A stretch of DNA of 52,898 nt from a virus. The notes below the pieces were generated by a model. The model was not told the DNA's origin. It did no database searches and worked only from the letters and a program-made list of their open reading frames with translations. Positions within the stretch are counted from its first letter, which is position 1; each line of letters starts with the position of its first letter. Shown one piece after another: positions 1 through 52,898 of this stretch. The position numbers and the translations under genes were made by a program. The DNA is taken from the IMG/VR virus record IMGVR_UViG_3300025030_000139, positions 1 to 52,898 of that record; one strand, 5' to 3'.

Positions 1-152
1 AATTCTGTCAGCGTAAATCCAAAATATGTCTCCCCGCGCGTGACGGCCCGCATCCCTTCCAGCACGATCGTTCCTCCGATTCCGCCCGACGGGGATTCGA
101 TCTTGAGCGACGGCACGCCGCCGATCAATAGGTAGTCTACCGTCACGTTCGC
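1..152. repeat. Direct terminal overlap, left copy
   Basis: Identical to 52747-52898 except position 26 (A here, C at 52772). The reading frame of the tail gene continues across the junction, so this is best read as the overlap of a circular assembly, with the linear ends artificial. The mismatch changes Asp to Tyr on the coding strand and is either a variant or an assembly error at a contig end. Confidence 0.95.
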
Positions 153-2279
153 CGCGCCGGCTATGCTCCGCTTGAACACCAACGACACGTTGATCGTGTC
201 TTGCCAGTCATACAGCGCATTGGCCTGCTTGATCGGCATCGGCCCAAAGACGAACAGCCGCGCCGTGCCGTCGGCCGCGATCGGAACAAAGTCTCCATCC
301 ACGTCGATCAGCCCGTAACTCACGCGCACCTTTCCGGTCAGGTCCGCGCCCGCGTCCGTGACCCTCGCCAGCACGTAGACCTCGCCCGCGGCCAACAGCC
401 GGTTATCGATCGTCAGCTGTGAACCGGTGAACTCCACCTCGGCCGTGTTGACCGACTTGGTTTCGGTCGATCCGAAGGTTAGTCCGTTCTGGTCCGGCGC
501 CAGAAAATCATCTAACGCAAATTGCGATAGCCACACCAGCGGCTCGCTGCCCGCCGACCCATACTCCAGTTCGATCCGCGTCCTGCCGGGCCCGCTGCCC
601 CCGATGCCGTCCACCAGCGCCCAATTGTCGTGTGTGCTGTCGTCGCTGTTATCGACCTGGCCGTCGCCGTCCTTCGTCCACAAAAACGGGATCGCCTCGC
701 ACGGCAAATCCTGATCGAGCGCCGCCTGCATCAACACGTCGTCCGCCGCGATCTGCTCCGCGCTCAAGGCTCGATCGTAGGTCGTGAAGCGCATGAAGCG
801 CCCGCCGCAGTTTTTGCCGCCGTCGTCGTCCGATCCGATGTACAGATACGTTTCGATCTCATTCGCAGCGTAATCGGTTCCACTGGCCAGCAGCGCGCCA
901 TTCATGTAGATCGCCAGCCCGCCCAGGCCATACACGAACGCCAGCCGGATCGAATCGTTGGCCGCAAAGGCGCCCGCCACGCCGATCACCTCGTTCGTGT
1001 TGTCGAAGAAGTGGAACGCATTATCACTTTCCTGATACCACGCCTGCAGCCCCAGTGCGCCGTTCCTGAAAAGCATTCGATCGTTCGTGTTCGTGCTGTC
1101 GTACCATGGAGCCCACGCCAGGACGATCGTACCCTCGCCCTCCTGCAGCGCCGCGCCCGCCGCAAGAATGGCCAGCTTGCCGGGTGTCCGCGTGCTGCTG
1201 CTCTCGTGCGCGGTTCCGTCCCATGCGCAGCCGATGAAGGAACCAACGCAGAGCGGTGTCGCATAATCCAGCGGCTCGAGCTGCGCCGCAAGCACATAGA
1301 TAGTATGGCCGTCCTGGATGGCAATCCCGTACTCGCCGCTGACATGCGTCGCGCTGCTGGCCGTGAGCATGTACAGACCGTTTCCAATAGATGAGTACAC
1401 CGTGTCAACCGGATCGCCGTCGACAATCAGCAAGCAGTCTGTAGTGCCGACCGCGGATTGGTCTGGCTTGATCACATACACGCTCAGCGTCACGGTTCCG
1501 GTCGTCGTGATATGTTGCGTAAATGAATTATCGCTCAACAGTGGCGACGTTCCGACGATTTGCGCGCTGCCCTTCGCGCCCGGATACACAAAGTGCTTAT
1601 CGGTGTTCTGATACACCACGCAGCCCGTGCCCGTGTTCCAATCCGTATCCCAGGCCGTGCTGTTTCCGAAGATCGGATTCGTGATCAGGTTCGTCGGCGA
1701 CGGCTCGAGCGTTGCTTCTGCCACCACCAGCCCGCGTCGCTCGTTGCCGGCCGCCCCGGCCCGCTCGTAATAGACCGCCCCGACGGCGCGTCCAACCCGC
1801 TGCTCTAGCCCGCGGGCATACGGCTTGATCTCCATGTCGAGTTTAAGGTTCGGCATCTGGTGCCACGATAACCCGCCCTGCCGCTCAAACTCGGCCCGGC
1901 CCTGCACCACCTCATACCGCAGTGGCGCGCCGAACTGCCCCCACAGCGGATCGGGCAGACTGTCGTCCAGCCGGTACTCAACCATCAGCGGCTCAACCTC
2001 GTCGCCCGCCTCATTCAACATCCGTTGCAGCGCCCGCGCTGCCTGCTGCGCCCCGCTCACCGTCTGCGGATCGAGGTCGATCCCCACGTCGAACGACCAC
2101 TCGCGGTTCACCGGCTTGCGGCTGATCAACCGTCCGCCCTCGCGGTTCAGCGCTGTCCCCTGCGCCGTCTGCACCTCGTGCTTCGTCGCCGGCGGCGTGA
2201 ACCCCCGCTCGAACTGATACACGTCCCCGCGCAGATTCAACACCCGCGCCCCCTTTACAAATCGCAATCCCGTCGTCAT
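1..2279 (-). CDS. Large tail protein with LamG/concanavalin-like domain (C-terminal end in the other edge of the window)
   Basis: The frame is open from ATG 2279 (upstream AGGTGGTGAC as ribosome site) to the window edge. It continues in the same frame at 52746 down to 52596, giving about 809 residues in the closed circle. The N-terminal quarter (to about residue 170) resembles distal-tail or baseplate wrapping proteins in position and character. It is followed by beta-rich carbohydrate-binding-like segments, including a LamG-type stretch with AIYMNGALLASGTDY and YIGSDDDGG. It lies directly after the tape measure gene and overlaps the next tail gene by 4 nt, so a role as a distal tail or tail-tip adhesion protein is inferred. 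It was found by direct translation because the window cuts it. Confidence 0.85.
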   Translation of the reverse strand, partial: MTTGLRFVKGARVLNLRGDVYQFERGFTPPATKHEVQTAQGTALNREGGRLISRKPVNREWSFDVGIDLDPQTVSGAQQAARALQRMLNEAGDEVEPLMVEYRLDDSLPDPLWGQFGAPLRYEVVQGRAEFERQGGLSWHQMPNLKLDMEIKPYARGLEQRVGRAVGAVYYERAGAAGNERRGLVVAEATLEPSPTNLITNPIFGNSTAWDTDWNTGTGCVVYQNTDKHFVYPGAKGSAQIVGTSPLLSDNSFTQHITTTGTVTLSVYVIKPDQSAVGTTDCLLIVDGDPVDTVYSSIGNGLYMLTASSATHVSGEYGIAIQDGHTIYVLAAQLEPLDYATPLCVGSFIGCAWDGTAHESSSTRTPGKLAILAAGAALQEGEGTIVLAWAPWYDSTNTNDRMLFRNGALGLQAWYQESDNAFHFFDNTNEVIGVAGAFAANDSIRLAFVYGLGGLAIYMNGALLASGTDYAANEIETYLYIGSDDDGGKNCGGRFMRFTTYDRALSAEQIAADDVLMQAALDQDLPCEAIPFLWTKDGDGQVDNSDDSTHDNWALVDGIGGSGPGRTRIELEYGSAGSEPLVWLSQFALDDFLAPDQNGLTFGSTETKSVNTAEVEFTGSQLTIDNRLLAAGEVYVLARVTDAGADLTGKVRVSYGLIDVDGDFVPIAADGTARLFVFGPMPIKQANALYDWQDTINVSLVFKRSIAGAANVTVDYLLIGGVPSLKIESPSGGIGGTIVLEGMRAVTRGETYFGFTLTE

Positions 2280-2294
2280 GTCACCACCTGTATC

Positions 2295-2314
2295 ATTCCC
2301 GCGCAGGCGGGAAT
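2295..2314. repeat. REP-like palindrome, ATTCCCGC arms
   Basis: ATTCCCGC and GCGGGAAT arms separated by 4 nt. The same arms occur at 38992-39016. In both places the palindrome is followed by sequence resembling ATCCGTTG. Sits in the spacer between the tape measure gene and the LamG tail gene. Confidence 0.8.
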
Positions 2315-2397
2315 CCATCATCCGTTGCCCCGCTGTTCACCTAACAAACATTACATACACTGCTTTTTCGTGTAGCTGTGCTACTTCCCCACCTGTG

Positions 2398-2475
2398 TCA
2401 TTCTGAGCGAAGCGAAGAATCTCACTTTCCACTTCGCACTTCCCACTTTAGTCACTTCACACTTCCCACTTCCCT
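2398..2475. repeat. Mixed repeat spacer: TTCTGAGCGAAGCGAAGAATC unit plus short iterated array
   Basis: Starts with a common bacterial dispersed repeat (inverted TTCT/AGAA ends) and passes into the 7-9 nt iterated array (units CACTTCC, CACTTCG and CACTTTAGT) that recurs at many gene boundaries. The last codons and the stop of the tape measure gene lie inside the array. Confidence 0.8.
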
Positions 2476-5400
2476 CCCATCCCGTTCCGCTCCGCCTCGT
2501 TCGCCATCTTCCCCAACCGCTGCGCGATGATCTCCGCCAGCCTCGCCTCGCTCATCCCCGGCGCCGCCGTCACATTGATCGTCGGCGCGATCGTAATCGA
2601 CCTCATCACTCCCCCCTCTCCCTGTGGGAGAGGGGCCGGGGGTGAGGTCTTAAACGCCTCCGCCGGCACCGCCTGCCGCCCTTCCCGCATCGCCTTGCTC
2701 AATACAAACTCATCGTCGTGCAGGTAATACAACCCCCGCATCACCTCCCCGCCGTACTGCCGGCCGGGCGCTCTCGCCGGGGCAGGCGCTCTCGCCGGGC
2801 CGCCTGCTGCCGCGGCCCCGCCCGAAATATCGGGTATCTCACCAACCGTCGTGATCTTGATCTTCACATCTATCAGGCGCGGGATCTTGTCAAGCGTGGT
2901 GATCACCTCGCCAACCCGCGTATTCGCCGCGGTCGACGCCGTCTGCACCACCACCATCGTGTCGCGGATCGCATTCTGCGCCCCGGTCGTCGCCGTCTGC
3001 ACCACCACCATCGTGTCGCGGATCGCATTCTGCGCCCCGGTCGTCGCCGTCTTCACCGCATCGGCCGCCGTCGTCGCCTTCCCCTTGGCCTCGTCGGTCT
3101 TTCGCCCGGCGTTCTGCCAACCCTCTCCCATATCAAGCAAATCTTGCTTGGAGAGTTTCTTGACTTTGGTCGACACCGCCTCCGTCCCGGACGCCACCCC
3201 GTCCAACGCACCTTTGCTATTCAGCAGAAGATCGTACCAGTTGGCCGCATCGGGGTTGGTCAAAGCGGCCACCAGTGTTTCCTGCTTGATCGCCGCGGTC
3301 AGAGCGCTCTGGGAATACAAATGCGTGATGTCATTCAGCGCCGAAGCCCGGCGATTGTATTCGTCCACGGACAAGGCACCAGTCTGCAATGCCTCTCCAA
3401 GTGCATCGAAGGCCGATCTCGCCTTGTCAACTTCACCCGCCCGCTGCATCGCGGCGATTTCCTCTTCCAGCGCGGTCTTGTGGTCCTGTTGAGCCTTCGT
3501 CGCCCCGCCCACCACGGCCGTGTGCTCGCCCAACTTCGTCGTCAGTTCTGCCTGTTGTTCTTTCAGGCCTGCCATGCGGGCGCCATATTCCGCGTCCGTC
3601 TCGTTCTTCTTCCGCTGCGCCAGCGTCACGTCTTCCGTGACGGCCGCCAGTTTCGCTTCGGCCGTCGCTCGTTCCTCGGCGCTCAGTTTCGCGTTCCGCA
3701 CCACAGCGTTGTGCGCCGGCCCCTGCGCCGCGATCTCTTTCTCCACGTCGCGCAGTTCCTTCATCTTCTCCGCCAGCGCCTTCTCTTGATCGGTGTATCC
3801 AATCGCCAGGCTGCGCGCATTCGTCACCGCGCCCCAACCGCTGGTGACTTTCTCCGTCAGATTATCTTGCGAATCGGCTAGATCGTCGGTCGCGCCATTA
3901 ACGATCATCATCGCAGCGGACATCTCGCTGTACGCTTCTGCCCGTTTCTTCGCCCCGAGCGCCAAATCCTCTTGTTGCTTCGCCAGTTTATATTGCGATC
4001 CCGTCATTTCGGATTGAAGACCAATGGCCTTCTTGATCTCATTGCTCACGGTTTTGGTTGCAGCGCTCAGTTCCCGCTGCACGCCTTGATACACTGCGCT
4101 GTTTTTCTGAATGCTGCGGTTGTGTTCTTGCTCCGCACGCATCTGTTTATACTCTGCTTCGGTCCTCTCATAATGGGCCATGACGGTTTTTTTGATTTCG
4201 CCGTTCATCCCCCGCGTCACTTCGATCAAGTTCCCTTCGGCGTCCACCTGCAGGCCGACCACATCCGCCGCCCGACGTACTTCCGCCTGATATTCTGCGT
4301 AGGTTCCCGCGCTCGAGCGCATCGCCACTTCGTGGTCGATCACCGCCTGGCGCAGCCGGTTCGTGCCATTGGTCACGATTTCGACGGCAGCTCCTGCTTG
4401 CTGCATGCGGTCATCGCGGTTGTTGGCCATCTTCAGCAGGTCTTCATTCGTCGCCCGCGAGGCATCGCCGATATTCTTAATAAGTCCGGCCACGAGAATC
4501 AATCCGGCGACGAGTAACCCTCCCGCGGCAAAGACCGTGCCCACCGTGGCCGCGGCCACGCCCATCGCATGGAGGCCCTGAACGATAAGCCCCAGGGTGG
4601 AAATGAACCGCCCGGCGATCGACAACAGCGGCCCGATCACCGCCGCCAGCGCGAAGAGTGTGACGATCGTCTGCTGCGTTCCCGACGACAGGTTCTTGAA
4701 CCACTCCGCCACGCTCTTGAGCGCATCCCCCAATTGCTTCAACACCGGCAGCACCGCCGGCAGCACGCTGCTCCCCAGCGTGATCAATAAGTCCTGCCCC
4801 TGTGCCAGTGCGGCCTGGAATTTGAACTTGGCCGTCTTGCTCGCCGCATCGAAGGCCTTATCCAGATCAGCGACCCCCGCCTTGGCGAGTTTCTGGAAGA
4901 TCGTGTTCGTCTTGTCCGCGTTCTCTCCCGTCAGCGACAGTAGCCCTCGGAAACCCCGGATGTTCGGGAAGATCGCCGCCAATGCCTCGTCGTCGTCGCC
5001 GATACGCTCGCGCAGCGTGTTGAGCACCGCCAGCAATCCTTCTTCCCGGATTTGCTCGCGCAATCCCTTAGCGGATAGCCCTACGCTTTCCAGTGTATCG
5101 CTCGCCTGCTCGCTCGGCTTCAACAGCGCCGTCATGATGCCGGACAGGTTCGTCGCGCTTTCTGCCGCATCAAACCCCACCAGCGTTTGCGCCGCCAGCG
5201 CCGCGCTCACCTGGTCGAACGAAATCCCCAACTGCGCTGCGATTGGGATCACGCGCCCCAGCGCCGGCGCGATCTCGTTAGCCTCGCCCTTCCCCTCGCG
5301 CACCGCCGCCACCAGGATGCCCGTCGCCGTCCCGGCATCCAGGTTGCTGTCCGCGTAGGCGTTCAGCGCGCTTGTCACCGCGTCCGCCACGATCTGCGTA

Positions 5401-5852
5401 TCGCCCAGACCCGCGCTCGCCGCCTTCGCGCTCTGCGTCAGCACGTCCATCGCCTTCGCGTCGTCGATGCCCGCGCTGGTGATGAAGTACAGCGCCTTCG
5501 CCAGTTCTGTCGGCGCCTTGCCGACCTTCGGCCCCAGGTCCAAAATCTGGTCCGACCACGCCTTAACCTGCTCCTGGCTCTTCCCGACCAGCCCCTCGAT
5601 CTGGCTCATCGACGATTCGAAGTCCATCGCCATCTTCGCGCTGGCCGCGCCCACTGCCACGATCGGCAGCGTCACGTCCCGCGACAACTGATCGCCGGCG
5701 CTCTTCATCTTGTCGCCGACCTTCTTCAGCTTGTCGCCCGTCGCGGAAAGTTTCCCCTCGAACTCGCGCAGCTTATCGCCCACCTTGGCCAGATTGTCCA
5801 GGGTGGTGCTGACATCAATTAAAATCTTCCCGTAAGCGCTGCCTAGTAGCAT
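2457..5852 (-). CDS. Tail tape measure protein
   Basis: At 1131 residues this is the longest protein in the window. It sets tail length and helps genome ejection in siphoviruses. The N-terminal part is a coiled coil (KVGDKLREFEGKLSATGDKL) leading to a TP901-type core (AAQLGISFDQVSAALAAQ). Hydrophobic membrane-like helices follow near residues 395-460, then long charged helices. A perfect 18-residue tandem duplication (ATTGAQNAIRDTMVVVQT) lies near residues 935-970. A palindromic repeat is inserted in frame near the C-terminus (TSPPAPLPQGEGG), and the last residues (GGKWEV) are encoded by the boundary array. Start ATG 5852 has GAGGATCTGA upstream. Flanked by tail genes on both sides. Confidence 0.93.
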   Translation of the reverse strand: MLLGSAYGKILIDVSTTLDNLAKVGDKLREFEGKLSATGDKLKKVGDKMKSAGDQLSRDVTLPIVAVGAASAKMAMDFESSMSQIEGLVGKSQEQVKAWSDQILDLGPKVGKAPTELAKALYFITSAGIDDAKAMDVLTQSAKAASAGLGDTQIVADAVTSALNAYADSNLDAGTATGILVAAVREGKGEANEIAPALGRVIPIAAQLGISFDQVSAALAAQTLVGFDAAESATNLSGIMTALLKPSEQASDTLESVGLSAKGLREQIREEGLLAVLNTLRERIGDDDEALAAIFPNIRGFRGLLSLTGENADKTNTIFQKLAKAGVADLDKAFDAASKTAKFKFQAALAQGQDLLITLGSSVLPAVLPVLKQLGDALKSVAEWFKNLSSGTQQTIVTLFALAAVIGPLLSIAGRFISTLGLIVQGLHAMGVAAATVGTVFAAGGLLVAGLILVAGLIKNIGDASRATNEDLLKMANNRDDRMQQAGAAVEIVTNGTNRLRQAVIDHEVAMRSSAGTYAEYQAEVRRAADVVGLQVDAEGNLIEVTRGMNGEIKKTVMAHYERTEAEYKQMRAEQEHNRSIQKNSAVYQGVQRELSAATKTVSNEIKKAIGLQSEMTGSQYKLAKQQEDLALGAKKRAEAYSEMSAAMMIVNGATDDLADSQDNLTEKVTSGWGAVTNARSLAIGYTDQEKALAEKMKELRDVEKEIAAQGPAHNAVVRNAKLSAEERATAEAKLAAVTEDVTLAQRKKNETDAEYGARMAGLKEQQAELTTKLGEHTAVVGGATKAQQDHKTALEEEIAAMQRAGEVDKARSAFDALGEALQTGALSVDEYNRRASALNDITHLYSQSALTAAIKQETLVAALTNPDAANWYDLLLNSKGALDGVASGTEAVSTKVKKLSKQDLLDMGEGWQNAGRKTDEAKGKATTAADAVKTATTGAQNAIRDTMVVVQTATTGAQNAIRDTMVVVQTASTAANTRVGEVITTLDKIPRLIDVKIKITTVGEIPDISGGAAAAGGPARAPAPARAPGRQYGGEVMRGLYYLHDDEFVLSKAMREGRQAVPAEAFKTSPPAPLPQGEGGVMRSITIAPTINVTAAPGMSEARLAEIIAQRLGKMANEAERNGMGGKWEV
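2611..2649. repeat. Palindromic element P, copy 1 (inside tape measure gene)
   Basis: CCCTCTCCC/GGGAGAGGG arms followed by GGGGGTGAGG. Encodes TSPPAPLPQGEGG in frame. Confidence 0.85.
2941..3048. repeat. 54-bp tandem duplication in tape measure gene
   Basis: Two identical 54-bp units (2941-2994 and 2995-3048), i.e. 18 codons each. This is probably recent, because there is no third-position divergence between the units. Confidence 0.9.
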
Positions 5853-5860
5853 TCAGATCC

Positions 5861-5953
5861 TCGTCATTGCGAGCGAAGCGCGCGGCCCGTCATTGCGAGC
5901 GAAGCGAAGCAATCTCCAACTTCACACTTCACACTTCTCACTTCCCACTTCTA
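5861..5953. repeat. Repeat-filled spacer: CATTGCGAGCGAAGCG units plus iterated array
   Basis: Two copies of the CATTGCGAGCGAAGCG repeat (5864 and 5890) precede a short CACTTC-type array. A further copy is at 6405-6433. The ribosome site of the tape measure gene lies at the left end. Confidence 0.8.
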
Positions 5954-6394
5954 CCTCACCAACTCTTTCAGCATGTTTTCCAGCACCGGCAGATTCCCCT
6001 CGAACGTCGACACCACGATCGCATACCGCGCCCCGTGGCTCAGTTCAAGGTACTTCCCGTAATACATCGTGTGGCTCAGCGCCAGCATCAGCGTCCCGTG
6101 CGGCGCCCGCTCCTCCACCACATCCGCTTGGCTTCCCAGTGATGGAACATCGCCGCTGATAACTCCGACGATCGGCGGCAGCCCAAGCCCCTCCACCGCG
6201 AAGAACATCCCGTCGCGCGCATTGCCCGTCCGGTGTGTCCACGGTGCGCCCATCCGCGCCTCGTTCTGCATCTTCTGCCCCACGTAAGCCGCCACGGCGT
6301 GCACCGCCGCCAGCAGCTGCTTGCTGTAGAGGCCCAGGTTATTTTTTAAGACAGAGGGCGGCGTAACCCAATACGCCCCCGTGCTCACAGCCAT
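5951..6394 (-). CDS. HK97 gp10-like minor tail / tail completion protein
   Basis: 147 residues. The pattern KQLLAAVHAVAAYVGQKMQN...APWTHRTGNARDG followed by a histidine and tyrosine-rich stretch (HTMYYGKYLELSHGARYAI) matches the HK97 gp10 family, in which a helix precedes the motif W-T-x-R-T-G-N-A-R and a conserved Y-G-x-Y-L-E. Such proteins normally act at the head-tail joint. Here the gene lies immediately before the tape measure gene and away from the other connector genes, so its place in the order is displaced. Family call from motif recognition only. Confidence 0.75.
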   Translation of the reverse strand: MAVSTGAYWVTPPSVLKNNLGLYSKQLLAAVHAVAAYVGQKMQNEARMGAPWTHRTGNARDGMFFAVEGLGLPPIVGVISGDVPSLGSQADVVEERAPHGTLMLALSHTMYYGKYLELSHGARYAIVVSTFEGNLPVLENMLKELVR

Positions 6395-6404
6395 CTCACA
6401 CCTC

Positions 6405-6500
6405 CGTCATTGCGAGCGCAGCGAAGCAATCTCCTCATCACCTAATATCCCTTATCCCCACTTCGCACTTTAGTCACTTTCCACTTTAGTCACTTTCACC
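6405..6500. repeat. Repeat-filled spacer (CATTGCGAGCG repeat and iterated array)
   Basis: One CATTGCGAGCGCAGCGAAGC unit, a CACCTAATATCC stretch, then CACTTCG/CACTTTAGT units. The C-terminus of the upstream gene (VTKVESD) is encoded by the array. Confidence 0.75.
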
Positions 6501-6880
6501 TCTCTCAGCATCGACACCGGATTCACTCCCCACCGTCCATTCACGTCAGGCTTGAACGGCGCCGCCTCGCAAATCACCCGCGCCTTGAACGTTTTGCTCG
6601 CCACGCCGTTCTTGAAATTGAAATCGACCCGCACGGTGATGTCGCGCGTCACCGGCGAGATTTCTTCTACTTCGCCGATTGCCGCGTCATTCAATCGCAT
6701 CCACGCGAAGCGCGCGCGCATCTCCTCGATCGGCTCGGACCGGCTCTTGATCCACGTGATCTGGCACAGCTCTGCCATCTCGCCCCAGCGCCGTTTCTTC
6801 CACGCCGCGATGAACGAGGCGAGCGCTTTCTCAGCCGTTCCATCGGTATAACCTTCTGGCTTGACCATTTCATCCCCCAT
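6470..6880 (-). CDS. Hypothetical phage protein
   Basis: 136 residues. The ATG overlaps the stop region of the methyltransferase gene (GGGATGA), implying translational coupling. The sequence has an N-terminal helical region (ALASFIAAWKKRRWGEMAELCQ) and a beta-rich second half (ITVRVDFNFKNGVASKTFKARV). This layout is reminiscent of the NTF2/SnoaL-like cone fold, but I do not recognise a specific family. The C-terminus VTKVESD is derived from the repeat array. Position between a methyltransferase and tail genes gives no clear function. Confidence 0.7.
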   Translation of the reverse strand: MGDEMVKPEGYTDGTAEKALASFIAAWKKRRWGEMAELCQITWIKSRSEPIEEMRARFAWMRLNDAAIGEVEEISPVTRDITVRVDFNFKNGVASKTFKARVICEAAPFKPDVNGRWGVNPVSMLREVKVTKVESD

Positions 6881-7682
6881 CCTTCTCGATAATCAACCCA
6901 TACGACGTGGTCACGAACTCGCCTAGCTCCAGCCTCAAATGCACCTGTTGCTGATACGGTGGCCGATCCACAGACCAATCCGCCTTTCCCGCCCCCAGAT
7001 TGAAACTCAGGCTGATGGCGTGGCACTCGTCCCGCAACCGCTGACCGATCCGCTCCAGGTCTTGACGCCGGTACAGCCCCGTCGGCCATGCTCTGCCGTC
7101 GCCCAGTCCGCCCGCCCCCATCGTCTCATCCTCAGAGGAGAGATTAAATTCGGTGGTGTGGACCGCAATCCCGCCCGGCCGCAGGCACTTCAATGCGTCG
7201 AAGATAAACGCCTCGCCCGCTTCCAAACTGCCCAGGTGCTCCAGCGAGCACGCCGACCATACAAAGTCAAAACCGCTCAAATCATCCGGCACAGCCCGCA
7301 TGTCCACGAACCGGAACTCGACCCGCTCGCTGAATTCTTTCGGCGGGCACAGCGCCCGCCGGTTCAACTCCGCCCGATCGGCCGCATGCATGGCCGCGTC
7401 CACCCATCCGCCCGACCGCGCCGCGTCTGTCGTCTGATCCGTCGCCGTGATCTGGCAGCCCAAACTGGCAAACAGCGCCGGCAGCGGCTCCTGCCCCACC
7501 GCAAACCCCAGCCCGCGCCGGCCTGGTCCCAACTGGCCCCGCTCCTGCAGCGCCTGCGCGATGAAACACCACTCCCACACCTTCCGGTGCAGATGCAGAC
7601 GCCGCTCGCCCATCCGCGTCGCCCATCCCTGAAACGGCTCAGATTCCAATTGCGCCTGATGGCATATGCCCGATCTCAGCAT
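6870..7682 (-). CDS. Class I SAM-dependent methyltransferase
   Basis: About 270 residues from ATG 7682, which has AGAAGGAAAGAG in front. A TTG-initiated 19-residue extension through the palindromic element is also open, but its residues (TSPPAPLPQGDG) are purely element-derived. Rossmann features visible: motif I-like RRGLGFAVGQEPLPALFASL followed by ITATDQ (acidic end of beta 2), and the motif FDFVWSACSLEHLGS, typical of methyltransferases acting on small molecules or glycans. A later LRPGGIAVHTTEF loop also fits. With the glycosyltransferase at 9337-10359 it is embedded among tail genes, which suggests modification of a surface glycan or virion component. Substrate unknown. Confidence 0.8.
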   Translation of the reverse strand: MLRSGICHQAQLESEPFQGWATRMGERRLHLHRKVWEWCFIAQALQERGQLGPGRRGLGFAVGQEPLPALFASLGCQITATDQTTDAARSGGWVDAAMHAADRAELNRRALCPPKEFSERVEFRFVDMRAVPDDLSGFDFVWSACSLEHLGSLEAGEAFIFDALKCLRPGGIAVHTTEFNLSSEDETMGAGGLGDGRAWPTGLYRRQDLERIGQRLRDECHAISLSFNLGAGKADWSVDRPPYQQQVHLRLELGEFVTTSYGLIIEKDGG

Positions 7683-7693
7683 CTCTTTCCTTC

Positions 7694-7731
7694 TCCCATC
7701 TCCCTGTGGGAGAGGGGCCGGGGGTGAGGTC
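7694..7731. repeat. Palindromic element P, copy 2
   Basis: Lies between the frameshifted tail chaperone stop (7736-7738) and the methyltransferase ATG. Its left arm contributes to the methyltransferase ribosome-binding region. Confidence 0.85.
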
Positions 7732-7735
7732 TTCG

Positions 7736-8026
7736 TCAATCCACCTTCCTCACTCTCTTAAACGGATACCGGCTGCGCACGCTGGCATACTTTCCGGCGC
7801 GTCCCTGTGCTCGCGGCATTTGATCCGGCGGTCCATCCCACAGCAATTGATCGAGGCCTTTTCCATCGGTCAACCCCGCCTCGACCTCGCGCCCGACGCG
7901 CAGCGCCGCCGTATCGATCTGATACGCCGTCCACGAATCGTCGATTTCCAGAAACGCGCTAGGCCGCTGGCTGTACGCCGTCCCCAGGTTGTGCAGCCTC
8001 CACAGGTTCCTCCGGCTCGCCGCGAA
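7736..8026 (-). CDS. Tail assembly chaperone, frameshifted C-terminal extension (T domain)
   Basis: An open frame without its own good start, overlapping the end of the upstream chaperone gene. It encodes a tail-chaperone signature (LWRLHNLGTAYSQRPSAFLE, then SWTAYQIDTAAL) and ends in a basic tail at TGA 7738-7736. It lies one base ahead of the upstream frame, so a +1 or -2 ribosomal shift would fuse it. A plausible +1 site is TTT-C at 8027-8024 (codon 139, AAA TTT CGC), giving about 234 residues. Fused G-GT chaperones are the rule just before tape measure genes; -2 shifting is known in phage Mu. The exact slip site is inferred. Confidence 0.75.
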   Translation of the reverse strand, partial: FAASRRNLWRLHNLGTAYSQRPSAFLEIDDSWTAYQIDTAALRVGREVEAGLTDGKGLDQLLWDGPPDQMPRAQGRAGKYASVRSRYPFKRVRKVD

Positions 8027-8441
8027 ATTTTGCCAGCGGCGCGCCTCCCTGCATTGCCCACCCCAGGATGTCCACCTTATCCTCGACCGGCAGTTCGTCG
8101 ATGCCCAGCGTCGTCTCGCTCGGTTCGTCCGTGATCGGCGGATCGATCACGCACATCCGGCAGAACGAATTGATCAGCGGCATGAACTCCGCCAGGTTCG
8201 CCGCCGTCAATTGCCCGCTATTCTCGGACAGCTGATCGATCTTCGGCCCCAACAGCGCCGGGATCTCGCCCATCCCGATCGCCAGGTCGAGCACGCTGAC
8301 CCGCCGCAGGCGCACGGTCAGACCGCTCACCGGCAGCGTATGCTCTTCCCCCTGCCGGAACCTGGCCAGGTCGGCGCGTGTTTCATCACGCTGGCCGTTC
8401 TGCTTCGGTGGCGCCGTAAGTGGAACTGACTTCGTAGCCAC
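7959..8441 (-). CDS. Tail assembly chaperone (G-type)
   Basis: 160 residues with GTG start at 8441, just after the tail-tube gene stop. Features: a charged N-terminus, a beta segment EEHTLPVSGLTVRLRRVSVL, and a helical body ending in EDKVDILGWAMQGGAPLAKF. It is placed after the tail tube gene and followed by an overlapping frame-shifted extension, the standard context of tail chaperones that coat the tape measure protein during assembly. Methyltransferase and two other genes separate it from the tape measure gene here, which is unusual. Confidence 0.75.
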   Translation of the reverse strand: MATKSVPLTAPPKQNGQRDETRADLARFRQGEEHTLPVSGLTVRLRRVSVLDLAIGMGEIPALLGPKIDQLSENSGQLTAANLAEFMPLINSFCRMCVIDPPITDEPSETTLGIDELPVEDKVDILGWAMQGGAPLAKFRGEPEEPVEAAQPGDGVQPAA

Positions 8442-8442
8442 G

Positions 8443-8970
8443 TTAGATGATGGCCCCGAGCGCGGCCGCCGTCTCGTGCTCGATGAAATCCCACACCCCG
8501 TTCACGTCGTCGTCCACCGCGATCCCCTTAAACCCCGACGAGAAAAATTGCCCGTCGGCAAACGACCCTTCCAGCCCGCTGGTCAGCTTGCACTTGTACA
8601 GCACCACATGGATGTCGTCCGTCGCCGCCTCGCCCAGCGATCGTCCCTGCAGTTGAAAATACGGGAACGATTTTTGAGAGTCGCCCACCAGCGATGTCTG
8701 CTCGTTCGGCGTGCTGCCCGAAGTCGTCACCGTGCGGCCCGTCATCGTCGCATACGCCGCCAGCGAAATCCCGCCGCGCTCGATCTCGAAGTCGGCCGCC
8801 TCGCTGATCGACGCCACCGCCGACAATTTATCGCCGCCGCTCAGCGTCCCGGTCCGCAGCCGCTCCGTGAACTTCAGCGTCTGCTCGATGCCCACCGCCA
8901 CGCCCGTCCCGCCCGGCAGTGAATAAACCTTGATCTCTCGCAGCCCAAATGGCTTGTCACCGTAAGACAT
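8443..8970 (-). CDS. Major tail (tube) protein, paralogue 1
   Basis: 175 residues, ATG 8970 behind a strong AGGAGG site. Expected to form the tail tube. Beta-rich throughout. The segment FEIERGGISLAAYATMTG followed by RTVTTSGSTPNE and the later GSFADGQFFSSGFKGIAV are closely mirrored in the protein at 50377-50940, showing that the two are paralogues. Position immediately before the chaperone supports the tube assignment for this copy, while the second copy sits with the tip and fibre genes. Confidence 0.8.
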   Translation of the reverse strand: MSYGDKPFGLREIKVYSLPGGTGVAVGIEQTLKFTERLRTGTLSGGDKLSAVASISEAADFEIERGGISLAAYATMTGRTVTTSGSTPNEQTSLVGDSQKSFPYFQLQGRSLGEAATDDIHVVLYKCKLTSGLEGSFADGQFFSSGFKGIAVDDDVNGVWDFIEHETAAALGAII

Positions 8971-8981
8971 GTCAGTCCTCC

Positions 8982-9287
8982 TCAGTCCTCAATAGTTTTG
9001 TGTTTGCGGCGCGGTTTTTCCAGTGCAGGACTGTCCGTCGCCGCAGAACCGGACAACGCCTGATCGATCACGGCCTGCACGATCTCCTCGGCCGTGTAAC
9101 TCGACAACAAGGGTTCGTCGGGCGACAGCGCAAAATCCGGCCGCGGATACGTCAACAGGTTCGCCGCGACGGCCAGATTATCCACCGTCGCCGTGTAACC
9201 GTTCTCCGCCGACCACCTGAACCGATCGACAATCCGCTCGCCAAACGCCCGCAGATAAACAATCCGTACACTCGTGATGGTGATCAT
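8982..9287 (-). CDS. Hypothetical phage protein
   Basis: 101 residues from ATG 9287 with GGAGGCTGG upstream. A longer open frame reaches back into the palindromic element but is not needed. A short beta N-terminus (ITITSVRIVYLRAFGERIV) is followed by an acidic helical region and a basic tail (KPRRKHKTIED). The position between a glycosyltransferase and the tail tube gene suggests a tail or neck accessory; no family recognised. Confidence 0.65.
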   Translation of the reverse strand: MITITSVRIVYLRAFGERIVDRFRWSAENGYTATVDNLAVAANLLTYPRPDFALSPDEPLLSSYTAEEIVQAVIDQALSGSAATDSPALEKPRRKHKTIED

Positions 9288-9299
9288 CCAGCCTCCTAA

Positions 9300-9337
9300 C
9301 TCCCTCTCCCTTTTAGGGAGAGGGCTGGGGTGAGGGT
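9300..9337. repeat. Palindromic element P, copy 3
   Basis: TCCCTCTCCC/GGGAGAGGG arms and GGGGTGAGGG. Fills the gap between the glycosyltransferase stop and the next gene. Confidence 0.85.
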
Positions 9338-10359
9338 TACCCAACCACCCTCAGCAAATCTTCCGCCACGTCGCCCCACGTGCGCCCGCTCAACCACTGC
9401 GCCGCCTCTTTCCCGAACTGCCTGGCCTCGCTCGGATGCTCAATGCACCACCGCATCCTCACGATGCACGCTTCCACGTCCGGTTCCACCCACTCCCCGA
9501 TCGTCCCCGCGTCCCACCAGCCATACGCCGCCGGTGAGAACCTCGTGATCGGGATCGGCAGCGCCCAACGTTCGCAATCGACGGCCAGGCCGCCGTGGTT
9601 GGTTGCGATCACCGGCAGCCCCGTCGCGGCCGCCTCGCGCGGCGGCAGGCCCCACCCCTCGCCGCGCGATGGAAACACAAAACAGTCCGCGCGCGCCAGC
9701 AGCGATCGCCAGGCGTAGCGATCGAGTTTCCCGATCAGCGCCTTCACGTTCTGATCCGCGAACTTCGGATTGCCCGGCAGCGCCTCGCGGAAGTGCAGCA
9801 CCAGCTGCACGTCCGTGCGATCGCCGAACGCCAGCCGGAACGCGCGATACGCCACGTCCCATCCCTTGCGCAGGTCCGGCGTGCCTGACCACACGAACGT
9901 GTACACCTCTTTGTCGATCGCGCGTTCGATCGGGAAGTAATCGTCGAGGTTCAATCCCAACTCGACCACGGCGATCGGCTTTGTGATCCCGTTCGCGCGG
10001 AACATCTCCGCGCACCACTCGCTCGGCGTGACCAATTGGTCGCACCGCCGCTCGATCGCCTCCGCCCAGCCCGCCGGCAGCCGCGTCGCCTCGAACATCG
10101 TGTAGCCGGCCAGCGTCCCCGCGTCGATCAGCGGATACCACCTCGGCACGCACAGCGCCAGCGCCGCGCCGGGCCGCACGTCCCAATACCGCAGATCTTC
10201 CTCGTCCTGTTGGGGCAATCCCTTGCGGTTGCCCTCCGGCGGACGCATATCCATCACGTGAACCTCCGGCTGCAGCGCCCTCAGCGCCCGCCCGATCTCG
10301 ATCGTCGCCTCCCCGTACCCATCCAACGGCTCGAAAAATCCCAAAAATGAGAGCGTCAT
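9337..10359 (-). CDS. GT-B glycosyltransferase (GT4-like)
   Basis: 340 residues. It transfers a sugar from an activated donor to an unknown acceptor. The N-terminal half has FEPLDGYGEATIEIGRAL (glycine-rich acceptor loop). The C-terminal half starts at YTFVWSGTPDLRKGWDVAYR and contains the classic donor-site block DCFVFPSRGEGWGLPPREA with the E-x7-E-like acidic pair, then GLPVIATNHGGL. Complete for a compact GT4 enzyme. It is inserted among head-tail joining and tail genes, an unusual place, and may glycosylate the virion or the cell surface of a lysogen. Confidence 0.88.
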   Translation of the reverse strand: MTLSFLGFFEPLDGYGEATIEIGRALRALQPEVHVMDMRPPEGNRKGLPQQDEEDLRYWDVRPGAALALCVPRWYPLIDAGTLAGYTMFEATRLPAGWAEAIERRCDQLVTPSEWCAEMFRANGITKPIAVVELGLNLDDYFPIERAIDKEVYTFVWSGTPDLRKGWDVAYRAFRLAFGDRTDVQLVLHFREALPGNPKFADQNVKALIGKLDRYAWRSLLARADCFVFPSRGEGWGLPPREAAATGLPVIATNHGGLAVDCERWALPIPITRFSPAAYGWWDAGTIGEWVEPDVEACIVRMRWCIEHPSEARQFGKEAAQWLSGRTWGDVAEDLLRVVG

Positions 10360-10404
10360 GCTTATCCCTTCTTAAGGCCTCTTTTCGATGTGCTTGAATT
10401 CATT

Positions 10405-10443
10405 CCCGATCCCCGATCCCTGATCCCCGATCCCCAATCCCTG
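10405..10443. repeat. Tandem GATCCC(C/T)(C/T)GATCCC array
   Basis: Seven-to-eight-base units GATCCCC/GATCCCTG repeated about five times between two genes. A related array is at 13396-13427. Confidence 0.85.
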
Positions 10444-10448
10444 CTTTC

Positions 10449-10874
10449 TCACCTCAACCGGTACACCTCAAACCGGCTCACATCCATCGAGCACTGCAAG
10501 CCCTGATCCTCTTCGTCGTGGATGTCGTTCGCGTGCCGCACCTCCCACACCCGCTGCCCGCTCAACTTCTGCCGGTGCAGGTCCACGTACACCTTATCCA
10601 GCGCCGCCACGATTGTCGCGTGCCCGCTGCGCTGATACCCGAAGATGCTCACCATCATCCGGCTGCCCGTCCGGTGCGGCGGAATATCCGCCTCCCCGTC
10701 CACCTTGATCAGCAGGCACGGCAGGATTTCCTTGTTCGCGTCGAACGCCGCCGGCGCGCTCTGCCGCGTAATCTCGCCGATGTCCTCCGCCGCATAAATT
10801 CCGCCCGTCACCAGCGCCGTCAGAGAACTATCAGCAGCTAATAGTGATTTGATGCTCTGCGCGATCGTCGTCAT
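10449..10874 (-). CDS. Tail terminator / neck protein-like
   Basis: 141 residues. Helical N-terminus (IAQSIKSLLAADSSLTALV), then beta strands (ILPCLLIKVDG, RMMVSIFGYQR), a central helix (IVAALDKVYVDLHRQKLS) and a C-terminal strand. This resembles tail-completion/terminator proteins that cap the tube at the neck (DUF3168-like layout). Placed between the minor head protein and tail genes, which fits. Family assignment is by pattern only. Confidence 0.6.
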   Translation of the reverse strand: MTTIAQSIKSLLAADSSLTALVTGGIYAAEDIGEITRQSAPAAFDANKEILPCLLIKVDGEADIPPHRTGSRMMVSIFGYQRSGHATIVAALDKVYVDLHRQKLSGQRVWEVRHANDIHDEEDQGLQCSMDVSRFEVYRLR

Positions 10875-10880
10875 CTCTCA

Positions 10881-10928
10881 CCACTTCGCACTTTAGTCAC
10901 TTCCCACTTCGCACTTCCCACTACCCAC
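10881..10928. repeat. Short iterated array at gene boundary
   Basis: Units CACTTCG, CACTTTAGT, CACTTCC. Covers the 5' leader of the neck gene and the stop of the minor head gene. Confidence 0.85.
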
Positions 10929-12060
10929 TATACGGATCCCCAAACGCCCACTCCGTCAAATCCTGCGCCAGCCTCATCTTCGCCAGACTCACCAACGGAT
11001 CGCCTCCGATCGCGCTCGCGTACCCGTCCATCTCAGGCCACGCCTGCGATCCGTCCATCCAGCCGCGCAACTTCGTCGTCAACTCCTCCGGCTTAATCAA
11101 CACCGCCGTCTTGTAACACAGGCACTGCACGTGAATCGGCAAACTGATCGTCCCCTTCGGATACACCCCCCCGCCCTTCGGCCCGCCGGCCACCACCTGG
11201 TCGCACTCGTCGTCCACCGGATGCCCGCTGCTCAAATGAATCTGCTCTTCCTGCACGAACGGCAGCGCTTGCATCACCCGATCCGTCGCCATGTGGTGGA
11301 TCGTCTGAATCTCATTGCGCGCCAGGCGCAGCGCCTTATAAGCCACGCCCTGCCCCTTGCACTCCGCCCCGCTATACAACCCCGTCCGCCGCCCGCCGGC
11401 GATCTCTTTCTTGGTCAGCTTGTACAGCCGTGTCCGCGTCCATCTCGGACAACCCTGTGACGCGCCGAGGTATTGCTCCAACTGCTGCGCGATGTCCCAC
11501 GCGCTCGCCCCGTTCGCCGCGCCGGTATAGATCACCTGGTCGATCCCCGCGCGCGACGCATGATCGAGGTTCCAGATTCGTGTGCTCAGCGGAATGCCGT
11601 CGGCATACACCCTCTGATAAGCGGCGTCGAGCACCGCCTGGTGCTGCGGATTGAACACGTACTCGAGCGTGCTGCTGCGCCCCTCCTCGATCGCCCGTTG
11701 TGCCTTCTCATATTGCGGCAGAAAAAACCGATCGTGCAGCACCGCCCATGTCCCGAACGGGATCGCCGCCGCAGTCCTCAACCACTCCGTCAGTGCCGCG
11801 TTCCACTCCTTGTACGCCGCGATCCAGATGCGCTGCGCCGCCTCGTGCGCCCGGATCAGCCCCAGCCCGTCCAGCGTGTTCGATGAAGCGTGTTGGATCA
11901 CCGCGGCCCGCATCTTCGTCGATGCCTCTGCAAAAATCCGATGCGTCTCCCCGATCGAGTACAGGTGCAGCCGCGCCAGCGCCATCTGCTGCGTCTTCCC
12001 CACCTGCCCGATCGAAATATCCCCGATCGTCTTCCCTGCCGCTTCCGTGATCGTCGTCAT
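10921..12060 (-). CDS. Minor head protein (SPP1 gp7 / Mu gpF-like)
   Basis: 379 residues from ATG 12060; the GTG-initiated extension to 12078 is encoded by repeat array. Long helical N-terminal region with RIFAEASTKMRAAVIQHAS. The central part ends in RLARNEIQTIHHMATDRVM, and a C-terminal cysteine/histidine segment reads HLSSGHPVDDECDQVV...LPIHVQCLCYK. The order R-N-E, then C, then H-x-x-C-x-C is the hallmark of the SPP1 gp7/Mu F family of minor capsid proteins. It sits directly downstream of the portal gene, as these genes normally do. Confidence 0.78.
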   Translation of the reverse strand: MTTITEAAGKTIGDISIGQVGKTQQMALARLHLYSIGETHRIFAEASTKMRAAVIQHASSNTLDGLGLIRAHEAAQRIWIAAYKEWNAALTEWLRTAAAIPFGTWAVLHDRFFLPQYEKAQRAIEEGRSSTLEYVFNPQHQAVLDAAYQRVYADGIPLSTRIWNLDHASRAGIDQVIYTGAANGASAWDIAQQLEQYLGASQGCPRWTRTRLYKLTKKEIAGGRRTGLYSGAECKGQGVAYKALRLARNEIQTIHHMATDRVMQALPFVQEEQIHLSSGHPVDDECDQVVAGGPKGGGVYPKGTISLPIHVQCLCYKTAVLIKPEELTTKLRGWMDGSQAWPEMDGYASAIGGDPLVSLAKMRLAQDLTEWAFGDPYSG

Positions 12061-12064
12061 CAAT

Positions 12065-12128
12065 CCCACTTTAGACACTTCCCACTTCTCACTTTAGACA
12101 CTTCCCACTTCCAACTTTAGTCACTTCC
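12065..12128. repeat. Short iterated array at gene boundary
   Basis: Alternating CACTTTAGACACTTCC and CACTTCT units. Spans the end of the portal gene and the leader of the minor head gene. Confidence 0.85.
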
Positions 12129-13385
12129 TTGCGCCGCCAACCGCTCCACGTCCCCGCCGCCCAGCACCACCTGGCTCAAATCCACGTCGGGAATGAACTG
12201 CCCGATCAGCGTCAGGATGATCTGATCGTCCAGCCCGAACGCCCGCAGCCGCAGGGCCGCGTCGGATAGATCGCGCAGCATCGTCGGCGTCAACACCTTC
12301 CGCTTGGCCCAGGCCAGCGTATAATCGGCGCTCTCCGGCAGGATGCCCGCCAGCAATAATTGCAAATCGATTACCGGCCGCACGATCTCATCCTCCACCC
12401 ACTTCGTGATCGTCGGCAAATCATCGTCGTATTGTTCCTTTTGCTCGTTCAGGATGTCGCGGTTGAGGTCCTCCCCATACCCGATCAAACTCATCGGGAT
12501 CGGCGAGGCCGTCCAGAACGATCGCAGGTGGTGCATCACGTCGCCGATCTGGTCGAGGTTCGCATCGCCCTGAATCGTGCTGATGCCGCCCTCTTTGTTG
12601 CTGAAGAAATCGATCTTCGCTGCGAACGGCTGATCGAGCGCCGCCTGGTTGAGCGTCTTGTAGCGCTCGATGTCGGCCTCGTCGCCTTCTACCACGTGGT
12701 GATACCGCATCCCCGCCCGCGTCTTGCGCCGGATCGCGATGTCGGTCTCGCCCTGGTCGAGCCGTCGATAGGCTTTCACCGCCTCCGCAAATAGCGGCGT
12801 CCCGTAGCGCTGCCCCTCGTCGTGCGCCCAGCGCGCGTGCACGATCTGCCACTGCGCAAACCAGATCGCCTCTTTCGGCGCATTCTGACCCATCCACAGT
12901 TGGTCCGACCACCAGAACGCCCTAAGCGGATCCGCGAATTGATCGAACACATCCGAGTTGCGCCGCATCTCCAGCGTCGGCTTGCGCGTCAATACCGTGA
13001 TCTCCGCCTGCGCGTTGACCCCGATCTCCAGCAGCATGTCGCCGTCGCGCAGCGCCAGCCGCATCCAGTCGTCCAATCGATCGAGCATCTTCACGCGCGT
13101 GATCATCGCCGTGGCCGCCTCTACCGCGCGCGCATCCTGGCTCTGCACCTCGAACCCGCCGCGCACCGCGTCACGCGCCAGCGTCCCGATGATGCGTTTC
13201 ACACGCATATCGCCGCGGTACATCTCGCGACACGCCTCGATAATGGCCGATCGCTCGCGCTCCACCCGGAACAACTCGGCCCCGTCGAACGGCCGCGTCG
13301 GCGTCGGATGCTCCTCGATCGTCGTCGGCGCCGCAGCCGGCTGCCGTTGCTTGAACAGGTTCGTGATGCGATCGATCAATCCCAT
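12117..13385 (-). CDS. Portal protein
   Basis: 422 residues. Forms the dodecameric DNA gate of the procapsid. N-terminal IDRITNLFKQRQ. Clip/stem-like features include GDMLLEIGVNAQAEITVLTR and WFAQWQIVHARWAHDEGQRYGTP; the I-V-H-x-R-W...G-x-S/T-x-L pattern is common in SPP1/DUF1073-type portals. A crown-side helix contains FWTASPIPMSLIGYGEDLNRD followed by EQKEQYDDDLPTITKWVEDE. Length is normal. It lies about 3 kb downstream of the capsid gene, where canonical order would place portal before capsid. Confidence 0.85.
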   Translation of the reverse strand: MGLIDRITNLFKQRQPAAAPTTIEEHPTPTRPFDGAELFRVERERSAIIEACREMYRGDMRVKRIIGTLARDAVRGGFEVQSQDARAVEAATAMITRVKMLDRLDDWMRLALRDGDMLLEIGVNAQAEITVLTRKPTLEMRRNSDVFDQFADPLRAFWWSDQLWMGQNAPKEAIWFAQWQIVHARWAHDEGQRYGTPLFAEAVKAYRRLDQGETDIAIRRKTRAGMRYHHVVEGDEADIERYKTLNQAALDQPFAAKIDFFSNKEGGISTIQGDANLDQIGDVMHHLRSFWTASPIPMSLIGYGEDLNRDILNEQKEQYDDDLPTITKWVEDEIVRPVIDLQLLLAGILPESADYTLAWAKRKVLTPTMLRDLSDAALRLRAFGLDDQIILTLIGQFIPDVDLSQVVLGGGDVERLAAQGSD

Positions 13386-13395
13386 AGCCGTATCA

Positions 13396-13427
13396 TCCCG
13401 ATCCCTGATCCCTGATCCCTAATCCCG
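13396..13427. repeat. Tandem GATCCCT array
   Basis: Four units of about 8 nt between portal and head-joining genes; related to 10405-10443. Confidence 0.8.
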
Positions 13428-13436
13428 GCTCACGTC

Positions 13437-13763
13437 TCATTCCACCCTCTCCGCCTGCGCCTGTGTCGCCGCCTGCCGGTTCGGGCTTACTTCGATCACG
13501 CGGTACAGCACCCCGCTCGCCGTGAACCGGTCCTCGACCTGAATGTTCAACGCCGGCGCGCCGAACACGATCACATGCGATCGATACTCCTGTGTCGGCC
13601 CGGCGTCGACTCGCTGCCCGCGTCCCGCGCCCAGCAACTCCAGGCGCACCGTCTGCGCGGCCAGCGTCGTGCTGCCCCGCCGGATCGTGATCGACACGTC
13701 GTTATCGTCGCGGATGATCACTGCATCCGCCTGCATCTGCGTCAAATCGTCGGCGCTCAGCAT
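13437..13763 (-). CDS. Head-tail joining / head completion-like protein
   Basis: 108 residues, ATG 13763 with AGGAAAGAGAC upstream. Mostly beta strands (SITIRRGSTTLAAQTVRLEL, HVIVFGAPALNIQVEDRF) ending in RFTASGVLYRVIEVSPN. The motif D-R-F-x-x-G...Y-x-V is typical of small head-closure (stopper) proteins. Context between portal and adaptor genes agrees. Confidence 0.62.
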   Translation of the reverse strand: MLSADDLTQMQADAVIIRDDNDVSITIRRGSTTLAAQTVRLELLGAGRGQRVDAGPTQEYRSHVIVFGAPALNIQVEDRFTASGVLYRVIEVSPNRQAATQAQAERVE

Positions 13764-13780
13764 GTCTCTTTCCTATTTCC

Positions 13781-13848
13781 CCTTTGCATCTTTGCGGCTC
13801 ACATGCGGTGTTCTTTCCCGTTGCGTGAGACATCTTTGCATGAGACCA
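13781..13848. repeat. CTTTGCGGC / GTTGCGTGAGA dispersed repeat
   Basis: Contains CATCTTTGCGGC and CGTTGCGTGAGACATCTTTGC. Related sequence (CTTTGCGGCTTTGCG) occurs at 40402-40437. No coding potential seen in the gap. Confidence 0.65.
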
Positions 13849-14475
13849 TTATCCTGCCGTCACGATATGCCCGCGATGCACGCGGATCGCATCCTCATAC
13901 TGCCGCTCGTAACTCTCCGCCTGTGCGCGGAACTCCGCCGCCAGTTTCTCTTTGCTCACCCGCTCCTCGCCGATCGTATACTGCCACGCCTCGCGCGCCG
14001 CCGCCGTCGCCTGCAGCGTCAGCGCCTTGCTGGATGCCTTCAGCAGCACGATCGTCGCAATCTCCTCTGACATCACCGGGTAAGTCTCGCTCTCGTCAAG
14101 CACGTGCCCCGCCCCATAGCGCAGCTGTCGCGCCCCGCTATACGTCGGCGTCGGGACCAGCGTCAGCGTCAACCCCACGATCGTCTGCTGCTCGCTCCAA
14201 TTCGGCGGCACCGGCACCAGGCCTGCCCCGGTGACGAGCACGCCGGCGCTCGCCAGCGGCATCGCCAGATCGACCCACTTCACGAAATCATCCGGTAACG
14301 TGTAATCGGCCTGCCCACCAACCACATTGATCGTCGTGATCTTAATCGTCGAGGCGCGCCGGTTGAAATCGTGCACCCCGTCCTTCACGCATTGCTCATA
14401 TTGCCCGCTCGACGGCACGCTGTTCCGCGCCGGCACATCGGCGGTGAGACGACTGACGAGATCTGAAAGGTCCAT
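13849..14475 (-). CDS. Head-tail adaptor / connector-like protein
   Basis: 208 residues. N-terminal DLSDLVSRLTADVPARN, then QYEQCVKDGVHDFNRRASTI, followed by a YTLPDDFVKWVDLAMP block. The C-terminal half is helical, with MSEEIATIVLLKASSKALTL and ESYERQYEDAIRVHRG. The alternation of helical bundle, DY-x-LP-x-DF loop and charged C-terminal helix is seen in phage adaptor proteins attached below the portal. Assigned from architecture and position only. Confidence 0.6.
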   Translation of the reverse strand: MDLSDLVSRLTADVPARNSVPSSGQYEQCVKDGVHDFNRRASTIKITTINVVGGQADYTLPDDFVKWVDLAMPLASAGVLVTGAGLVPVPPNWSEQQTIVGLTLTLVPTPTYSGARQLRYGAGHVLDESETYPVMSEEIATIVLLKASSKALTLQATAAAREAWQYTIGEERVSKEKLAAEFRAQAESYERQYEDAIRVHRGHIVTAG

Positions 14476-14510
14476 AATCTTCGCTATCTAATGGCGGTTA
14501 GCTGTGCTAC

Positions 14511-14547
14511 TCCCCTCCCCTTGTAGGGGAGGGGTTGGGGGTGAGGT
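14511..14547. repeat. Palindromic element P, copy 4
   Basis: TCCCCTCCCC/GGGGAGGGG arms with GGGGGTGAGG. Lies in the spacer. A preceding CTAATGGCGGTTAGCTGTGC motif belongs to the dispersed TTAGCTGCGC-type repeat. Confidence 0.85.
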
Positions 14548-14858
14548 TACTCCTCGTCCGATCCGGCATCCATCACCGATGCCGGGCGTGTCCCGCTCCG
14601 CCCGCGTCCCCGCGCCGGCTTGGGTGGATCCTCGCTCACGGCGCCGCTATCGCTCAGGATCGGCGGACTCGATTCCGGCCTGAGTGGCGGCGCGTTGATA
14701 GGCGCATCTTCCGTAGACGACAGCACCTTAAAGTATCCCGGATGCGCTTTCTCGGCTCGCTCCAGCGCTAGGGCCGTCACGGTGCGATGCTCGCCCGGAT
14801 AGATGAACTGCCTGTTCAATGGCACGCCCCTCACGCCGATGTTTTTCACTGTGACCAT
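14547..14858 (-). CDS. Hypothetical virion-region protein
   Basis: 103 residues, ATG 14858 with GGAGGGCAC upstream. N-terminal 45 residues look folded (VTVKNIGVRGVPLNRQFIYP). The remainder is a low-complexity proline, serine and acidic tail (PARGRGRSGTRPASVMDAGS) likely to be disordered. Between the exported protein and the adaptor gene. No family recognised. Confidence 0.65.
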   Translation of the reverse strand: MVTVKNIGVRGVPLNRQFIYPGEHRTVTALALERAEKAHPGYFKVLSSTEDAPINAPPLRPESSPPILSDSGAVSEDPPKPARGRGRSGTRPASVMDAGSDEE

Positions 14859-14866
14859 GTGCCCTC

Positions 14867-15400
14867 CTAGTAGTCTTTGTACACCAGCTTGATGGTCGCG
14901 GTCACATCCTCATTCGTGCCCAGGCCCACCACGTTGATCGAATAACGCAGATACAGCCCGGCCAGCGGTATCTGTTGATATTTCGTGCCGTCCGCGGTGA
15001 ACACCAGGGCATAGCTGCCCGTATTGATAGTGTCCGATACCCACGTAAACGAGGCGTCCGCCCAGTTCGTTCTGTCTGTGCTGAACTGTGGAGTGAGCGT
15101 GATGGCGGCTGTCCCCGACAGGTCGGTTGTCACAAACACGTCCGCCGTCGCATAGCCGCCCGTCTGGCTCACGTCCAGTCCGCTGATGGTTCGCGGACTC
15201 GCGCTGTAACTCACCGCATCGGTCGTGATCACCGTCGATGGATAGAGCGTGATCGACGTCGACCAGCGCGATACCCCGCTGGCATTCTCCGGCGTGCCCG
15301 GCCCGGTGCCCGACGCCAACACGCCGCCCACCAGGGTGGCGGCCATGAGAAGCGTCACCAATACGACTGCCAACACGCGCCCATTGATTCTGAAGTTCAT
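14867..15400 (-). CDS. Exported beta-rich protein with signal peptide
   Basis: 177 residues from ATG 15400, chosen for the strong GGAGGATTACC site and because a classical signal peptide follows. That peptide is a basic N-terminus (MNFRINGR), a hydrophobic core (VLAVVLVTLLMAATLVGGVL) and an ASG cleavage area. The mature part is rich in Thr, Ser and beta strands (TAAITLTPQFSTDRTNWADA, TGSYALVFTADGTKY) and looks like a single beta-sandwich domain. It lies directly behind the major capsid gene, where decoration proteins are usual, but export would not suit a cytoplasmic assembly factor. A secreted or surface adhesion role is possible. Confidence 0.72.
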   Translation of the reverse strand: MNFRINGRVLAVVLVTLLMAATLVGGVLASGTGPGTPENASGVSRWSTSITLYPSTVITTDAVSYSASPRTISGLDVSQTGGYATADVFVTTDLSGTAAITLTPQFSTDRTNWADASFTWVSDTINTGSYALVFTADGTKYQQIPLAGLYLRYSINVVGLGTNEDVTATIKLVYKDY

Positions 15401-15474
15401 GGTAATCCTCCAATTGGATGGACGGGGTGCGCACAGGCACCCCGTGACTAGAGATGACTTGACGACGCGCCGCA

Positions 15475-17208
15475 TTAGCTAATGCGCACGTAGCTGCCCT
15501 TCTCGGGTACTGGCGCAACCGTCGCATTGTGCTCTTCCTCGTACCACTGCTCCGCCGCCAACAACTTCAACGTCGAAGTATCGAACGAGGGGAATGGCCC
15601 CTTCAGCACCATCGGGCTGAAGACGCGATAGGCGACCAGCTCCCGGTTCGCCACCAGGATGAAGTCGTCCGTGAACTCCGTCGTCTCAAACACCGGTAGG
15701 CCCTTCAGTCGTCCCACGTATCCCTCGGCGTTGATGTCTTGGTCGGGCCGCGCGCCGCTGGCCGTGAAATTCTCCCAGTTCGCGGCCGTGTCGCTCATGG
15801 TCGTGCTCATCACGATGCCCGTCGGCTTGTAGTACCGGTTCGTCACCTTCACCCGCGCCACACCCACTTTGGCAACCAGGTCGGCGTAGTCCAGCGGACT
15901 CGCGCCGCTGTTCCACGTGCCGCCGCTGTTGTTCGCCACGCTCAACGCTGCGGACAGGCCCATATATAAAATGCCCTGGTCGATCTTGCGCTTGACCTGA
16001 TCGATCAGCATGCTCAGCGTGCGCGTCACCGCGTCCCAGCCCACCTGCGAGCGCGCGTACAACACCGCCTCGTTGCTGATCTGCGTCGCCAGCCGGTCGG
16101 CCTCGCAGGCCGTGTCGATGTACGCCAGTTGCCCCTTGCCCCGCTCGATTGGCTGCATCTCGCCCTTGCGGATCGCGCTGTAGGTGTAATCCACCAGCAC
16201 CGTGTCCGCCGCCCCGATCGTGCCCGTGCTCAGCGTCATCAACTTGCCGTTGGCGTAGTCGATGATGAAGTCGTCGTTTTCGTCGTAGGTCGTGCCGGCC
16301 GGTGAACTCGTCACCACCACCGTTCCGGGTGTGAGCCGTTTGTAATCCAGCGCCACCCAGGTATCGTGCGCCGTCACCACGCTCTCGTCCGTGACGACCG
16401 TCGTCACGCCCGTCTCGTGCGCATACGATTCGTAGAACACCCGCGTGGGGTTCTGGTCCGTCGGCGCGGCGTCGAACACCGAGACCGCAATCAATTGCGG
16501 TCCTACGGCCGCGATGATCGTGCGGCTCACGCTGTATGGCAGGTTGAGGTCGCTGGTCTGCTCGGCCTCTTGCAGCAGCCGCGACTCCTGCTTGAGTTTG
16601 GCCTCGTGCAGGGCGTCGAACCGCTCCAGCAGCCTGGCCGTCCAGGCTTCGTTCACCGTCTTCGGCGTTCGGAAGTCGCGCCGCTGGGTGTGGCCGGCTT
16701 TCACCAGCGCCTCGGTAAATTCGTGCATGCCGCGCGCGAACTCGGGGATGCCCAGTTCGCTCTCCAGCACCGGCGCGACGATCAGGTTGCTGCTGCCGCG
16801 CCGTCCCATCGCTGCCAGCCGCGCCTCGGCCGCGATCGCGTCGTATTCCTTGCGCTTCGCTTCCACGATCGCCTTCACGGCCTTCTCGTCCTGCGGATTC
16901 GCGCTGCGCACCGCCTCGACGAACGCCTTGTTGATGTTATCGCCATATGGCAGGCCCTTCGTCGCCTCCGTGATCGCCGCCTCGATCGTCGCCTTGTGCT
17001 TCTGCTCTTCCAACTGCTTTTTCGCGTCGACCGCTTCCTGCAGCGCCTTGCCCAGATCGGCATTGGCCTCGATGCCCAACATGCCGCGCACGCGCTCTTC
17101 CAGCGCCTTCAGCGCGTCGGCGCCCATCTTGTCCAGGTCCTCTTTGATGAGGCCCTTGAACAGATCGGGATTCTCCCCGATCAGTTTCTTCAGCTCTTCG
17201 AGAGTCAT
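15475..17208 (-). CDS. Probable internally initiated scaffold + major capsid protein
   Basis: In-frame ATG at 17208 inside the long fusion, preceded by GGAGGATGAGAAA, a near-ideal ribosome site. The product (577 residues) would start MTLEELKKLIGENPDLFKGL. It would consist of a charged helical scaffold (about residues 1-150) followed by the HK97-type capsid domain. Separate high-level production of capsid from a nested start would solve the stoichiometry problem of the protease-capsid fusion. Comparable nesting exists in lambda (C and Nu3). Confidence 0.55.
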   Translation of the reverse strand: MTLEELKKLIGENPDLFKGLIKEDLDKMGADALKALEERVRGMLGIEANADLGKALQEAVDAKKQLEEQKHKATIEAAITEATKGLPYGDNINKAFVEAVRSANPQDEKAVKAIVEAKRKEYDAIAAEARLAAMGRRGSSNLIVAPVLESELGIPEFARGMHEFTEALVKAGHTQRRDFRTPKTVNEAWTARLLERFDALHEAKLKQESRLLQEAEQTSDLNLPYSVSRTIIAAVGPQLIAVSVFDAAPTDQNPTRVFYESYAHETGVTTVVTDESVVTAHDTWVALDYKRLTPGTVVVTSSPAGTTYDENDDFIIDYANGKLMTLSTGTIGAADTVLVDYTYSAIRKGEMQPIERGKGQLAYIDTACEADRLATQISNEAVLYARSQVGWDAVTRTLSMLIDQVKRKIDQGILYMGLSAALSVANNSGGTWNSGASPLDYADLVAKVGVARVKVTNRYYKPTGIVMSTTMSDTAANWENFTASGARPDQDINAEGYVGRLKGLPVFETTEFTDDFILVANRELVAYRVFSPMVLKGPFPSFDTSTLKLLAAEQWYEEEHNATVAPVPEKGSYVRIS

Positions 17209-18516
17209 TTTCTCATCCTCCGTAGTTTGATTTTGAGATTCCACGATCGCGACGGCCGACTCGAAGCCGGGTTCCACCACGCCGTCGAAGCCGGTGATCT
17301 CAAGGTACGTCACCTCTTCCACGGACTGCCCGTTCTCTTTGATGATCTTGGAGTCGCCGTATCCCCGCATGCTCAGCGGGATCTGTACGCCGCCTTCCAC
17401 CAAGGCGAGCACGTCGCGCCCCTTGGCCGTCTCCAGGATGTGGCCCGCGACGGAGACGTGATCGCCGTCGAAGTCCACCTCGTCCCATTTGAAAACGGTC
17501 TCAAGCAGCGAGGGTTGTTTGCCCTTATCGGAAGGATGATCGATTTCGCCTAACACCTGAACGCGCAGGCGTCCCTGCCCCGCGCTTTCATGCAAATGAG
17601 TTTTGAGGCGCGTCGTCGCCTCGCGCAGCACCGCCGCCGGATAGCGGCGCCGGTTGCCGTTGGTCGTGTTGGCCGTCATCACCCGCCCGGCCTTGATCGT
17701 GCGGCCTTCGACGAATTGCAGGCTGCCGGTCAGTTGTTCGCTGATCCGTTTCAAATCTTTGCGATCGCGCGCCTCGCCGACGGGCGCCGGCTCACTCGTG
17801 GCCTGCGCGCTCTGCGGCTGATACGTCAACTCGACCACTTCCCATTGATCCTCTGCCGCGAACGTATACGCGCCGGCCGCGTCCCGGCTGTACGTCACCC
17901 GGTAGTATTCATCCGGCGCCAGATCGTTCCACTCGCCCCAGGCCCGCACCACGATCGAGTCGGCAAAGGTATCCACGATCGACCACGGACAAAACAGGGT
18001 GCCGCTGTAGGGCGAGGGCACTTTGAACGCCGCCTCGAACGCATCGCGCAGTTCGGTCATCGTGTACTCGACCGAGCCCTTCACCAGTTCCTCGAACGGT
18101 CGCCCGCGCCCGATCGCCAGCGCGGACTCTTTCAGAGAATCCGGCACCGTCTCCTTCATCTTGCGGTATAGCCCGCGCAGCCGGCGTTTGGCCGTGGTCA
18201 TCGCCGCATCCGGCATATCCGGCATGTTCCGCCCGCCGGCCATCGCCGCCGCGGCCGCGTGCACCCCGTTGCGGTTGGTCGTGATCGCGCCGCCTGAAAA
18301 CTCCGCAACCGGAAGTTTGCACAGCGAATGCTTGAACACCGGGTTCCCGTCGGCGTCCTTGTCGAAGGCCTCGTCGGGAACGTACAAATAGACCTGCTTG
18401 ATCTGTGCCCGCGTGATGTCGCCGCTCGCGAAGGCCTTCCCCACGGCATTCCCCAGTGCCGTCTTATCCACGTCGCCCCACGCCTTGCTGCTGATGCTCT
18501 TCGATAGAGTCGCCAT
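15475..18516 (-). CDS. Prohead protease-scaffold-major capsid fusion protein
   Basis: 1013 residues from ATG 18516, which is preceded by GGAGGGCAAG. Domains: residues 1-235 uncharacterised (includes CPWSIVDTFADSIVVRAWGE). Residues 265-420 are a T4 gp21-like (S80) prohead protease with a GEIDHPSD histidine motif at 323-330 and the serine motif PLSMRGYG at 380-387. Residues 437-585 are charged helices resembling a scaffold (delta) domain. From about 600 a capsid shell follows (RTIIAAVGPQLIAVSVFDAA, DLVAKVGVARVKVTNRYYKP, AYRVFSPMVLKGPFPSFDTS). Protease, scaffold and capsid are usually separate or pairwise fused genes; all three in one chain is unusual. It follows the large terminase gene. Confidence 0.82.
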   Translation of the reverse strand: MATLSKSISSKAWGDVDKTALGNAVGKAFASGDITRAQIKQVYLYVPDEAFDKDADGNPVFKHSLCKLPVAEFSGGAITTNRNGVHAAAAAMAGGRNMPDMPDAAMTTAKRRLRGLYRKMKETVPDSLKESALAIGRGRPFEELVKGSVEYTMTELRDAFEAAFKVPSPYSGTLFCPWSIVDTFADSIVVRAWGEWNDLAPDEYYRVTYSRDAAGAYTFAAEDQWEVVELTYQPQSAQATSEPAPVGEARDRKDLKRISEQLTGSLQFVEGRTIKAGRVMTANTTNGNRRRYPAAVLREATTRLKTHLHESAGQGRLRVQVLGEIDHPSDKGKQPSLLETVFKWDEVDFDGDHVSVAGHILETAKGRDVLALVEGGVQIPLSMRGYGDSKIIKENGQSVEEVTYLEITGFDGVVEPGFESAVAIVESQNQTTEDEKMTLEELKKLIGENPDLFKGLIKEDLDKMGADALKALEERVRGMLGIEANADLGKALQEAVDAKKQLEEQKHKATIEAAITEATKGLPYGDNINKAFVEAVRSANPQDEKAVKAIVEAKRKEYDAIAAEARLAAMGRRGSSNLIVAPVLESELGIPEFARGMHEFTEALVKAGHTQRRDFRTPKTVNEAWTARLLERFDALHEAKLKQESRLLQEAEQTSDLNLPYSVSRTIIAAVGPQLIAVSVFDAAPTDQNPTRVFYESYAHETGVTTVVTDESVVTAHDTWVALDYKRLTPGTVVVTSSPAGTTYDENDDFIIDYANGKLMTLSTGTIGAADTVLVDYTYSAIRKGEMQPIERGKGQLAYIDTACEADRLATQISNEAVLYARSQVGWDAVTRTLSMLIDQVKRKIDQGILYMGLSAALSVANNSGGTWNSGASPLDYADLVAKVGVARVKVTNRYYKPTGIVMSTTMSDTAANWENFTASGARPDQDINAEGYVGRLKGLPVFETTEFTDDFILVANRELVAYRVFSPMVLKGPFPSFDTSTLKLLAAEQWYEEEHNATVAPVPEKGSYVRIS

Positions 18517-18524
18517 CTTGCCCT

Positions 18525-18637
18525 CCACTTCGCACTTTAGTCACTTCGCACTTCACACTTCACACTTTAGTCACTTCCAACTTCTCACTTCGCACTTTAG
18601 TCACTTCGCACTTCACACTTTAGTCACTTCCAACTTC
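18525..18637. repeat. Long short-unit iterated array
   Basis: About 113 bp of CACTTCG, CACTTTAGT, CACTTCA and CAACTTC units filling the spacer between the terminase and capsid genes. It is followed by a CCTAATATGCGTTAGG palindrome at about 18644-18659. Confidence 0.9.
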
Positions 18638-18675
18638 TGCTTACCTAATATGCGTTAGGTGCTGAATAAAAACAC

Positions 18676-20436
18676 CTATAATCCCATCTGCTCCGCCGTC
18701 ACCACCACCGCCTTCGCCGTCGCCGTTCCTGCCTTCGCCTCAATCGGAATGTGCTGCGCAACCCGGCAATAATTCTCCGCGTGCGCCAGGTGATCGGGCT
18801 TTCCTTCCTGTTGGATGTAACGCGCGATCTGCACGCCGTTCGGCCCATTCTCGATCACGCGCACCTGCGCCTTCAGGTGGTCGTAATAATCTTTCACATC
18901 CCTGGAATTCGCGGGCAGGGTCGCCGTCTGATCTACGAATTCCGCGAACAGCGCGTCGAGTGTCCGCGTCCGATCGAGATTGACCACGCCATTATCCACG
19001 TCCGGCGCGATCGGCTCGATCAGTTTCGATCCGATCTTCGTCTGGCTGTAATAGGCCAGCCATACCACGCCCGGCGGAAATTCCGCCTGCACCTCGCGCG
19101 CCTTCGTCGTCTCAGGCAGCGCGTCGATGACGCACACCTGCACGTGGAAGCGCTTGATCAGATTCCCTATCTCCTCGAACGAATCGATCGCGCCCGCCCA
19201 GCGCTGCGGCCGCTCGCCCGTCTCCGCGTCGATCGGACCCCGGATAACCACGTGCTTCAACGTCCCCACGTCCACGCCCATCCACGTTTTTTCTTTGGCC
19301 CGCGCGCCGTGCGCGTAATCCCGCCGGCAGGCGTCCAGCACCTCGTCGCTCAATTGCCCGCCGCGCGGCGTGTACGGCTCGGCCAGGTCCTGATTGAAGC
19401 ATTCCTTGCGCTTGGTCTCGTCCACCTCTTGCAGCGTCTGCACCAATTCCAGCAGCTTGATCGCCGGGCTCATGAACTTGGTCACGTGGAATCCGGCGAC
19501 GTGGCCCGCCTGCGTGGCCACCCAGCGCCCCGTCCCCAGCCGATCGATCTCTTTCTGGCATTTCTGGCAGGCGACAAACGCGCGCCCCTCTGCCTGGCCG
19601 TGCCAGTGCACCGGCCGATCCAACTGATCGAACTCCGTCACGATCGAGCGGATCGTCATCACCTGCCATTCGCCGCACGAAGTGCAGCGCACGAACCACT
19701 CGCGCTGGTCGCTGTGCAAATACTCCGCGTGAATGCCGCGCCCCGGATACGTCGGCGTGCTCACCTTGCGCACCTCCGCGATCGCGCTGTGCCCCAATCG
19801 TTTCTCTGCGATCGTGATCGCGCGCGGGTCCATCTCATCCTCTTCGTCGACGATTAACACGTCGGCGTCCACCGTCTTCAATTGATCGGCCAGGCCGCTC
19901 GGATCGACCTGCCCGCCGCGAAAATAAATGAACCGCTTCCGCACGCGCTTCAGCGTCACCCGATCGGCTCCGCGTTTATCGCCGCCCTCCACCACGATGG
20001 CCTTCAGGTAATCACTCGCCTCGAGTGCCGGCCCCACCCGCGCCGATGAGAAATCGCTAATCACTCGATCGGTCGGCATCACGTACAGCACCGTCGCTTG
20101 GCGTTGGTCTGCCGCGTGGAACGCCGTCGAAATCAGATACTCGCTCGCGCCCATCTGGCTTGCCTTGTCGATTACCACCTGCTGCGCCGTGCAGCCGTAA
20201 ATGCCGGCCAGGTACGCATGCTGCCTTAAATCGAACGGCCGCTCAGGAATCAGATTTCTCCGGTGCATGATCGTCCACGCCAGTAGGGGCAGTCCCTTGC
20301 GGCTGCCCACCTGTTGGGACAGTTCCATGTGACTGCCCTTCTCCGCGCGGCTGTCCCTCTGCCGGCTGGCCTTCTCCATCAGGCTGGCCGCGTAGCGCCG
20401 TTTCAAGATTATGGATAAGTCGGTCGAGATCGTCAT
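18676..20436 (-). CDS. terL: Terminase large subunit
   Basis: Up to 586 residues; the start is uncertain. ATG 20436, 20328 and 20268 are all open, and the last (MHRRNLIPERPFDL) fits best with little overlap of the small subunit. ATPase: a deviant Walker A, KASQMGASEY, and a Walker B, DVLIVDEEDEMD. A zinc-binding insert C-x2-C...C-x2-C (RCTSCGEWQ, ACQKCQKE) and a C-terminal RNase H-like nuclease starting at WMGVDVGTLKH resemble lambda GpA-type terminases. This is the motor that packages DNA through the portal. Downstream of the small subunit. Confidence 0.92.
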   Translation of the reverse strand: MTISTDLSIILKRRYAASLMEKASRQRDSRAEKGSHMELSQQVGSRKGLPLLAWTIMHRRNLIPERPFDLRQHAYLAGIYGCTAQQVVIDKASQMGASEYLISTAFHAADQRQATVLYVMPTDRVISDFSSARVGPALEASDYLKAIVVEGGDKRGADRVTLKRVRKRFIYFRGGQVDPSGLADQLKTVDADVLIVDEEDEMDPRAITIAEKRLGHSAIAEVRKVSTPTYPGRGIHAEYLHSDQREWFVRCTSCGEWQVMTIRSIVTEFDQLDRPVHWHGQAEGRAFVACQKCQKEIDRLGTGRWVATQAGHVAGFHVTKFMSPAIKLLELVQTLQEVDETKRKECFNQDLAEPYTPRGGQLSDEVLDACRRDYAHGARAKEKTWMGVDVGTLKHVVIRGPIDAETGERPQRWAGAIDSFEEIGNLIKRFHVQVCVIDALPETTKAREVQAEFPPGVVWLAYYSQTKIGSKLIEPIAPDVDNGVVNLDRTRTLDALFAEFVDQTATLPANSRDVKDYYDHLKAQVRVIENGPNGVQIARYIQQEGKPDHLAHAENYCRVAQHIPIEAKAGTATAKAVVVTAEQMGL

Positions 20437-21016
20437 TGTCCAGCTGCGCCAGTTCGCTCCACGCCACAGTTTCGATCGGCCCGTCGTTGGGCCCGCTCAA
20501 ATTCAACGCCGCCCGCGGCCGGTAATCTCCCACCATCTCAAAATAGAGTTTCCGATCCTGATGTCCTTCCGGTATCGCCGTCGAGGCCACGTCGATCAGC
20601 GCATTGATTACATCCCGCCGGTACAGCAGCAGCGCCTCCGACCGGAACAAAATCACGCGCTCCTCGATCGCCGGGTACAGCTTGCGCCATTTGTAAATGA
20701 CCTTGTCGGACCGCAGCCCCAGCACGCTCGCCAGTTCCTTCAGCGTGGCCGGCCAGCGCCGCTGCGTCGGACTCGACGCCCAGGCGATGTAGGCCGCGAC
20801 TCGCCACGTAAACCCCTCATTGCGCAGATGCGCGTAATCGTCCCACCATCCGCACACCTCGTGATGCGCTTCAAATGCGGCGAACGCCTCGCGGCTTTTG
20901 GGCTGTCCCGGCGTCTGCTTAGAAGCCGGAAATGCCGTTGCGGCCTTCGTTCGCTTCTGAGTGGTTCGCCGTGTTTTTGGCTCATGTGGATTCGTCTTCT
21001 TCGTTCGCTTCGGCAT
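20243..21016 (-). CDS. terS: Terminase small subunit candidate
   Basis: 257 residues from ATG 21016 (a TTG extension is open but lacks support). N-terminus is very basic. The centre has two helix-turn-helix-like segments: TWRVAAYIAWASSPTQRRWP, and TLKELASVLGLRSDKVIYKW followed by RKLYPAIEER. These fit phBC6A51-type small terminases that bind the packaging site. The C-terminus is a low-complexity run of GQP/GEGQ repeats encoded by sequence that overlaps the start of the large subunit frame. Adjacent to terL, which supports the call. Confidence 0.72.
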   Translation of the reverse strand: MPKRTKKTNPHEPKTRRTTQKRTKAATAFPASKQTPGQPKSREAFAAFEAHHEVCGWWDDYAHLRNEGFTWRVAAYIAWASSPTQRRWPATLKELASVLGLRSDKVIYKWRKLYPAIEERVILFRSEALLLYRRDVINALIDVASTAIPEGHQDRKLYFEMVGDYRPRAALNLSGPNDGPIETVAWSELAQLDNDDLDRLIHNLETALRGQPDGEGQPAEGQPRGEGQSHGTVPTGGQPQGTAPTGVDDHAPEKSDS

Positions 21017-21059
21017 CCTGACCGACTTCCCAAAAGTAGAAAAAGTCAACTTCTACTTT

Positions 21060-21272
21060 TCAGCCTCTCCCCTGCTCGGCTGATACTGCACTCACTACGC
21101 GAACGATCCGCACCACCAGCACAACCGCCAGCGTGATGCCCACGCCGCACACGAAGACCGCCGCAGCCGCCACCGGAATCACATCCCGCGTCGCGCAGCC
21201 CACATCCGCATACAGCCCGCCCCGTTCGTCACCGTCACTTGAATTCGACACGTCTCTCTCAACCCGCCCCAT
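21060..21272 (-). CDS. Small membrane protein
   Basis: 70 residues with one long hydrophobic helix (VIPVAAAAVFVCGVGITLAV continuing to VLVVRIVRVV) and a hydrophilic N-terminal half. No clear ribosome site for ATG 21272. Between the holin candidate and terminase small subunit, so a lysis accessory or second holin is possible. It could also be non-coding; evidence is limited. Confidence 0.45.
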   Translation of the reverse strand: MGRVERDVSNSSDGDERGGLYADVGCATRDVIPVAAAAVFVCGVGITLAVVLVVRIVRVVSAVSAEQGRG

Positions 21273-21312
21273 TCGACAGCCCCGGCCTGCTCATAACGAC
21301 AAACGGCGAGCC

Positions 21313-21654
21313 TCAGCTCGCCGCCTTCAATGCTGCTTTCGCCGCCTTCACATCCGCCGGTTTCGGGATGATCCGATCGACGCCCTGGTTCGCCGTCCAC
21401 GCCAAAACGATCACGCCGGCCAGTTCCCAGATTCCGCCCGCCGGACAGGAAACAAACGTAAATCCGGTGCCCGGCGTGCAGGCCAGCAAATAAACCGCGA
21501 CCGCGACGACGGCCGTCGTGATCGCCATCACCGACTGCTTGACCTCCTCGGTCAGCCCGGCGAACCACACCCGGAAACCTGGAATGAGCGTAGCGAGGAT
21601 CGAAATCAGACCAGCCAGAATCGCAGAGAGAGTTGCCGGTGTCAATTGCTGCAT
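21313..21654 (-). CDS. Holin-like membrane protein
   Basis: 113 residues, ATG 21654 behind AGGAGG. Three hydrophobic stretches: TLSAILAGLISILATLIPGF, MAITTAVVAVAVYLLAC and ELAGVIVLAWTANQGV. A charged C-terminal tail follows (KPADVKAAKAALKAAS). Size, topology and the start-of-late-operon position fit a phage holin or related membrane protein. The lysis peptidase lies at the far end of the late operon, so the lysis genes would be split. An intrinsic terminator sits immediately upstream. Confidence 0.6.
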   Translation of the reverse strand: MQQLTPATLSAILAGLISILATLIPGFRVWFAGLTEEVKQSVMAITTAVVAVAVYLLACTPGTGFTFVSCPAGGIWELAGVIVLAWTANQGVDRIIPKPADVKAAKAALKAAS

Positions 21655-21670
21655 GTTGGTTCCTCCTGAG

Positions 21671-21711
21671 AAAATAAAAAAGCGCCGTCACCCCCCGCAG
21701 GGGCACGGCGC
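21671..21711 (-). terminator. Intrinsic terminator upstream of the late genes
   Basis: On the minus strand GCGCCGT...ACGGCGC arms (21711-21705 and 21688-21682), with inner CCCC/GGGG pairs, are followed by TTTTTTATTTT. It lies between the leader ORF and the holin-like gene, right before the holin ribosome site. Confidence 0.85.
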
Positions 21712-21739
21712 CTTTTAGATCCGCACAGATACCGCTATT

Positions 21740-21777
21740 CCACTTTAGACACTTCGCACTTTAGTCACTTCACACTT
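21740..21777. repeat. Short iterated array
   Basis: CACTTTAGACACTTCG and CACTTTAGTCACTTC units downstream of the leader ORF stop. Confidence 0.8.
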
Positions 21778-21958
21778 AAAACCCGCTGATCGTCTCCTCT
21801 TTCTCAATCACCGCCGTCAAATGCCTGCCCCGGAACGAAAAACGCACCCCCACCGATCCAACCTGGATCAGCTCGGCGCGTTTCACAAGCCAGGCGATCA
21901 TCTCCGCCAGCCGTCCCGTCAACTCGTGCCTCTCACCACCGATCAGCACCGTCACCAT
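21776..21958 (-). CDS. Small leader ORF of the late operon
   Basis: 60 residues (VTVLIGGERHELTGRLAEMI...). It starts only 6 nt after a good -10 hexamer, so either translation is leaderless or a downstream codon is used. Predicted mixed helix/strand; no family recognised. The arrangement promoter, small ORF, terminator, late genes resembles a lambda PR' leader and the ORF could be incidental to an antitermination leader. Confidence 0.5.
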   Translation of the reverse strand: MVTVLIGGERHELTGRLAEMIAWLVKRAELIQVGSVGVRFSFRGRHLTAVIEKEETISGF

Positions 21959-21964
21959 ACCACC

Positions 21965-21992
21965 AGTATAATACGACCCCCGCCAAAGTCAA
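21965..21992 (-). promoter_or_regulatory. Sigma70-type promoter for the late operon
   Basis: Minus strand TTGACT (21992-21987), 16-nt spacer, TATACT (21970-21965). Predicted start about 21957, directly upstream of the leader ORF and terminator. Confidence 0.7.
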
Positions 21993-22002
21993 CCACTAAC
22001 CC

Positions 22003-22030
22003 ACTGGCTGCACCCGATGGGTGCCAGGTT
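22003..22030. terminator. Hairpin after the HerA-like gene
   Basis: GCACCC-GAT-GGGTGC with flanking CTGG/CCAG partial pairing, downstream of the HerA-like gene's 5' neighbour region and upstream of the late promoter. No clear T-run, so a terminator or operator role is only suggested. Confidence 0.35.
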
Positions 22031-22075
22031 GCACCCCGCCCGGCATGACGTTTGTCGCTGCGCAGCTAATACCTC

Positions 22076-23797
22076 TTATTCAAACAGCGTTCCATTCGCT
22101 CGCAGCCGCTTCCCGTCCCGCACTGCCAACTCCAGCGTGCACAGCCTGCTCATCGCATTATTGATTCCCCCCGTCCCCGGCGCATACCCCGCCCGCTCCG
22201 CCAGGGCGTCCCGCTCGATCTCCGCCGGGTAAATCTCGATCAGCACGTCGAACGCCGCCCGCTCGGCCTTGCTCAGTTTACGCCGCCAGTAATCGATCAA
22301 ATCCTGCCCCGCCGGCAGCGGTTCAACCGGCCCCAGCGCATCCAGTCCATCATCTGTGATTTGCAGGTGCTCCCGGCCGCCGTGGATATACCGTCTGGAT
22401 CGCAGCGCCCCGATCGCATTGTTGAATCCGCCCGTCCCGATCGCATACCCGCTCAAGATCGCCACCTGGTTCAGCGTCCGGCCATCCGGGTACTGCGTCA
22501 GCACCGTCAAGATCGCCCGCTCTGCCCTCGGCAACCTCTCTCCCTCCCCTGTTCGCGCCGTTTGCGAATGGGGGAGGAGCGGGGTGGGGGTGAGGGCCAC
22601 GCCCTTCTCCCTATTAGGGAGAAGGGTTGGGGATGAGGGTCTAATCACCGGGGCTGAGGGTCTAATCTTCGTCGCCGCCTGAACCGCCTCCGTAATCGCC
22701 CGACTCACCCCGATCAACTGGTTCCCCACACCGACCAATTGGTCACTGACCGCCTCCAGCGCCTTGACTTCCCCATCCCGAAATATCGGCACCTCCACCC
22801 GCTCGACGATCGTCTCGATCTTCGGCACGGCTTGCGCCGTCTGAACCGGTCGCGTCGGCGCAGACCGCGCCATCATCTCGCGCTTCAAGCGATGAATCTC
22901 TTTCTGCATCGCCTCGATGGTTCGCACCTCCTCGTCGGCCTGTTTCGGAAGATCGCCGATCTGCGCCACCACCTCGCGGATCTTCTCCGAAGCGCGCGGC
23001 GCTTGTAGCAGGTGTCTCTGCCCGGCCTTGGGATGCGTCGTCTCCACCTCGTCCGATCGGAACCGCACCACCCCGTGCCCGCTCAGCGCCGGGCCGAACG
23101 CGAAGAACTCGCCCGGGTCCAGATCGCGCAGCGCCTGGCGATCGGCCTTGTTCATCCCCAGCAGATCGCCCGCCCGCTGTTGATCCACGTCGAGCCAGGT
23201 ACGCCCAATCACCACATTATTCGACTCCGCCGCGGCATCCTTGTGCAGCTTGCTCAAGCGCTGGGTGGACAGGATTCCCGCAAAGCCCCGCTTCCGGCCC
23301 TGGCTCATCATCGTGATGACGGCCTCGGTGGCCACCGACTCGCCGGCCGCTCTCTCCGGCGCGAACACGTGCGCCTCATCGAGCACCACCAGCAGCGGAT
23401 GCCATAGGTCGCGCCTCACGGTCATCAGCGCTTCCAGGAATCGCTTCACGAACTCGCGACGCTCGTGCAGCTTCAGATCGTACAGATCGACGATCGCGCT
23501 GATGCCGACCTCGCATAGTTTCCGCGCCAGCAGCGCCGCCGATCGCAGGTCCGTGGCCAGCTCGCCCCCCTGCCCCACCAGCGCCATATCCACCTTCTCG
23601 CGCAGCGTCGCAAATTCCCCCTCCGGATCGAGCACGATCGTCTGCACCTTGCCCGCCGTCCGCTCGCACATCAACCTCAGCAGCCAGCTCTTCCCGCCGC
23701 CGCTGTTCGCCTGGATCAGCATCCGCGTATCCACTAGCCGCGCCAGGTCGATTTTGACAGCGCCCTGCTCCGCTTTCCCGATCGTAAATGTCGTCAT
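22076..23797 (-). CDS. HerA/DUF87-type ATPase with C-terminal winged-helix repeats
   Basis: 573 residues from ATG 23797. Walker A ANSGGGKS near residue 30, Walker B-like LLVVLDEAHVFAP near 140-152, and sensor region GFAGILSTQRLSKLHKD followed by NVVIGRTWLDVDQQ. This is the HerA FtsK-superfamily signature, a hexameric DNA translocase associated with end-processing nucleases and with defence systems. A coiled coil (EEVRTIEAMQKEIHRLKREM) follows. Two palindromic elements are inserted in frame (PTLLPNREKG and PLLPHSQTARTGEGE). The C-terminus has two related winged-helix units, each with GTGGxNNAxxxL (GTGGFNNAIGAL and GTGGINNAMSRL). It ends the operon that begins with the PRTRC-like genes. Confidence 0.85.
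   Translation of the reverse strand: MTTFTIGKAEQGAVKIDLARLVDTRMLIQANSGGGKSWLLRLMCERTAGKVQTIVLDPEGEFATLREKVDMALVGQGGELATDLRSAALLARKLCEVGISAIVDLYDLKLHERREFVKRFLEALMTVRRDLWHPLLVVLDEAHVFAPERAAGESVATEAVITMMSQGRKRGFAGILSTQRLSKLHKDAAAESNNVVIGRTWLDVDQQRAGDLLGMNKADRQALRDLDPGEFFAFGPALSGHGVVRFRSDEVETTHPKAGQRHLLQAPRASEKIREVVAQIGDLPKQADEEVRTIEAMQKEIHRLKREMMARSAPTRPVQTAQAVPKIETIVERVEVPIFRDGEVKALEAVSDQLVGVGNQLIGVSRAITEAVQAATKIRPSAPVIRPSSPTLLPNREKGVALTPTPLLPHSQTARTGEGERLPRAERAILTVLTQYPDGRTLNQVAILSGYAIGTGGFNNAIGALRSRRYIHGGREHLQITDDGLDALGPVEPLPAGQDLIDYWRRKLSKAERAAFDVLIEIYPAEIERDALAERAGYAPGTGGINNAMSRLCTLELAVRDGKRLRANGTLFE
22541..22597. repeat. Palindromic element P, copy 5 (long-loop form, in HerA-like gene)
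   Basis: CTCCCTCCCC and GGGGGAGGAG arms separated by an inner TTCGCGCCGTTTGCGAA palindrome; ends GGGGTGAGGG. In frame. Confidence 0.8.
22603..22640. repeat. Palindromic element P, copy 6 (in HerA-like gene)
   Basis: CCCTTCTCCCT/AGGGAGAAGGG arms, then TTGGGGATGAGGG. Adjacent to copy 5, in frame. Confidence 0.85.
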
Positions 23798-23829
23798 GGT
23801 TACTGCGTATCTAATGAGGGTTAGCTGCA

Positions 23830-24297
23830 CTATATCCCGACATACAAATTCGAGAATACATTTCCCACCGCCGGCCCGACCAGCGCTAGAATCACGAGCA
23901 CCGTAATCGTCACCAGCGCCAACAGCAGCGCATACTCCACTACCCCCTGCCCTTCCTCCCCTCGCCCATTGGGAGAAGGATTGGGGGTGAGGGGTAATGC
24001 ATCCGCGTGCACCGTCGCCCACTGCGCCTTCAGATAATACCGGTGTCCATCATGGATCCGCTTCGCCGCCACATTCGGAACCGGCGATGGAAAATCCCGC
24101 GTCACTGTGCCCCATTCCCTCGCGCTGGGCCACGTGCTATCGCGCGAAATCTGTAGGTAGGTTTGCCCGTCCTTCACCATCACGTCCACCCGCAGGCCAT
24201 GCGCCAACGGCTGCCGCTGCGCCTGGCCGGGATGCTCCTCCGCCCGCTTGACCAATTGGTCGAGCGTTCGTGCGAGTCCGTGCTTCTCTTCGCTCAT
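23830..24297 (-). CDS. Fusion of an unknown domain to a Flp-type pilin segment
   Basis: 155 residues from ATG 24297, overlapping the upstream stop (ATGA). Residues 1-100 are an unknown soluble domain (KHGLARTLDQLVKRAEEHPG, VMVKDGQTYLQISRDSTWPS). Residues 101-115 come from a palindromic element (LTPNPSPNGRGEEG). Residues 116-155 match the Flp/Fap pilin core: GQGVVEYALLLALV, with Glu121-Tyr122 after a possible Gly116 cleavage point, a long hydrophobic helix, then LVGPAVGNVFSNLYVGI. In tight-adherence pili such peptides are processed and assembled. A separate pilin gene fused by element insertion would explain the layout. Upstream of the HerA-like ATPase. Confidence 0.7.
   Translation of the reverse strand: MSEEKHGLARTLDQLVKRAEEHPGQAQRQPLAHGLRVDVMVKDGQTYLQISRDSTWPSAREWGTVTRDFPSPVPNVAAKRIHDGHRYYLKAQWATVHADALPLTPNPSPNGRGEEGQGVVEYALLLALVTITVLVILALVGPAVGNVFSNLYVGI
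23951..23994. repeat. Palindromic element P, copy 7 (in pilin fusion gene)
   Basis: Degenerate arms CTTCCTCCCC/GGGAGAAGGA and TTGGGGGTGAGGGG. Forms the linker between the two domains. Confidence 0.75.
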
Positions 24298-24623
24298 AAT
24301 ATACCTCGCTTCAGTATCGCATCGACCCGCATTCCGAAATCTGCCACCCATGCTTCCCATTCCTCGCGCGTCTCGAAAAATGGTGTGTTGCGCCACTCGA
24401 CCAATAAATCGCGCAACTCCGGCGCTGACGTCATCAGCAACGCATTTGCCTTCATTTCCTCCAGCTCGATCACCTGGCTATCGCGTCTCCATGTTCCGCA
24501 GTCCGCGAGCAAGATTTCCTGCTTCATGTCATGGACATTGATCGGAGCGCTGAAAACTCCGATGCATTCTGGCAACCCGATTCTCCACGGCCCCTTCGTT
24601 GTACTGCTCTTGGATTTATTCAT
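24294..24623 (-). CDS. Hypothetical phage protein
   Basis: 109 residues. ATG 24623 overlaps the ThiF stop (ATGA). Contains KANALLMTSAPELRDLLVEW, a motif frequent in small phage proteins of unknown function in which an N-x-L-M-x-A-x-P-E-L helix is conserved. N-terminal half is beta-rich (GPWRIGLPECIGVFSAPINV). Translationally coupled on both sides. No function assigned. Confidence 0.7.
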   Translation of the reverse strand: MNKSKSSTTKGPWRIGLPECIGVFSAPINVHDMKQEILLADCGTWRRDSQVIELEEMKANALLMTSAPELRDLLVEWRNTPFFETREEWEAWVADFGMRVDAILKRGIL

Positions 24624-25567
24624 CCTTCATCCCTCCGCCTGCGTTCCTTCTTCGCCTTTACCTGCATGTCACTAACCGTCAACCCGCACACCTCCGCGAT
24701 CGTCGGCGCATCGATGCTGTACGTCCGCACCCCGCCCCACACCTGGTCGAACGCCACCGCGAAATACCGCAGGTCCCGCGTCACCACGAAATCATGCAGC
24801 ATCGCCAACGCCCACGCCGCCGCTAACCGGTTCACCATCAGCCCCTGCTCCCCCGCCGCCGTCAACTCCGCGCAGCTCTCTCCCCTCTCCTGTGCGCGCT
24901 TTTCCGCACGGGAGAGGGGCCGGGGGTGAGGGCCTTTCACCAAATCCGGCCACACTACGCTCGGCCCCGGCAGCCGATCCACCATCCCCAGCGCGATTGC
25001 ACCGTGCATAGCGCCCTTCTGCGCCACATTCCCGATGCACACCTGCCCGCTGTGGTTTTCATTGCCGCAATCGAGCCACCACAGCGCCCCGTTCGCACTC
25101 TTCACCGCCCGCGCCATCACCACCCGCGCCGCCGCATTATCCACCGCCCCAATCACGATATACAGCTCCCTTCTCCCCTCTCCTCTCCCCTCTCCTACAG
25201 GAGAGGGGCCGGGGGTGAGGTCCAACACATCCACCCTCCTCACCGCGCTCATAATCCTCATCCCGAACGCCGCGTTCAACCTCCCCGCCAGCGCCTCGGC
25301 CTTGTATTCGCCCACGTCGACCAGGCTAAACAACTGCCTCCCCACATTCTTCGGCTCAACCCGATCCGGATCGACGAACAGCATCTCTACCGCCACGCCC
25401 TTCTCCTGCAGCGCCTGCGCGATCGCCGCCAGCCCGCTCGCCATATGGCTCCCCGTCCCGCCGCACCCGACCAGCGTCAGATACACCCGCTTGAAATCCA
25501 CCACGCGCAGCGTCACCGGTGAAGCCGTGGAAGTAAGAAGATTGCTCATGCTTGATTCCATTCCCAT
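24620..25567 (-). CDS. E1/ThiF-family adenylating protein (PRTRC ThiF-like)
   Basis: 315 residues from ATG 25567, placed six bases after AGGAGG. The nucleotide-binding glycine loop reads TLVGCGGTGS (residues 31-40), followed by MLFVDPDRVEPKNVGRQLF, with the acidic residue and Asn/Arg that contact ATP in E1-like enzymes, and VIGAVDNAAARVVM. The C-terminal half has WWLDCGNENHSGQVCIGNV, with cysteines that may act in thioester transfer. Two palindromic elements are inserted in frame (LTPGPSPVGEGRGEG and GPHPRPLSRAEKRAQERGE). The neighbourhood of a JAMM protein, an E2-like protein and a small Gly-ended protein matches PRTRC-type ubiquitin-like systems. Confidence 0.85.
   Translation of the reverse strand: MGMESSMSNLLTSTASPVTLRVVDFKRVYLTLVGCGGTGSHMASGLAAIAQALQEKGVAVEMLFVDPDRVEPKNVGRQLFSLVDVGEYKAEALAGRLNAAFGMRIMSAVRRVDVLDLTPGPSPVGEGRGEGRRELYIVIGAVDNAAARVVMARAVKSANGALWWLDCGNENHSGQVCIGNVAQKGAMHGAIALGMVDRLPGPSVVWPDLVKGPHPRPLSRAEKRAQERGESCAELTAAGEQGLMVNRLAAAWALAMLHDFVVTRDLRYFAVAFDQVWGGVRTYSIDAPTIAEVCGLTVSDMQVKAKKERRRRDEG
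24881..24932. repeat. Palindromic element P, copy 8 (in ThiF-like gene)
   Basis: CCCCTCTCC/GGAGAGGGG arms with a TGTGCGCGCTTTTCCGCACG inner hairpin; in frame. Confidence 0.85.
25173..25221. repeat. Palindromic element P, copy 9 (in ThiF-like gene)
   Basis: CCCCTCTCC occurs twice before TACAGGAGAGGGG, indicating a local duplication of the left arm; in frame. Confidence 0.85.
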
Positions 25568-25577
25568 GACATTCCTC

Positions 25578-26453
25578 CTACTCGTGCGCATAAATGACCG
25601 CGCAATCGTGCCCGCTGAACCCCTGATACTCCGGCCACGTGCTGTGCGCCTCATCCATCGCCGCTTCCAGCGCGTCCTTCTCGTCCGTCGCCGCGATCAT
25701 CATCGCCAGAATCTGCGTATCGCCTGTCTTGTCTTTCGCATACAACGCACACCCCCACATCGGCCCCACGATTAGATCGTCGCTCCCCTCTCCTATAGGA
25801 GAGGGGTCGGGGGTGAGGTCCTCCATCCGATCCACAAACGGCCCCAGTCCCTCAAACACCATGTCCGCCGGCACCTCCATAAAATGCCCGTACACCCCCA
25901 CCCTCACCAATATCTCCGGCCTATCCGTGTCGATCCGCCCGATCACCGCGTAGAACCGCAATCCCTGCTCGTCCCGATCGTCCGTCTCGCTGAAGAATGC
26001 CGCCATGCTATTGTGGCTGTGCAGATCGATCACGCTGTGACCGCGATCGTCGAAATCGACCGCCGTCGGCGACGCTCTCTGTTTCGGCGCCACGCACCGC
26101 CAGGTGCGCATCTCGTCAAACACGAACTGATACATCGCCTCATTCGGCATCCGTTTCTGCGCGCTCGCCAGCACCGACCATAGCCACCGGTCCGACGCCC
26201 GCTCGATCTTCATCCTCACGTCTGGCACAACGATCGCCAGCCCGTTCAATTGCGCCGGCGCAATCTCCACCAGCGCCGTCATCCGCGAATCCTCCGCCCG
26301 GATGAACAGCCCGTTTCCCGCCACCACGTACTGATACATCACCTCCCCGATCGGCGGCAGACTCCCCTCTCCTACAGGAGAGGGGTCGGGGGTGAGGTCT
26401 TCAGCCATGATCACATCACTGATCTTCATAGCATGATCCGCTTCATCGGTCAT
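25578..26453 (-). CDS. JAMM/Mov34-type metallopeptidase (PRTRC protein A-like)
   Basis: 291 residues from ATG 26453, overlapping the end of the upstream gene. The JAB1/MPN metal-site motif is complete: H145-S-H147 and S155-x-x-D158 within VIDLHSHNSMAAFFSETD. JAMM proteins cleave isopeptide bonds of ubiquitin or process ubiquitin-like precursors. Two palindromic elements are in frame, one near the N-terminus (EDLTPDPSPVGEG) and one near residue 222 (EDLTPDPSPIGEG). The start region MTDEADHAMK closely resembles the start of the protein at 27298-28173. Followed by the E1-like gene. Confidence 0.82.
   Translation of the reverse strand: MTDEADHAMKISDVIMAEDLTPDPSPVGEGSLPPIGEVMYQYVVAGNGLFIRAEDSRMTALVEIAPAQLNGLAIVVPDVRMKIERASDRWLWSVLASAQKRMPNEAMYQFVFDEMRTWRCVAPKQRASPTAVDFDDRGHSVIDLHSHNSMAAFFSETDDRDEQGLRFYAVIGRIDTDRPEILVRVGVYGHFMEVPADMVFEGLGPFVDRMEDLTPDPSPIGEGSDDLIVGPMWGCALYAKDKTGDTQILAMMIAATDEKDALEAAMDEAHSTWPEYQGFSGHDCAVIYAHE
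25783..25820. repeat. Palindromic element P, copy 10 (in JAMM gene)
   Basis: CCCCTCTCCTATAGGAGAGG core with GGGGGTGAGG; encodes LTPDPSPIGEG. Confidence 0.88.
26362..26399. repeat. Palindromic element P, copy 11 (in JAMM gene)
   Basis: CCCCTCTCCTACAGGAGAGG core; nearly identical to copy 10 and in the same frame. Confidence 0.88.
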
Positions 26454-27216
26454 CGTCCTCTCCATCCTCACCATATGCCAACTCGTAGGGATCAATCCCG
26501 TCCGCATACGGTTCGAGATTATCGCCCTCCGTCCACTCCCCATCCTCCGCGATCGCGCCCTGCCCCCGCTTCCCGCGGATGAACTCATTCACCGTCACGC
26601 CCGTGGCGACCAATTGGTCAGCCGGAAAAGTGCCCGCCTTCGAGCGCGAGAGTTTCCGCAGAAACGGCAGCAGCTCTCCCGTGCGAATCCTCCCGCCGGA
26701 TAGATCGTGGTTGAACAGGCTCTCGAAGAACAGCGCCACCGCCTGGCCCATCATCTCCGCGCTGGCCGCCGGGAACTGCACATTGCCCGCGCACACCGCC
26801 CCGTTCTCGTGCACGTTCGGCAGCGGCGCTTGATACATCATCTCGCGGCCCGTCGTCGGCCGCTCCGTCAGCGCGAACACGCTGTACTGCGTACCCTGCC
26901 CCACCACCATCAGGCCCGGCAGCGGCGCCGTCAGCGTTTCCACCTCCTCCGTCACCTGCAGGCGGATCGTTCGCCGCGCCGGCGATAGCCACACCCCGAT
27001 GTGCAGCACACCGCCGCGCGACGACCAGAACAGCGTGTCCGGCGGCAGTAGCCCGGTCGATGCGCCGAACTGGTTGAACGCATTGCACACCTCGCCGATC
27101 GCCGCCGGATATGTCAGCGCCGGCGCGCCCGTTCGATCGTGCCGCGTAATCCAGCACGCCTCGTCCGTCAGCGTCACCGTCACGCGCGGGATTCTGTCAT
27201 ATTCCTCGTCAGGCAT
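26443..27216 (-). CDS. E2-like protein (PRTRC protein B-like)
   Basis: 257 residues from ATG 27216; the 22-residue extension to 27282 is repeat-array sequence (RSGKWEMGNGKCEV). The motif PLPNVHENGAVCAGN (residues 131-145) resembles the E2 active-site signature H/P-N-V...G-x-V-C, with Cys142 as candidate thioester acceptor. The preceding part has alternating beta strands (TLFWSSRGGVLHIGVWLSPA, RTIRLQVTEEVETLTAPLPG). It is followed by an acidic C-terminal tail and the JAMM gene. This is the expected neighbour pair in PRTRC systems. The E2 relationship is from memory of the family, not a search. Confidence 0.72.
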   Translation of the reverse strand: MPDEEYDRIPRVTVTLTDEACWITRHDRTGAPALTYPAAIGEVCNAFNQFGASTGLLPPDTLFWSSRGGVLHIGVWLSPARRTIRLQVTEEVETLTAPLPGLMVVGQGTQYSVFALTERPTTGREMMYQAPLPNVHENGAVCAGNVQFPAASAEMMGQAVALFFESLFNHDLSGGRIRTGELLPFLRKLSRSKAGTFPADQLVATGVTVNEFIRGKRGQGAIAEDGEWTEGDNLEPYADGIDPYELAYGEDGEDDDR

Positions 27217-27234
27217 TTGTTTCTGCGCTTTGCA

Positions 27235-27330
27235 TCTCACTTCGCACTTCCCATTTCCCATTTCCCACTTCCCACTTCGCACTTCCCACTTCGCACTTTA
27301 GACACTTCGCACTTTAGACACTTCGCACTT
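27235..27330. repeat. Short iterated array
   Basis: About 96 bp of CACTTCG, CATTTCC, CACTTCC and CACTTTAGA units between the F-like and B-like genes; encodes the last residues of the F-like protein (KKCEVSKVRSV). Confidence 0.9.
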
Positions 27331-28173
27331 CTTTCTCACCAGCATGCTCGCCTTCGCTTCCGCATCCCCGCTCAAAATCCACAGCAGCAGCGGCACGCGC
27401 GGCCGCGGATCGATGTCGATGTAATCAGCCAGCGCCTCGATGCGCTGCCACACCGGTTTCGCGCGTTCCCACTCCCTGGCCAGCGCCCGTATCTCCCCGA
27501 TCGACCACGGCGGATAGCTTCCTCCGCTCTCCATCACGTCCAGGTGCGAATTGTCCAGCCAGAATAGACCCGTATCCATCTGGCAATATCTCACCAGATC
27601 GGGCAGCCCGTTCCACGGCGGCCGCCACACCTGGCCGCGCACCGGCGCAATCGAGGCCGGCTCATAATGCTGCGTATCGAACTCGCGCACCTGGTGCGCG
27701 ATCTTTTTCAGCGCCGGGTAGCATTCGAGTTCCGCGCTGTACGCAGGATTTTCGCGCAGCCGATCCTCGCTCACAAACCACTCCACCGCCGCAAACGCCG
27801 CGTGCCGATCATCACGATCCCGCTCGTCATAGTCGCGGCCGTATAAATTGACCGGAATCCCAAACTCGCCCGCTTCGTACATCGCATCCCAGCCGGGCGC
27901 GTCGTCAGGATCCTCGAACCACGGCTCGAACACCGGGAACAGCGTGCTAAGATAATTCAGCAATCCATAATAGGCCGCCATCCGCCCGCGCGCGTGCTCC
28001 ACCGGCCACGCCGGATCGAGCCGCGCCAGCAGCCGCGCAAAGCGATTGCAGCGCATATCCGCCTGGCGCAGCAGCCACGAACAGCGCACCGCCGTTTTGG
28101 GTAATGCAATCGTCGCAAACTTCATAGCATGACCCGCTTTATCGGTCATAGCATGACCCGCTTTATCGGTCAT
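27298..28173 (-). CDS. PRTRC protein F-like
   Basis: 291 residues. The first ATG (28173) overlaps the upstream stop; two more ATGs follow in a 24-bp duplicated start region (28149 and 28125, the last giving MKFATIALPK). Distinctive segment: RPPWNGLPDLVRYCQMDTGL, then FWLDNSHLDVMESGG and SYPPWSIGEIRALAREWERA. Its P-x-x-G-L-x-D-L-x-x-Y...D-T-G-x-x-x-L-D order is what I associate with PRTRC protein F. Biochemical role unknown. The C-terminus is array-derived. Operon position between the C/E-like and B/A/ThiF-like genes supports the call. Confidence 0.65.
   Translation of the reverse strand: MTDKAGHAMTDKAGHAMKFATIALPKTAVRCSWLLRQADMRCNRFARLLARLDPAWPVEHARGRMAAYYGLLNYLSTLFPVFEPWFEDPDDAPGWDAMYEAGEFGIPVNLYGRDYDERDRDDRHAAFAAVEWFVSEDRLRENPAYSAELECYPALKKIAHQVREFDTQHYEPASIAPVRGQVWRPPWNGLPDLVRYCQMDTGLFWLDNSHLDVMESGGSYPPWSIGEIRALAREWERAKPVWQRIEALADYIDIDPRPRVPLLLWILSGDAEAKASMLVRKKCEVSKVRSV
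28125..28173. repeat. 24-bp tandem duplication of a start region
   Basis: Minus strand ATGACCGATAAAGCGGGTCA-TGCT occurs twice in a row, each copy offering an ATG. A single related copy forms the start of the JAMM gene at 26453-26430. Confidence 0.85.
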
Positions 28174-28376
28174 AGCACCGTTCCCCGTTGTGTCAGCGCC
28201 GGCACATCCGCCAGCTGCTCCCGGATATTCTTCACCTGCACGATGCTCTTCTGCATCGAGAGCATGTCGTGCTCCAATGCCGCCAACCGCTTCCCGCGCA
28301 GCGTCCCCATCGCCGCATCTTCCACGCTGCGCGGCGCCAACCTCCCCCGCTTCACAGCCAGCAGTCGAATAATCAC
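28170..28376 (-). CDS. Small coiled-coil protein of the PRTRC-like operon
   Basis: 68 residues from GTG 28376, whose ribosome site (AGGGAGAGGGAG) is supplied by the adjacent palindromic element. The longer frame to 28463 runs through that element and is doubtful. Basic N-terminus (IIRLLAVKRGRLAPRS) and a heptad-like helix (KRLAALEHDMLSMQKSIVQV). Its stop overlaps the next ATG (ATGA). Unknown function. Confidence 0.6.
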   Translation of the reverse strand: MIIRLLAVKRGRLAPRSVEDAAMGTLRGKRLAALEHDMLSMQKSIVQVKNIREQLADVPALTQRGTVL

Positions 28377-28377
28377 A

Positions 28378-28412
28378 CTCCCTCTCCCTTTGGGAGAGGG
28401 TTGGGGTGAGGT
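28378..28412. repeat. Palindromic element P, copy 12
   Basis: CCCTCTCCC/GGGAGAGGG arms, then TTGGGGTGAGG. Sits between the C-like gene and the small coiled-coil gene, supplying the latter's ribosome site. Confidence 0.85.
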
Positions 28413-28413
28413 T

Positions 28414-28596
28414 TTACCCCTTTCGGCCCGCCTTCTTCGTGAACGTGTACGTGACGTCGCCATTCTTCGCTTCCTTCTTATCCACCTGCGGATCCGCCAG
28501 CTCCGGGAAGTGCCGCGCCATCAACTGCTTCGCCTGCTCCAGCGTCAACTCCCCCATGTCCAACTCGCGATCGCCATACTTGATTTTGTTAGCCAT
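28414..28596 (-). CDS. Ubiquitin-like protein candidate (PRTRC protein C-like)
   Basis: 60 residues from ATG 28596, overlapping the upstream gene by 8 nt. Pattern: beta strand (KIKYGDRELD), helix (LTLEQAKQLMARHFPELADP), beta strands (DVTYTFTKK) and a C-terminal AGRKG tail ending in Gly. This is the length and layout I recall for PRTRC protein C, regarded as a beta-grasp-like small protein. The terminal Gly is the expected attachment point if it is conjugated by the E1- and E2-like proteins downstream. Mechanism inferred. Confidence 0.65.
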   Translation of the reverse strand: MANKIKYGDRELDMGELTLEQAKQLMARHFPELADPQVDKKEAKNGDVTYTFTKKAGRKG

Positions 28597-29122
28597 CGTC
28601 CACCTCGTCGCCGTCATCATCTCGCTTGTGCGGCAGACTGGCATCCATCTCTCTCGCCGCCTCAAGACTCAGATCGAACGCATCGTCAATCCGTTTATCC
28701 GCTGCCTCGTCCGTTGCCGCAATCTCAGGCAAGCTAATGTCACTTATCTCCGCAGCGACATCGTCCCCCTCGATCGCCGGCAGCTCCTCCCCCTCTCCCT
28801 TAAAGGGTTCATCCTTATCCGGCTCTCGATTACCAGGCTCTTCCTCGTCTGCGTCGGCCGTGATGCTCTTCGAATTGCCGGTCATCATATCTTTCACCGT
28901 CACCACCTGCGGATCGCGCCGGAGCACCGCCGCATACGCCCGATCCATCAGCGCATGCCGATCGGAAAATGCCCCCGTCAGCACCACCGGCATCTCGCCT
29001 TCCGGCGCCGCACTGATCACCAGCCGCCGCACCCCCTTCTTCGGCGGCAGAATCGTCGTGATGATCGTCAGCGCCTTCTCGTCTGGCTTCTGACTGCTGG
29101 CGACTGACTTCTTCTTACTCAT
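28589..29122 (-). CDS. PRTRC protein E-like
   Basis: 177 residues; ATG 29122 overlaps the upstream stop (ATGA). Residues 15-80 form the only folded-looking part: ALTIITTILPPKKGVRRLVI and GEMPVVLTGAFSDRHALMDR, recalling the P-L-x-L-x-G-T-P-x-E-x-D segment of PRTRC protein E. The rest is strongly acidic and probably disordered (DADEEEPGNREPDKDEPFKG). Translationally coupled to the C-like gene. Assignment is mainly by context. Confidence 0.5.
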   Translation of the reverse strand: MSKKKSVASSQKPDEKALTIITTILPPKKGVRRLVISAAPEGEMPVVLTGAFSDRHALMDRAYAAVLRRDPQVVTVKDMMTGNSKSITADADEEEPGNREPDKDEPFKGEGEELPAIEGDDVAAEISDISLPEIAATDEAADKRIDDAFDLSLEAAREMDASLPHKRDDDGDEVDDG

Positions 29123-29805
29123 TCCGCCACCTCCAGGATGCATCCGCACATCTCGCAGAACTCCGCGTCCGCGCTCAAAATCGCCGCCCCGCACTCCGGG
29201 CACGCCCGCACGTCCACTGCGATCACCCCCACCATCACCAGCGCGTTGCAGTCCTCAGCCCCGCAGTGCCACCCGTCTGGAAGATGCAGATACGTGTCAG
29301 GCGTTCGCTTGCACTTCGGACACATATCACTCAATGTCGGCATCTTCGGCTTCGGCGGCTCTTTCGTCTGCTCAAACATCTGCTTCGTCTGCGGCTTCAC
29401 CTTGTCGACCACTTCCTGAATCTTCTCTGCCGTCGCCGTGGCCACCGACTGTCCGGCCTTCTTCAGACGCTCGTTCACCCGCTCGATCAACTTCGGATCG
29501 TGCGCCACCTCGCGCAGCACCCGCGCCGCCGCCTCGTTCCGCGGCCGCTCGCCGACGGCCTTCTCTACCTTCTTCGCCGTCTCTGCCGCCGCGATCATCC
29601 GGTACCCGTTCCGCTCGCTGAACCCAAACGTCTTCGCGCAATACTCGTCGAACGTCTTGCACTCGCGCAGCCGGAACCCGTTCCGGGCCTTGATCTCCGC
29701 GAGCGCGTTGCCCACCGCGACGAAACTGTCCAGGCCCCGCCGCACCTGGCCTTCCAGTTCCGTCAATCGCTTCTCAGTCATCGTAATCGCCGTTTCATCA
29801 CTCAT
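29119..29805 (-). CDS. DNA-binding-like protein with zinc ribbons (ParB/DUF3102-like)
   Basis: 228 residues from ATG 29805. N-terminal helical region: EGQVRRGLDSFVAVGNALAE, followed by FDEYCAKTFGFSERNGYRMI, like the KorB/DUF3102 helix-turn-helix of plasmid and phage proteins. C-terminal half carries two zinc-ribbon-like pairs: CPKCKRT...WHCGAEDC and CPECGAAI...EFCEMCGC. PRTRC cassettes include a ParB-family gene at this position; whether this is that gene is uncertain. First gene of the coupled operon that ends with the HerA-like ATPase. Confidence 0.65.
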   Translation of the reverse strand: MSDETAITMTEKRLTELEGQVRRGLDSFVAVGNALAEIKARNGFRLRECKTFDEYCAKTFGFSERNGYRMIAAAETAKKVEKAVGERPRNEAAARVLREVAHDPKLIERVNERLKKAGQSVATATAEKIQEVVDKVKPQTKQMFEQTKEPPKPKMPTLSDMCPKCKRTPDTYLHLPDGWHCGAEDCNALVMVGVIAVDVRACPECGAAILSADAEFCEMCGCILEVAE

Positions 29806-29839
29806 CGCAGTTCCCCTTTCCGAGATTTCGTTTGCCAGC

Positions 29840-29870
29840 TCACTTCCCACTTCCCACTTTAGTCACTTCC
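29840..29870. repeat. Short iterated array
   Basis: CACTTCC and CACTTTAGT units encoding the last residues (VTKVGSGK) of the upstream small gene. Confidence 0.8.
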
Positions 29871-30064
29871 ATATCCTCCATCAACAGCGCCATCTTGAAC
29901 AACAACTCCAGCGCCCCGTTCGTCGAAATCCGCACCGTCGGACACAGCCATTTCAACCCGTTCGCCAGGTGATCCGCCTCTTCGATCAGCATCTTCCGCT
30001 CCTCCGGCGTAAACACCTCCAGAACATCCCCCCACTTCGAATTCACCTCGGATCGAATCGTCAT
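29840..30064 (-). CDS. Small hypothetical protein next to the origin candidate
   Basis: 74 residues from ATG 30064; the longer frame to 30166 would read through the iteron region and is not favoured. Predicted helical (FTPEERKMLIEEADHLANGL), acidic N-terminal half; C-terminus from the repeat array. Unknown function. Confidence 0.6.
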   Translation of the reverse strand: MTIRSEVNSKWGDVLEVFTPEERKMLIEEADHLANGLKWLCPTVRISTNGALELLFKMALLMEDMEVTKVGSGK

Positions 30065-30080
30065 TTGCAAATTCCTGTTA

Positions 30081-30254
30081 TGTCGATTACAGAAGTTACA
30101 GAAGTTACAGGTAATATCTAGAGGTCGATCACTTCTGAAATGCAGAAAAACGCATAAGTCAATCAAAACACGTTACAATAAACTCATCGAACTATCTGTA
30201 ACGACCTGTAACGGGTGTAACTTCTGGAACTTCTGTAACTTCTGTAACCGACAT
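30081..30254. other. Inverted iteron region, replication-origin candidate
   Basis: Left arm (30081-30110) has three GTTACAG-type units (ACAGAAGTTACAGAAGTTAC). The right arm (30216-30254) carries the same in inverse orientation (ACTTCTGTAACTTCTGTAAC, then CGACATAA), with additional CTGTAACG units at 30196-30215. The arms are inverted repeats of about 33 nt with two mismatches. The interval is clearly AT-richer than the surroundings (AAAAACGCATAAGTCAATCA). It is located directly downstream of the helicase gene. Iterons flanking an AT-rich core next to a replicative helicase suggest an origin; an operator is the alternative. Confidence 0.6.
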
Positions 30255-30261
30255 AAAAGAA

Positions 30262-31716
30262 TCATTCCATCAGCTCATACCACACATTGCCGCCCTCTCT
30301 TGCCTCTCTCACCAACCCGCTCGCAACCAGATCGCTCAATCTCTCGTGCGTGTGGCTTTTTGGCTGCCGGACGTAGTCCGCGATCGTCTGCAGCATCGCC
30401 CGTTTCAATTTCTCGACAGCCTCGAGCACTTCCTGCCGGCGCTGGGTCATCCGCAGCCCGGCCCCGTCGCCCTCGTAATTCCACAACCCAAATTCCTTAT
30501 CAAAGTTCAGCAGCAGCGTCGCCTCGTCGATGTCGCGCCCGGTGATGTTCAGCGTCGCCCCCATCTTTCCCCTCTCTCGAAACAACCCCCACATCACATC
30601 GGAGACCGCTGCCTTCGCCACCGATCCATATACATCCCCGATCGCGTCGCCGCTCTCCTGGTTTGTCGCCTTGCTCTGGTGATCGATGAACATCACGCAC
30701 GCATTCTGCGTTTGAGCCAGGCTTTGCAGCGCCGCCAGTGCTTTCGTGATCGCCCCGGCGTCATTGCTCTCACTGCTCCGCATGTGCATCCCGATCGCCT
30801 TGCTGAACGTGTCCACCACCACCAGCGCATACCCGTGCGCCTCAATCAGATATGCAATCCGTTCGGCCCCGCCTTCCAGTAGGCTGCCGAACTCCCGTAT
30901 AAACGCCTCGAACAACACAAAATCGATCGGCGTATCATGCGGCCACATCTGCCGATTGGCCCGGCTCTTCAACCGGCGTGGATGATCCTCCAGCGCGAAA
31001 TATAACACCCGTCCCGGATCGATCTTCTTGTCGAACACGCGCCCGCCCGTCGCTTTCGCGCACGCCACCTGCATCATCAGCCAACTCTTGCCGCTCTTCG
31101 GCTTCCCGTGCAGAAACCCCATCCCCGACGGCAGCATCTCCGGCACAATCCACACCGGCTCGGCCCACTCCGTGCGCAGCACGTCCCTGGCCGGCATGAT
31201 GCTCGACTCGCTGCTCAATCGCGCGATCGCCGCGTACCGCAGCGCCGTCAACCGGTTGCTGATCTCGCTCAGGCTCACGATCTCGTCGTCCGCCTCCGCA
31301 TAAGCCAGCTGCGCCGCATCGCTCAGAATCGCCAGCAGCCCCCGCCGCACGCTCAATCGCTTCACGGCCTTGGCGTAGCCATCCGCGTTGATGGCCGTCG
31401 GCGTCGCATTAAGCAAGCCCGAGATGTAGGCCGGGCCGCCCGCCTCGTCAATCTGTCCGCGTGCCGTCAATTCCCGGACCAGCGTCACAAAATCAATCGG
31501 CTCCTGCCGGTCGCGCATTGCCAGGCATGCCTCAAATACCCATCCGTTCTTCTCGATGAAAAAATCCGGTGGCGCGCACACCCGCGCCACCCGCTCCAGC
31601 GCCTCCGGATCGATCAAAATCGATCCCAACACCGCCTCTTCGGCTTCAACCGAATACGGCGGCATCCGCTCCACCACCTGTGTCCCAAATACCTGCTTCA
31701 CCAGGCTATCGCCCAT
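30262..31716 (-). CDS. Chimeric replicative helicase: DnaB N-domain plus RepA/AAA_25 ATPase and winged helix
   Basis: 484 residues. Residues 15-115 match the DnaB N-terminal domain (MPPYSVEAEEAVLGSILIDP, then DEAGGPAYISGLLNATPT). The ATPase is not a DnaB core. It has Walker A GKPKSGKS at 204-211, then GRVLYFALEDHPRRLKSR, Walker B-like YALVVVDTFSKA near 295, and CVMFIDHQSK, which together fit the RepA/AAA_25 family of hexameric plasmid helicases. The C-terminus is a winged helix (QTIADYVRQPKSHTHERLSD, LVASGLVREA). Expected to unwind DNA at replication initiation. ATG 31716 is preceded by GAGGTCGTGAGCG. The iteron region follows it. Confidence 0.82.
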   Translation of the reverse strand: MGDSLVKQVFGTQVVERMPPYSVEAEEAVLGSILIDPEALERVARVCAPPDFFIEKNGWVFEACLAMRDRQEPIDFVTLVRELTARGQIDEAGGPAYISGLLNATPTAINADGYAKAVKRLSVRRGLLAILSDAAQLAYAEADDEIVSLSEISNRLTALRYAAIARLSSESSIMPARDVLRTEWAEPVWIVPEMLPSGMGFLHGKPKSGKSWLMMQVACAKATGGRVFDKKIDPGRVLYFALEDHPRRLKSRANRQMWPHDTPIDFVLFEAFIREFGSLLEGGAERIAYLIEAHGYALVVVDTFSKAIGMHMRSSESNDAGAITKALAALQSLAQTQNACVMFIDHQSKATNQESGDAIGDVYGSVAKAAVSDVMWGLFRERGKMGATLNITGRDIDEATLLLNFDKEFGLWNYEGDGAGLRMTQRRQEVLEAVEKLKRAMLQTIADYVRQPKSHTHERLSDLVASGLVREAREGGNVWYELME

Positions 31717-31737
31717 CGCTCACGACCTCAAAACAGA

Positions 31738-31820
31738 TTCGCACTTTAGTCACTTCCCACTCCCCACTTCGCACTTTAGTCACTTCGCACTTCCCACTTT
31801 CCATTCCCCACTTCGCACTT
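31738..31820. repeat. Short iterated array
   Basis: About 80 bp of CACTTTAGT, CACTTCC, CACTCCC and CACTTCG units upstream of the helicase gene; more units at 31866-31878. Confidence 0.88.
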
Positions 31821-31862
31821 GCTCGTGTCCGTCTTTTTTCGACGGCGAGCCGCTTGGCGTAG

Positions 31863-32114
31863 TCACTCCCCACTTCTCAGGTTCACCTTCACGACAAACG
31901 GCTTCAACTCTCGCTCGATCGGCGTCCGGTTCACCGGCGCATACCCGCGCCGCCTCAACTCCGCCATCAACATCACAAACGACCCATCGTTCAGGTCCGT
32001 CGTCACCACCTGCCCGTGCACCACCTGGTCAGCCCACGCCATAATCTGCTCCGGCTTCACGGCCGGCTGTGGACTCAGTTGTGGCGCGGGCGGGTGCGTA
32101 ATTGGTTTCTTCAT
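31863..32114 (-). CDS. Small hypothetical protein
   Basis: 83 residues from ATG 32114. Proline-rich N-terminus (KKPITHPPAPQLSPQPAVKP) and a folded part with DQVVHGQVVTTDLNDGSFVM and AELRRRGYAPVNRTPIEREL. Unknown family. Precedes the helicase gene. Confidence 0.6.
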   Translation of the reverse strand: MKKPITHPPAPQLSPQPAVKPEQIMAWADQVVHGQVVTTDLNDGSFVMLMAELRRRGYAPVNRTPIERELKPFVVKVNLRSGE

Positions 32115-32129
32115 GCGGACGATTGAGGT

Positions 32130-32170
32130 TCGCACTTTAGTCACTTCACACTTTAGTCACTTCACACTTG
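32130..32170. repeat. Short iterated array
   Basis: CACTTTAGTCACTTCA units followed by a CTATTAGCTGCGCTA dispersed motif (32182-32196). Confidence 0.82.
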
Positions 32171-32194
32171 CTTCACTAAGGTCTATTAGCTGCG

Positions 32195-32890
32195 CTATGG
32201 CTGATGCCCGAACGGGATCACAATCGCCCCGTTCACGTCGCCGCTAAATGACTGCGTGAATCCTCTCCTCCGCAGCGCAACGGCCACAACGACCGCTATC
32301 AGCGCCAGGAGGAACGCCGCGGCGAAAACCAGGGCGATGGCCTTGAACACTGTTACCTGATCTGATAGATTCGCGTTCGCGCGCTTCATCTGTCCGATCT
32401 GCGCTTGCTGCGTATAGAACTTCACCGCATAATCGTCCGCCGCTTGCGTCGCCTGCTTCGCGCGCTGGGCATTGTCCTGCGCCGTTTGAGAAGCGGCATC
32501 TGCCTGCTGCTGTGCGGCTGTGGCCATCGTCATTGCTTCATTGGCCATGGCGCTCGCCTCGCCGGCCAGCGCGCTCGCCTGTTGGCTTTCCAGCGCTTGC
32601 GCCTTCTGCTGTGCGGCTGCTGCCTGCTGTTGTGCTTCAGCCGCGCGCCGTTGCGCCGCGGCCGCGTTGGCTGCCGCTTGCTGTGCCGCATACGCGGCCG
32701 CGTTGGCATTGGCCTGGGCCTGCTGCGCGCTCGCATTCAAGGCCGCCGCCTGCTGTTGCGCCAGCGTGACCGGATCGATCGTCGGCTGAGGGGGAGGAGG
32801 TGGCGTCACCGGCCCCTGCGCGTGAGCCGGCGAGGCCAGCAGGCAGAACAGGACCAACACCAAAAGGAAAATGAAGAGGTAGCGCGTCAT
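32195..32890 (-). CDS. Exported Ala/Gln-rich coiled-coil membrane protein
   Basis: 231 residues; ATG 32890 overlaps the ATPase stop (ATGA). Cleavable signal peptide: RYLFIFLLVLVLFCLLASPA then HAQG. A proline stretch (PVTPPPPPQPTIDP) is followed by about 130 residues of near-pure Ala/Gln heptads (AAAAQRRAAEAQQQAAAAQQ), a long coiled coil. A C-terminal membrane helix (VFKAIALVFAAAFLLALIAV) precedes a short tail. Likely spans the envelope together with the upstream membrane ATPase, judging by coupling. Confidence 0.75.
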   Translation of the reverse strand: MTRYLFIFLLVLVLFCLLASPAHAQGPVTPPPPPQPTIDPVTLAQQQAAALNASAQQAQANANAAAYAAQQAAANAAAAQRRAAEAQQQAAAAQQKAQALESQQASALAGEASAMANEAMTMATAAQQQADAASQTAQDNAQRAKQATQAADDYAVKFYTQQAQIGQMKRANANLSDQVTVFKAIALVFAAAFLLALIAVVVAVALRRRGFTQSFSGDVNGAIVIPFGHQP

Positions 32891-34734
32891 GGAATCAACT
32901 CCTGAATGATCTGGCGGAGCTCGTCCGCCGCATGCTGATAGCCCCGCCCGCCGGTCGCGCCCCACAACTCGTCGATAATCGCGCGCTGGCTCTTCCCCGC
33001 CTTCACCATCTCGCGCACGCGATCGCGCTTTTCCCCCGCTTCCACCCGCTCGGAATCCATGATTTCCGCCGTGTTTTCCGCTTCCCTGGAAACCATAAAG
33101 GGCGAAACGGGAAGCGGCCCGGAAGCGGCCCCGGAAGTGGCTATGGAAGCGGCGCCGGAAGTGGGCAATAACATCTCCAAATCGCGCTGCGTCACATTCG
33201 GGAACGTCACGATCTGCGCCGGCGTCGGGCCTTCCATCAGCGCATGTCCAACGGTCAGGTTGTAGACCTTGCGCGCCTCTTCCGGCTCGAACCCGATCAT
33301 GCGCGCCTGCCGATCGGACGTCTGGAATGCAAACCGCGCGCTGAACGAATCGCGCGCCCAACTGCCCTTGAACATCGTCGCCGGCGCGCCCTTCGCCGTC
33401 GCAAACTCAAACATGCGATATTTCCGGCCCTCGGCCACGATCCGCCGGATCGGCTCGATCACCTCGGGCACCGCGTCGGCCAGTGCGTTTAATTCGTCGA
33501 TGAGCACCATCACGGGACGCGCCTTATCGTGTTTCAGCCCGATCCGCTGCCGGTAATTCATCATCTCGATCACGCCCGTAGCCGATCCCTGGATTTCATC
33601 GCGCGTCGTCATCGTCCGCACGCCGGGCAGGTCGTCGGAAATATCGCCGTGCAGATCCCAGGCAATCACCTGCACACCCGTCATCACGCACTGGGCATAG
33701 ATGAGCCGGAGCAGCGTCGTCTTGCCCTGCCCCTGCCGGCCGATTACCAGGGCGCTCAACAGCCGATCGAGGCTCCCATAGATCGGCCGGCCCATCTCAT
33801 CAAATCCAAAGAGCATCTCGTTCAGGCTGGGCCGCCATGATCGCATGATCTCGGAGAAGGACGGCAGCCGCACCCGATCGGCAATGGCCGCCTGTTCGAC
33901 TGCCTGTCGATCACTCAACGGCAGCGTCTGCACGGCGCTTGACAGCAGCGCCGGCGCGCCGACGTTCTGCTGCACCACCGCGCTCGCCGCCTGGCTGGCC
34001 AATCGCGCCAGTTCGGGATGATCTGATCTCATCGCGCCGTTGATCAGCGCAAACGCCTGTTGCCGCGCCGTCACGGCCGCCTGCCCGTCACCCATCGGCA
34101 GAATCACCTGCCCATCGTTTCGGATGAATATCGCCGGCCCGGCCACGCGCCCCAACAGCATTGCTCCATTCCGGGTAATCAGGATCGGACCGGTATCGGG
34201 ATGAACGATCAACTTCGCCCGCGTACTGATAAACGCCACTGCCCCCAGCGCCGCGCCCGTCAACAGGATCAACGCCCCCAGCGCGATCGCCACATACACG
34301 CCCGTATCGCGCCAGGCGCCCGCCACGCTGCGCTGCGCCTCGGCCGCCATCTGTGCCACATTCATTTCACTGCTCGCCTGAATGTTGGAAACCGCCGCGA
34401 TGTGCTTCTCGTCCATCTCGTTCAGCCGCAGCGTATTGCTGATCGTCATCGCCGCCATCTCGCCCTGGTGGCGCAGCGCCTGCGCGTGCGCCTCTTCGTC
34501 GATCTGCTGCTGGGTCCGGGCCGTGATGCTCGCGGCGTCTGCCGCCGCCTTGGCCGGCGCGACCGTCGCCACGTAGATCGCGCGTTCCTGGTTAGCCAGC
34601 GCCGCCGCCGTCGCCGTCGGCTCGGCCAGCATCACGTCGATGCGCGCCGCGGCTTCCTCCCGCGCGCAGGAAGTAAGCAGCAGTAGGATCATCGGCAGCA
34701 GCAGCCAGGCGATACGAAAGCGTAGGATATTCAT
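32887..34734 (-). CDS. Membrane-anchored FtsK/VirB4-like ATPase with lipoprotein-type N-terminus
   Basis: 615 residues from ATG 34734. The N-terminus looks like a lipoprotein signal (WLLLPMILLLLTSC, Cys23). It is followed by an Ala-rich helical region to about 140, a membrane helix at 148-170, and the ATPase: Walker A GRQGQGKTT (332-340), GVQVIAWDLHGD after it, Walker B PVMVLIDELNA (407-417), and FATAKGAPATMFKGSWARD. The C-terminus is a winged-helix-like KAGKSQRAIIDELWGATGGR. Related to DNA-pumping FtsK/HerA/TraG-type motors by motif; substrate unknown. A lipobox together with an internal membrane helix is odd and should be checked. Confidence 0.75.
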   Translation of the reverse strand: MNILRFRIAWLLLPMILLLLTSCAREEAAARIDVMLAEPTATAAALANQERAIYVATVAPAKAAADAASITARTQQQIDEEAHAQALRHQGEMAAMTISNTLRLNEMDEKHIAAVSNIQASSEMNVAQMAAEAQRSVAGAWRDTGVYVAIALGALILLTGAALGAVAFISTRAKLIVHPDTGPILITRNGAMLLGRVAGPAIFIRNDGQVILPMGDGQAAVTARQQAFALINGAMRSDHPELARLASQAASAVVQQNVGAPALLSSAVQTLPLSDRQAVEQAAIADRVRLPSFSEIMRSWRPSLNEMLFGFDEMGRPIYGSLDRLLSALVIGRQGQGKTTLLRLIYAQCVMTGVQVIAWDLHGDISDDLPGVRTMTTRDEIQGSATGVIEMMNYRQRIGLKHDKARPVMVLIDELNALADAVPEVIEPIRRIVAEGRKYRMFEFATAKGAPATMFKGSWARDSFSARFAFQTSDRQARMIGFEPEEARKVYNLTVGHALMEGPTPAQIVTFPNVTQRDLEMLLPTSGAASIATSGAASGPLPVSPFMVSREAENTAEIMDSERVEAGEKRDRVREMVKAGKSQRAIIDELWGATGGRGYQHAADELRQIIQELIP

Positions 34735-34750
34735 ATGCTCTTTTTCATTT

Positions 34751-34850
34751 TGCACTTTCCACTTCGCACTTCGCACTTTAGTCACTTCACACTTTCCACT
34801 TCGCACTTCGCACTTTAGTCACTTCGCACTTCGCACTTCACACTTCACCA
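34751..34850. repeat. Short iterated array
   Basis: About 100 bp of CACTTCG, CACTTTAGT, CACTTTC and CACTTCA units upstream of the membrane ATPase gene. Confidence 0.9.
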
Positions 34851-34876
34851 TCTTCTGATGGGATAACGGTCATTAG

Positions 34877-35341
34877 CTATCCAGCGATGACCAATTGGTC
34901 AGCCGTCTTCATCGCCTCATCCGGATCGACCTCGAACGCCTTCGTCTCCGCGTTCCACTTCAGCACATTGAACCACCCGTCCAGGAATTGATAGTCATCT
35001 GGCGTCGCGATCACCGCCTCGCGTAGCGTGAACCCCATCACGCCGATCAGCCAATCCCGCACGATGTGCCAGGCTTGATCCTGTCGCTGTAATATCTCTG
35101 ACTTGCGCCCGTCCAGATCGTCGTTGTTGGGAAGTGTCTGCAGTCGCCCGATCGGGATGATGCAGAAATGCACGTCGCCCCAGACATCCGGTTGCGACAC
35201 GACGATCTCGTAGCGATCGACGCGCAGTCCGTACTGGCCCGGCTTGCCGGGCCGCGTGATCGGGCTGGCAAACACCGGCTTCTCCACCAGCATGGCTCTC
35301 GCCAAATCTTCCAGCGCAGCGTATCCGATGAAATTCGCCAT
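34877..35341 (-). CDS. Hypothetical phage protein
   Basis: 154 residues from ATG 35341, which has GAGGAGGCTGAG upstream. Begins with helix ANFIGYAALEDLARAML, then a beta-rich body (RVDRYEIVVSQPDVWGDVHF) and a W/F-rich C-terminal part (FLDGWFNVLKWNAETKAFEV). Ends TADQLVIAG, where the DQLV codons are one of the six GACCAATTGGTC sites. No family recognised. Confidence 0.7.
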   Translation of the reverse strand: MANFIGYAALEDLARAMLVEKPVFASPITRPGKPGQYGLRVDRYEIVVSQPDVWGDVHFCIIPIGRLQTLPNNDDLDGRKSEILQRQDQAWHIVRDWLIGVMGFTLREAVIATPDDYQFLDGWFNVLKWNAETKAFEVDPDEAMKTADQLVIAG

Positions 35342-35342
35342 C

Positions 35343-35873
35343 TCAGCCTCCTCGAATGAACTCTCCGACAAATTGGTCGAACCGCGCCGCATCCCGATAG
35401 TCCAGCACCAGCACCGACCAGCCCAGTCGGTGCAGCCGCGCGACCTTGTCCGCATCGTTCGCCGCCCGCGTGCCGGGCCGCCGCGCGTCGTCGAACATCG
35501 GATCGTAATGCACGGCGCCGTTCACCTCGATCGCCATTTTCAGCAGCGGAATCCCAATGTCGACGCTCAGGAAATCCTCGACTTCAAACTCTCGCTCGTA
35601 ATCCCGCGCCGGCTCAAATCCCAGCGTGCACAGCACATCCATCACCTGCTGCTCGTGGCAGCTCGGATGCGCCAATCGCCAGTCCCGGCAGATCCGGTAG
35701 AGTTTTCCGTAGCCGTATTTGGCGATGAACGCCTGCGCGCCTTTGTGCCCTATCGCTGCCATATCCCCCAGCGCTGCTCGCGCCTGGCCCGCTTTCCGCT
35801 GATGCTCCGCAAAATCCGCCATCTGCGCTCGCTTCAAACCGCCCCTCCGCCGCTGTTCGGTGGTGAGTGCCAT
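35343..35873 (-). CDS. Vsr/DUF559-like endonuclease
   Basis: 176 residues; ATG 35873 shares one base with the upstream stop and has GGAGGTGAAGTG in front. Basic N-terminal region (RRRGGLKRAQMADFAEHQRK). The nuclease core reads HEQQVMDVLCTLGFEPARDY, then VDIGIPLLKMAIEVNGAVHY and DADKVARLHRLGWSVLVLDY. The order E, D-I-x-I-P, x-IE-V-N-G-x-x-H, D-x-K...G-W matches very-short-patch-repair/DUF559 nucleases and the EDxHD homing enzymes. It may be a repair enzyme or a solitary homing endonuclease. No group I intron is visible nearby. Confidence 0.75.
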   Translation of the reverse strand: MALTTEQRRRGGLKRAQMADFAEHQRKAGQARAALGDMAAIGHKGAQAFIAKYGYGKLYRICRDWRLAHPSCHEQQVMDVLCTLGFEPARDYEREFEVEDFLSVDIGIPLLKMAIEVNGAVHYDPMFDDARRPGTRAANDADKVARLHRLGWSVLVLDYRDAARFDQFVGEFIRGG

Positions 35874-36715
35874 CACTTCACCTCCCACCCGTTCCCGTTC
35901 TTATGCACGCGCCCGGCCTGCTCCAACTCGCCCAGGTACGTGTACACCGTCGACCGACTCGTCCCTATCGTCCGGCCTAACTCTGTAGGTCCGATGTCCC
36001 CATACTGTCTGAGAGTGTCCACTAATGCCTGTAGTTGGGCGTCGTGCTTCTGTCGTCTACTCATCAGCATCCGTGTCGTCCAACTGTCCAATTTCGAGTC
36101 GCCGGACGGTTCGCCGGACAGTTTCTGTACACTCTGTTGGCGTCTTGATTCGCGCTCTGTGCGCTCCGCTTTACGCTCGGCTTTACGTGCGGCTTCATCG
36201 GCCTGGCGCTCCAGATGCTCGTTGGAAATTCGCGCCAGCCGGTGCTTGTGCTGTGCCCTCAGAGCGATATTCACCGTCCCCACCACCGCCAGGATCGGAA
36301 AGATCGCCGGCGCAATCCTCACCAACTCTGTGTCCATCGCCAGCACCACCGTCAGCCCGATCGTGCTGATCAGATACACCGCCACCAGCAGCCCGGCCAG
36401 CCAGAACGGCGCCGCCGGCTCACCCTCCGGCTTCCGCTGATTCCACTCCCACAGCGTCAGCGCCGTGCTCGTCGACGTCAGCCCCAGCCCCTCGATGATC
36501 AATCCGGCGACGATCGCCACCGGCTCGCCCCAGCCCAGATACCGCATCGTCGCGTTGGCCACCAGCACCGCGCTCGGAATCGGCGCGATCCACGGCACCA
36601 GACCCGCGATGAAATCGGTCAGCCGCGCCTCGATCGACCCGCGCCTTTCTGACGACTGTCTACTGCCTGCTTCTGACGACTGTCTACTGTCTACTGCAGA
36701 CTGATTCGTTGACAT
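35873..36715 (-). CDS. Membrane protein with cytoplasmic coiled coil and C-terminal winged helix
   Basis: 280 residues. N-terminal 25 residues are encoded by a TCTACTG/CTTCTGACGACTG repeat. Four hydrophobic segments: about 33-60 (GLVPWIAPIPSAVLVANATM), 65-90 (AIVAGLIIEGLGLTSTSTAL), 104-125 (LAGLLVAVYLISTIGLTVVL) and 130-150. A charged coiled coil (EAARKAERKAERTERESRRQ) follows, and from about 222 a winged helix (ALVDTLRQYGDIGPTELGRT, IGTSRSTVYTYLGELEQAGR). Membrane-tethered transcription factor or DNA anchor is the straightforward reading. Confidence 0.75.
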   Translation of the reverse strand: MSTNQSAVDSRQSSEAGSRQSSERRGSIEARLTDFIAGLVPWIAPIPSAVLVANATMRYLGWGEPVAIVAGLIIEGLGLTSTSTALTLWEWNQRKPEGEPAAPFWLAGLLVAVYLISTIGLTVVLAMDTELVRIAPAIFPILAVVGTVNIALRAQHKHRLARISNEHLERQADEAARKAERKAERTERESRRQQSVQKLSGEPSGDSKLDSWTTRMLMSRRQKHDAQLQALVDTLRQYGDIGPTELGRTIGTSRSTVYTYLGELEQAGRVHKNGNGWEVK

Positions 36716-36775
36716 ACGGTTCCCCTTCTGCTACACTATAGCTGCGACGCGGTTCCCCAACCTCTCGCACCCGGC

Positions 36776-36797
36776 GGCCAGGTCATTTGACCTGGCC
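36776..36797. promoter_or_regulatory. 22-bp perfect palindrome, operator or hairpin
   Basis: Arms GGCCAGGTCA and TGACCTGGCC around TT, upstream of the membrane winged-helix gene. No T-run follows on either strand, so an operator is more likely than a terminator. Confidence 0.5.
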
Positions 36798-36807
36798 TCT
36801 CCCGTCT

Positions 36808-36898
36808 CCCACTTCCCACTTCCCACTTTAGTCACTTCCCACTTCCCACTTCCCACTTTCCACTTCCCACTTTCCACTTCACACTTCACACTTCCCAC
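36808..36898. repeat. Short iterated array
   Basis: About 90 bp of CACTTCC, CACTTTAGT, CACTTTC and CACTTCA units. The end of the nuclease gene lies within it. Confidence 0.9.
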
Positions 36899-37499
36899 AC
36901 ACGCACACCGGCGCCTCGCCCGCATCGATCGCCGCCAGCACGTCCCGCGCCTTCCTGTCCAGCTTGTCCGCCACCTCCACCACCGGCTTCACCTGCGCCA
37001 CGTACAACTCGTTCGTGTCGCGCGCCACGTACACCACCAGCGCGCGCTCATAATGCCCGTGCCGCAGGTAACACTGCACCTGCTCGAAATTCCTCATCGG
37101 AATGCGCTGCGTCGCCCGGATCGTATCGATCCTCGCCTGCGTCACGCTCTTGATCTCCAGCAGCGACCCGTCCAGCAGTTCCCCATCGATATGGCCGCGG
37201 AAACGCTCGTCGAACTCTGCCACCACCTCACGCTCGCTGAATTCGGCATATAGTCCAATGCCCTTCAGCCGCTCTTTGATGTCGCGCTCAAACAGGTATC
37301 CCAGGTAGCACATCATGTGGTGCGACACATCCCACTCGCGCCGGCCGTTGATGAAATCGGTATAGAGCACGCGCGGGCATTCATGGATCCGGCTCATCCC
37401 CAGATACGACCGATCCTCATACCCTGAGTGCGCGACCGACCAATCCACCAACCCCTGTTTCACCTGGCTCGCACTGAATCGCTTGTCTCTGATCAGCAT
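36879..37499 (-). CDS. Cas4/RecB-like PD-(D/E)xK nuclease
   Basis: 206 residues from ATG 37499 (GAGGAG five bases upstream; a GTG at 37520 is less likely). N-terminal motif MSRIHECPRVLYTDF is the S-x-x-x-x-C-P-R-x-Y/F box of Cas4/AddB nucleases. Catalytic core: GHIDGELLDGSLLEIKSVTQ (D, then E-x-K), followed by FEQVQCYLRHGHYERALVVY (Q-x-x-x-Y motif). The C-terminus PVCVCGKCEV supplies three cysteines that could complete a Cas4-type iron-sulfur site with the N-terminal Cys. However, the last five residues are encoded by the boundary repeat array. Likely DNA end processing. Confidence 0.78.
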   Translation of the reverse strand: MLIRDKRFSASQVKQGLVDWSVAHSGYEDRSYLGMSRIHECPRVLYTDFINGRREWDVSHHMMCYLGYLFERDIKERLKGIGLYAEFSEREVVAEFDERFRGHIDGELLDGSLLEIKSVTQARIDTIRATQRIPMRNFEQVQCYLRHGHYERALVVYVARDTNELYVAQVKPVVEVADKLDRKARDVLAAIDAGEAPVCVCGKCEV

Positions 37500-37716
37500 G
37501 AAACTCCTCGCACAATACACACATCTCTGGAAACTTCCTCGACCGCCCGATGCCCATCTTCGGCACCGCCTCGAAGATCAACCCGCACAGTGCGCATTTC
37601 CCCTCTCCTTCCCGTGTCCCCGTAGGGGCGGGACGGCTGGCCGCTAGGAGAGGGGCAGGGGTGAGGTTAATCCCCGCCGTTCTGAAAAGCGCCGATTTCG
37701 ATCTCCCCGCCTCCAT
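37417..37716 (-). CDS. Possible small zinc-binding protein interrupted by a palindromic element
   Basis: Frame with KCALCGLIFEAVPKMGIG and EMCVLCEEFHADQRQ: two C-x2-C pairs 21 residues apart, typical of a zinc ribbon. The upstream third is palindromic-element sequence (LTPAPLLAASRPAPTGTREG) and the frame overlaps the zinc-finger gene before it and the nuclease after it. It may be a real small gene whose 5' part was rewritten by the insertion, or a shadow. Start unresolved. Confidence 0.4.
   Translation of the reverse strand: MEAGRSKSALFRTAGINLTPAPLLAASRPAPTGTREGEGKCALCGLIFEAVPKMGIGRSRKFPEMCVLCEEFHADQRQAIQCEPGETGVGGLVGRALRV
37600..37667. repeat. Palindromic element P, copy 13 (long-loop form)
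   Basis: CCCCTCTCC and GGAGAGGGG arms with an inner segment containing GGCTGGCCGCT, also present in the related element at 40860-40922. Confidence 0.82.
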
Positions 37717-38002
37717 GCGCCTTGGCCTGGTGAGTGTGCAGGCCGTGCTCGTTTTTGAACCCGCGCTTGCATTGCTTGCACAGAAACGTCACACCCGCGG
37801 ACACTGATTTCTTGCCTCGCCTCTTCCCCGTCTTCCGCGTCCCGTTCTTCCGCTCCGCCGCCGGCGTCACAACACCGGCCTGGCTGTTCCCGCTGCGGAT
37901 CAACTCCATCGCCAGCTCGTTCGGATGCGCGATGAAGTGCTCCACCTCGTCGTCCGTCAACCTCAACACCGTCACCTGCTGCGTCACCGTTTGAATGTCC
38001 AT
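37667..38002 (-). CDS. C2H2 zinc-finger protein
   Basis: 111 residues, ATG 38002 with GGAGG upstream. The N-terminal half has a folded-looking helix (RLTDDEVEHFIAHPNELAME), the middle is basic (RKNGTRKTGKRRGKKS), and the C-terminus carries one classical finger: FLCKQCKRGFKNEHGLHTHQ then AKAH (C-x2-C-x12-H-x4-H). Single-finger proteins of this sort in phages are presumed DNA-binding regulators. Ends at the palindromic element. Confidence 0.75.
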   Translation of the reverse strand: MDIQTVTQQVTVLRLTDDEVEHFIAHPNELAMELIRSGNSQAGVVTPAAERKNGTRKTGKRRGKKSVSAGVTFLCKQCKRGFKNEHGLHTHQAKAHGGGEIEIGAFQNGGD

Positions 38003-38022
38003 GAGATGCCTCCTGCATCTGA

Positions 38023-38241
38023 CTACTGATTACTAACATCCTCAACCACAACAATCGCCCGCTGGCCGCGCGCCGGATGCCGCAGGTATCCCGCCGTGAC
38101 CAGGTAATCGACGTACAACTTCACGCTGTTCAGCGATCGCAATCCCACCCCCTCTCCAATCTCGCGGTATGTCGGCGGATACTTCTGCGCCGCGCTGAAA
38201 CTCCGCACAAACTCCAACACCTGTCTCTGCCTAGCGTTCAT
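38023..38241 (-). CDS. LexA-like winged-helix DNA-binding protein
   Basis: 72 residues from ATG 38241; the longer frame to 38337 is repeat array. NARQRQVLEFVRSFSAAQKY, PPTYREIGEGVGLRSLNSVK and LYVDYLVTAGYLRHPARGQR follow the LexA N-terminal domain closely, including the P-T-x-R-E-I recognition area. The LexA protease half is absent, so this is a stand-alone regulator that could bind SOS-type boxes. Confidence 0.78.
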   Translation of the reverse strand: MNARQRQVLEFVRSFSAAQKYPPTYREIGEGVGLRSLNSVKLYVDYLVTAGYLRHPARGQRAIVVVEDVSNQ

Positions 38242-38249
38242 CACCGGCC

Positions 38250-38360
38250 TCACTTCCCACTTCGCACTTCGCACTCCCCACTTCGCACTTTCCACTTCGC
38301 ACTCCCCACTTCGCACTCCCCACTTCGCACTTCGCACTTCCCACTTCGTACTTCCCCCTT
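38250..38360. repeat. Short iterated array
   Basis: About 110 bp of CACTTCG, CACTTCC, CACTCCC and CACTTTC units between the LexA-like gene and the 32-residue membrane peptide gene. Confidence 0.9.
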
Positions 38361-38458
38361 CACCATGTCACGTTATCCTTTCCGGCCCGCCAGGCCAGCA
38401 CCGCCAGGATGACGATCCCGACCACGACCAGGCCAATGAGTGCGGCATTAGTTGTCAT
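38360..38458 (-). CDS. 32-residue single-pass membrane peptide
   Basis: ATG 38458 lies inside the end of the upstream gene and is preceded by AGGAG seven bases away. The peptide is TNAALIGLVVVGIVILAVLA followed by WRAGKDNVTW: one membrane helix with a short charged tail. Found by direct reading. Coupled small membrane peptides are common in phage operons; function unknown. Confidence 0.6.
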   Translation of the reverse strand: MTTNAALIGLVVVGIVILAVLAWRAGKDNVTW

Positions 38459-38687
38459 TCAATTTCTCCTGCTTGTACTCGCCCTTGCGCGCATCCCTCA
38501 ACATCCGCTCCACATCATTCAGGTCTTCGCTCAGATGCGCCAGTGCCAGAATCAACACCGGATCCATGTTTCGATCCTCCAATCGATCGAGCGCCGTGCG
38601 CAGCGACCGCCGCATTCTCGCGCAGCCGCCCAGCGCGTCCTCAATCGACCAGATCGTCTTATTCGCCAGCTTTGTCGGAGTGCTCAC
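38448..38687 (-). CDS. Hypothetical helical protein
   Basis: 79 residues with GTG start 38687, overlapping the preceding gene by 29 nt. Helical and charged throughout (MRRSLRTALDRLEDRNMDPV, LAHLSEDLNDVERMLRDARK). No family recognised; likely translated as part of the coupled group of small membrane-associated genes. Confidence 0.62.
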   Translation of the reverse strand: MSTPTKLANKTIWSIEDALGGCARMRRSLRTALDRLEDRNMDPVLILALAHLSEDLNDVERMLRDARKGEYKQEKLNDN

Positions 38688-38967
38688 GCCGCATCCGCAT
38701 CATCGTCTGCATATCCCGCAACTCGTTGATCAACGATCGCCCGACAATCGCCACCGACGACGCCCCGATGATGGCCGCCAGCGGCAGCCAGTAGCACATC
38801 GGCACCACCAGCAGTGCAATCAGCAAATCCACCCCCACGCCCACCACCACCGTCAGCCATGTAAACCGCGCCGCCAGGAACCTGCCAGGATATGTCTGCA
38901 GACACAGCGCCCAGACAATCCCCCAAATGGCTCCCAAAACTACCGCCAACACCGTCATCTCCGTCAT
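38659..38967 (-). CDS. Small membrane protein
   Basis: 102 residues. Three membrane helices: TVLAVVLGAIWGIVWALCL, WLTVVVGVGVDLLIALLVV and CYWLPLAAIIGASSVAIVG, followed by a charged tail (RDMQTMMRMRREHSDKAGE). Expressed with the next two small genes. May act in superinfection exclusion or lysis, but nothing specific is seen. Confidence 0.7.
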   Translation of the reverse strand: MTEMTVLAVVLGAIWGIVWALCLQTYPGRFLAARFTWLTVVVGVGVDLLIALLVVPMCYWLPLAAIIGASSVAIVGRSLINELRDMQTMMRMRREHSDKAGE

Positions 38968-38991
38968 CTCGTGCTATCCTGTCATCAAGTC

Positions 38992-39016
38992 ATTCCCGCA
39001 TGTTGTTGGCGGGAAT
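38992..39016. repeat. REP-like palindrome, ATTCCCGC arms (second copy)
   Basis: ATTCCCGC and GCGGGAAT arms with a 9-nt loop; followed by ATCCGTTG-type repeats (39022, 39041) and a CATTAGCTGCGC motif. The spacer 38968-39117 otherwise shows no gene. Confidence 0.78.
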
Positions 39017-39091
39017 CCAGTATCCGTTGATTCGCTGTCTATCCGTTGACACTGCTCAGCGAACCTAAACCGCATTAGCTGCGCAGGATTA

Positions 39092-39118
39092 CATTGTTCA
39101 TTGATCATTGATCATTGC
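39092..39118. repeat. CATTGATCATTGATCATTG tandem repeat
   Basis: Three CATTGAT-type 7-nt units at the 3' end of the recombinase gene; another short iterated family. Confidence 0.8.
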
Positions 39119-40398
39119 TAAAGCGCCTTCCGATGATTCTTCAAAATCCGATGCGCCCCAATCTTGTCGCTCACCCGGTTCACCGCATCGCTCATCCCCT
39201 CTACCTTCTTCGACGTGTAGATCAGCGTCGTCGCCAGGTTCCTGTGCCCCAGCTGCCGCTGCACCTCGTCGATGCGCGCCCCTTCTTCCAGCATCTGCTC
39301 TGCCAGCCCGTGCCGCAGGCTGTGAATACAATACTTCCCCTTGATCTTCGCCTTGTGCAGATACATCTGGAAGATCCGATTGACCTCGCTGATCGACAGC
39401 GGGCTCGTGCCCGGCGCCCAGTCCTCATGGCCCAGCCGCTTCGCCCGATCGGACGTGGCCGTGAAGATATATTCGTCGTCGCCCATCGTTTCCAGCCGTC
39501 CCGCCGCGGCCAGGTAATCGGTGATCGCCTCCCACACATCCGGCGCCACCTCGTCCTTCTTCCCCTCCACGTGATGCTTGCCGCGCCACGTCTGCCACAC
39601 CCGCCCGTCCACGTCAACCTTGAAATCCCCGAACTTCGCCGTGCGCACCTCGCTGTTCCGCCGGCCCGTCAACGCATACGTCATCAACAGCGCCAGGTGC
39701 ATCGCGCCCTGCGCCGTATCCGTCGGGATCGCGCTCAGCAGCCGGTTCGTCTCGTCCGGCGTCATCCCCTCCCGCTCGAACAAAATCTCGAACTTCGGCC
39801 GCGACACCGCCGCAAATGGATTGACCCGATCGAACAGCATCGCCTCGACGCCGCCCTGATAGATCGGGTAGGTGGCCGCCTTGGCGTAATACGACGACAG
39901 CACCGCGATCGCATTCGCGATCGACTTCGGGCTGAGCGCCTTGTCCGTTTTGGTGTTGGCCTGCAGCATCTTGCCCCGCTTCCCGATGCGCTGCTTTTTC
40001 CCCACTGCGTGCGTCCGGTTCTCCAATCGCACCTTGTACGCATTCGCCGCGCGCGCGTCCACATTCCACGGCTTCACCGGCGACGCATCGATCACATTCG
40101 CGATCCGCCGCGCCCGCTCGATGTCCGTCTCGAACGGCATCGCCTCGAACCGCCCGGCGGGGTCGTATCCGAAGAAGTCCAGCCACACATCGAAGTATCG
40201 TTCCTGGCTGCGCACACTCTGCAGCCGATCGTTGTGCCACAGCCACATCACCGTGAACTCGGCCCAATACTGGACCTGCTCCACGTAAGTGCGCTGCTGC
40301 GTCTGCCCGTTCGACCCGGCAACCTGCACCCCGTCGCCAAACAACGTGACGGAATAGTCTTCACCTTGCTCGACAATGAGTTTCAACTGCTCTTCCAT
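39118..40398 (-). CDS. Tyrosine recombinase, second copy
   Basis: 426 residues from ATG 40398 with AAGGA upstream (the frame to 40509 passes through a CTTTGCGGC repeat). Catalytic set complete: Arg in LTGRRNSEVRTAKFG, Lys in WRGKHHVEGKK, His-x-x-Arg in IHSLRHGLAEQML, His in QLGHRNLATT and the tyrosine in LIYTS. N-terminal SAM-like DNA-binding region with SVRSQERYFDVWLDFFGYDP and ALSPKSIANAIAVLSSYYAK. Larger than the integrase at 44280 and on the opposite strand, among early genes. It may be a second integrase, an excision or resolution enzyme, or a domesticated recombinase. Confidence 0.88.
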   Translation of the reverse strand: MEEQLKLIVEQGEDYSVTLFGDGVQVAGSNGQTQQRTYVEQVQYWAEFTVMWLWHNDRLQSVRSQERYFDVWLDFFGYDPAGRFEAMPFETDIERARRIANVIDASPVKPWNVDARAANAYKVRLENRTHAVGKKQRIGKRGKMLQANTKTDKALSPKSIANAIAVLSSYYAKAATYPIYQGGVEAMLFDRVNPFAAVSRPKFEILFEREGMTPDETNRLLSAIPTDTAQGAMHLALLMTYALTGRRNSEVRTAKFGDFKVDVDGRVWQTWRGKHHVEGKKDEVAPDVWEAITDYLAAAGRLETMGDDEYIFTATSDRAKRLGHEDWAPGTSPLSISEVNRIFQMYLHKAKIKGKYCIHSLRHGLAEQMLEEGARIDEVQRQLGHRNLATTLIYTSKKVEGMSDAVNRVSDKIGAHRILKNHRKAL

Positions 40399-40565
40399 TC
40401 TTTTTTCCTTTGCGGCTTTGCGACTTTGCGTGAGAAAGTTCTTCCTTCGCCTCGATCGGCCAGCCAACCCAAACCGGCCGACCGAGGCTACCCAAGGAGG
40501 AAAACACATCGGCCCACCGGCGCTGCTCCGGCATCAACATCGCCCGCGCCGGTAGGCCGACTTCC

Positions 40566-40832
40566 CTACATCATCTCGACAATCACAGCCCGATCGGATA
40601 CGTCGTTATAATCCAGCCGGTTCAAGTACACCAGCACGTCCGTCCCCAGCGCCACCGCCCGCTCGCCAATGGCCAATCCAAGAAAATCGGCCAGGTCGGA
40701 CAACAGAAACGCCACTGTCGGATCGCCGTCCGTCAGTGGCCCGCCATTCTCAATCTCAAGCACGCCGCGAAACTCGCTCAGCAGCGTCGCCAGAAACGGA
40801 GTCTGATACTTGTCAACTAAAACGCTCTTCAT
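40566..40832 (-). CDS. Hypothetical protein
   Basis: 88 residues, ATG 40832 with AAGGGGAACCGCG upstream. KSVLVDKYQTPFLATLLSEF starts a helical/mixed sequence, with LTDGDPTVAFLLSDLADFLG and GERAVALGTDVLVYLNRLDY. No family recognised. Sits between the Cro-like gene and the second recombinase. Confidence 0.65.
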   Translation of the reverse strand: MKSVLVDKYQTPFLATLLSEFRGVLEIENGGPLTDGDPTVAFLLSDLADFLGLAIGERAVALGTDVLVYLNRLDYNDVSDRAVIVEMM

Positions 40833-40859
40833 CGCGGTTCCCCTTTTCCCGCCCTGGTC

Positions 40860-40922
40860 CTCCCCCTGTCGTGTGCCAGTGTCAGCGCAGCGGCTGGCCG
40901 CTTGGCGCTCCGACAGGGGGAG
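40860..40922. repeat. Long-arm inverted repeat (palindromic element variant, copy 14)
   Basis: 12-bp perfect arms CTCCCCCTGTCG and CGACAGGGGGAG separated by 39 nt containing GGCTGGCCGCTTGGCG. Related to the element at 37600. Downstream of the Cro-like gene, so it may also terminate transcription. Confidence 0.75.
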
Positions 40923-40978
40923 TTAGAGGGGGTTGCCAACACTTCCAGACGCCGATCGCGGCGTCATCCAGCGGTACT

Positions 40979-41028
40979 CATGCCCGCGTGCTCACGCCCG
41001 CGTGCTCACGCCCGCGTGTACTCACGCG
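40979..41028. repeat. 14-bp tandem repeat CGCCCGCGTGCTCA
   Basis: Three units with minor variation overlapping the 3' end of the Cro-like gene. Confidence 0.8.
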
Positions 41029-41303
41029 CCTTCACTCACCAACGTGCCCAGCTGCTCGATCTGCTCGCCCAACTCCGCGTTCTGCTGCTCCAGGTTCGCC
41101 AGCCACAACTGCCGCGCAAAAGTGCGCGCCCAATCCGGCAGGCGCGCATTCGTCGCCCACTCCCGGATGCGCTCCATCGGGATCGGATCGCCGGCCTCGA
41201 ACTGGCTCCACCGCGCCCGCGTCAGCCCGAAAATCTCGGCCATCTGTTCGCCCGTCAGGTCGCGCTCTTTGCGGACCTGCTTCAAGATTTGGTTTGGAGT
41301 CAT
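41022..41303 (-). CDS. Cro-like helix-turn-helix regulator
   Basis: 93 residues. TPNQILKQVRKERDLTGEQM, AEIFGLTRARWSQFEAGDPI and PMERIREWATNARLPDWART form a typical HTH_3/XRE domain. A C-terminal helix (LEQQNAELGEQIEQLGTLVS) probably mediates dimerisation. Divergent from the XRE repressor with 98 bp between starts and a consensus promoter, the usual position of a cro-type lytic regulator. First gene of the minus-strand early operon. Confidence 0.8.
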   Translation of the reverse strand: MTPNQILKQVRKERDLTGEQMAEIFGLTRARWSQFEAGDPIPMERIREWATNARLPDWARTFARQLWLANLEQQNAELGEQIEQLGTLVSEGA

Positions 41304-41318
41304 TCGCTCTCCTTTGCT

Positions 41319-41346
41319 CTTACAATCTGCTACGCTCTTTTATACT
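41319..41346 (+). promoter_or_regulatory. Putative promoter for the repressor gene
   Basis: CTTACA, 16-nt spacer, TATACT on the plus strand. It overlaps the Cro-like promoter so the two could be mutually exclusive. Weaker -35 than the opposite promoter. Confidence 0.5.
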
Positions 41347-41367
41347 GCAAAGCAGTGAAATTGTCAA
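41339..41367 (-). promoter_or_regulatory. Consensus sigma70 promoter for the Cro-like early operon
   Basis: Minus strand TTGACA (41367-41362), exactly 17 nt, TATAAA (41344-41339). Near-perfect match to the bacterial consensus. The operator palindrome falls in the spacer. Confidence 0.85.
41344..41356. promoter_or_regulatory. Candidate operator ACTGC-AAA-GCAGT
   Basis: Perfect 5-bp arms between the two divergent promoters. The 9-bp core TGCAAAGCA reappears at 43024-43032 upstream of the hairpin/NYN module. Confidence 0.6.
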
Positions 41368-41401
41368 GAGGCAATTTACACGGCGAAAGAGTAGGGTTAC
41401 A

Positions 41402-41776
41402 ATGAATCACGTGACTGAGTTCAAAACGTGGTTAGAACAGAAATACTTGGAGTGGCTTTCCAAGCGCGGACGAAAGGGGACAGTTCGCGAATTCAGTGAT
41501 CTTATTGGGGTAGATCAGCGGCTCATGGCAAATTGGATGAATGGAGATCGCAAGCCTGGAACAGACTACGCTGATAAGATTTCCATTTTCTTAAACTACG
41601 ACATGACCGTGTACGACTTGCTCGGTCTACCCCGACCAGCCAAAGAGCTGCTTCAACTCAAATCGCTCTGGCCGGCCATGACCGAGCGCGAGCGCGCCGA
41701 AGTGGGTAAGCTCCTGGAGAAAATCGAGCAGCGCAATGCAACGGACCACAAACGACAACCGTTACCGGAGGCTTGA
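41402..41776 (+). CDS. XRE-family repressor candidate
   Basis: 124 residues from ATG 41402. The N-terminal helix-turn-helix spans GTVREFSDLIGVDQRLMANW followed by MNGDRKPGTDYADKISIFLN. The second half (SLWPAMTERERAEVGKLLEK) is helical and lacks a LexA-type peptidase, so induction would not be by self-cleavage. Divergent from the Cro-like gene; first gene of the only plus-strand block. Likely the lysogeny maintenance repressor. Confidence 0.75.
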   Translation: MNHVTEFKTWLEQKYLEWLSKRGRKGTVREFSDLIGVDQRLMANWMNGDRKPGTDYADKISIFLNYDMTVYDLLGLPRPAKELLQLKSLWPAMTERERAEVGKLLEKIEQRNATDHKRQPLPEA

Positions 41777-41924
41777 ATCCCACATCCGGCTTGGCACGAC
41801 GCTGCAGCCGGCCGAATCGCTCAAGGCCAGGCTCATTGCCGTGATGGTCAATTTGCGCCGGCGCAACACCGCGCGCCAGTGGCACACCGTCGAAGACTAT
41901 CCTGTGTTATACGTGTTGGGGTAG
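41736..41924 (+). CDS. Small hypothetical protein overlapping the repressor gene
   Basis: 62 residues starting 41 nt before the repressor stop, in another frame. Basic (LRRRNTARQWHTVEDYPVLY). Weak ribosome site. Could be real by coupling; support is limited to the tight packing with the next gene. Confidence 0.4.
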   Translation: MQRTTNDNRYRRLESHIRLGTTLQPAESLKARLIAVMVNLRRRNTARQWHTVEDYPVLYVLG

Positions 41925-41928
41925 GGGA

Positions 41929-42096
41929 ATGTCTTTTACCGCTGCGCTGGTTCTGGGAGGATCGATCATATATGCCTTTGTGCCAGGCAACGCCGGCGCG
42001 CTCATGATCGCCGCTGGCATCGCGCTGGAAGTGGTGCGCCTGTTGTACAGATATACAGCGTGGTGGTCTGCTGGAACGAAAGGAAAGAGCGCATGA
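41929..42096 (+). CDS. Small two-helix membrane protein
   Basis: 55 residues from ATG 41929, preceded by GTAGGGGA. SFTAALVLGGSIIYAFVPG and AGALMIAAGIALEVVRLLY are hydrophobic; the tail is basic. Its stop overlaps the lipoprotein start (ATGA), indicating an operon with it. Found by direct reading. Confidence 0.65.
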   Translation: MSFTAALVLGGSIIYAFVPGNAGALMIAAGIALEVVRLLYRYTAWWSAGTKGKSA

Positions 42097-42434
42097 AACG
42101 CATCGTGCTATTCATCGGATTAACAATCGCTTTGGCAGCCTGCGTATCTGCCTCTCAGCCGGCCACTACGGTTCCTACATCCGTTGTTCTTCCGCAGCAT
42201 ACCGTCGCCAAAGACACGGCCATCACCAACGGCCGCCGGATTGAAATACACGTCAGCGATCCAAGTCTCACGAAAGACGAATGCTTGGCCTTGATCGTTG
42301 CCTACCGCGATAAGGCGAAACCACAAGGTCAAATCTCCGTTCGCAAGCCTGACAAAACAGGCGAACTGGTTCCCTGGTGTGTCGATAATATGGATGGAAG
42401 TCCTGTCATTTTCAATGATTCGTTTTTCAAATAG
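42093..42434 (+). CDS. Lipoprotein, prophage cargo candidate
   Basis: 113 residues from ATG 42093 (AAAGGAAAGAG upstream). Signal MKRIVLFIGLTIALAAC with a good lipobox (L-A-A-C17). The mature part is small, with a linker (VSASQPATTVPTSVVLPQHT) and a folded end containing EIHVSDPSLTKDECLALIVA and a second Cys in ELVPWCVDNMDG. Expressed from the prophage-side strand near the repressor, where surface proteins that alter the lysogen or exclude other phages are commonly found. Function unknown. Confidence 0.75.
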   Translation: MKRIVLFIGLTIALAACVSASQPATTVPTSVVLPQHTVAKDTAITNGRRIEIHVSDPSLTKDECLALIVAYRDKAKPQGQISVRKPDKTGELVPWCVDNMDGSPVIFNDSFFK

Positions 42435-42440
42435 ATCACA

Positions 42441-42959
42441 ATGAAACGCCTCATCCTGATTGGTCTCATCTCCCTGGTCGGCTGCAGCGTGCCCGCCTCG
42501 GCGCCCTCGCCGACGTGGACACCGGAAGCTACACACCGCCCGACGATCGCCATCACGATCGAAATCGCGCCGACAGATACTGCCACGTTCACGCCCATTC
42601 CAAAAACGCCTACGCCCACGTCGACCCGTACCATCGCGCCGACACGCACATCGACCCGAACGGCAACAGCCACCGCAACCGCCACGGCTACCCGCAAACC
42701 GACTGCTAGACCGACAGCCGCGCCTACCAGAACCGCGTTGCCGCCCACGGCGCCGCCGCCGCCGCCCAGTGACACGCCGACAGTAACGCAGGAGCCGGTT
42801 CAAAACTGTGACCCGGCCTATCCAGATTTCTGCATACCGCCGCCGCCGCCTGATCTTGACTGTAAAGACATTCCTTACGGGAATTTCACAGTTCTTCCTC
42901 CTGACCCACATGGCCTGGATGGAAAAGACAATGATGGGAGAGGATGCGAATCGAATTGA
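42441..42959 (+). CDS. Lipoprotein with Thr/Pro linker and Excalibur-like C-terminus
   Basis: 172 residues. Signal peptide MKRLILIGLISLVGC with lipobox. A long TP/TA/TR-rich stretch (TRTIAPTRTSTRTATATATA) is probably an extended cell-wall linker. The C-terminal domain begins CDPAYPDFCIPPPPPDLDC and ends HGLDGKDNDGRGCE, the D-x-D-x-D-G-x-G-C-E calcium-site pattern of Excalibur-type extracellular domains. Similar tails are widespread in secreted proteins of Chloroflexota and actinobacteria. Cargo gene likely expressed in the lysogen. Confidence 0.78.
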   Translation: MKRLILIGLISLVGCSVPASAPSPTWTPEATHRPTIAITIEIAPTDTATFTPIPKTPTPTSTRTIAPTRTSTRTATATATATATRKPTARPTAAPTRTALPPTAPPPPPSDTPTVTQEPVQNCDPAYPDFCIPPPPPDLDCKDIPYGNFTVLPPDPHGLDGKDNDGRGCESN

Positions 42960-43023
42960 ATCGCTCATCACCTAATTATTATTAGCTACGCTAACTAAAA
43001 ATTTAAGGCAAAATTAAGCATTA

Positions 43024-43057
43024 TGCAAAGCATTTGCTCGTCATTCTGTGATATACT
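43024..43057 (+). promoter_or_regulatory. Extended -10 promoter with operator-like palindrome
   Basis: TATACT at 43052-43057 preceded by TGTGA (extended -10). The -35 position is covered by the palindrome TGCAAAGCA (43024-43032), identical to the core of the repressor-region operator. The predicted start is about 43064, where the first hairpin repeat begins. Confidence 0.6.
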
Positions 43058-43063
43058 AATCAT

Positions 43064-43197
43064 GGTATTCGCCCCGGCATTGCCTCTCCACTCCGCCGAT
43101 GCCGGTGTGGTATTTGCACCGGCATCGCCTCTACACTCAGCCGATGCCGGTTTGGTTTTGAATTACCTCCCCGGTCTTGCCCGTCTCCAAGGCCGGG
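43064..43197 (+). ncRNA. Array of tandem RNA hairpins upstream of the NYN ribonuclease gene
   Basis: Two 45-bp direct repeats (43064-43108 and 43109-43153, about 85% identical) each contain a hairpin: CCGGCAT/ATGCCGG (43074-43105) and ACCGGCAT/ATGCCGGT (43118-43151), with 18-nt loops. A third hairpin has arms CCCGGTCTTG/CAAGGCCGGG (43170-43197). The 3' arm of the first can also pair with the 5' arm of the second. No convincing protein is encoded. A promoter lies just upstream and a terminator just downstream. Confidence 0.65.
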
Positions 43198-43208
43198 TAA
43201 ATCACCAC

Positions 43209-43242
43209 CCACGGATTGCCCGTCAATCCGTGGTTTTCTTTT
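43209..43242 (+). terminator. Intrinsic terminator between hairpin array and NYN gene
   Basis: Perfect 10-bp arms CCACGGATTG and CAATCCGTGG around CCCGT, followed by TTTTCTTTT. The NYN ribosome site (CCGGAGAG) starts directly after, so read-through would control expression. Confidence 0.8.
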
Positions 43243-43258
43243 GCACCGGAGAGCCGTC

Positions 43259-43834
43259 ATGAGCGACGAACGTGTCGTCGTCTTCATCGACGGCTCCAAC
43301 TTCTATCACGCCCTCAAGTCTGATTTTGGAGACGCCAAGATCGACTTTGAAAAACTCGTCGGCAAACTCGTCGGCGCGCGCCGCCTCGTCCGCATCTATT
43401 ACTACAATGCGCCGGTCAATCAGACCCGCGAGCCTGATCGGGCCAAGGCTCAGCAGCGTTTTTTCGACCAGATTCAGCGCGTGCCCTATCTCACCCTCAA
43501 ACTGGGCCGCCTGGAGCCTCGTGGCGCCGTTCAAATCGAAAAAGGCGTCGATATTGTCATCGCCGTCGATCTCATAAAATATGCTCACAGCGACACCTAT
43601 GACACGGCCATCCTGATCAGCGGCGACAGTGACTTCGTGCCCGCCGTCATCGCCGTCCAGGACCTGGGCAAGCACGTCGAAATGGCTTGCGCCCATTCTG
43701 GCCTGTCGGATCTGCTGCGCAAGACCTGCGATCGTATCGTCGAATTGACGCCGGATCTGCTATCGGATTGTTGGCGTGACGGTCTCCGCCATGACTATCT
43801 CAATCCGAATCAGCACAAACATCGGAGACACTGA
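43259..43834 (+). CDS. NYN-domain (LabA/DUF88) ribonuclease
   Basis: 191 residues from ATG 43259, GGAGAG upstream. PIN-like fold NYN signature: VVVFIDGSNFYHAL (first Asp), KIDFEKLVGKLVGARRLVRI, EKGVDIVIAVDLIKYAHSD (second acidic group) and TAILISGDSDFVPAVIAVQD (third). The full acidic set of a metal-dependent RNase is present. NYN proteins cleave structured RNAs and occur in toxin, defence and RNA-processing settings. The unusual point is the upstream hairpin array and terminator, a layout like type III toxin-antitoxin loci. Confidence 0.85.
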   Translation: MSDERVVVFIDGSNFYHALKSDFGDAKIDFEKLVGKLVGARRLVRIYYYNAPVNQTREPDRAKAQQRFFDQIQRVPYLTLKLGRLEPRGAVQIEKGVDIVIAVDLIKYAHSDTYDTAILISGDSDFVPAVIAVQDLGKHVEMACAHSGLSDLLRKTCDRIVELTPDLLSDCWRDGLRHDYLNPNQHKHRRH

Positions 43835-44063
43835 GAGAATCACTGGGAATTACACAACCGCCATACATCCGGCATCAAAACCGCCCGTTTTTCTGGGCAC
43901 TTTATTAGCTGCCCAACCGTGCACGGGCAGCCGGCCAACGAAAAACATTAGCTTTCCTGTCCAACAGGGGAACCGCAGCACACTCGTCTATTGCACCGCA
44001 CCGCCAATCGGGACGCGAAAACGGCAGCCAATGGTCTGCCGGTAGAGGCCTTTCGGAGAACAT
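43835..44063. other. Non-coding region left of the probable attP
   Basis: No credible gene. Holds a 7-bp perfect stem GCTGCCC/GGGCAGC (43908-43931), TTAGCT-type dispersed motifs (43904, 43949) and a GGTAGAGG stretch just before the tRNA fragment. It may contain integrase arm sites, but no repeated arm motif was obvious. Confidence 0.4.
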
Positions 44064-44105
44064 CTGTTAACCGATGGGTTCCTGGTTCGAGTCCAGGCTG
44101 CGGAG
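44064..44105 (+). other. Probable attP core: 3' half of a tRNA-Asn(GTT) gene
   Basis: Begins with anticodon loop CTGTTAA, continues with the 3' anticodon stem and variable loop (CCGATGGGTT), the T-arm CCTGG-TTCGAGT-CCAGG and the acceptor strand CTGCGGA plus discriminator G. Spacing matches bacterial tRNA-Asn exactly from the anticodon on, but no TCCGCAG 5' acceptor or D-arm of correct geometry precedes it. Such 3' fragments next to an integrase gene are the classic phage attachment site that restores the host tRNA on integration. Confidence 0.8.
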
Positions 44106-44279
44106 CTTTCATACGAGAATCTGCCGCCGCTTGCCCGGCGCCGGCAACCGATCGCCCATCGGTCGTTTTTTCGGGGTTCTCCGGTTGGGTACATACGGTG
44201 TCCTTTCCCGTATAAAAAAAACGCTTGTTCCGCTGGATAGCTAATGATGCTTAGCGAAGCAAGCAACCGGAGGCCCATA

Positions 44280-45227
44280 ATGTCCAACATCGCGTTACAA
44301 CACGCACTCACCCTCTCGCAAGCCATCGAAGGCGCCGTCATCGCCGCCCAGGCCCGCCGCCTCAGCGACAACACCATCCGCGAATACACCCATTATTACC
44401 GTAAGCTACAGACCTTCTACGCCCCGATCGATCCGCCCTTCATCTCGATCGATCGCGCGCAGCTGCAGCAGTTCATCAACAGCCTGACCGGGCTGTCGAA
44501 CAAATCGATCAGCAACGTCCGCGTCTCGCTCCTCTCCATGTGGCGTTGGGCCGTCTCGTTCGGCCTCACGGACATCAATGCCGCCCGGCAGATCGAACCC
44601 ATCAAGTCCGAGGTTCGCGCCGTTCATCCCTTCACCAAGACCGACGTGCAGGCCATGCTCTACGCCGTCGAAAAATCCAGGCCCTACACGCGCCCCGGCA
44701 AAGGAACCTGCTCGCACACTGCGCACCAATATCTGCGCAACAAGGCCATCATCTACCTGCTGCTCGATACCGGCCTGCGCAGTTCCGAACTGTGCGATCT
44801 GCAGATCAAACACGCCGACAAAAAAAACCTTCGCCTGAAAGTCTTCGGCAAGGGCGCGAAAGAACGGATCGTCCCATTCTCCTCTTCCACCGCTCTACAT
44901 CTCTGGCGCTACCTCGCCACTCGGCCCGATGCCTCCCCCGACGATTACCTCTTCGCCACCTCCGGCGATCGCCGTCTCGACAACCACAACCTCTACCACG
45001 CCCTCAAACTCATCGGCGAGCGCGCCGGCGTTGCCGACGTGCACCCGCACAGGTTTCGTCACACTTTTGCAATCAACTTTCTGCGCAACGGCGGAAACGT
45101 CTACACCCTCAAGGAAATCCTCGGCCACGCCTCGCTCAAAATGTGCCTGCGCTACCTTGAAATTGCCCAGGCCGACGTCGAAGCCAACTACCGCCTGGCC
45201 AGCCCCGTCAAAAACTGGGGCCTCTAA
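44280..45227 (+). CDS. int: Tyrosine integrase (XerC/D-type)
   Basis: 315 residues from ATG 44280, chosen for GGAGG seven bases upstream (an earlier ATG at 44244 lies in a dispersed repeat). N-terminal core-binding domain (RLSDNTIREYTHYYRKLQTF). Catalytic residues: Arg in LDTGLRSSELCDLQ, Lys in FGKGAKERIVPF, His-x-x-Arg in HPHRFRHTFAINFL, His in ILGHASLKMC and nucleophile Tyr in LRYLEIAQ. Standard length for a simple integrase. It lies 174 bp from the tRNA-Asn fragment, strongly suggesting integration into that tRNA gene. Followed by a palindromic element. Confidence 0.92.
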   Translation: MSNIALQHALTLSQAIEGAVIAAQARRLSDNTIREYTHYYRKLQTFYAPIDPPFISIDRAQLQQFINSLTGLSNKSISNVRVSLLSMWRWAVSFGLTDINAARQIEPIKSEVRAVHPFTKTDVQAMLYAVEKSRPYTRPGKGTCSHTAHQYLRNKAIIYLLLDTGLRSSELCDLQIKHADKKNLRLKVFGKGAKERIVPFSSSTALHLWRYLATRPDASPDDYLFATSGDRRLDNHNLYHALKLIGERAGVADVHPHRFRHTFAINFLRNGGNVYTLKEILGHASLKMCLRYLEIAQADVEANYRLASPVKNWGL

Positions 45228-45265
45228 CTCCCCTCTCCCCGTGGGAGAGGGGCAGGGGGTGAGGT
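45228..45265. repeat. Palindromic element P, copy 15
   Basis: CCCCTCTCCC/GGGAGAGGGG arms and GGGGGTGAGG directly after the integrase stop; the GAGG end runs into the next promoter. Confidence 0.85.
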
Positions 45266-45293
45266 TGACCATACACGCTAACGGGTATACAAT
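45265..45293 (+). promoter_or_regulatory. Strong sigma70-type promoter
   Basis: TTGACC (45265-45270), 17 nt, TACAAT (45288-45293). Points to the 32-residue ORF and, beyond it, antisense into the end of the late operon. Confidence 0.7.
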
Positions 45294-45294
45294 A

Positions 45295-45326
45295 AGAGTG
45301 GCACAGGAGGTACCCCATGCCACTCT
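45295..45326 (+). promoter_or_regulatory. Hairpin enclosing a ribosome-binding site
   Basis: Arms AGAGTGGCA and TGCCACTCT (9 bp) with the Shine-Dalgarno AGGAGGT and the spacer to ATG in the loop. Could modulate translation of the small ORF, if transcription starts early enough to include the 5' arm. Confidence 0.5.
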
Positions 45327-45415
45327 CGGACACCCGGCCCGCGCGGAGCGATAATGCCGATGATAAGGTTCGCTCCCTGCGGGCCGGCCGTTTCATCCTT
45401 TCGCCCTCTCCCTAA
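45317..45415 (+). CDS. 32-residue hypothetical peptide
   Basis: ATG 45317 behind a perfect AGGAGGT site and a strong promoter; ends TAA 45413-45415. Sequence MPLSDTRPARSDNADDKVRS, then LRAGRFILSPSP. Hydrophilic, no membrane segment. Its last 23 bases overlap the convergent gene at 45393. Unrecognised; could be a regulator or a by-product of an antisense transcript. Confidence 0.5.
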   Translation: MPLSDTRPARSDNADDKVRSLRAGRFILSPSP

Positions 45416-45728
45416 TCGGATCATGCACCGGATAACACGGCTGGATTCCCACTTCCAGCAGCTGCAGCCGCAGCGCCCCGATCGCCTGCACCAGTTCCAG
45501 CATGTACCCCCAAACCGGCTGCTCGTTGGGTCGCGACAGCACCGCATCCAACCGCTTAATGTCGTCCGCCCGGGTGCGCATCTCCGCCCACAACTCGGAA
45601 ATCTGCGCCTGCATCAGATCGTCCCGCTGTTTCGACGCAGACGTCACCCCCTGCAGACCGATCATCCACAACTTGACCACATCGTCCGGCAGCGATCCCA
45701 GCGCATCAATTTCGTCATAGGCGCTCAT
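45393..45728 (-). CDS. Hypothetical helical protein, last gene of the late operon
   Basis: 111 residues. Helical with KQRDDLMQAQISELWAEMRT as a probable coiled coil and MLELVQAIGALRLQLLEVGI near the end. No family recognised. Convergent with the integrase block. Confidence 0.65.
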   Translation of the reverse strand: MSAYDEIDALGSLPDDVVKLWMIGLQGVTSASKQRDDLMQAQISELWAEMRTRADDIKRLDAVLSRPNEQPVWGYMLELVQAIGALRLQLLEVGIQPCYPVHDPIRERAKG

Positions 45729-45734
45729 CGTTTG

Positions 45735-46145
45735 TTATGCTTCCAACAACCATGCCAGCGCCTCACCCTCGTCGTTGAATGCCCGCATGTCGTCGTATCC
45801 CATTCCGCGCAGTGCGCCATTGAGGAAGCGTACTCGCTCTTCTGGAAAATTTCCGTTGACGTAGGCCACCCGCGTTCCCTTAAATGCCTTAACCGCGAGC
45901 TTCGCATGATCGGATAATTCTGAAATGGCATGATGATCGCGCGACGTCCGTTTGAGCACGACCAAGAAGTGTGTGACATTGACTTGTTCCCCTAACAACC
46001 TGAACATGAGCATGTAATCATAGACCTGATCGATCGCCAAAAAATGGTTCTTGTTTTTCTCGCGGCGAAATTCGCACCGGATGTATTCGATCTGGGTCTC
46101 ATGGTCGATCAGCCGTTCATAGGTCATCCAGACGTTCGCGCTCAT
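45735..46145 (-). CDS. SpoIIAA/STAS-like protein
   Basis: 136 residues; ATG 46145 overlaps the upstream stop (ATGA). Alternating strands and helices, with VNVTHFLVVLKRTSRDHHAI, HAKLAVKAFKGTRVAYVNGN and NDEGEALAWLLEA at the C-terminus. The D/E-x-x-E-A-x-x-W-L ending is characteristic of SpoIIAA-like single-domain proteins. Function in the phage unknown; located with lysis genes. Confidence 0.55.
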   Translation of the reverse strand: MSANVWMTYERLIDHETQIEYIRCEFRREKNKNHFLAIDQVYDYMLMFRLLGEQVNVTHFLVVLKRTSRDHHAISELSDHAKLAVKAFKGTRVAYVNGNFPEERVRFLNGALRGMGYDDMRAFNDEGEALAWLLEA

Positions 46146-46642
46146 GGCTTGCCGGACACCAGTGCACTGAGCAGCAGCGTGAGGACGGACGTGACTGCCG
46201 AAATAATCCCCACGGCAACCACCTGCGATCGCGTGATGCGTGCTGCCTGGATCGTCGAATCCTCGCGATGAATCGTGTCGAGTTTTCTCTCGAATCTCAG
46301 GAAGCGCTCGTCGATGCTATCGTTCAACCGCTCGATGCTCGTTTGAAACACCGCGCTCACCTCTCGAAACTGTGCGGTAATGCGCTCGTAGTCGGATGTG
46401 ACCATCGTCGTGCGCAAGTCGAAGAGTTCCTTGGCGCGTTCGATCGTCTCATTGCTGTTTCTGCCGTGCACGGCCAGCAGCGTCTTGAGTTGCTCGATCT
46501 CGGCCGTGTGCAGTGTCAACTGTCGCTGACTCTCGATCTGCGCGTCCTGCAGCGACTCGAAAAATTGCGCCAGATAAGCGGGGGTCTTGAATTCGCCCGA
46601 TCCGGGCTTCGGGCCGCTGGGAGAGGGTTGCGTGTCGGTCAT
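46142..46642 (-). CDS. Coiled-coil protein with C-terminal membrane anchor
   Basis: 166 residues. Proline-rich N-terminus, a long coiled coil from about 25 to 130 (QIESQRQLTLHTAEIEQLKT, FRFERKLD-type heptads), and one membrane helix at the end (VVAVGIISAVTSVLTLLLSA). Tail-anchored, next to the M23 peptidase. Spanin-like or holin-like role is possible; no signature confirms it. Confidence 0.65.
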   Translation of the reverse strand: MTDTQPSPSGPKPGSGEFKTPAYLAQFFESLQDAQIESQRQLTLHTAEIEQLKTLLAVHGRNSNETIERAKELFDLRTTMVTSDYERITAQFREVSAVFQTSIERLNDSIDERFLRFERKLDTIHREDSTIQAARITRSQVVAVGIISAVTSVLTLLLSALVSGKP

Positions 46643-46645
46643 GGC

Positions 46646-47281
46646 TCATTGCGGTAATTTGATCCACAACAGCGGATCGACCGCGCCTTTCAGCGCTAAT
46701 CCGCAGCCGCGCGGGACGGTCGACACTGCACTGTCCAGCACGGTAATATGCAGGTGAGGCGCGGTGCTGTTGCCGCTCTTCAATTTGTCTTTTTTATCTC
46801 CGCCCGATGCGCCGATGACCTGACCCTGTTTCACGATCTGCCCGCTGCTAACATCTGCCCGGCTAAGATGAGCATAGCACGTCTTAATTGTTCTCCCTTG
46901 GAATTCGTGTCTGATCCAGATACGCAGACCGTAATCCTTGCCGATGCGCGCATCTTCCACGATGCCATCATACATACAATGCACGGTGCGTCCTACCGTC
47001 GCGGAAAAATCGATCCCTTCGTGATCGAACGTTGGCCTCTGCTCGCCAAATCGAGACGTGATCCTGAGTGGATAATCTGCCAGTGGGTAAATGAAAGGCA
47101 GCGCTATAACGGGCGGCTGTGCTGGAATTCCCGCCCGGGCCTGCGCATAAGCATCCAGCATCTCGTCAATTTGCGTATTCGCCATCCGCTTGAACTCCAG
47201 CAGCAGATTGCCCAGCCGGACGAACTCCCCTTCATCGCCCATCGATCCCTGTCTACTTGTTTCCTTGTTTGCTTCATTCAT
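46646..47281 (-). CDS. M23-family metallopeptidase (lysis enzyme candidate)
   Basis: 211 residues from ATG 47281 (GAGGCTTGCG upstream). LytM/M23 signature complete: RFGEQRPTFDHEGIDFSATV (H-x-x-x-D zinc ligands), KTCYAHLSRADV, GQVIGASGGDKK and STAPHLHITVLD (H-x-H). Cleaves peptidoglycan cross-bridges. No signal peptide, so release would need the holin; an alternative is a tail-associated penetration enzyme. An N-terminal helical region (GEFVRLGNLLLEFKRMANTQ) may be a binding domain. Confidence 0.85.
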   Translation of the reverse strand: MNEANKETSRQGSMGDEGEFVRLGNLLLEFKRMANTQIDEMLDAYAQARAGIPAQPPVIALPFIYPLADYPLRITSRFGEQRPTFDHEGIDFSATVGRTVHCMYDGIVEDARIGKDYGLRIWIRHEFQGRTIKTCYAHLSRADVSSGQIVKQGQVIGASGGDKKDKLKSGNSTAPHLHITVLDSAVSTVPRGCGLALKGAVDPLLWIKLPQ

Positions 47282-47289
47282 CGCAAGCC

Positions 47290-47718
47290 TCACTTTTCTA
47301 TCAACTGATTCAACTTCACCCACCCCACCATCGGATCGATCACCTGCCCCCACCCGACGTATCTCTCGTCCACCTCCACCCGGATCGGCGCCAGATACCC
47401 GATCTGCCCGACGACCGGCTCATTCTCGTCCGGCGCCTGATACACCTTCAACGTCGGCTTCATCGCCGCCAGGTATGTTTTCGCCTCGCGTGTCGGCGGG
47501 GGTGGCGGCGTCACCGGCGGGGGTGGCGGAGGGGGCGGCGTCACCGGAGGAGGGGGTGGCGGCGCCGGAGGGGGCTGAGGCAGCGTTTCGGACATCATCA
47601 CGGCCACCTGCGCAAAATCGCACTCGATGATCACGTGATTTCGGTCCTTCACCCTCGACGATAAATGCACCAAATGAATCGTCGCCCCGTCTGGATTCCC
47701 GATCGTCACCGTTTTCAT
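47290..47718 (-). CDS. SH3-like domain protein with polyproline linker
   Basis: 142 residues, ATG 47718 with GGAGCAC. N-terminal 45 residues are a small beta domain (MKTVTIGNPDGATIHLVHLS). Then a near-pure Pro linker, and a C-terminal bacterial SH3-like domain: LKVYQAPDENEPVVGQIGYL, then WGQVIDPMVGWVKLNQL. Cell-wall-binding SH3 domains usually accompany endolysins, so this probably serves the adjacent M23 peptidase as a separate binding subunit. Confidence 0.72.
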   Translation of the reverse strand: MKTVTIGNPDGATIHLVHLSSRVKDRNHVIIECDFAQVAVMMSETLPQPPPAPPPPPPVTPPPPPPPPVTPPPPPTREAKTYLAAMKPTLKVYQAPDENEPVVGQIGYLAPIRVEVDERYVGWGQVIDPMVGWVKLNQLIEK

Positions 47719-47735
47719 TGTGCTCCTAAGCCTAA

Positions 47736-48578
47736 TTAGCTATGCAGCCTCTCCCCTCTCCTCGTAGGAGAGGGGCCGGGGGTGAGGTGTCGTTCCCGCG
47801 TAGAGGTGAAGGTCATTTTTACCCCCGCCACCACTCCGCACATCCCCATCATCCACCACTGCCCCAACCAGGCCTCCGCCAGCCAGGCCAGCCACGATAC
47901 TGGAATCATCCATGCCGTCATCCCCGCCAGCAGCGTATAGTCATACGATCGGATAGCCGGGTTGAATGAGGTTACTGCCGTCACCCAATGCCAGCGCCGC
48001 GTCAGCGTCAGCGCCGCCACCACGCCAAACACCGCCACCGGCGCCACCGTCAACACTGCATTTGTCGCGCTGATAATCCGATCATCTGCCAGCACATTCC
48101 GCGCCCACAGCCCGATCCACTGCGGATACACGATCGTCGGCACGCCATAGATCAGCAGCACCAGCGCCGCCGTTTTTTTAAGCAGCGTGCGGTCGCTCAG
48201 CAATTGCGGTATCGCCAAAATGAACAATTGCGGCTTGAGCGATAGCAGTGCCAGGCTCCAAAATGTCCCCATCCGCCAACACGCCAGCAGCACAATATCG
48301 ATCTGGCCCAGCGCCAGCGTCTGCAGGATTGGCACATACCATATCCACCCCAGCGCCCGCCGCTTGAACATGATTACCAGCAGCACCGCCGATCCAACCA
48401 GCAGCGCAATCAACCCGACTTCTGGCGGAAATACGGCCAGCACCGCGAAGAACATCACCATCGGCAGCGGATACAGCGCCAGCGCCGAATAATGCCCCTG
48501 CCAAAACTCTTGCCCGATCCGGTAAAATATCGCGTAATCCGAGAACATGAAACAATCCCCATCTCCTGGTGGGATCAC
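47736..48578 (-). CDS. Multi-pass membrane protein, GT87-like
   Basis: Up to 280 residues from GTG 48578, overlapping the upstream stop (GTGA); ATG 48548 is an alternative. Begins MFSDYAIFYRIGQEFWQGHY and YPLPMVMFFAVLAVFPPEVG, the D-Y...G-x-Y...Y-P-P-like region of DUF2029/GT87 mannosyltransferases. About seven further membrane helices follow. Polyprenyl-linked GT87 enzymes normally have one more N-terminal helix and about 400 residues, so this is short. Its C-terminus (LTPGPSPTRRGERLHS) is a palindromic-element product. Confidence 0.6.
   Translation of the reverse strand: MIPPGDGDCFMFSDYAIFYRIGQEFWQGHYSALALYPLPMVMFFAVLAVFPPEVGLIALLVGSAVLLVIMFKRRALGWIWYVPILQTLALGQIDIVLLACWRMGTFWSLALLSLKPQLFILAIPQLLSDRTLLKKTAALVLLIYGVPTIVYPQWIGLWARNVLADDRIISATNAVLTVAPVAVFGVVAALTLTRRWHWVTAVTSFNPAIRSYDYTLLAGMTAWMIPVSWLAWLAEAWLGQWWMMGMCGVVAGVKMTFTSTRERHLTPGPSPTRRGERLHS
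47750..47789. repeat. Palindromic element P, copy 16
   Basis: CCCCTCTCC/GGAGAGGGG arms and GGGGGTGAGG; encodes the last residues of the GT87-like protein. Confidence 0.86.
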
Positions 48579-48826
48579 CCCGTCATCTGCGCCGGCGGCC
48601 CCTGCACCCGCCCGCTCGGCAGCGGCTGATACTCCACCATCACCCCGATCGCCGTCACGCGCATGTAGGGAATGCGATGGTACTCCACCATCGCCCCGAT
48701 CGCCGTCGCGCGCTGCACCGTCGATCCGCCATACTCCACCATTCCATCCAGCGACGTCGCGCGCTGCACCGTCGATCCGCCGTATTCGACTTCGGCCTGT
48801 ACCGCGGTAACTCGTTTGATGCTCAT
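48575..48826 (-). CDS. Small protein of four degenerate 17-residue repeats
   Basis: 83 residues, ATG 48826 overlapping the upstream stop. Repeats of the form (A/V)T-A-I-G-x-M-V-E-Y-x6-R: VEYGGSTVQRATSLDGM, VEYGGSTVQRATAIGAM, VEYHRIPYMRVTAIGVM and VEYQPLPSGR. Regular beta-strand-like repeats next to fibre genes suggest a small virion surface or tip component. Not recognised. Confidence 0.7.
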   Translation of the reverse strand: MSIKRVTAVQAEVEYGGSTVQRATSLDGMVEYGGSTVQRATAIGAMVEYHRIPYMRVTAIGVMVEYQPLPSGRVQGPPAQMTG

Positions 48827-49800
48827 GGCATCTTCACGCCGACTTGCAGCGCGTCCAACTCGCCCTGTGTCCAGGCCACGCTGGTGTTAGGGTTCGTGCG
48901 GTATTCATCCCCGACATAGCGCCCATACGAAGTCAGTTGTTGCTGACTGGCCGACCAATACGCGACGCTGTTCGTCTTCACCCCGAACTGCAACACGTCG
49001 CCCGCCGCGGTTTCCTCGCGCGTGCGCGCCTCGGCGTACACCCGTTTGATGACGTGGTTGGCCGGAATCGTGAAGGTCGTCGTGTTGTACAGGTCGACAT
49101 AGCCTGAAACATTCGCCGAATTGTAATCGGTGTCGGCGGTCGGGGGCACCTCATCAACGTTCTGCCAATTGCTCCCCGCGCTGGGTGTCCACTGGGTCGT
49201 GTCGCCCGCCGCCGACGGCGGCAGCATTACGACCTTTCCATCGCCGCACCACGAATTATCCACCCCGCCCGTCGTGTCGTTAAATGCCAGATCATCAAGA
49301 TACAATGTTCCGGTCGTGTATCCAATCAGTGCGTCAAACGTCGTATCCCCTCCGGGCTGCGTGTCCCCGGCGAACGAAACAAAGTCGACGCCGTCGATGC
49401 GCACGTCGATCGCGCCGACGGCGTCGCTGATCTTGATGTGCGTCTCCAGCAGGTAATGCGTAGTGGCCAGCAGCGAGTTCGCGCTGGTCGCGACCAGCGT
49501 TCCCGTTCCCGTGTAGATCTCCAATTTCGCCGTGGTAGAGTTCATGCGCACGCTGCCAAGAATTGTTCCGGCCTTGGTCCAGCGGATCAATTGATGCGCG
49601 ACCGCAATCGAGGTCATGTAGATTCCGCGCCGATCGTAACCCTCCGCCACGGCCGTGATATTTCTCGTCCCTGTCGCATTCGCGATGCTATAATGCCGAT
49701 TTCCGCTGCGCGGCGCCGTCGCGACGTTCGTCACGTTCCCACTGATGACGCTCCAAAATAATACATCCCCGATCTCTGCTCCGTCCGTGAATTGCCGCAT
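48823..49800 (-). CDS. Tail fibre / receptor-binding protein candidate
   Basis: 325 residues, ATG 49800 with TAGGAGAATAAA. Beta-rich; residues about 35-175 look like a concanavalin/LamG-type jelly roll (YYLLETHIKI-like strand, AIDVRIDGVDFVSFAGDTQP, GTLYLDDLAFNDTTGG). The C-terminal half has another beta domain (SGYVDLYNTTTFTIPANHVI). Located at the end of the tail cluster. Adhesion function inferred from fold and position. Confidence 0.7.
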   Translation of the reverse strand: MRQFTDGAEIGDVLFWSVISGNVTNVATAPRSGNRHYSIANATGTRNITAVAEGYDRRGIYMTSIAVAHQLIRWTKAGTILGSVRMNSTTAKLEIYTGTGTLVATSANSLLATTHYLLETHIKISDAVGAIDVRIDGVDFVSFAGDTQPGGDTTFDALIGYTTGTLYLDDLAFNDTTGGVDNSWCGDGKVVMLPPSAAGDTTQWTPSAGSNWQNVDEVPPTADTDYNSANVSGYVDLYNTTTFTIPANHVIKRVYAEARTREETAAGDVLQFGVKTNSVAYWSASQQQLTSYGRYVGDEYRTNPNTSVAWTQGELDALQVGVKMP

Positions 49801-49809
49801 TTTATTCTC

Positions 49810-50340
49810 CTAGCTGTACACCACCGTGACCACCAGATCGCTCCCCGCCGTCCCGCTCCCCACCTGGTCGCGGTCCATCGTCAAATACGTATCGTTCGCC
49901 CACGACGGCGCTTCGATCGTCGTGCTGTTCCCCGCGTTCGCCCCGTCGGCAATCTGCGGCCGGTTGCTCTGCGTCGTGAAGATCGTCGTCCCGTTTTTGT
50001 GAATGTCGACAATGATCGCCGCGCCGACCGGCGCCGTGTTTACCTCGCAATGCACCTCGCTGATCGTCAGCGTCCGACCCGTCCGGTTCCGGATCCGGAT
50101 CGTCCCGCTGCCCACTGTCAGCGATCCCTCGATCGTAAAAATCGCCTGGCTCTTCTCCGTGATCGGCCGATAGCTTGCTGCAACCTCGCTGTCTCTCGCG
50201 ATCGACGCCGGAATATCCCCGTCCGCGATCGCCCCAAGCGCCCCCGGAATCGTATCGATCAAATCCTCGAACTGCGCCTGCGTCGGCGTGTCGCCCGTCT
50301 CAAAATAGGATTTCAGAACCGTCTTCGTCTGTGCCGTCAT
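49810..50340 (-). CDS. Tail fibre-type protein
   Basis: 176 residues. N-terminal KSYFETGDTPTQAQFEDLID is a widespread head motif of phage and phage-like tail fibres (F-x-T-G-x-x-P-T-x-x-Q-F). The C-terminal part is a beta domain with IFTIEGSLTVGSGTIRIRNR and APVGAAIIVDIHKNGTTIFT, similar to receptor-binding heads. Immediately upstream of another fibre gene. Confidence 0.78.
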   Translation of the reverse strand: MTAQTKTVLKSYFETGDTPTQAQFEDLIDTIPGALGAIADGDIPASIARDSEVAASYRPITEKSQAIFTIEGSLTVGSGTIRIRNRTGRTLTISEVHCEVNTAPVGAAIIVDIHKNGTTIFTTQSNRPQIADGANAGNSTTIEAPSWANDTYLTMDRDQVGSGTAGSDLVVTVVYS

Positions 50341-50380
50341 ATCTGCCTTCTGCCTACTGACTTCTGCCTACTGACCTCAG
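50341..50380. repeat. TTCTGCCTACTGAC tandem repeat
   Basis: Two to three units between tail genes; related to the CTACTGCCTGCTTCTGACGA repeat coding the N-terminus of the protein starting at 36715. Confidence 0.75.
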
Positions 50381-50940
50381 CTAATCGCATCGATCCCGCC
50401 CACGTCGCTGGCCCCCACCGTCCACACGCCCAGCGCATGCACGTAGGTGCCCGTCCGGTATGCCAGCCCGAACAAATCGAGGGTATCGTCCTCCGTGTAT
50501 GCCATGCCCTTCATCGCCCCGCTGAAAAACTGCCCGTCCTGAAACTCGCCCCGCAGCCCGGCTACCAGCTTGCACAACCCCGCCGCGAAACTCATCACCA
50601 CGTCGCCGCCGGCGGCATCCAGCGAGCGCACCTGCAGCCCGAAGTTCGGCAGCCGTTCCGCCGCGCGTCCCCTCAGACTCGTTGCCTCACTCGGCGTCGA
50701 TCCGCTCGTCGTGATCGTCCGCCCCGTCAGCGCCGCATATGCCGCCAGCGGCATCCCGCCCCCCTCGATCTCAAACTCGATCGATTCCGGCGCAGTCTCC
50801 ACCAGCAGGTTGCCTTCCACCTCCACGATCGCCGTCGTCACCACCTCTTTGAATTTGAACGCGCGCGGCGTCGGCAGCGGCCAATGTCCTCCCGCCTCGT
50901 CCAAAATCAAAACCTCATGCAACCCAAACGGCGCCGTCAC
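50377..50940 (-). CDS. Tail protein, paralogue 2 of the tail tube protein
   Basis: 187 residues from GTG 50940 with GGAGGGTGAAGG upstream. Shares with the 8443-8970 protein: FEIEGGGMPLAAYAALTG, RTITTSGSTPSEATSL and GEFQDGQFFSGAMKGMAY, in the same order. It sits after the tail hub gene and before the fibres, so it could be a tail-tip or decoration version of the tube fold. Confidence 0.75.
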   Translation of the reverse strand: MTAPFGLHEVLILDEAGGHWPLPTPRAFKFKEVVTTAIVEVEGNLLVETAPESIEFEIEGGGMPLAAYAALTGRTITTSGSTPSEATSLRGRAAERLPNFGLQVRSLDAAGGDVVMSFAAGLCKLVAGLRGEFQDGQFFSGAMKGMAYTEDDTLDLFGLAYRTGTYVHALGVWTVGASDVGGIDAIS

Positions 50941-50959
50941 CCTTCACCCTCCGATCCCT

Positions 50960-51000
50960 TCCCACTTCGCACTTTAGTCACTTTCCACTTTAGTCACTTA
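50960..51000. repeat. Short iterated array
   Basis: CACTTCG, CACTTTAGT and CACTTTC units between tail genes. Confidence 0.82.
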
Positions 51001-52599
51001 CCTCACCTTCCGATCGTCCAACAGCGCCCTTCTCGCCAGGTACACCGCCAAATGATCCGGCACCCCCAGTGTCAGTCTCACCGTCTCATTGCTCGGATCA
51101 TACGACGTGCCCGTGATCAGCGATGTCAACCCCGCGCCCGAGACCCCCACCACGTCGCCCAAAAAATTCTCGATGCGCACGCGCTGCCCGGCCAGCACCC
51201 GGCACACCGGAATCTCAGGCCCGGATGCGGTGCGGATCGTCCCCTTCACCACGATCGGCGCCGTAACCCTGTACTTCGCGTCCTTGTTCGCGGCCAGCAC
51301 GCGCCGCGCGTAATTCAGCGCCGTCGCCTGGCTCGCCGTCCCGGCATCCAGCACCAGATGCTGCTCGCCGTACAACGCGATCGACGCCGCGTCTTTCAAA
51401 TTCGCGTCGTCGTCCGGCGTCAGGATGATGTTGCGGTTATTCGCGTCGTCGCGGTATTTCACGACGATCCAGTTGAACACGCTGCCGATGACCGCGCGCT
51501 TGATCTCGAAACTGCCGCTCACATTCGGCTCGTCCAGTCTCAGCGCATAATCGGTATTAGCTAATGACGGATAAGCCTGAAAGCACAGCACCGGTTTGCC
51601 GTCCGGCGTGGCCGCGCGATCGCTGCTCACGAAATACACCGCCCACGGGTTGAACGAATCATCCCCGAACGCCGCCGCCCGGACCAGGAGGCTGTTGATC
51701 GCCTCTGGCCCATCGGTCAGGAACGACTCCAGCACGAATGCATTCGTGGCGATCTTGGACTCGTCGGCGTTGATCTCGCTCAGATGTGCCCGCACATCCT
51801 GGACCACGCTTGTCGGCGTGATGCCGCCCGTCTCGCTGTACACCGTCATCCCGCTGATCCGGCCGTACACCGCCGCCGCCGGAGTCTGGCTCGCATTGCT
51901 CATAAACTGGAACTGCAGCGCCTGGCGCGGTGTGCCCAGCGTCACATCGTGCGCGCTCGGCGTGCCGTCGCTCGTGTTGTTGAACACGTTGCTCGCGCCC
52001 ACCGTATCGCGCATCCGCGTCTCCCAACTCTGCCCGCTCGTCCGGTTTTTGCTGTTCGCCACGATCCGTTTGATCGTCTCGCCCGTCGGCATCGTGTACG
52101 CAAACGCCGCCACGATGTCCCCGTTCCCCCACGTCCGCGTCTGCGGCCCCACGCTGATCCGGTTCTCCCGATCGATGTTGACCAATTGGTCGTAGTCGTC
52201 GTTCTGCGGCTGCCGCACCCACACATCCTCGCTTAGGCGGATGTCCGCCCAGACCTTGTTCCACGTGCGCGCTAACAGCGCCCCCCACTGGCCCACACCC
52301 TCCAGCACCATGCCCTGCTCGCGCTCTTCCACGCGCAGCGCAATCTCGCCGATCACGCCCTCCCACACGATCACCAGCCCGTTGAAGATGGCCATGCGCT
52401 GCATCTCGCGCACCAGCCAGGCCCGCGTCACCTCGCGCGGCGCGAAGACCCGCGCCGGTCCGTACAACCCGCCCGGATAGAACGTGCTGAAGGACTCGAT
52501 GACAGCATTCTCGATCGAGCCGTCCACGTCCAGCACCGGCGTCGTGCCGCTGCTGTAAATGACCACGCGCAAATCGTTGCCTGAAATCTGCGGCGTCAT
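50998..52599 (-). CDS. Tail hub / baseplate protein
   Basis: 533 residues; ATG 52599 overlaps the upstream stop. N-terminal part begins TPQISGNDLRVVIYSSGTTP with AWLVREMQRMAIFNGLVIVW. A central region rich in beta strands (ISVGPQTRTWGNGDIVAAFA, TVYSETGGITPTSVVQDVRA) follows. The C-terminal part (HLVLDAGTASQATALNYARR, IPVCRVLAGQRVRIENFLGD) resembles hub proteins in which A-x-x-x-A-R-R-x-L-A-x precedes a G-x-R-V-R strand. Position after the LamG tail protein fits a tail hub. Family call is moderate. Confidence 0.68.
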   Translation of the reverse strand: MTPQISGNDLRVVIYSSGTTPVLDVDGSIENAVIESFSTFYPGGLYGPARVFAPREVTRAWLVREMQRMAIFNGLVIVWEGVIGEIALRVEEREQGMVLEGVGQWGALLARTWNKVWADIRLSEDVWVRQPQNDDYDQLVNIDRENRISVGPQTRTWGNGDIVAAFAYTMPTGETIKRIVANSKNRTSGQSWETRMRDTVGASNVFNNTSDGTPSAHDVTLGTPRQALQFQFMSNASQTPAAAVYGRISGMTVYSETGGITPTSVVQDVRAHLSEINADESKIATNAFVLESFLTDGPEAINSLLVRAAAFGDDSFNPWAVYFVSSDRAATPDGKPVLCFQAYPSLANTDYALRLDEPNVSGSFEIKRAVIGSVFNWIVVKYRDDANNRNIILTPDDDANLKDAASIALYGEQHLVLDAGTASQATALNYARRVLAANKDAKYRVTAPIVVKGTIRTASGPEIPVCRVLAGQRVRIENFLGDVVGVSGAGLTSLITGTSYDPSNETVRLTLGVPDHLAVYLARRALLDDRKVR

Positions 52600-52898
52600 A
52601 GCAGCTCGTACCTCGGCGTGATCGTCACGCGCGTATAGTTCATCGTCTTCGTCAGCGAGAAAGCCTCGCCGATCTCACCCCGCGCCGTCAGCCAGAGATT
52701 GATGCGGTCCGGTTCTGCTTCGATTAGTGCACCTGTTGAACTCAAAAATTCTGTCAGCGTAAATCCAAAATCTGTCTCCCCGCGCGTGACGGCCCGCATC
52801 CCTTCCAGCACGATCGTTCCTCCGATTCCGCCCGACGGGGATTCGATCTTGAGCGACGGCACGCCGCCGATCAATAGGTAGTCTACCGTCACGTTCGC
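52596..52898 (-). CDS. C-terminal end of the LamG tail protein (continuation across the circle junction)
   Basis: Open to the right edge in the same frame as 1-2279. Bases 52747-52898 duplicate the window start, so the unique part is 52746-52596. It ends TGA 52598-52596, overlapping the hub ATG. Beta-rich end: RINLWLTARGEIGEAFSLTK. Confidence 0.85.
   Translation of the reverse strand, partial: ANVTVDYLLIGGVPSLKIESPSGGIGGTIVLEGMRAVTRGETDFGFTLTEFLSSTGALIEAEPDRINLWLTARGEIGEAFSLTKTMNYTRVTITPRYELL
52747..52898. repeat. Direct terminal overlap, right copy
   Basis: Repeat of 1-152; see that entry. One mismatch at 52772. Confidence 0.95.

What the first reader, a model, noticed from the sequence alone, without database searches (positions are those of the whole stretch)
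24620..29805. A PRTRC/ubiquitin-like conjugation module inside a temperate phage
Seen: a coupled operon encodes a 60-residue protein ending in Gly (28414), a protein with an E2-like PNVHENGAVC motif (26443), a protein with a complete JAMM motif HSHx7SxxD (25578), and an E1/ThiF protein with GCGGTGS (24620). E- and F-like proteins and a ParB/DUF3102-like protein accompany them. Known: PRTRC cassettes with these components occur on plasmids and integrative elements, and related UBL-E2-JAMM-E1 sets (Bil-type) act in anti-phage defence. Inference: the phage may tag its own or a competitor's protein. A phage copy coupled to a HerA-like ATPase and a pilin-like protein would be a new setting.
Basis: partly seen in the sequence, partly recalled or inferred. 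Interest (0 to 1): 0.88.

Follow-up and report, generated by a model that had tools for sequence, protein, structure and literature searches.

The report
Ubiquitin-like tagging cassette in phages
A complete phage genome carries a full, catalytically intact set of genes for attaching a ubiquitin-like protein to other proteins; the same plasmid-type cassette (PRTRC) turns up in at least 80 other viral contigs and one cultured phage, so a long-unexplained bacterial protein-tagging system can now be tested in a phage.

Summary
The window carries an ordered PRTRC cassette on the minus strand: E-like, C (60-residue ubiquitin-like protein ending ..AGRKG), small ORF, F-like, B (E2), A (JAMM), ThiF (E1). 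Profiles TIGR03735-03738, Prok-E2_D, Prok-JAB and ThiF all hit. The window is a complete phage genome: its ends share a 152-nt repeat (151/152) and an ORF reads through the junction. The cassette lies between the DnaB-type helicase and the terminase. It is not unique: a relaxed scan found 103 IMG/VR loci (80 kept). C-(F)-B-A-ThiF order is kept; E1 Cys (82/82), E2 Cys (77/77) and JAMM residues (75/75) are invariant. Cultured Burkholderia phage BgVeeders33 carries E-C-F-B-A-ThiF, largely annotated as hypothetical. A new regularity supports a mechanism. C has a conserved Lys-Gly boundary; in 101 of 114 JAMM-bearing loci a tail of more than 5 residues follows. All nine loci lacking JAMM encode a C ending exactly at Lys-Gly (four independent losses). 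A therefore probably matures C; ThiF and B then conjugate it. ParB, DnaA, HerA and RuvB-like neighbours point to a DNA replication or partition target (inferred). Defence is not excluded. New phage-borne variant of a known kind.

The parts
28414..28596 (-). Protein C, 60-aa ubiquitin-like modifier ending AGRKG with no tail (PRTRC_C / Prok_Ub)
   Evidence: TIGR03738 E=1.2e-8, Prok_Ub E=2.6e-5; KG invariant in 50 aligned copies; predicted beta-beta-alpha-beta-beta, pLDDT 75
24620..25567 (-). ThiF-family E1-like adenylating enzyme (PRTRC_ThiF), P-loop GCGGTGS, Cys232 in SCAE
   Evidence: TIGR03736 above cut-off; P-loop Gly, Arg and Lys 81/81, Asp and Cys 82/82 in viral copies
25578..26453 (-). 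Protein A, JAMM peptidase HSHx7SxxD
   Evidence: TIGR03735 E=5e-22, Prok-JAB 31.3 bits; H,H,S,D 75/75
26443..27282 (-). Protein B, E2-like enzyme with active-site Cys164 (ORF numbering); true start may be internal
   Evidence: Prok-E2_D E=5e-23, TIGR03737 E=4e-21; Cys 77/77 in viral copies
27298..28173 (-). F-like protein, predicted mostly helical; role unknown
   Evidence: position and homology to F of L002-L005; no profile hit; model pLDDT 52.6
28170..28463 (-). small ORF between C and F; the start is uncertain
   Evidence: ORF call, stop overlaps the F start; no homologue established
28589..29203 (-). E-like protein, its stop overlaps the start of C
   Evidence: homologous to the protein at the same position in L002, L003, L004 and L102
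29119..29850 (-). DNA-binding-like protein with C-terminal zinc ribbons (ParB/DUF3102 position)
   Evidence: zinc ribbon E=1e-4, below cut-off; 42-71% identical in four relatives
22076..23797 (-). HerA-like ATPase downstream of ThiF
   Evidence: PF01935 E=2.8e-11; also downstream of the cassette in L003, L004, L102
24294..24623 (-). small ORF adjoining the ThiF stop
   Evidence: ORF overlap; no Pfam hit
30262..31716 (-). DnaB-type replicative helicase upstream of the cassette
   Evidence: PF00772 E=2.9e-30
18676..20436 (-). terminase large subunit (GpA type) of the host phage
   Evidence: PF05876 E=2e-29, phrog_675 E=2e-99
1..152 (.). direct terminal repeat, first copy (second copy 52747-52898), 151/152 identical

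Best explanation
A working PRTRC-type ubiquitin-like conjugation cassette that belongs to the phage. The JAMM protein A cuts C precursors after a conserved Lys-Gly; in this phage C is already made in mature form, so here A would mainly remove C from its targets. ThiF adenylates the C-terminal Gly of C and probably forms a thioester on Cys232, C passes to Cys164 of B, and B attaches it to target amines; E- and F-like proteins and the zinc-ribbon protein would select or present targets. Most likely the targets are phage or host DNA-handling proteins (helicase, ParB-type protein, HerA/RuvB ATPase), so that tagging controls replication or partition of the phage DNA. Shown here: gene content, order, intact and invariant catalytic residues, membership in a complete phage, and the C-tail/JAMM regularity. 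Inferred: every chemical step and the target. My probability for a functional conjugation cassette is about 0.9, for C maturation by A 0.75, for a DNA replication or partition role 0.4.
For: Profiles. Invariant E1 Cys 82/82, E2 Cys 77/77, JAMM 75/75 across divergent viral copies; KG invariant in C. C tail absent in 9/9 loci without A against 7/114 with A, Fisher p=9e-10; four independent losses of A, the traits going the same way in 3.9 of 4 pairs on average. Whole cassette kept in the sister phage L002, whose structural proteins are mostly 40-52% identical. Complete genome. Upstream neighbours in viral loci: ParB HTH in 16 and ParB_N in 11 of 114 proteins, plus DnaA, DnaB, clamp and SSB; downstream DnaA_N in 5 of 110; RuvB-like in L002 and ParM/actin-like in L004 next to ThiF.
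Against: No biochemistry exists for this cassette in what I could search. The Fisher value is not corrected for kinship and the kinship-corrected sign test cannot reach significance with four pairs (p=0.125). The C model has no significant structure match. Neighbourhood does not identify a target; phage early regions hold replication genes anyway, so the association may be positional.
Confidence: 0.65

Rival explanations
1. Superinfection exclusion or defence: the prophage tags proteins of competing phages, as Bil systems are reported to do.
For: Same enzyme classes as Bil, Bub and CBASS Cap2/Cap3; the window E1 weakly matches PADLOC E1-E2 models and the E1 family profile weakly matches Citrobacter BubCD in the PDB. 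HerA-like proteins also occur in defence systems.
Against: A, B and C have no PADLOC match. Neighbours are replication and partition genes, not defence genes. The same cassette occurs on many plasmids, conjugative and not, without a known defence phenotype.
Confidence: 0.25
2. Anti-defence: the cassette modifies or unmodifies host defence proteins during infection, for example by its JAMM activity on host conjugates.
For: JAMM strictly conserved where present; host CBASS and Bil use such conjugates (PMC10097602, and own knowledge).
Against: A full E1-E2-modifier set is not needed for removal alone; four lineages lost the JAMM but kept the conjugation genes.
Confidence: 0.15
3. Non-viral cassette caught in the contig by misassembly, or host/plasmid DNA adjoining a prophage.
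For: PRTRC is best known from plasmids; IMG/VR contigs can be misclassified.
Against: Window ends overlap and close into a complete genome with the cassette internal; sister phage L002 keeps both structural genes and cassette; portal or terminase models hit at least 43 of the 80 other viral contigs tested; cultured phage BgVeeders33 has it.
Confidence: 0.02
4. Sulfur carrier role: ThiF and C work like ThiF/ThiS or MoeB/MoaD in sulfur transfer, not protein tagging.
For: ThiF family membership.
Against: A dedicated E2 with invariant Cys and a JAMM are present in nearly all copies; no thiamine or molybdopterin genes among the first 25 neighbour families listed.
Confidence: 0.05

Closest known systems
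PRTRC cassette (TIGR03735-TIGR03742) of plasmids; Iyer et al. 2006 operon type 6d (PMC1779556)
   Same: Ub-like C, JAB A, E1 ThiF, E2 B, helical F, same order; profiles match
   Different: Resides in a complete phage; no actin-like D gene recognised; zinc-ribbon protein at the ParB position; HerA downstream; A, B, C below NCBI cut-offs
Burkholderia phage BgVeeders33 (OK665841)
   Same: Complete E-C-F-B-A-ThiF in a tailed phage, all above NCBI cut-offs
   Different: Structural genes annotated as Mu-like, no HerA annotated next to the cassette, C carries a 62-residue tail; cassette genes annotated as hypothetical or 'dinucleotide-utilizing enzyme'
Bil and Bub bacterial ubiquitin-like systems; CBASS Cap2/Cap3
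   Same: E1, E2 and JAB enzyme classes (modifier protein in Bil/Bub, own knowledge; Cap2/Cap3 in PMC10097602)
   Different: Separate E1 and E2 proteins of PRTRC type, extra E and F proteins, no match of A, B, C to PADLOC models
Lambda tail assembly proteins I and K (Ub-like plus JAB; PMC1779556)
   Same: Phage-encoded Ub-like protein with JAB, predicted cleavage at the terminal Gly
   Different: Tail-assembly pair without E1 or E2 as described there; here a full cascade in the replication region

Membership tests
PRTRC | ThiF protein over the TIGR03736 cut-off | tested here: met
   147.1 vs 144.75 bits
PRTRC | Proteins A and B over TIGR03735/03737 cut-offs | tested here: inconclusive
   78.4 vs 101.8 and 75.6 vs 131.45 bits, E about 1e-21: homologous but divergent
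PRTRC | Protein C (TIGR03738) | tested here: inconclusive
   34.9 vs 45.95 bits, E=1.2e-8, C-terminal part matched to the last model position
PRTRC | Proteins E and F (TIGR03741/03742) | tested here: inconclusive
   no direct hit; position and homology chains through related loci
PRTRC | Gene order C-F-B-A-ThiF in one strand | tested here: met
   window and most of 80 viral contigs
PRTRC | Actin-like D and ParB proteins (treated here as accessory) | tested here: not met
   no D recognised in the window, though L004 has one next to ThiF; zinc-ribbon protein at the ParB position without a ParB hit. BgVeeders33, whose other cassette proteins pass all cut-offs, also has no ParB or D annotated
Ubiquitin-like conjugation system | Catalytic residues of E1, E2 and JAMM intact, modifier ends in Gly | tested here: met
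Ubiquitin-like conjugation system | Beta-grasp fold of C | tested here: inconclusive
   beta-beta-alpha-beta-beta, pLDDT 75; best Foldseek E 0.39, protein G B1 and ubiquitin-like domains among hits
Ubiquitin-like conjugation system | UBC fold of B with exposed Cys | tested here: inconclusive
   E2 family by Pfam, 82 bits vs 25; structure not predicted, so exposure of the Cys is untested
Ubiquitin-like conjugation system | Covalent adducts of C on proteins | not testable with these tools
   needs an experiment
Bil/Bub defence systems | Match to defence models of E2, JAB and modifier | tested here: not met
   no PADLOC hit for A, B, C

The most novel reading that the evidence does not exclude
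Tailed phages widely carry a eukaryote-like ubiquitin pathway (precursor, maturation protease, E1, E2) dedicated to phage DNA replication or partition, possibly marking the phage's own replisome or segregation proteins: a phage-encoded analogue of regulatory ubiquitin tagging of DNA-handling proteins.
Probability: 0.35. Interest if true: 0.88.

Novelty: new variant of a known kind. Interest (0 to 1): 0.68.

Why it matters
PRTRC-type cassettes were predicted as ubiquitin-like systems in 2006 (PMC1779556, type 6d), and I found no assigned function in the papers searched. Showing that they are a recurrent, strictly conserved module of tailed phages, including a cultured one with a 33-kb genome, offers a small genetic system in which cassette deletion can be scored. 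The C-tail/JAMM regularity gives a precise biochemical prediction for the first step.

Tried and rejected
Structure of F: pLDDT 52.6, unusable, so no fold search was run. Sequence profiles of A, B, C against the PDB: nothing meaningful. C fold search: no significant match. phrog_675 terminase in six relatives: no match, different terminases. Host assignment through the window's repeats: neither repeat type was found at two or more copies in related loci; a Chloroflexota host is only suggested by the nearest genome relatives. Regex counting of E1 and E2 motifs undercounted and was replaced by alignment columns. The conserved His after the E2 Cys described in 2006 for type 6d is not at a fixed column in viral copies (38/78).

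Full report
WHAT IS THERE. On the minus strand the window encodes, in transcription order, a DnaB-type helicase (30262-31716), a protein with C-terminal zinc ribbons (29119-29850), an E-like protein (28589-29203), C (28414-28596), a small ORF, an F-like protein (27298-28173), B (26443-27282), A (25578-26453), ThiF (24620-25567), two small ORFs and a HerA-like ATPase (22076-23797), followed by the terminase and head and tail genes. C, B, A and ThiF are identified by NCBIfam and Pfam profiles. Only ThiF passes the NCBI cut-off, so this is a divergent PRTRC cassette. C is 60 residues and ends in AGRKG; its start codon overlaps the stop codon of E.

IT IS INSIDE A COMPLETE PHAGE. The two ends of the window share 152 nt (151 identical) and a 649-residue open frame reads through the joined ends, so the record is most simply a complete genome of about 52.75 kb although IMG/VR lists it as linear. 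It has terminase, portal, head protease, major tail protein and tape measure, two tyrosine integrases and a repressor-like HTH gene. A second IMG/VR contig (L002/G001) has the same structural genes, mostly at 40-52% identity, and the same cassette (ThiF 64%, C 78%). The cassette has therefore been retained while these phages diverged.

IT IS WIDESPREAD IN PHAGES. A close-relative scan of IMG/VR found 6 loci. An alignment-based scan found 103, of which 80 were kept. Profiles built here recovered C, B, A and ThiF together in 68 of the 86 loci examined, mostly viral contigs, nearly always in the order C-(F)-B-A-ThiF on one strand. Three Pfam models (portal PF04860, terminase PF03237, terminase PF05876) hit at least 43 of 80 of these contigs; this is a lower bound because not every model was run on every contig. 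Among 50,697 sequenced phage records, full E, C, F, B, A and ThiF proteins over the NCBI cut-offs are found in Burkholderia phage BgVeeders33, where five of the six are annotated as hypothetical and ThiF as a 'dinucleotide-utilizing enzyme'; one uncultured fragment, MT835919, has partial matches. In plasmids the ThiF query hits 183 records. Searches of the open-access literature for PRTRC and related terms gave plasmid and genome papers; none that I saw describes the cassette in phages, but subscription papers are not covered.

CATALYTIC RESIDUES ARE INVARIANT. On alignments of the viral copies, the E1 P-loop Gly, Arg and Lys are kept in 81 of 81, the Asp and the Cys in 82 of 82, the E2 Cys in 77 of 77, and the JAMM His, His, Ser and Asp in 75 of 75. 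The Lys-Gly end of C is invariant in 50 aligned copies. The predicted fold of C is beta-beta-alpha-beta-beta with a loose C-terminus (pLDDT 75), as expected of a beta-grasp modifier, but without a significant structural match.

A REGULARITY THAT POINTS TO THE FIRST STEP. In most copies the C frame continues past Lys-Gly with a tail that differs between loci. Over 125 loci with C, B and ThiF (some closely related), 116 have a recognisable A. Of the 114 of these that could be scored, 101 have a tail of more than 5 residues and 7 have none; of the 9 without A, all 9 end exactly at Lys-Gly (Fisher p=9e-10). On an E1 tree these 9 stem from 4 independent changes; in independent pairs the traits went together in 3.9 of 4 on average, none in the opposite direction. 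With four pairs the kinship-corrected sign test cannot be significant (p=0.125), so the rule is strong as a pattern and provisional as statistics. It is what one expects if A is the maturation protease of C; JAB cleavage at the terminal Gly of a Ub-like protein was proposed in 2006 for the lambda-type tail proteins (PMC1779556). The window itself has A but a tailless C, so A there would act mainly on conjugates.

WHAT IT PROBABLY ACTS ON. Among 114 proteins directly upstream of the cassette in about 50 viral loci, Pfam finds ParB HTH domains (16), PRTRC_E (12), ParB_N (11) and scattered replication proteins (DnaA, DnaB, polymerase clamp, SSB); downstream, DnaA_N is the commonest (5 of 110). 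In the window's own clade the cassette adjoins HerA (window, L003, L004, L102), a RuvB-like ATPase (L002) or an actin/ParM-like protein (L004). This favours a role in replication or partition of the element's DNA, which would also fit plasmids. The alternative, that a prophage tags competitors, is not excluded. Neighbourhood evidence is weak because phage early regions are rich in replication genes.

HOST. The nearest relatives of the window E1 in bacterial genomes are Chloroflexota MAGs; L102, from a Chloroflexi MAG, has the zinc-ribbon protein, E, C, B, A, ThiF and HerA in the same order. A Chloroflexota host is likely but not proven.

VERDICT. The reading as a phage-borne PRTRC conjugation module is supported, but it is one of many rather than a single oddity. 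It is a new phage variant of a known predicted system whose function remains open, and it is testable in a cultured phage.

Noticed in passing
window 1-152 and 52747-52898: Direct terminal repeat, 151/152 identical, missed by the IMG/VR 'linear' label; the genome is probably complete.
   Followed up: yes
13 places, e.g. 24894-24935, 25183-25224, 25781-25822, 26360-26401, 28376-28417: 42-nt palindromic REP-like repeat, read in frame inside ThiF and A (peptides such as LTPDPSPVGEG). The copy at 28376-28417 contains the stop codon of C directly after Lys-Gly.
   Followed up: partly
intergenic stretches such as 18527-18654, 27209-27348, 34738-34857, 36788-36926, 38222-38386: Heptanucleotide repeats (CACTTCG, CACTTCC, CACTTTA) fill many gene junctions of this phage; not seen in the related loci checked.
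   Followed up: partly
window 23830-23952: Pilin-like stretch GQGVVEYALLLAL... follows a REP-like copy at the end of an ORF whose upstream part is conserved in L002; probably a chance fusion.
   Followed up: partly
window 9337-10359: Glycosyltransferase gene inside the head-tail module, also present at the same place in L002 (50% identical).
   Followed up: no
window 30075-30110 and 30224-30259: 36-nt inverted repeat (92%) between the DnaB-type helicase and the cassette operon; could be a regulatory or origin site.
   Followed up: no
OK665841 25952-30438: Complete PRTRC E-C-F-B-A-ThiF cassette in a cultured Burkholderia phage, annotated as hypothetical proteins and a 'dinucleotide-utilizing enzyme'.
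   Followed up: yes
L108, L119 (Candidatus Chloroploca): PRTRC loci lacking the JAMM protein with B next to ThiF and a tailless C; useful natural controls for the maturation hypothesis.
   Followed up: partly
L002:11030-12199: RuvB-like AAA ATPase directly after ThiF in the sister phage, where the window has HerA.
   Followed up: partly

What the first reader, a model, noticed from the sequence alone, without database searches (positions are those of the whole stretch)
43024..43834. Hairpin-repeat RNA plus terminator in front of an NYN ribonuclease: type III toxin-antitoxin-like layout
Seen: promoter, two 45-bp direct repeats each forming a hairpin, a third hairpin, a textbook terminator (10-bp stem, TTTTCTTTT), then an NYN-domain RNase with its own ribosome site. 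Known: type III toxin-antitoxin loci have exactly this order (repeat RNA antitoxin, terminator, RNase toxin), but their toxins are ToxN/CptN/TenpN proteins. Inference: an NYN RNase may be paired with and inhibited by, or process, the hairpin RNA. It lies in the prophage-expressed block, where abortive-infection systems are frequent.
Basis: partly seen in the sequence, partly recalled or inferred. Interest (0 to 1): 0.78.

Follow-up and report, generated by a model that had tools for sequence, protein, structure and literature searches.

The report
NYN ribonuclease paired with hairpin RNA
A phage genome carries a small RNA made of four tandem hairpins right before an RNA-cutting (NYN) enzyme gene, and the same RNA-plus-enzyme pair recurs next to this enzyme in many bacteria, archaea and phages, which points to an undescribed two-part module in which the RNA probably restrains the enzyme.

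Summary
Window 43063-43242 encodes four hairpins, each behind a short linker; the last doubles as the terminator. NYN, a LabA/DUF88-type RNase gene, follows at 43259-43834. Two covariance models trained only on relatives each have exactly one hit in the window, hairpin 3 (E 9e-6) and hairpin 4 (E 6e-7). Across 32 NYN loci from Chloroflexota, other bacterial phyla, archaea and phages, the same units (AUUAACUCC linker, compensated stem, UUG/CAA apex) lie beside NYN. In 24 loci they are upstream on the same strand; in 7 they are downstream and convergent, and in 1 divergent, with their own promoters. The RNA is therefore a separate gene, not just a leader. RNA-first searches of about 1,300 genomes returned 29 new places; 17 adjoin an intact NYN and 3 a broken one. 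Best reading: a type-III-toxin-antitoxin-like (AbiF-like) module with an NYN nuclease and a trans-acting stem-loop RNA, here in a prophage beside an integrase. The pairing is shown by comparative genomics. Toxicity, inhibition and anti-phage function are inferred. It is not a ToxIN/CptIN/TenpIN member. No description was found in Rfam or in the papers searched.

The parts
43049..43057 (+). Extended -10 promoter element TGA-TATACT; expected RNA 5' end about 43063
   Evidence: Read in the sequence. No consensus -35. The -10 lies at about the same place relative to the first hairpin as in relatives.
43063..43107 (+). Unit 1: linker plus hairpin (stem 43074-43105), 45-nt direct repeat copy 1
43108..43152 (+). 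Unit 2: linker plus hairpin (arms 43118-43130 / 43139-43151), 87% identical to unit 1
   Evidence: z -3.5
43154..43205 (+). Unit 3: linker GAAUUACCUCC plus hairpin 43170-43197
   Evidence: Only hit of covariance model R1 (window not in training) in 52.9 kb, 30.1 bits, E 9e-6
43196..43242 (+). Unit 4 and intrinsic terminator: linker GUAAAUCACCACC, hairpin 43209-43233, U-tract 43234-43242
   Evidence: Only hit of model R2 (window not in training) in the window, 38.8 bits, E 6e-7; terminator scan
43248..43253 (+). Ribosome-binding site GGAGAG of the NYN gene
   Evidence: Sequence
43259..43834 (+). NYN-domain ribonuclease (LabA/DUF88-like), 191 aa, complete acidic active site (D11, N14, D98, D104, D123, D125 invariant in 43 relatives)
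   Evidence: Pfam NYN E 2e-28; PADLOC HEC-09 E 5e-21; AlphaFold2 pLDDT 91.6, best fold match 2qip, TM 0.71/0.82; conservation
44244..45227 (+). Context: tyrosine integrase next to the module (not part of it)
   Evidence: Pfam Phage_integrase E 1e-33

Best explanation
A two-component RNA-RNase module. A separately terminated small RNA gene makes a short RNA of one to four tandem stem-loop units (four in the window, about 180 nt). The adjacent NYN/PIN-like ribonuclease binds these units, recognising the single-stranded AUUAACUCC linker and the UUG/CAA apex, and is probably held inactive by them; it may also cut the array into units, as ToxN does. When the RNA drops, for example when an incoming phage shuts off transcription, the NYN would cut cellular or phage RNA and stop the infection. 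In the window it is a lysogeny-region cargo gene beside the integrase. Shown by sequence analysis: the pairing, the RNA structure, an independent transcription unit, the intact active site, the wide and patchy spread, and arrays kept where NYN is broken or lost. Inferred: binding, inhibition, toxicity, processing and the anti-phage role.
For: Models R1 and R2, trained without the window, hit only this locus in the window. Over 86 and 97 loci, all 47 hits with E below 1e-3 lie within about 100 nt of a NYN gene. Compensatory changes: R1 covariation 0.46 against 0.19 shuffled, R2 0.59 against 0.22, 0/500 shuffles each. The RNA gene occurs in three orientations (24 codirectional, 7 convergent, 1 divergent loci), with a sigma-70 promoter of at least 9/12 on the RNA strand in 15 of 20 loci against 4.2% of controls. 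RNA-first searches gave 29 new places: 17 with an intact NYN and 3 with a broken one adjacent. In genomes G488 and G490 the NYN is flanked by an array on each side. A distant subfamily (Carboxydocella plasmid L002 and L176) also has four hairpins with different stems and similar loops. Array retained with NYN broken or gone: L149, L196, L202, L197, L201, L203, L204. Phage copies sit with lysogeny genes. An experimentally tested parallel with the same layout is AbiF/RCd22 (PMC12373285).
Against: No expression, toxicity or binding data. About 43 Dehalococcoidia chromosomal relatives and some Zixibacteria keep the NYN with conserved active-site residues but no detectable array, so the protein does not always need the RNA. 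DPANN loci often have one hairpin and no terminator. The window's own promoter is weak by consensus. Eight RNA-first hits have no NYN nearby, of which L205 is probably chance and L162 abuts a HEPN-MNT pair. No pseudoknot is evident.
Confidence: 0.55

Rival explanations
1. The hairpins are the RNA cofactor or a trans-acting product of the NYN (guide, processing substrate or regulatory RNA matured by it) rather than an inhibitor. The module would act as an RNA-directed or RNA-activated nuclease.
For: Stand-alone RNA gene in any orientation. A conserved single-stranded linker and variable stems fit a recognised scaffold. A CRISPR-linked NYN RNase is proposed to trim crRNA (PMC11346440).
Against: No spacer-like or target-like variable segment was seen. 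Arrays persist where NYN is broken or absent.
Confidence: 0.2
2. The hairpins are a cis-acting leader or attenuator through which the NYN autoregulates its own mRNA.
For: In 24 loci the array is directly upstream, in many with a terminator-like last hairpin. Ribonucleases commonly autoregulate through 5' leaders (general knowledge).
Against: In 8 loci the array is on the opposite strand, downstream or upstream, with its own promoter in the six bacterial or phage cases scored. Arrays also occur without NYN.
Confidence: 0.1
3. The NYN is an ordinary RNA-decay enzyme and the RNA a decoy or titrator that tunes it; no toxin-antitoxin or defence role.
For: A large hairpin-less, apparently vertically inherited clade in Dehalococcoidia keeps conserved active-site residues.
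Against: The RNA-bearing forms are patchy and spread across phyla, archaea and phages; arrays are retained after NYN loss.
Confidence: 0.1
4. The palindromes act as DNA (recombination, replication or protein-binding sites).
For: Inverted repeats next to an integrase in the window.
Against: The linker sequence, promoter and U-tract give the element a strand; covariance-model scores strongly favour one strand; linkage is to NYN, not to integrases.
Confidence: 0.05

Closest known systems
AbiF / RCd22 (AbiFr) HEPN-RNase and non-coding RNA system (PMC12373285; reviewed in PMC12737573)
   Same: Prophage RNase gene preceded by a sigma-A-promoted small RNA of tandem stem-loops (two motifs of 33-35 nt) ending in a terminator. 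The RNA acts in cis and in trans by binding the protein. Compensatory stem changes are tolerated.
   Different: The RNase is HEPN, not NYN. The RNA motif (Rfam RF03085) does not match here. Convergent and divergent arrangements are seen here.
Type III toxin-antitoxin: ToxIN, CptIN, TenpIN (PMC5086642)
   Same: Repeat RNA, Rho-independent terminator, then an endoribonuclease gene; phage-resistance modules spread among bacteria.
   Different: ToxN/CptN/TenpN toxins are a different family; here LabA-like NYN. Crystallised type III antitoxins are pseudoknots; here plain stem-loops. The RNA often has its own promoter and opposite orientation.
PADLOC HEC-09 / NYN candidates (Hma-embedded candidate series)
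   Same: The NYN protein matches HEC-09 at E 5e-21.
   Different: Listed as a protein model only. No RNA partner is described in the papers found.
CRISPR-associated NYN RNase of Bacteroides fragilis (PMC11346440)
   Same: NYN-domain ribonuclease acting on small RNA in a defence setting; Mn2+-dependent ssRNA cleavage.
   Different: Part of a type III CRISPR system, proposed to trim crRNA; no hairpin array of its own.
VPA0982 (PDB 2qip), LabA/DUF88-like NYN
   Same: Best fold match, TM 0.71/0.82.
   Different: 23% identity; function unknown.

Membership tests
Type III toxin-antitoxin (ToxIN/CptIN/TenpIN) | Tandem-repeat RNA upstream of an RNase gene with a Rho-independent terminator between | tested here: met
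   Window and most bacterial or phage loci; not universal (7 convergent, 1 divergent)
Type III toxin-antitoxin (ToxIN/CptIN/TenpIN) | Toxin of the ToxN/CptN/TenpN family | tested here: not met
   NYN/LabA family by Pfam and fold
Type III toxin-antitoxin (ToxIN/CptIN/TenpIN) | Antitoxin repeat folds as a pseudoknot | tested here: inconclusive
   Only stem-loops predicted and supported by covariation; no pseudoknot search was made
Type III toxin-antitoxin (ToxIN/CptIN/TenpIN) | RNA binds and neutralises a toxic protein | not testable with these tools
   Needs expression and binding assays
AbiF / abiF RNA system | HEPN (Abi_2) protein and Rfam abiF motif | tested here: not met
   No HEPN in the protein; no Rfam family reached its gathering score in the leader or matched abiF
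NYN/LabA ribonuclease family | NYN fold with conserved acidic active site | tested here: met
Known Rfam RNA family | Match at or above gathering score | tested here: not met
   No match in the window; among the 20 relatives only tRNAs
Cis-acting leader/attenuator | RNA lies in the 5' UTR of the regulated gene | tested here: not met
   Fails in 8 of 32 loci; the window itself is of the upstream, same-strand kind

The most novel reading that the evidence does not exclude
A previously undescribed class of RNA-protein module shared by bacteria, archaea and their viruses: an orientation-independent small RNA of tandem stem-loops that controls (inhibits or arms) an NYN nuclease. This would be a third kind of RNase, after ToxN and HEPN, to be independently captured by an RNA partner, and an RNA-antitoxin-type system in DPANN archaea and Methanophagales.
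Probability: 0.5. Interest if true: 0.9.

Novelty: new variant of a known kind. Interest (0 to 1): 0.82.

Why it matters
If confirmed, it adds a new RNase class and a new RNA family to RNA-controlled toxin or defence modules and extends such modules to archaea. It also gives a tractable two-gene system for asking how unrelated nucleases come under RNA control, a step proposed to precede RNA-guided systems such as Cas13. The RNA family is absent from Rfam 15, and models built as here would find it in other genomes.

Tried and rejected
Single-protein search of viral contigs found nothing; alignment queries were needed. Rfam: no family in the window, a sub-threshold CcsR1 match only (16.7 bits against 65.3). 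Defence-island test: 69 neighbours of the arrays show no recurrent partner protein; methyltransferases and HTH genes are scattered, so no third component was found. Motif-only DNA pattern without the linker gave chance hits inside genes (L190-L192). Weak hits L147, L148 and probably L205 are not near NYN and were treated as noise. My first labelling of 'hairpin-less' relatives (L024, L027, L028, L037, L070, L108, L032) was wrong, because their arrays are on the other strand downstream; the tree was re-run with corrected labels. RNA/NYN co-divergence by Mantel test is significant overall (rho 0.31, p 0.0005) but weak without the DPANN clade (p 0.07), so it is not used as main evidence. Resemblance of the linker ACUCC to the anti-Shine-Dalgarno sequence was considered; it is too short to judge. 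No genomes could be drawn as kin of a virus record. One paired phylum search turned out to repeat (same genomes) and is not counted twice.

Full report
Observation. The two 45-nt repeats (43063-43107, 43108-43152; 87% identical), the third hairpin, the terminator and the NYN gene are all present. The 191-nt region folds far better than dinucleotide shuffles (z -6.2). The promoter is an extended -10 only (TGATATACT, 43049-43057; no two-hexamer site). In the full-length fold repeats 1 and 2 can exchange arms.

The protein. The 191-aa product is an NYN (PIN-like) ribonuclease (Pfam E 2e-28; PADLOC HEC-09 E 5e-21). The AlphaFold2 model has pLDDT 91.6 and its best solved match is the LabA-like VPA0982 (2qip, TM 0.71/0.82). 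D11, N14, D98, D104, D123 and D125 are invariant among 43 relatives, including forms with and without the RNA.

Conservation of the RNA. Relatives were collected from IMG/VR and GTDB genomes. In the 180 nt before NYN, 15 of the 30 closest relatives carry at least two strong hairpins against 59 of 1,213 control windows from the same loci (p 8e-12). The units share a single-stranded linker (consensus near AUUAACUCC), a lower stem that varies with compensation, often a 1x1 mismatch, and a UUG/CAA apex (alignments). Pair counts: R1 set, 95.5% of cells paired and covariation 0.46 against 0.19 shuffled; R2 (terminator-type) set, 96.7% paired, 7 of 9 pairs with double changes, covariation 0.59 against 0.22; 0 of 500 shuffles each. 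The units were chosen as hairpins, so the percentage paired is partly built in; the compensatory changes and the blind tests below are the stronger evidence.

Blind tests on the window. Neither model contained the window. Each gave one hit in 52.9 kb on both strands: R1 at 43154-43205 (E 9e-6) and R2 at 43196-43242 (E 6e-7). These are hairpins 3 and 4, so the terminator hairpin is itself a member of the family.

The RNA is a separate gene. Over 86 and 97 loci all 47 hits with E below 1e-3 lie beside NYN. In 24 loci the array is upstream on the same strand. In L024, L027, L028, L032, L037, L070 and L108 it is immediately downstream on the opposite strand, and in L030 it is upstream and divergent. 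A sigma-70 promoter of at least 9/12 matches lies before the first hairpin on the RNA strand in 15 of 20 bacterial or phage loci, against 4.2% of control windows (10/12 or better: 13 of 20 against 0.7%), including the six convergent or divergent cases scored. A pure cis-leader role is therefore excluded as the general explanation.

RNA-first searches. R1 or R2 was run on about 1,300 genomes, most of them chosen without regard to NYN. Of 29 new places with E up to 1e-3, 17 adjoin an intact NYN gene, 3 a broken one (L149, L196, L202), 1 lies at a contig edge (L159) and 8 have no NYN nearby. In two DPANN genomes the NYN is flanked by an array on each side (L151/L163, L153/L164). Some NYN-less arrays keep promoter-like and terminator-like sequences (L201, L203, L204), and one, L162, is convergent with a HEPN-MNT pair. 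DPANN archaea carry the RNA in 19 of 156 genomes, whereas only 2 of 400 Chloroflexota genomes gave an R2 hit: the distribution is patchy.

Phylogeny. With corrected labels, the RNA-bearing NYNs occupy many branches (6 label changes against 25.7 in shuffles). The window groups with four phage NYNs (83/85 support), and most RNA-less forms form one Dehalococcoidia clade. This fits an old RNA-NYN pair with a few losses, mixed with horizontal spread. A distant Carboxydocella plasmid NYN and a 72% relative of it also carry four-hairpin leaders with different stems and similar loops.

Context. In the window the module lies just before a tyrosine integrase. In other phage records it lies next to a serine integrase (L006), repressor-like HTH genes (L106, L108), an anti-repressor (L108), a Gp49-like gene (L106) and a DNA methyltransferase (L007). 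No second protein is co-conserved.

Interpretation. The closest tested parallel is the prophage AbiF/RCd22 system, where a small RNA of tandem stem-loops in front of a HEPN RNase neutralises it in cis and in trans (PMC12373285). The classical type III families have the same order but a different toxin family and pseudoknot antitoxins (PMC5086642). I therefore file this as works-like type III/AbiF, not as a member of either. The linkage and the RNA family are well supported. The direction of control (inhibitor, cofactor or substrate) and the biological role are inferred. Taxon names of metagenome-assembled genomes may be affected by binning.

Literature. Nine full-text searches found no report of an NYN gene paired with a hairpin RNA. 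Subscription-only papers were not searchable, so prior description cannot be excluded.

Noticed in passing
L162 (G533:C2) 1501-1564: A unit very like L165's sits convergent with a HEPN gene followed by an MNT nucleotidyltransferase gene (HEPN-MNT toxin-antitoxin type) instead of NYN.
   Followed up: partly
L027 and L028 about 3990-4620; L037 3995-4652: The NYN and its convergent RNA are inserted inside conserved operons: the NYN start overlaps the stop of a leuB-like gene (L027, L028), or the pair lies between two ATP synthase genes (L037).
   Followed up: no
G488:C15 (L171) and G490:C72 (L172): DPANN archaeal NYN genes flanked by two arrays, one codirectional upstream and one convergent downstream.
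   Followed up: partly
window 44060-44108: A tRNA-3'-end-like stretch (GGTTCGAGTCCAGGCTGCGGAGC) lies just before the integrase gene, possibly an attachment-site remnant; ARAGORN and Rfam report no tRNA there.
   Followed up: partly
window 39118-40509 (-) and 44244-45227 (+): Two different tyrosine recombinases lie within 6 kb of each other.
   Followed up: no
L004, L008, L010-L012, L019 (Leptospira plasmid and related viral records), 35 nt before the NYN start: A more distant NYN family has a single conserved hairpin GGGGCTATCTC-gtaa-GAGGTAGCCCT just before its start codon.
   Followed up: no
L108 hairpin 2 (4565-4615, minus strand): The stem arms CCUGCGGUUG / CAACCGUAGG look, from memory, like the strands of 16S rRNA helix 45 in swapped order; possibly coincidence.
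   Followed up: no
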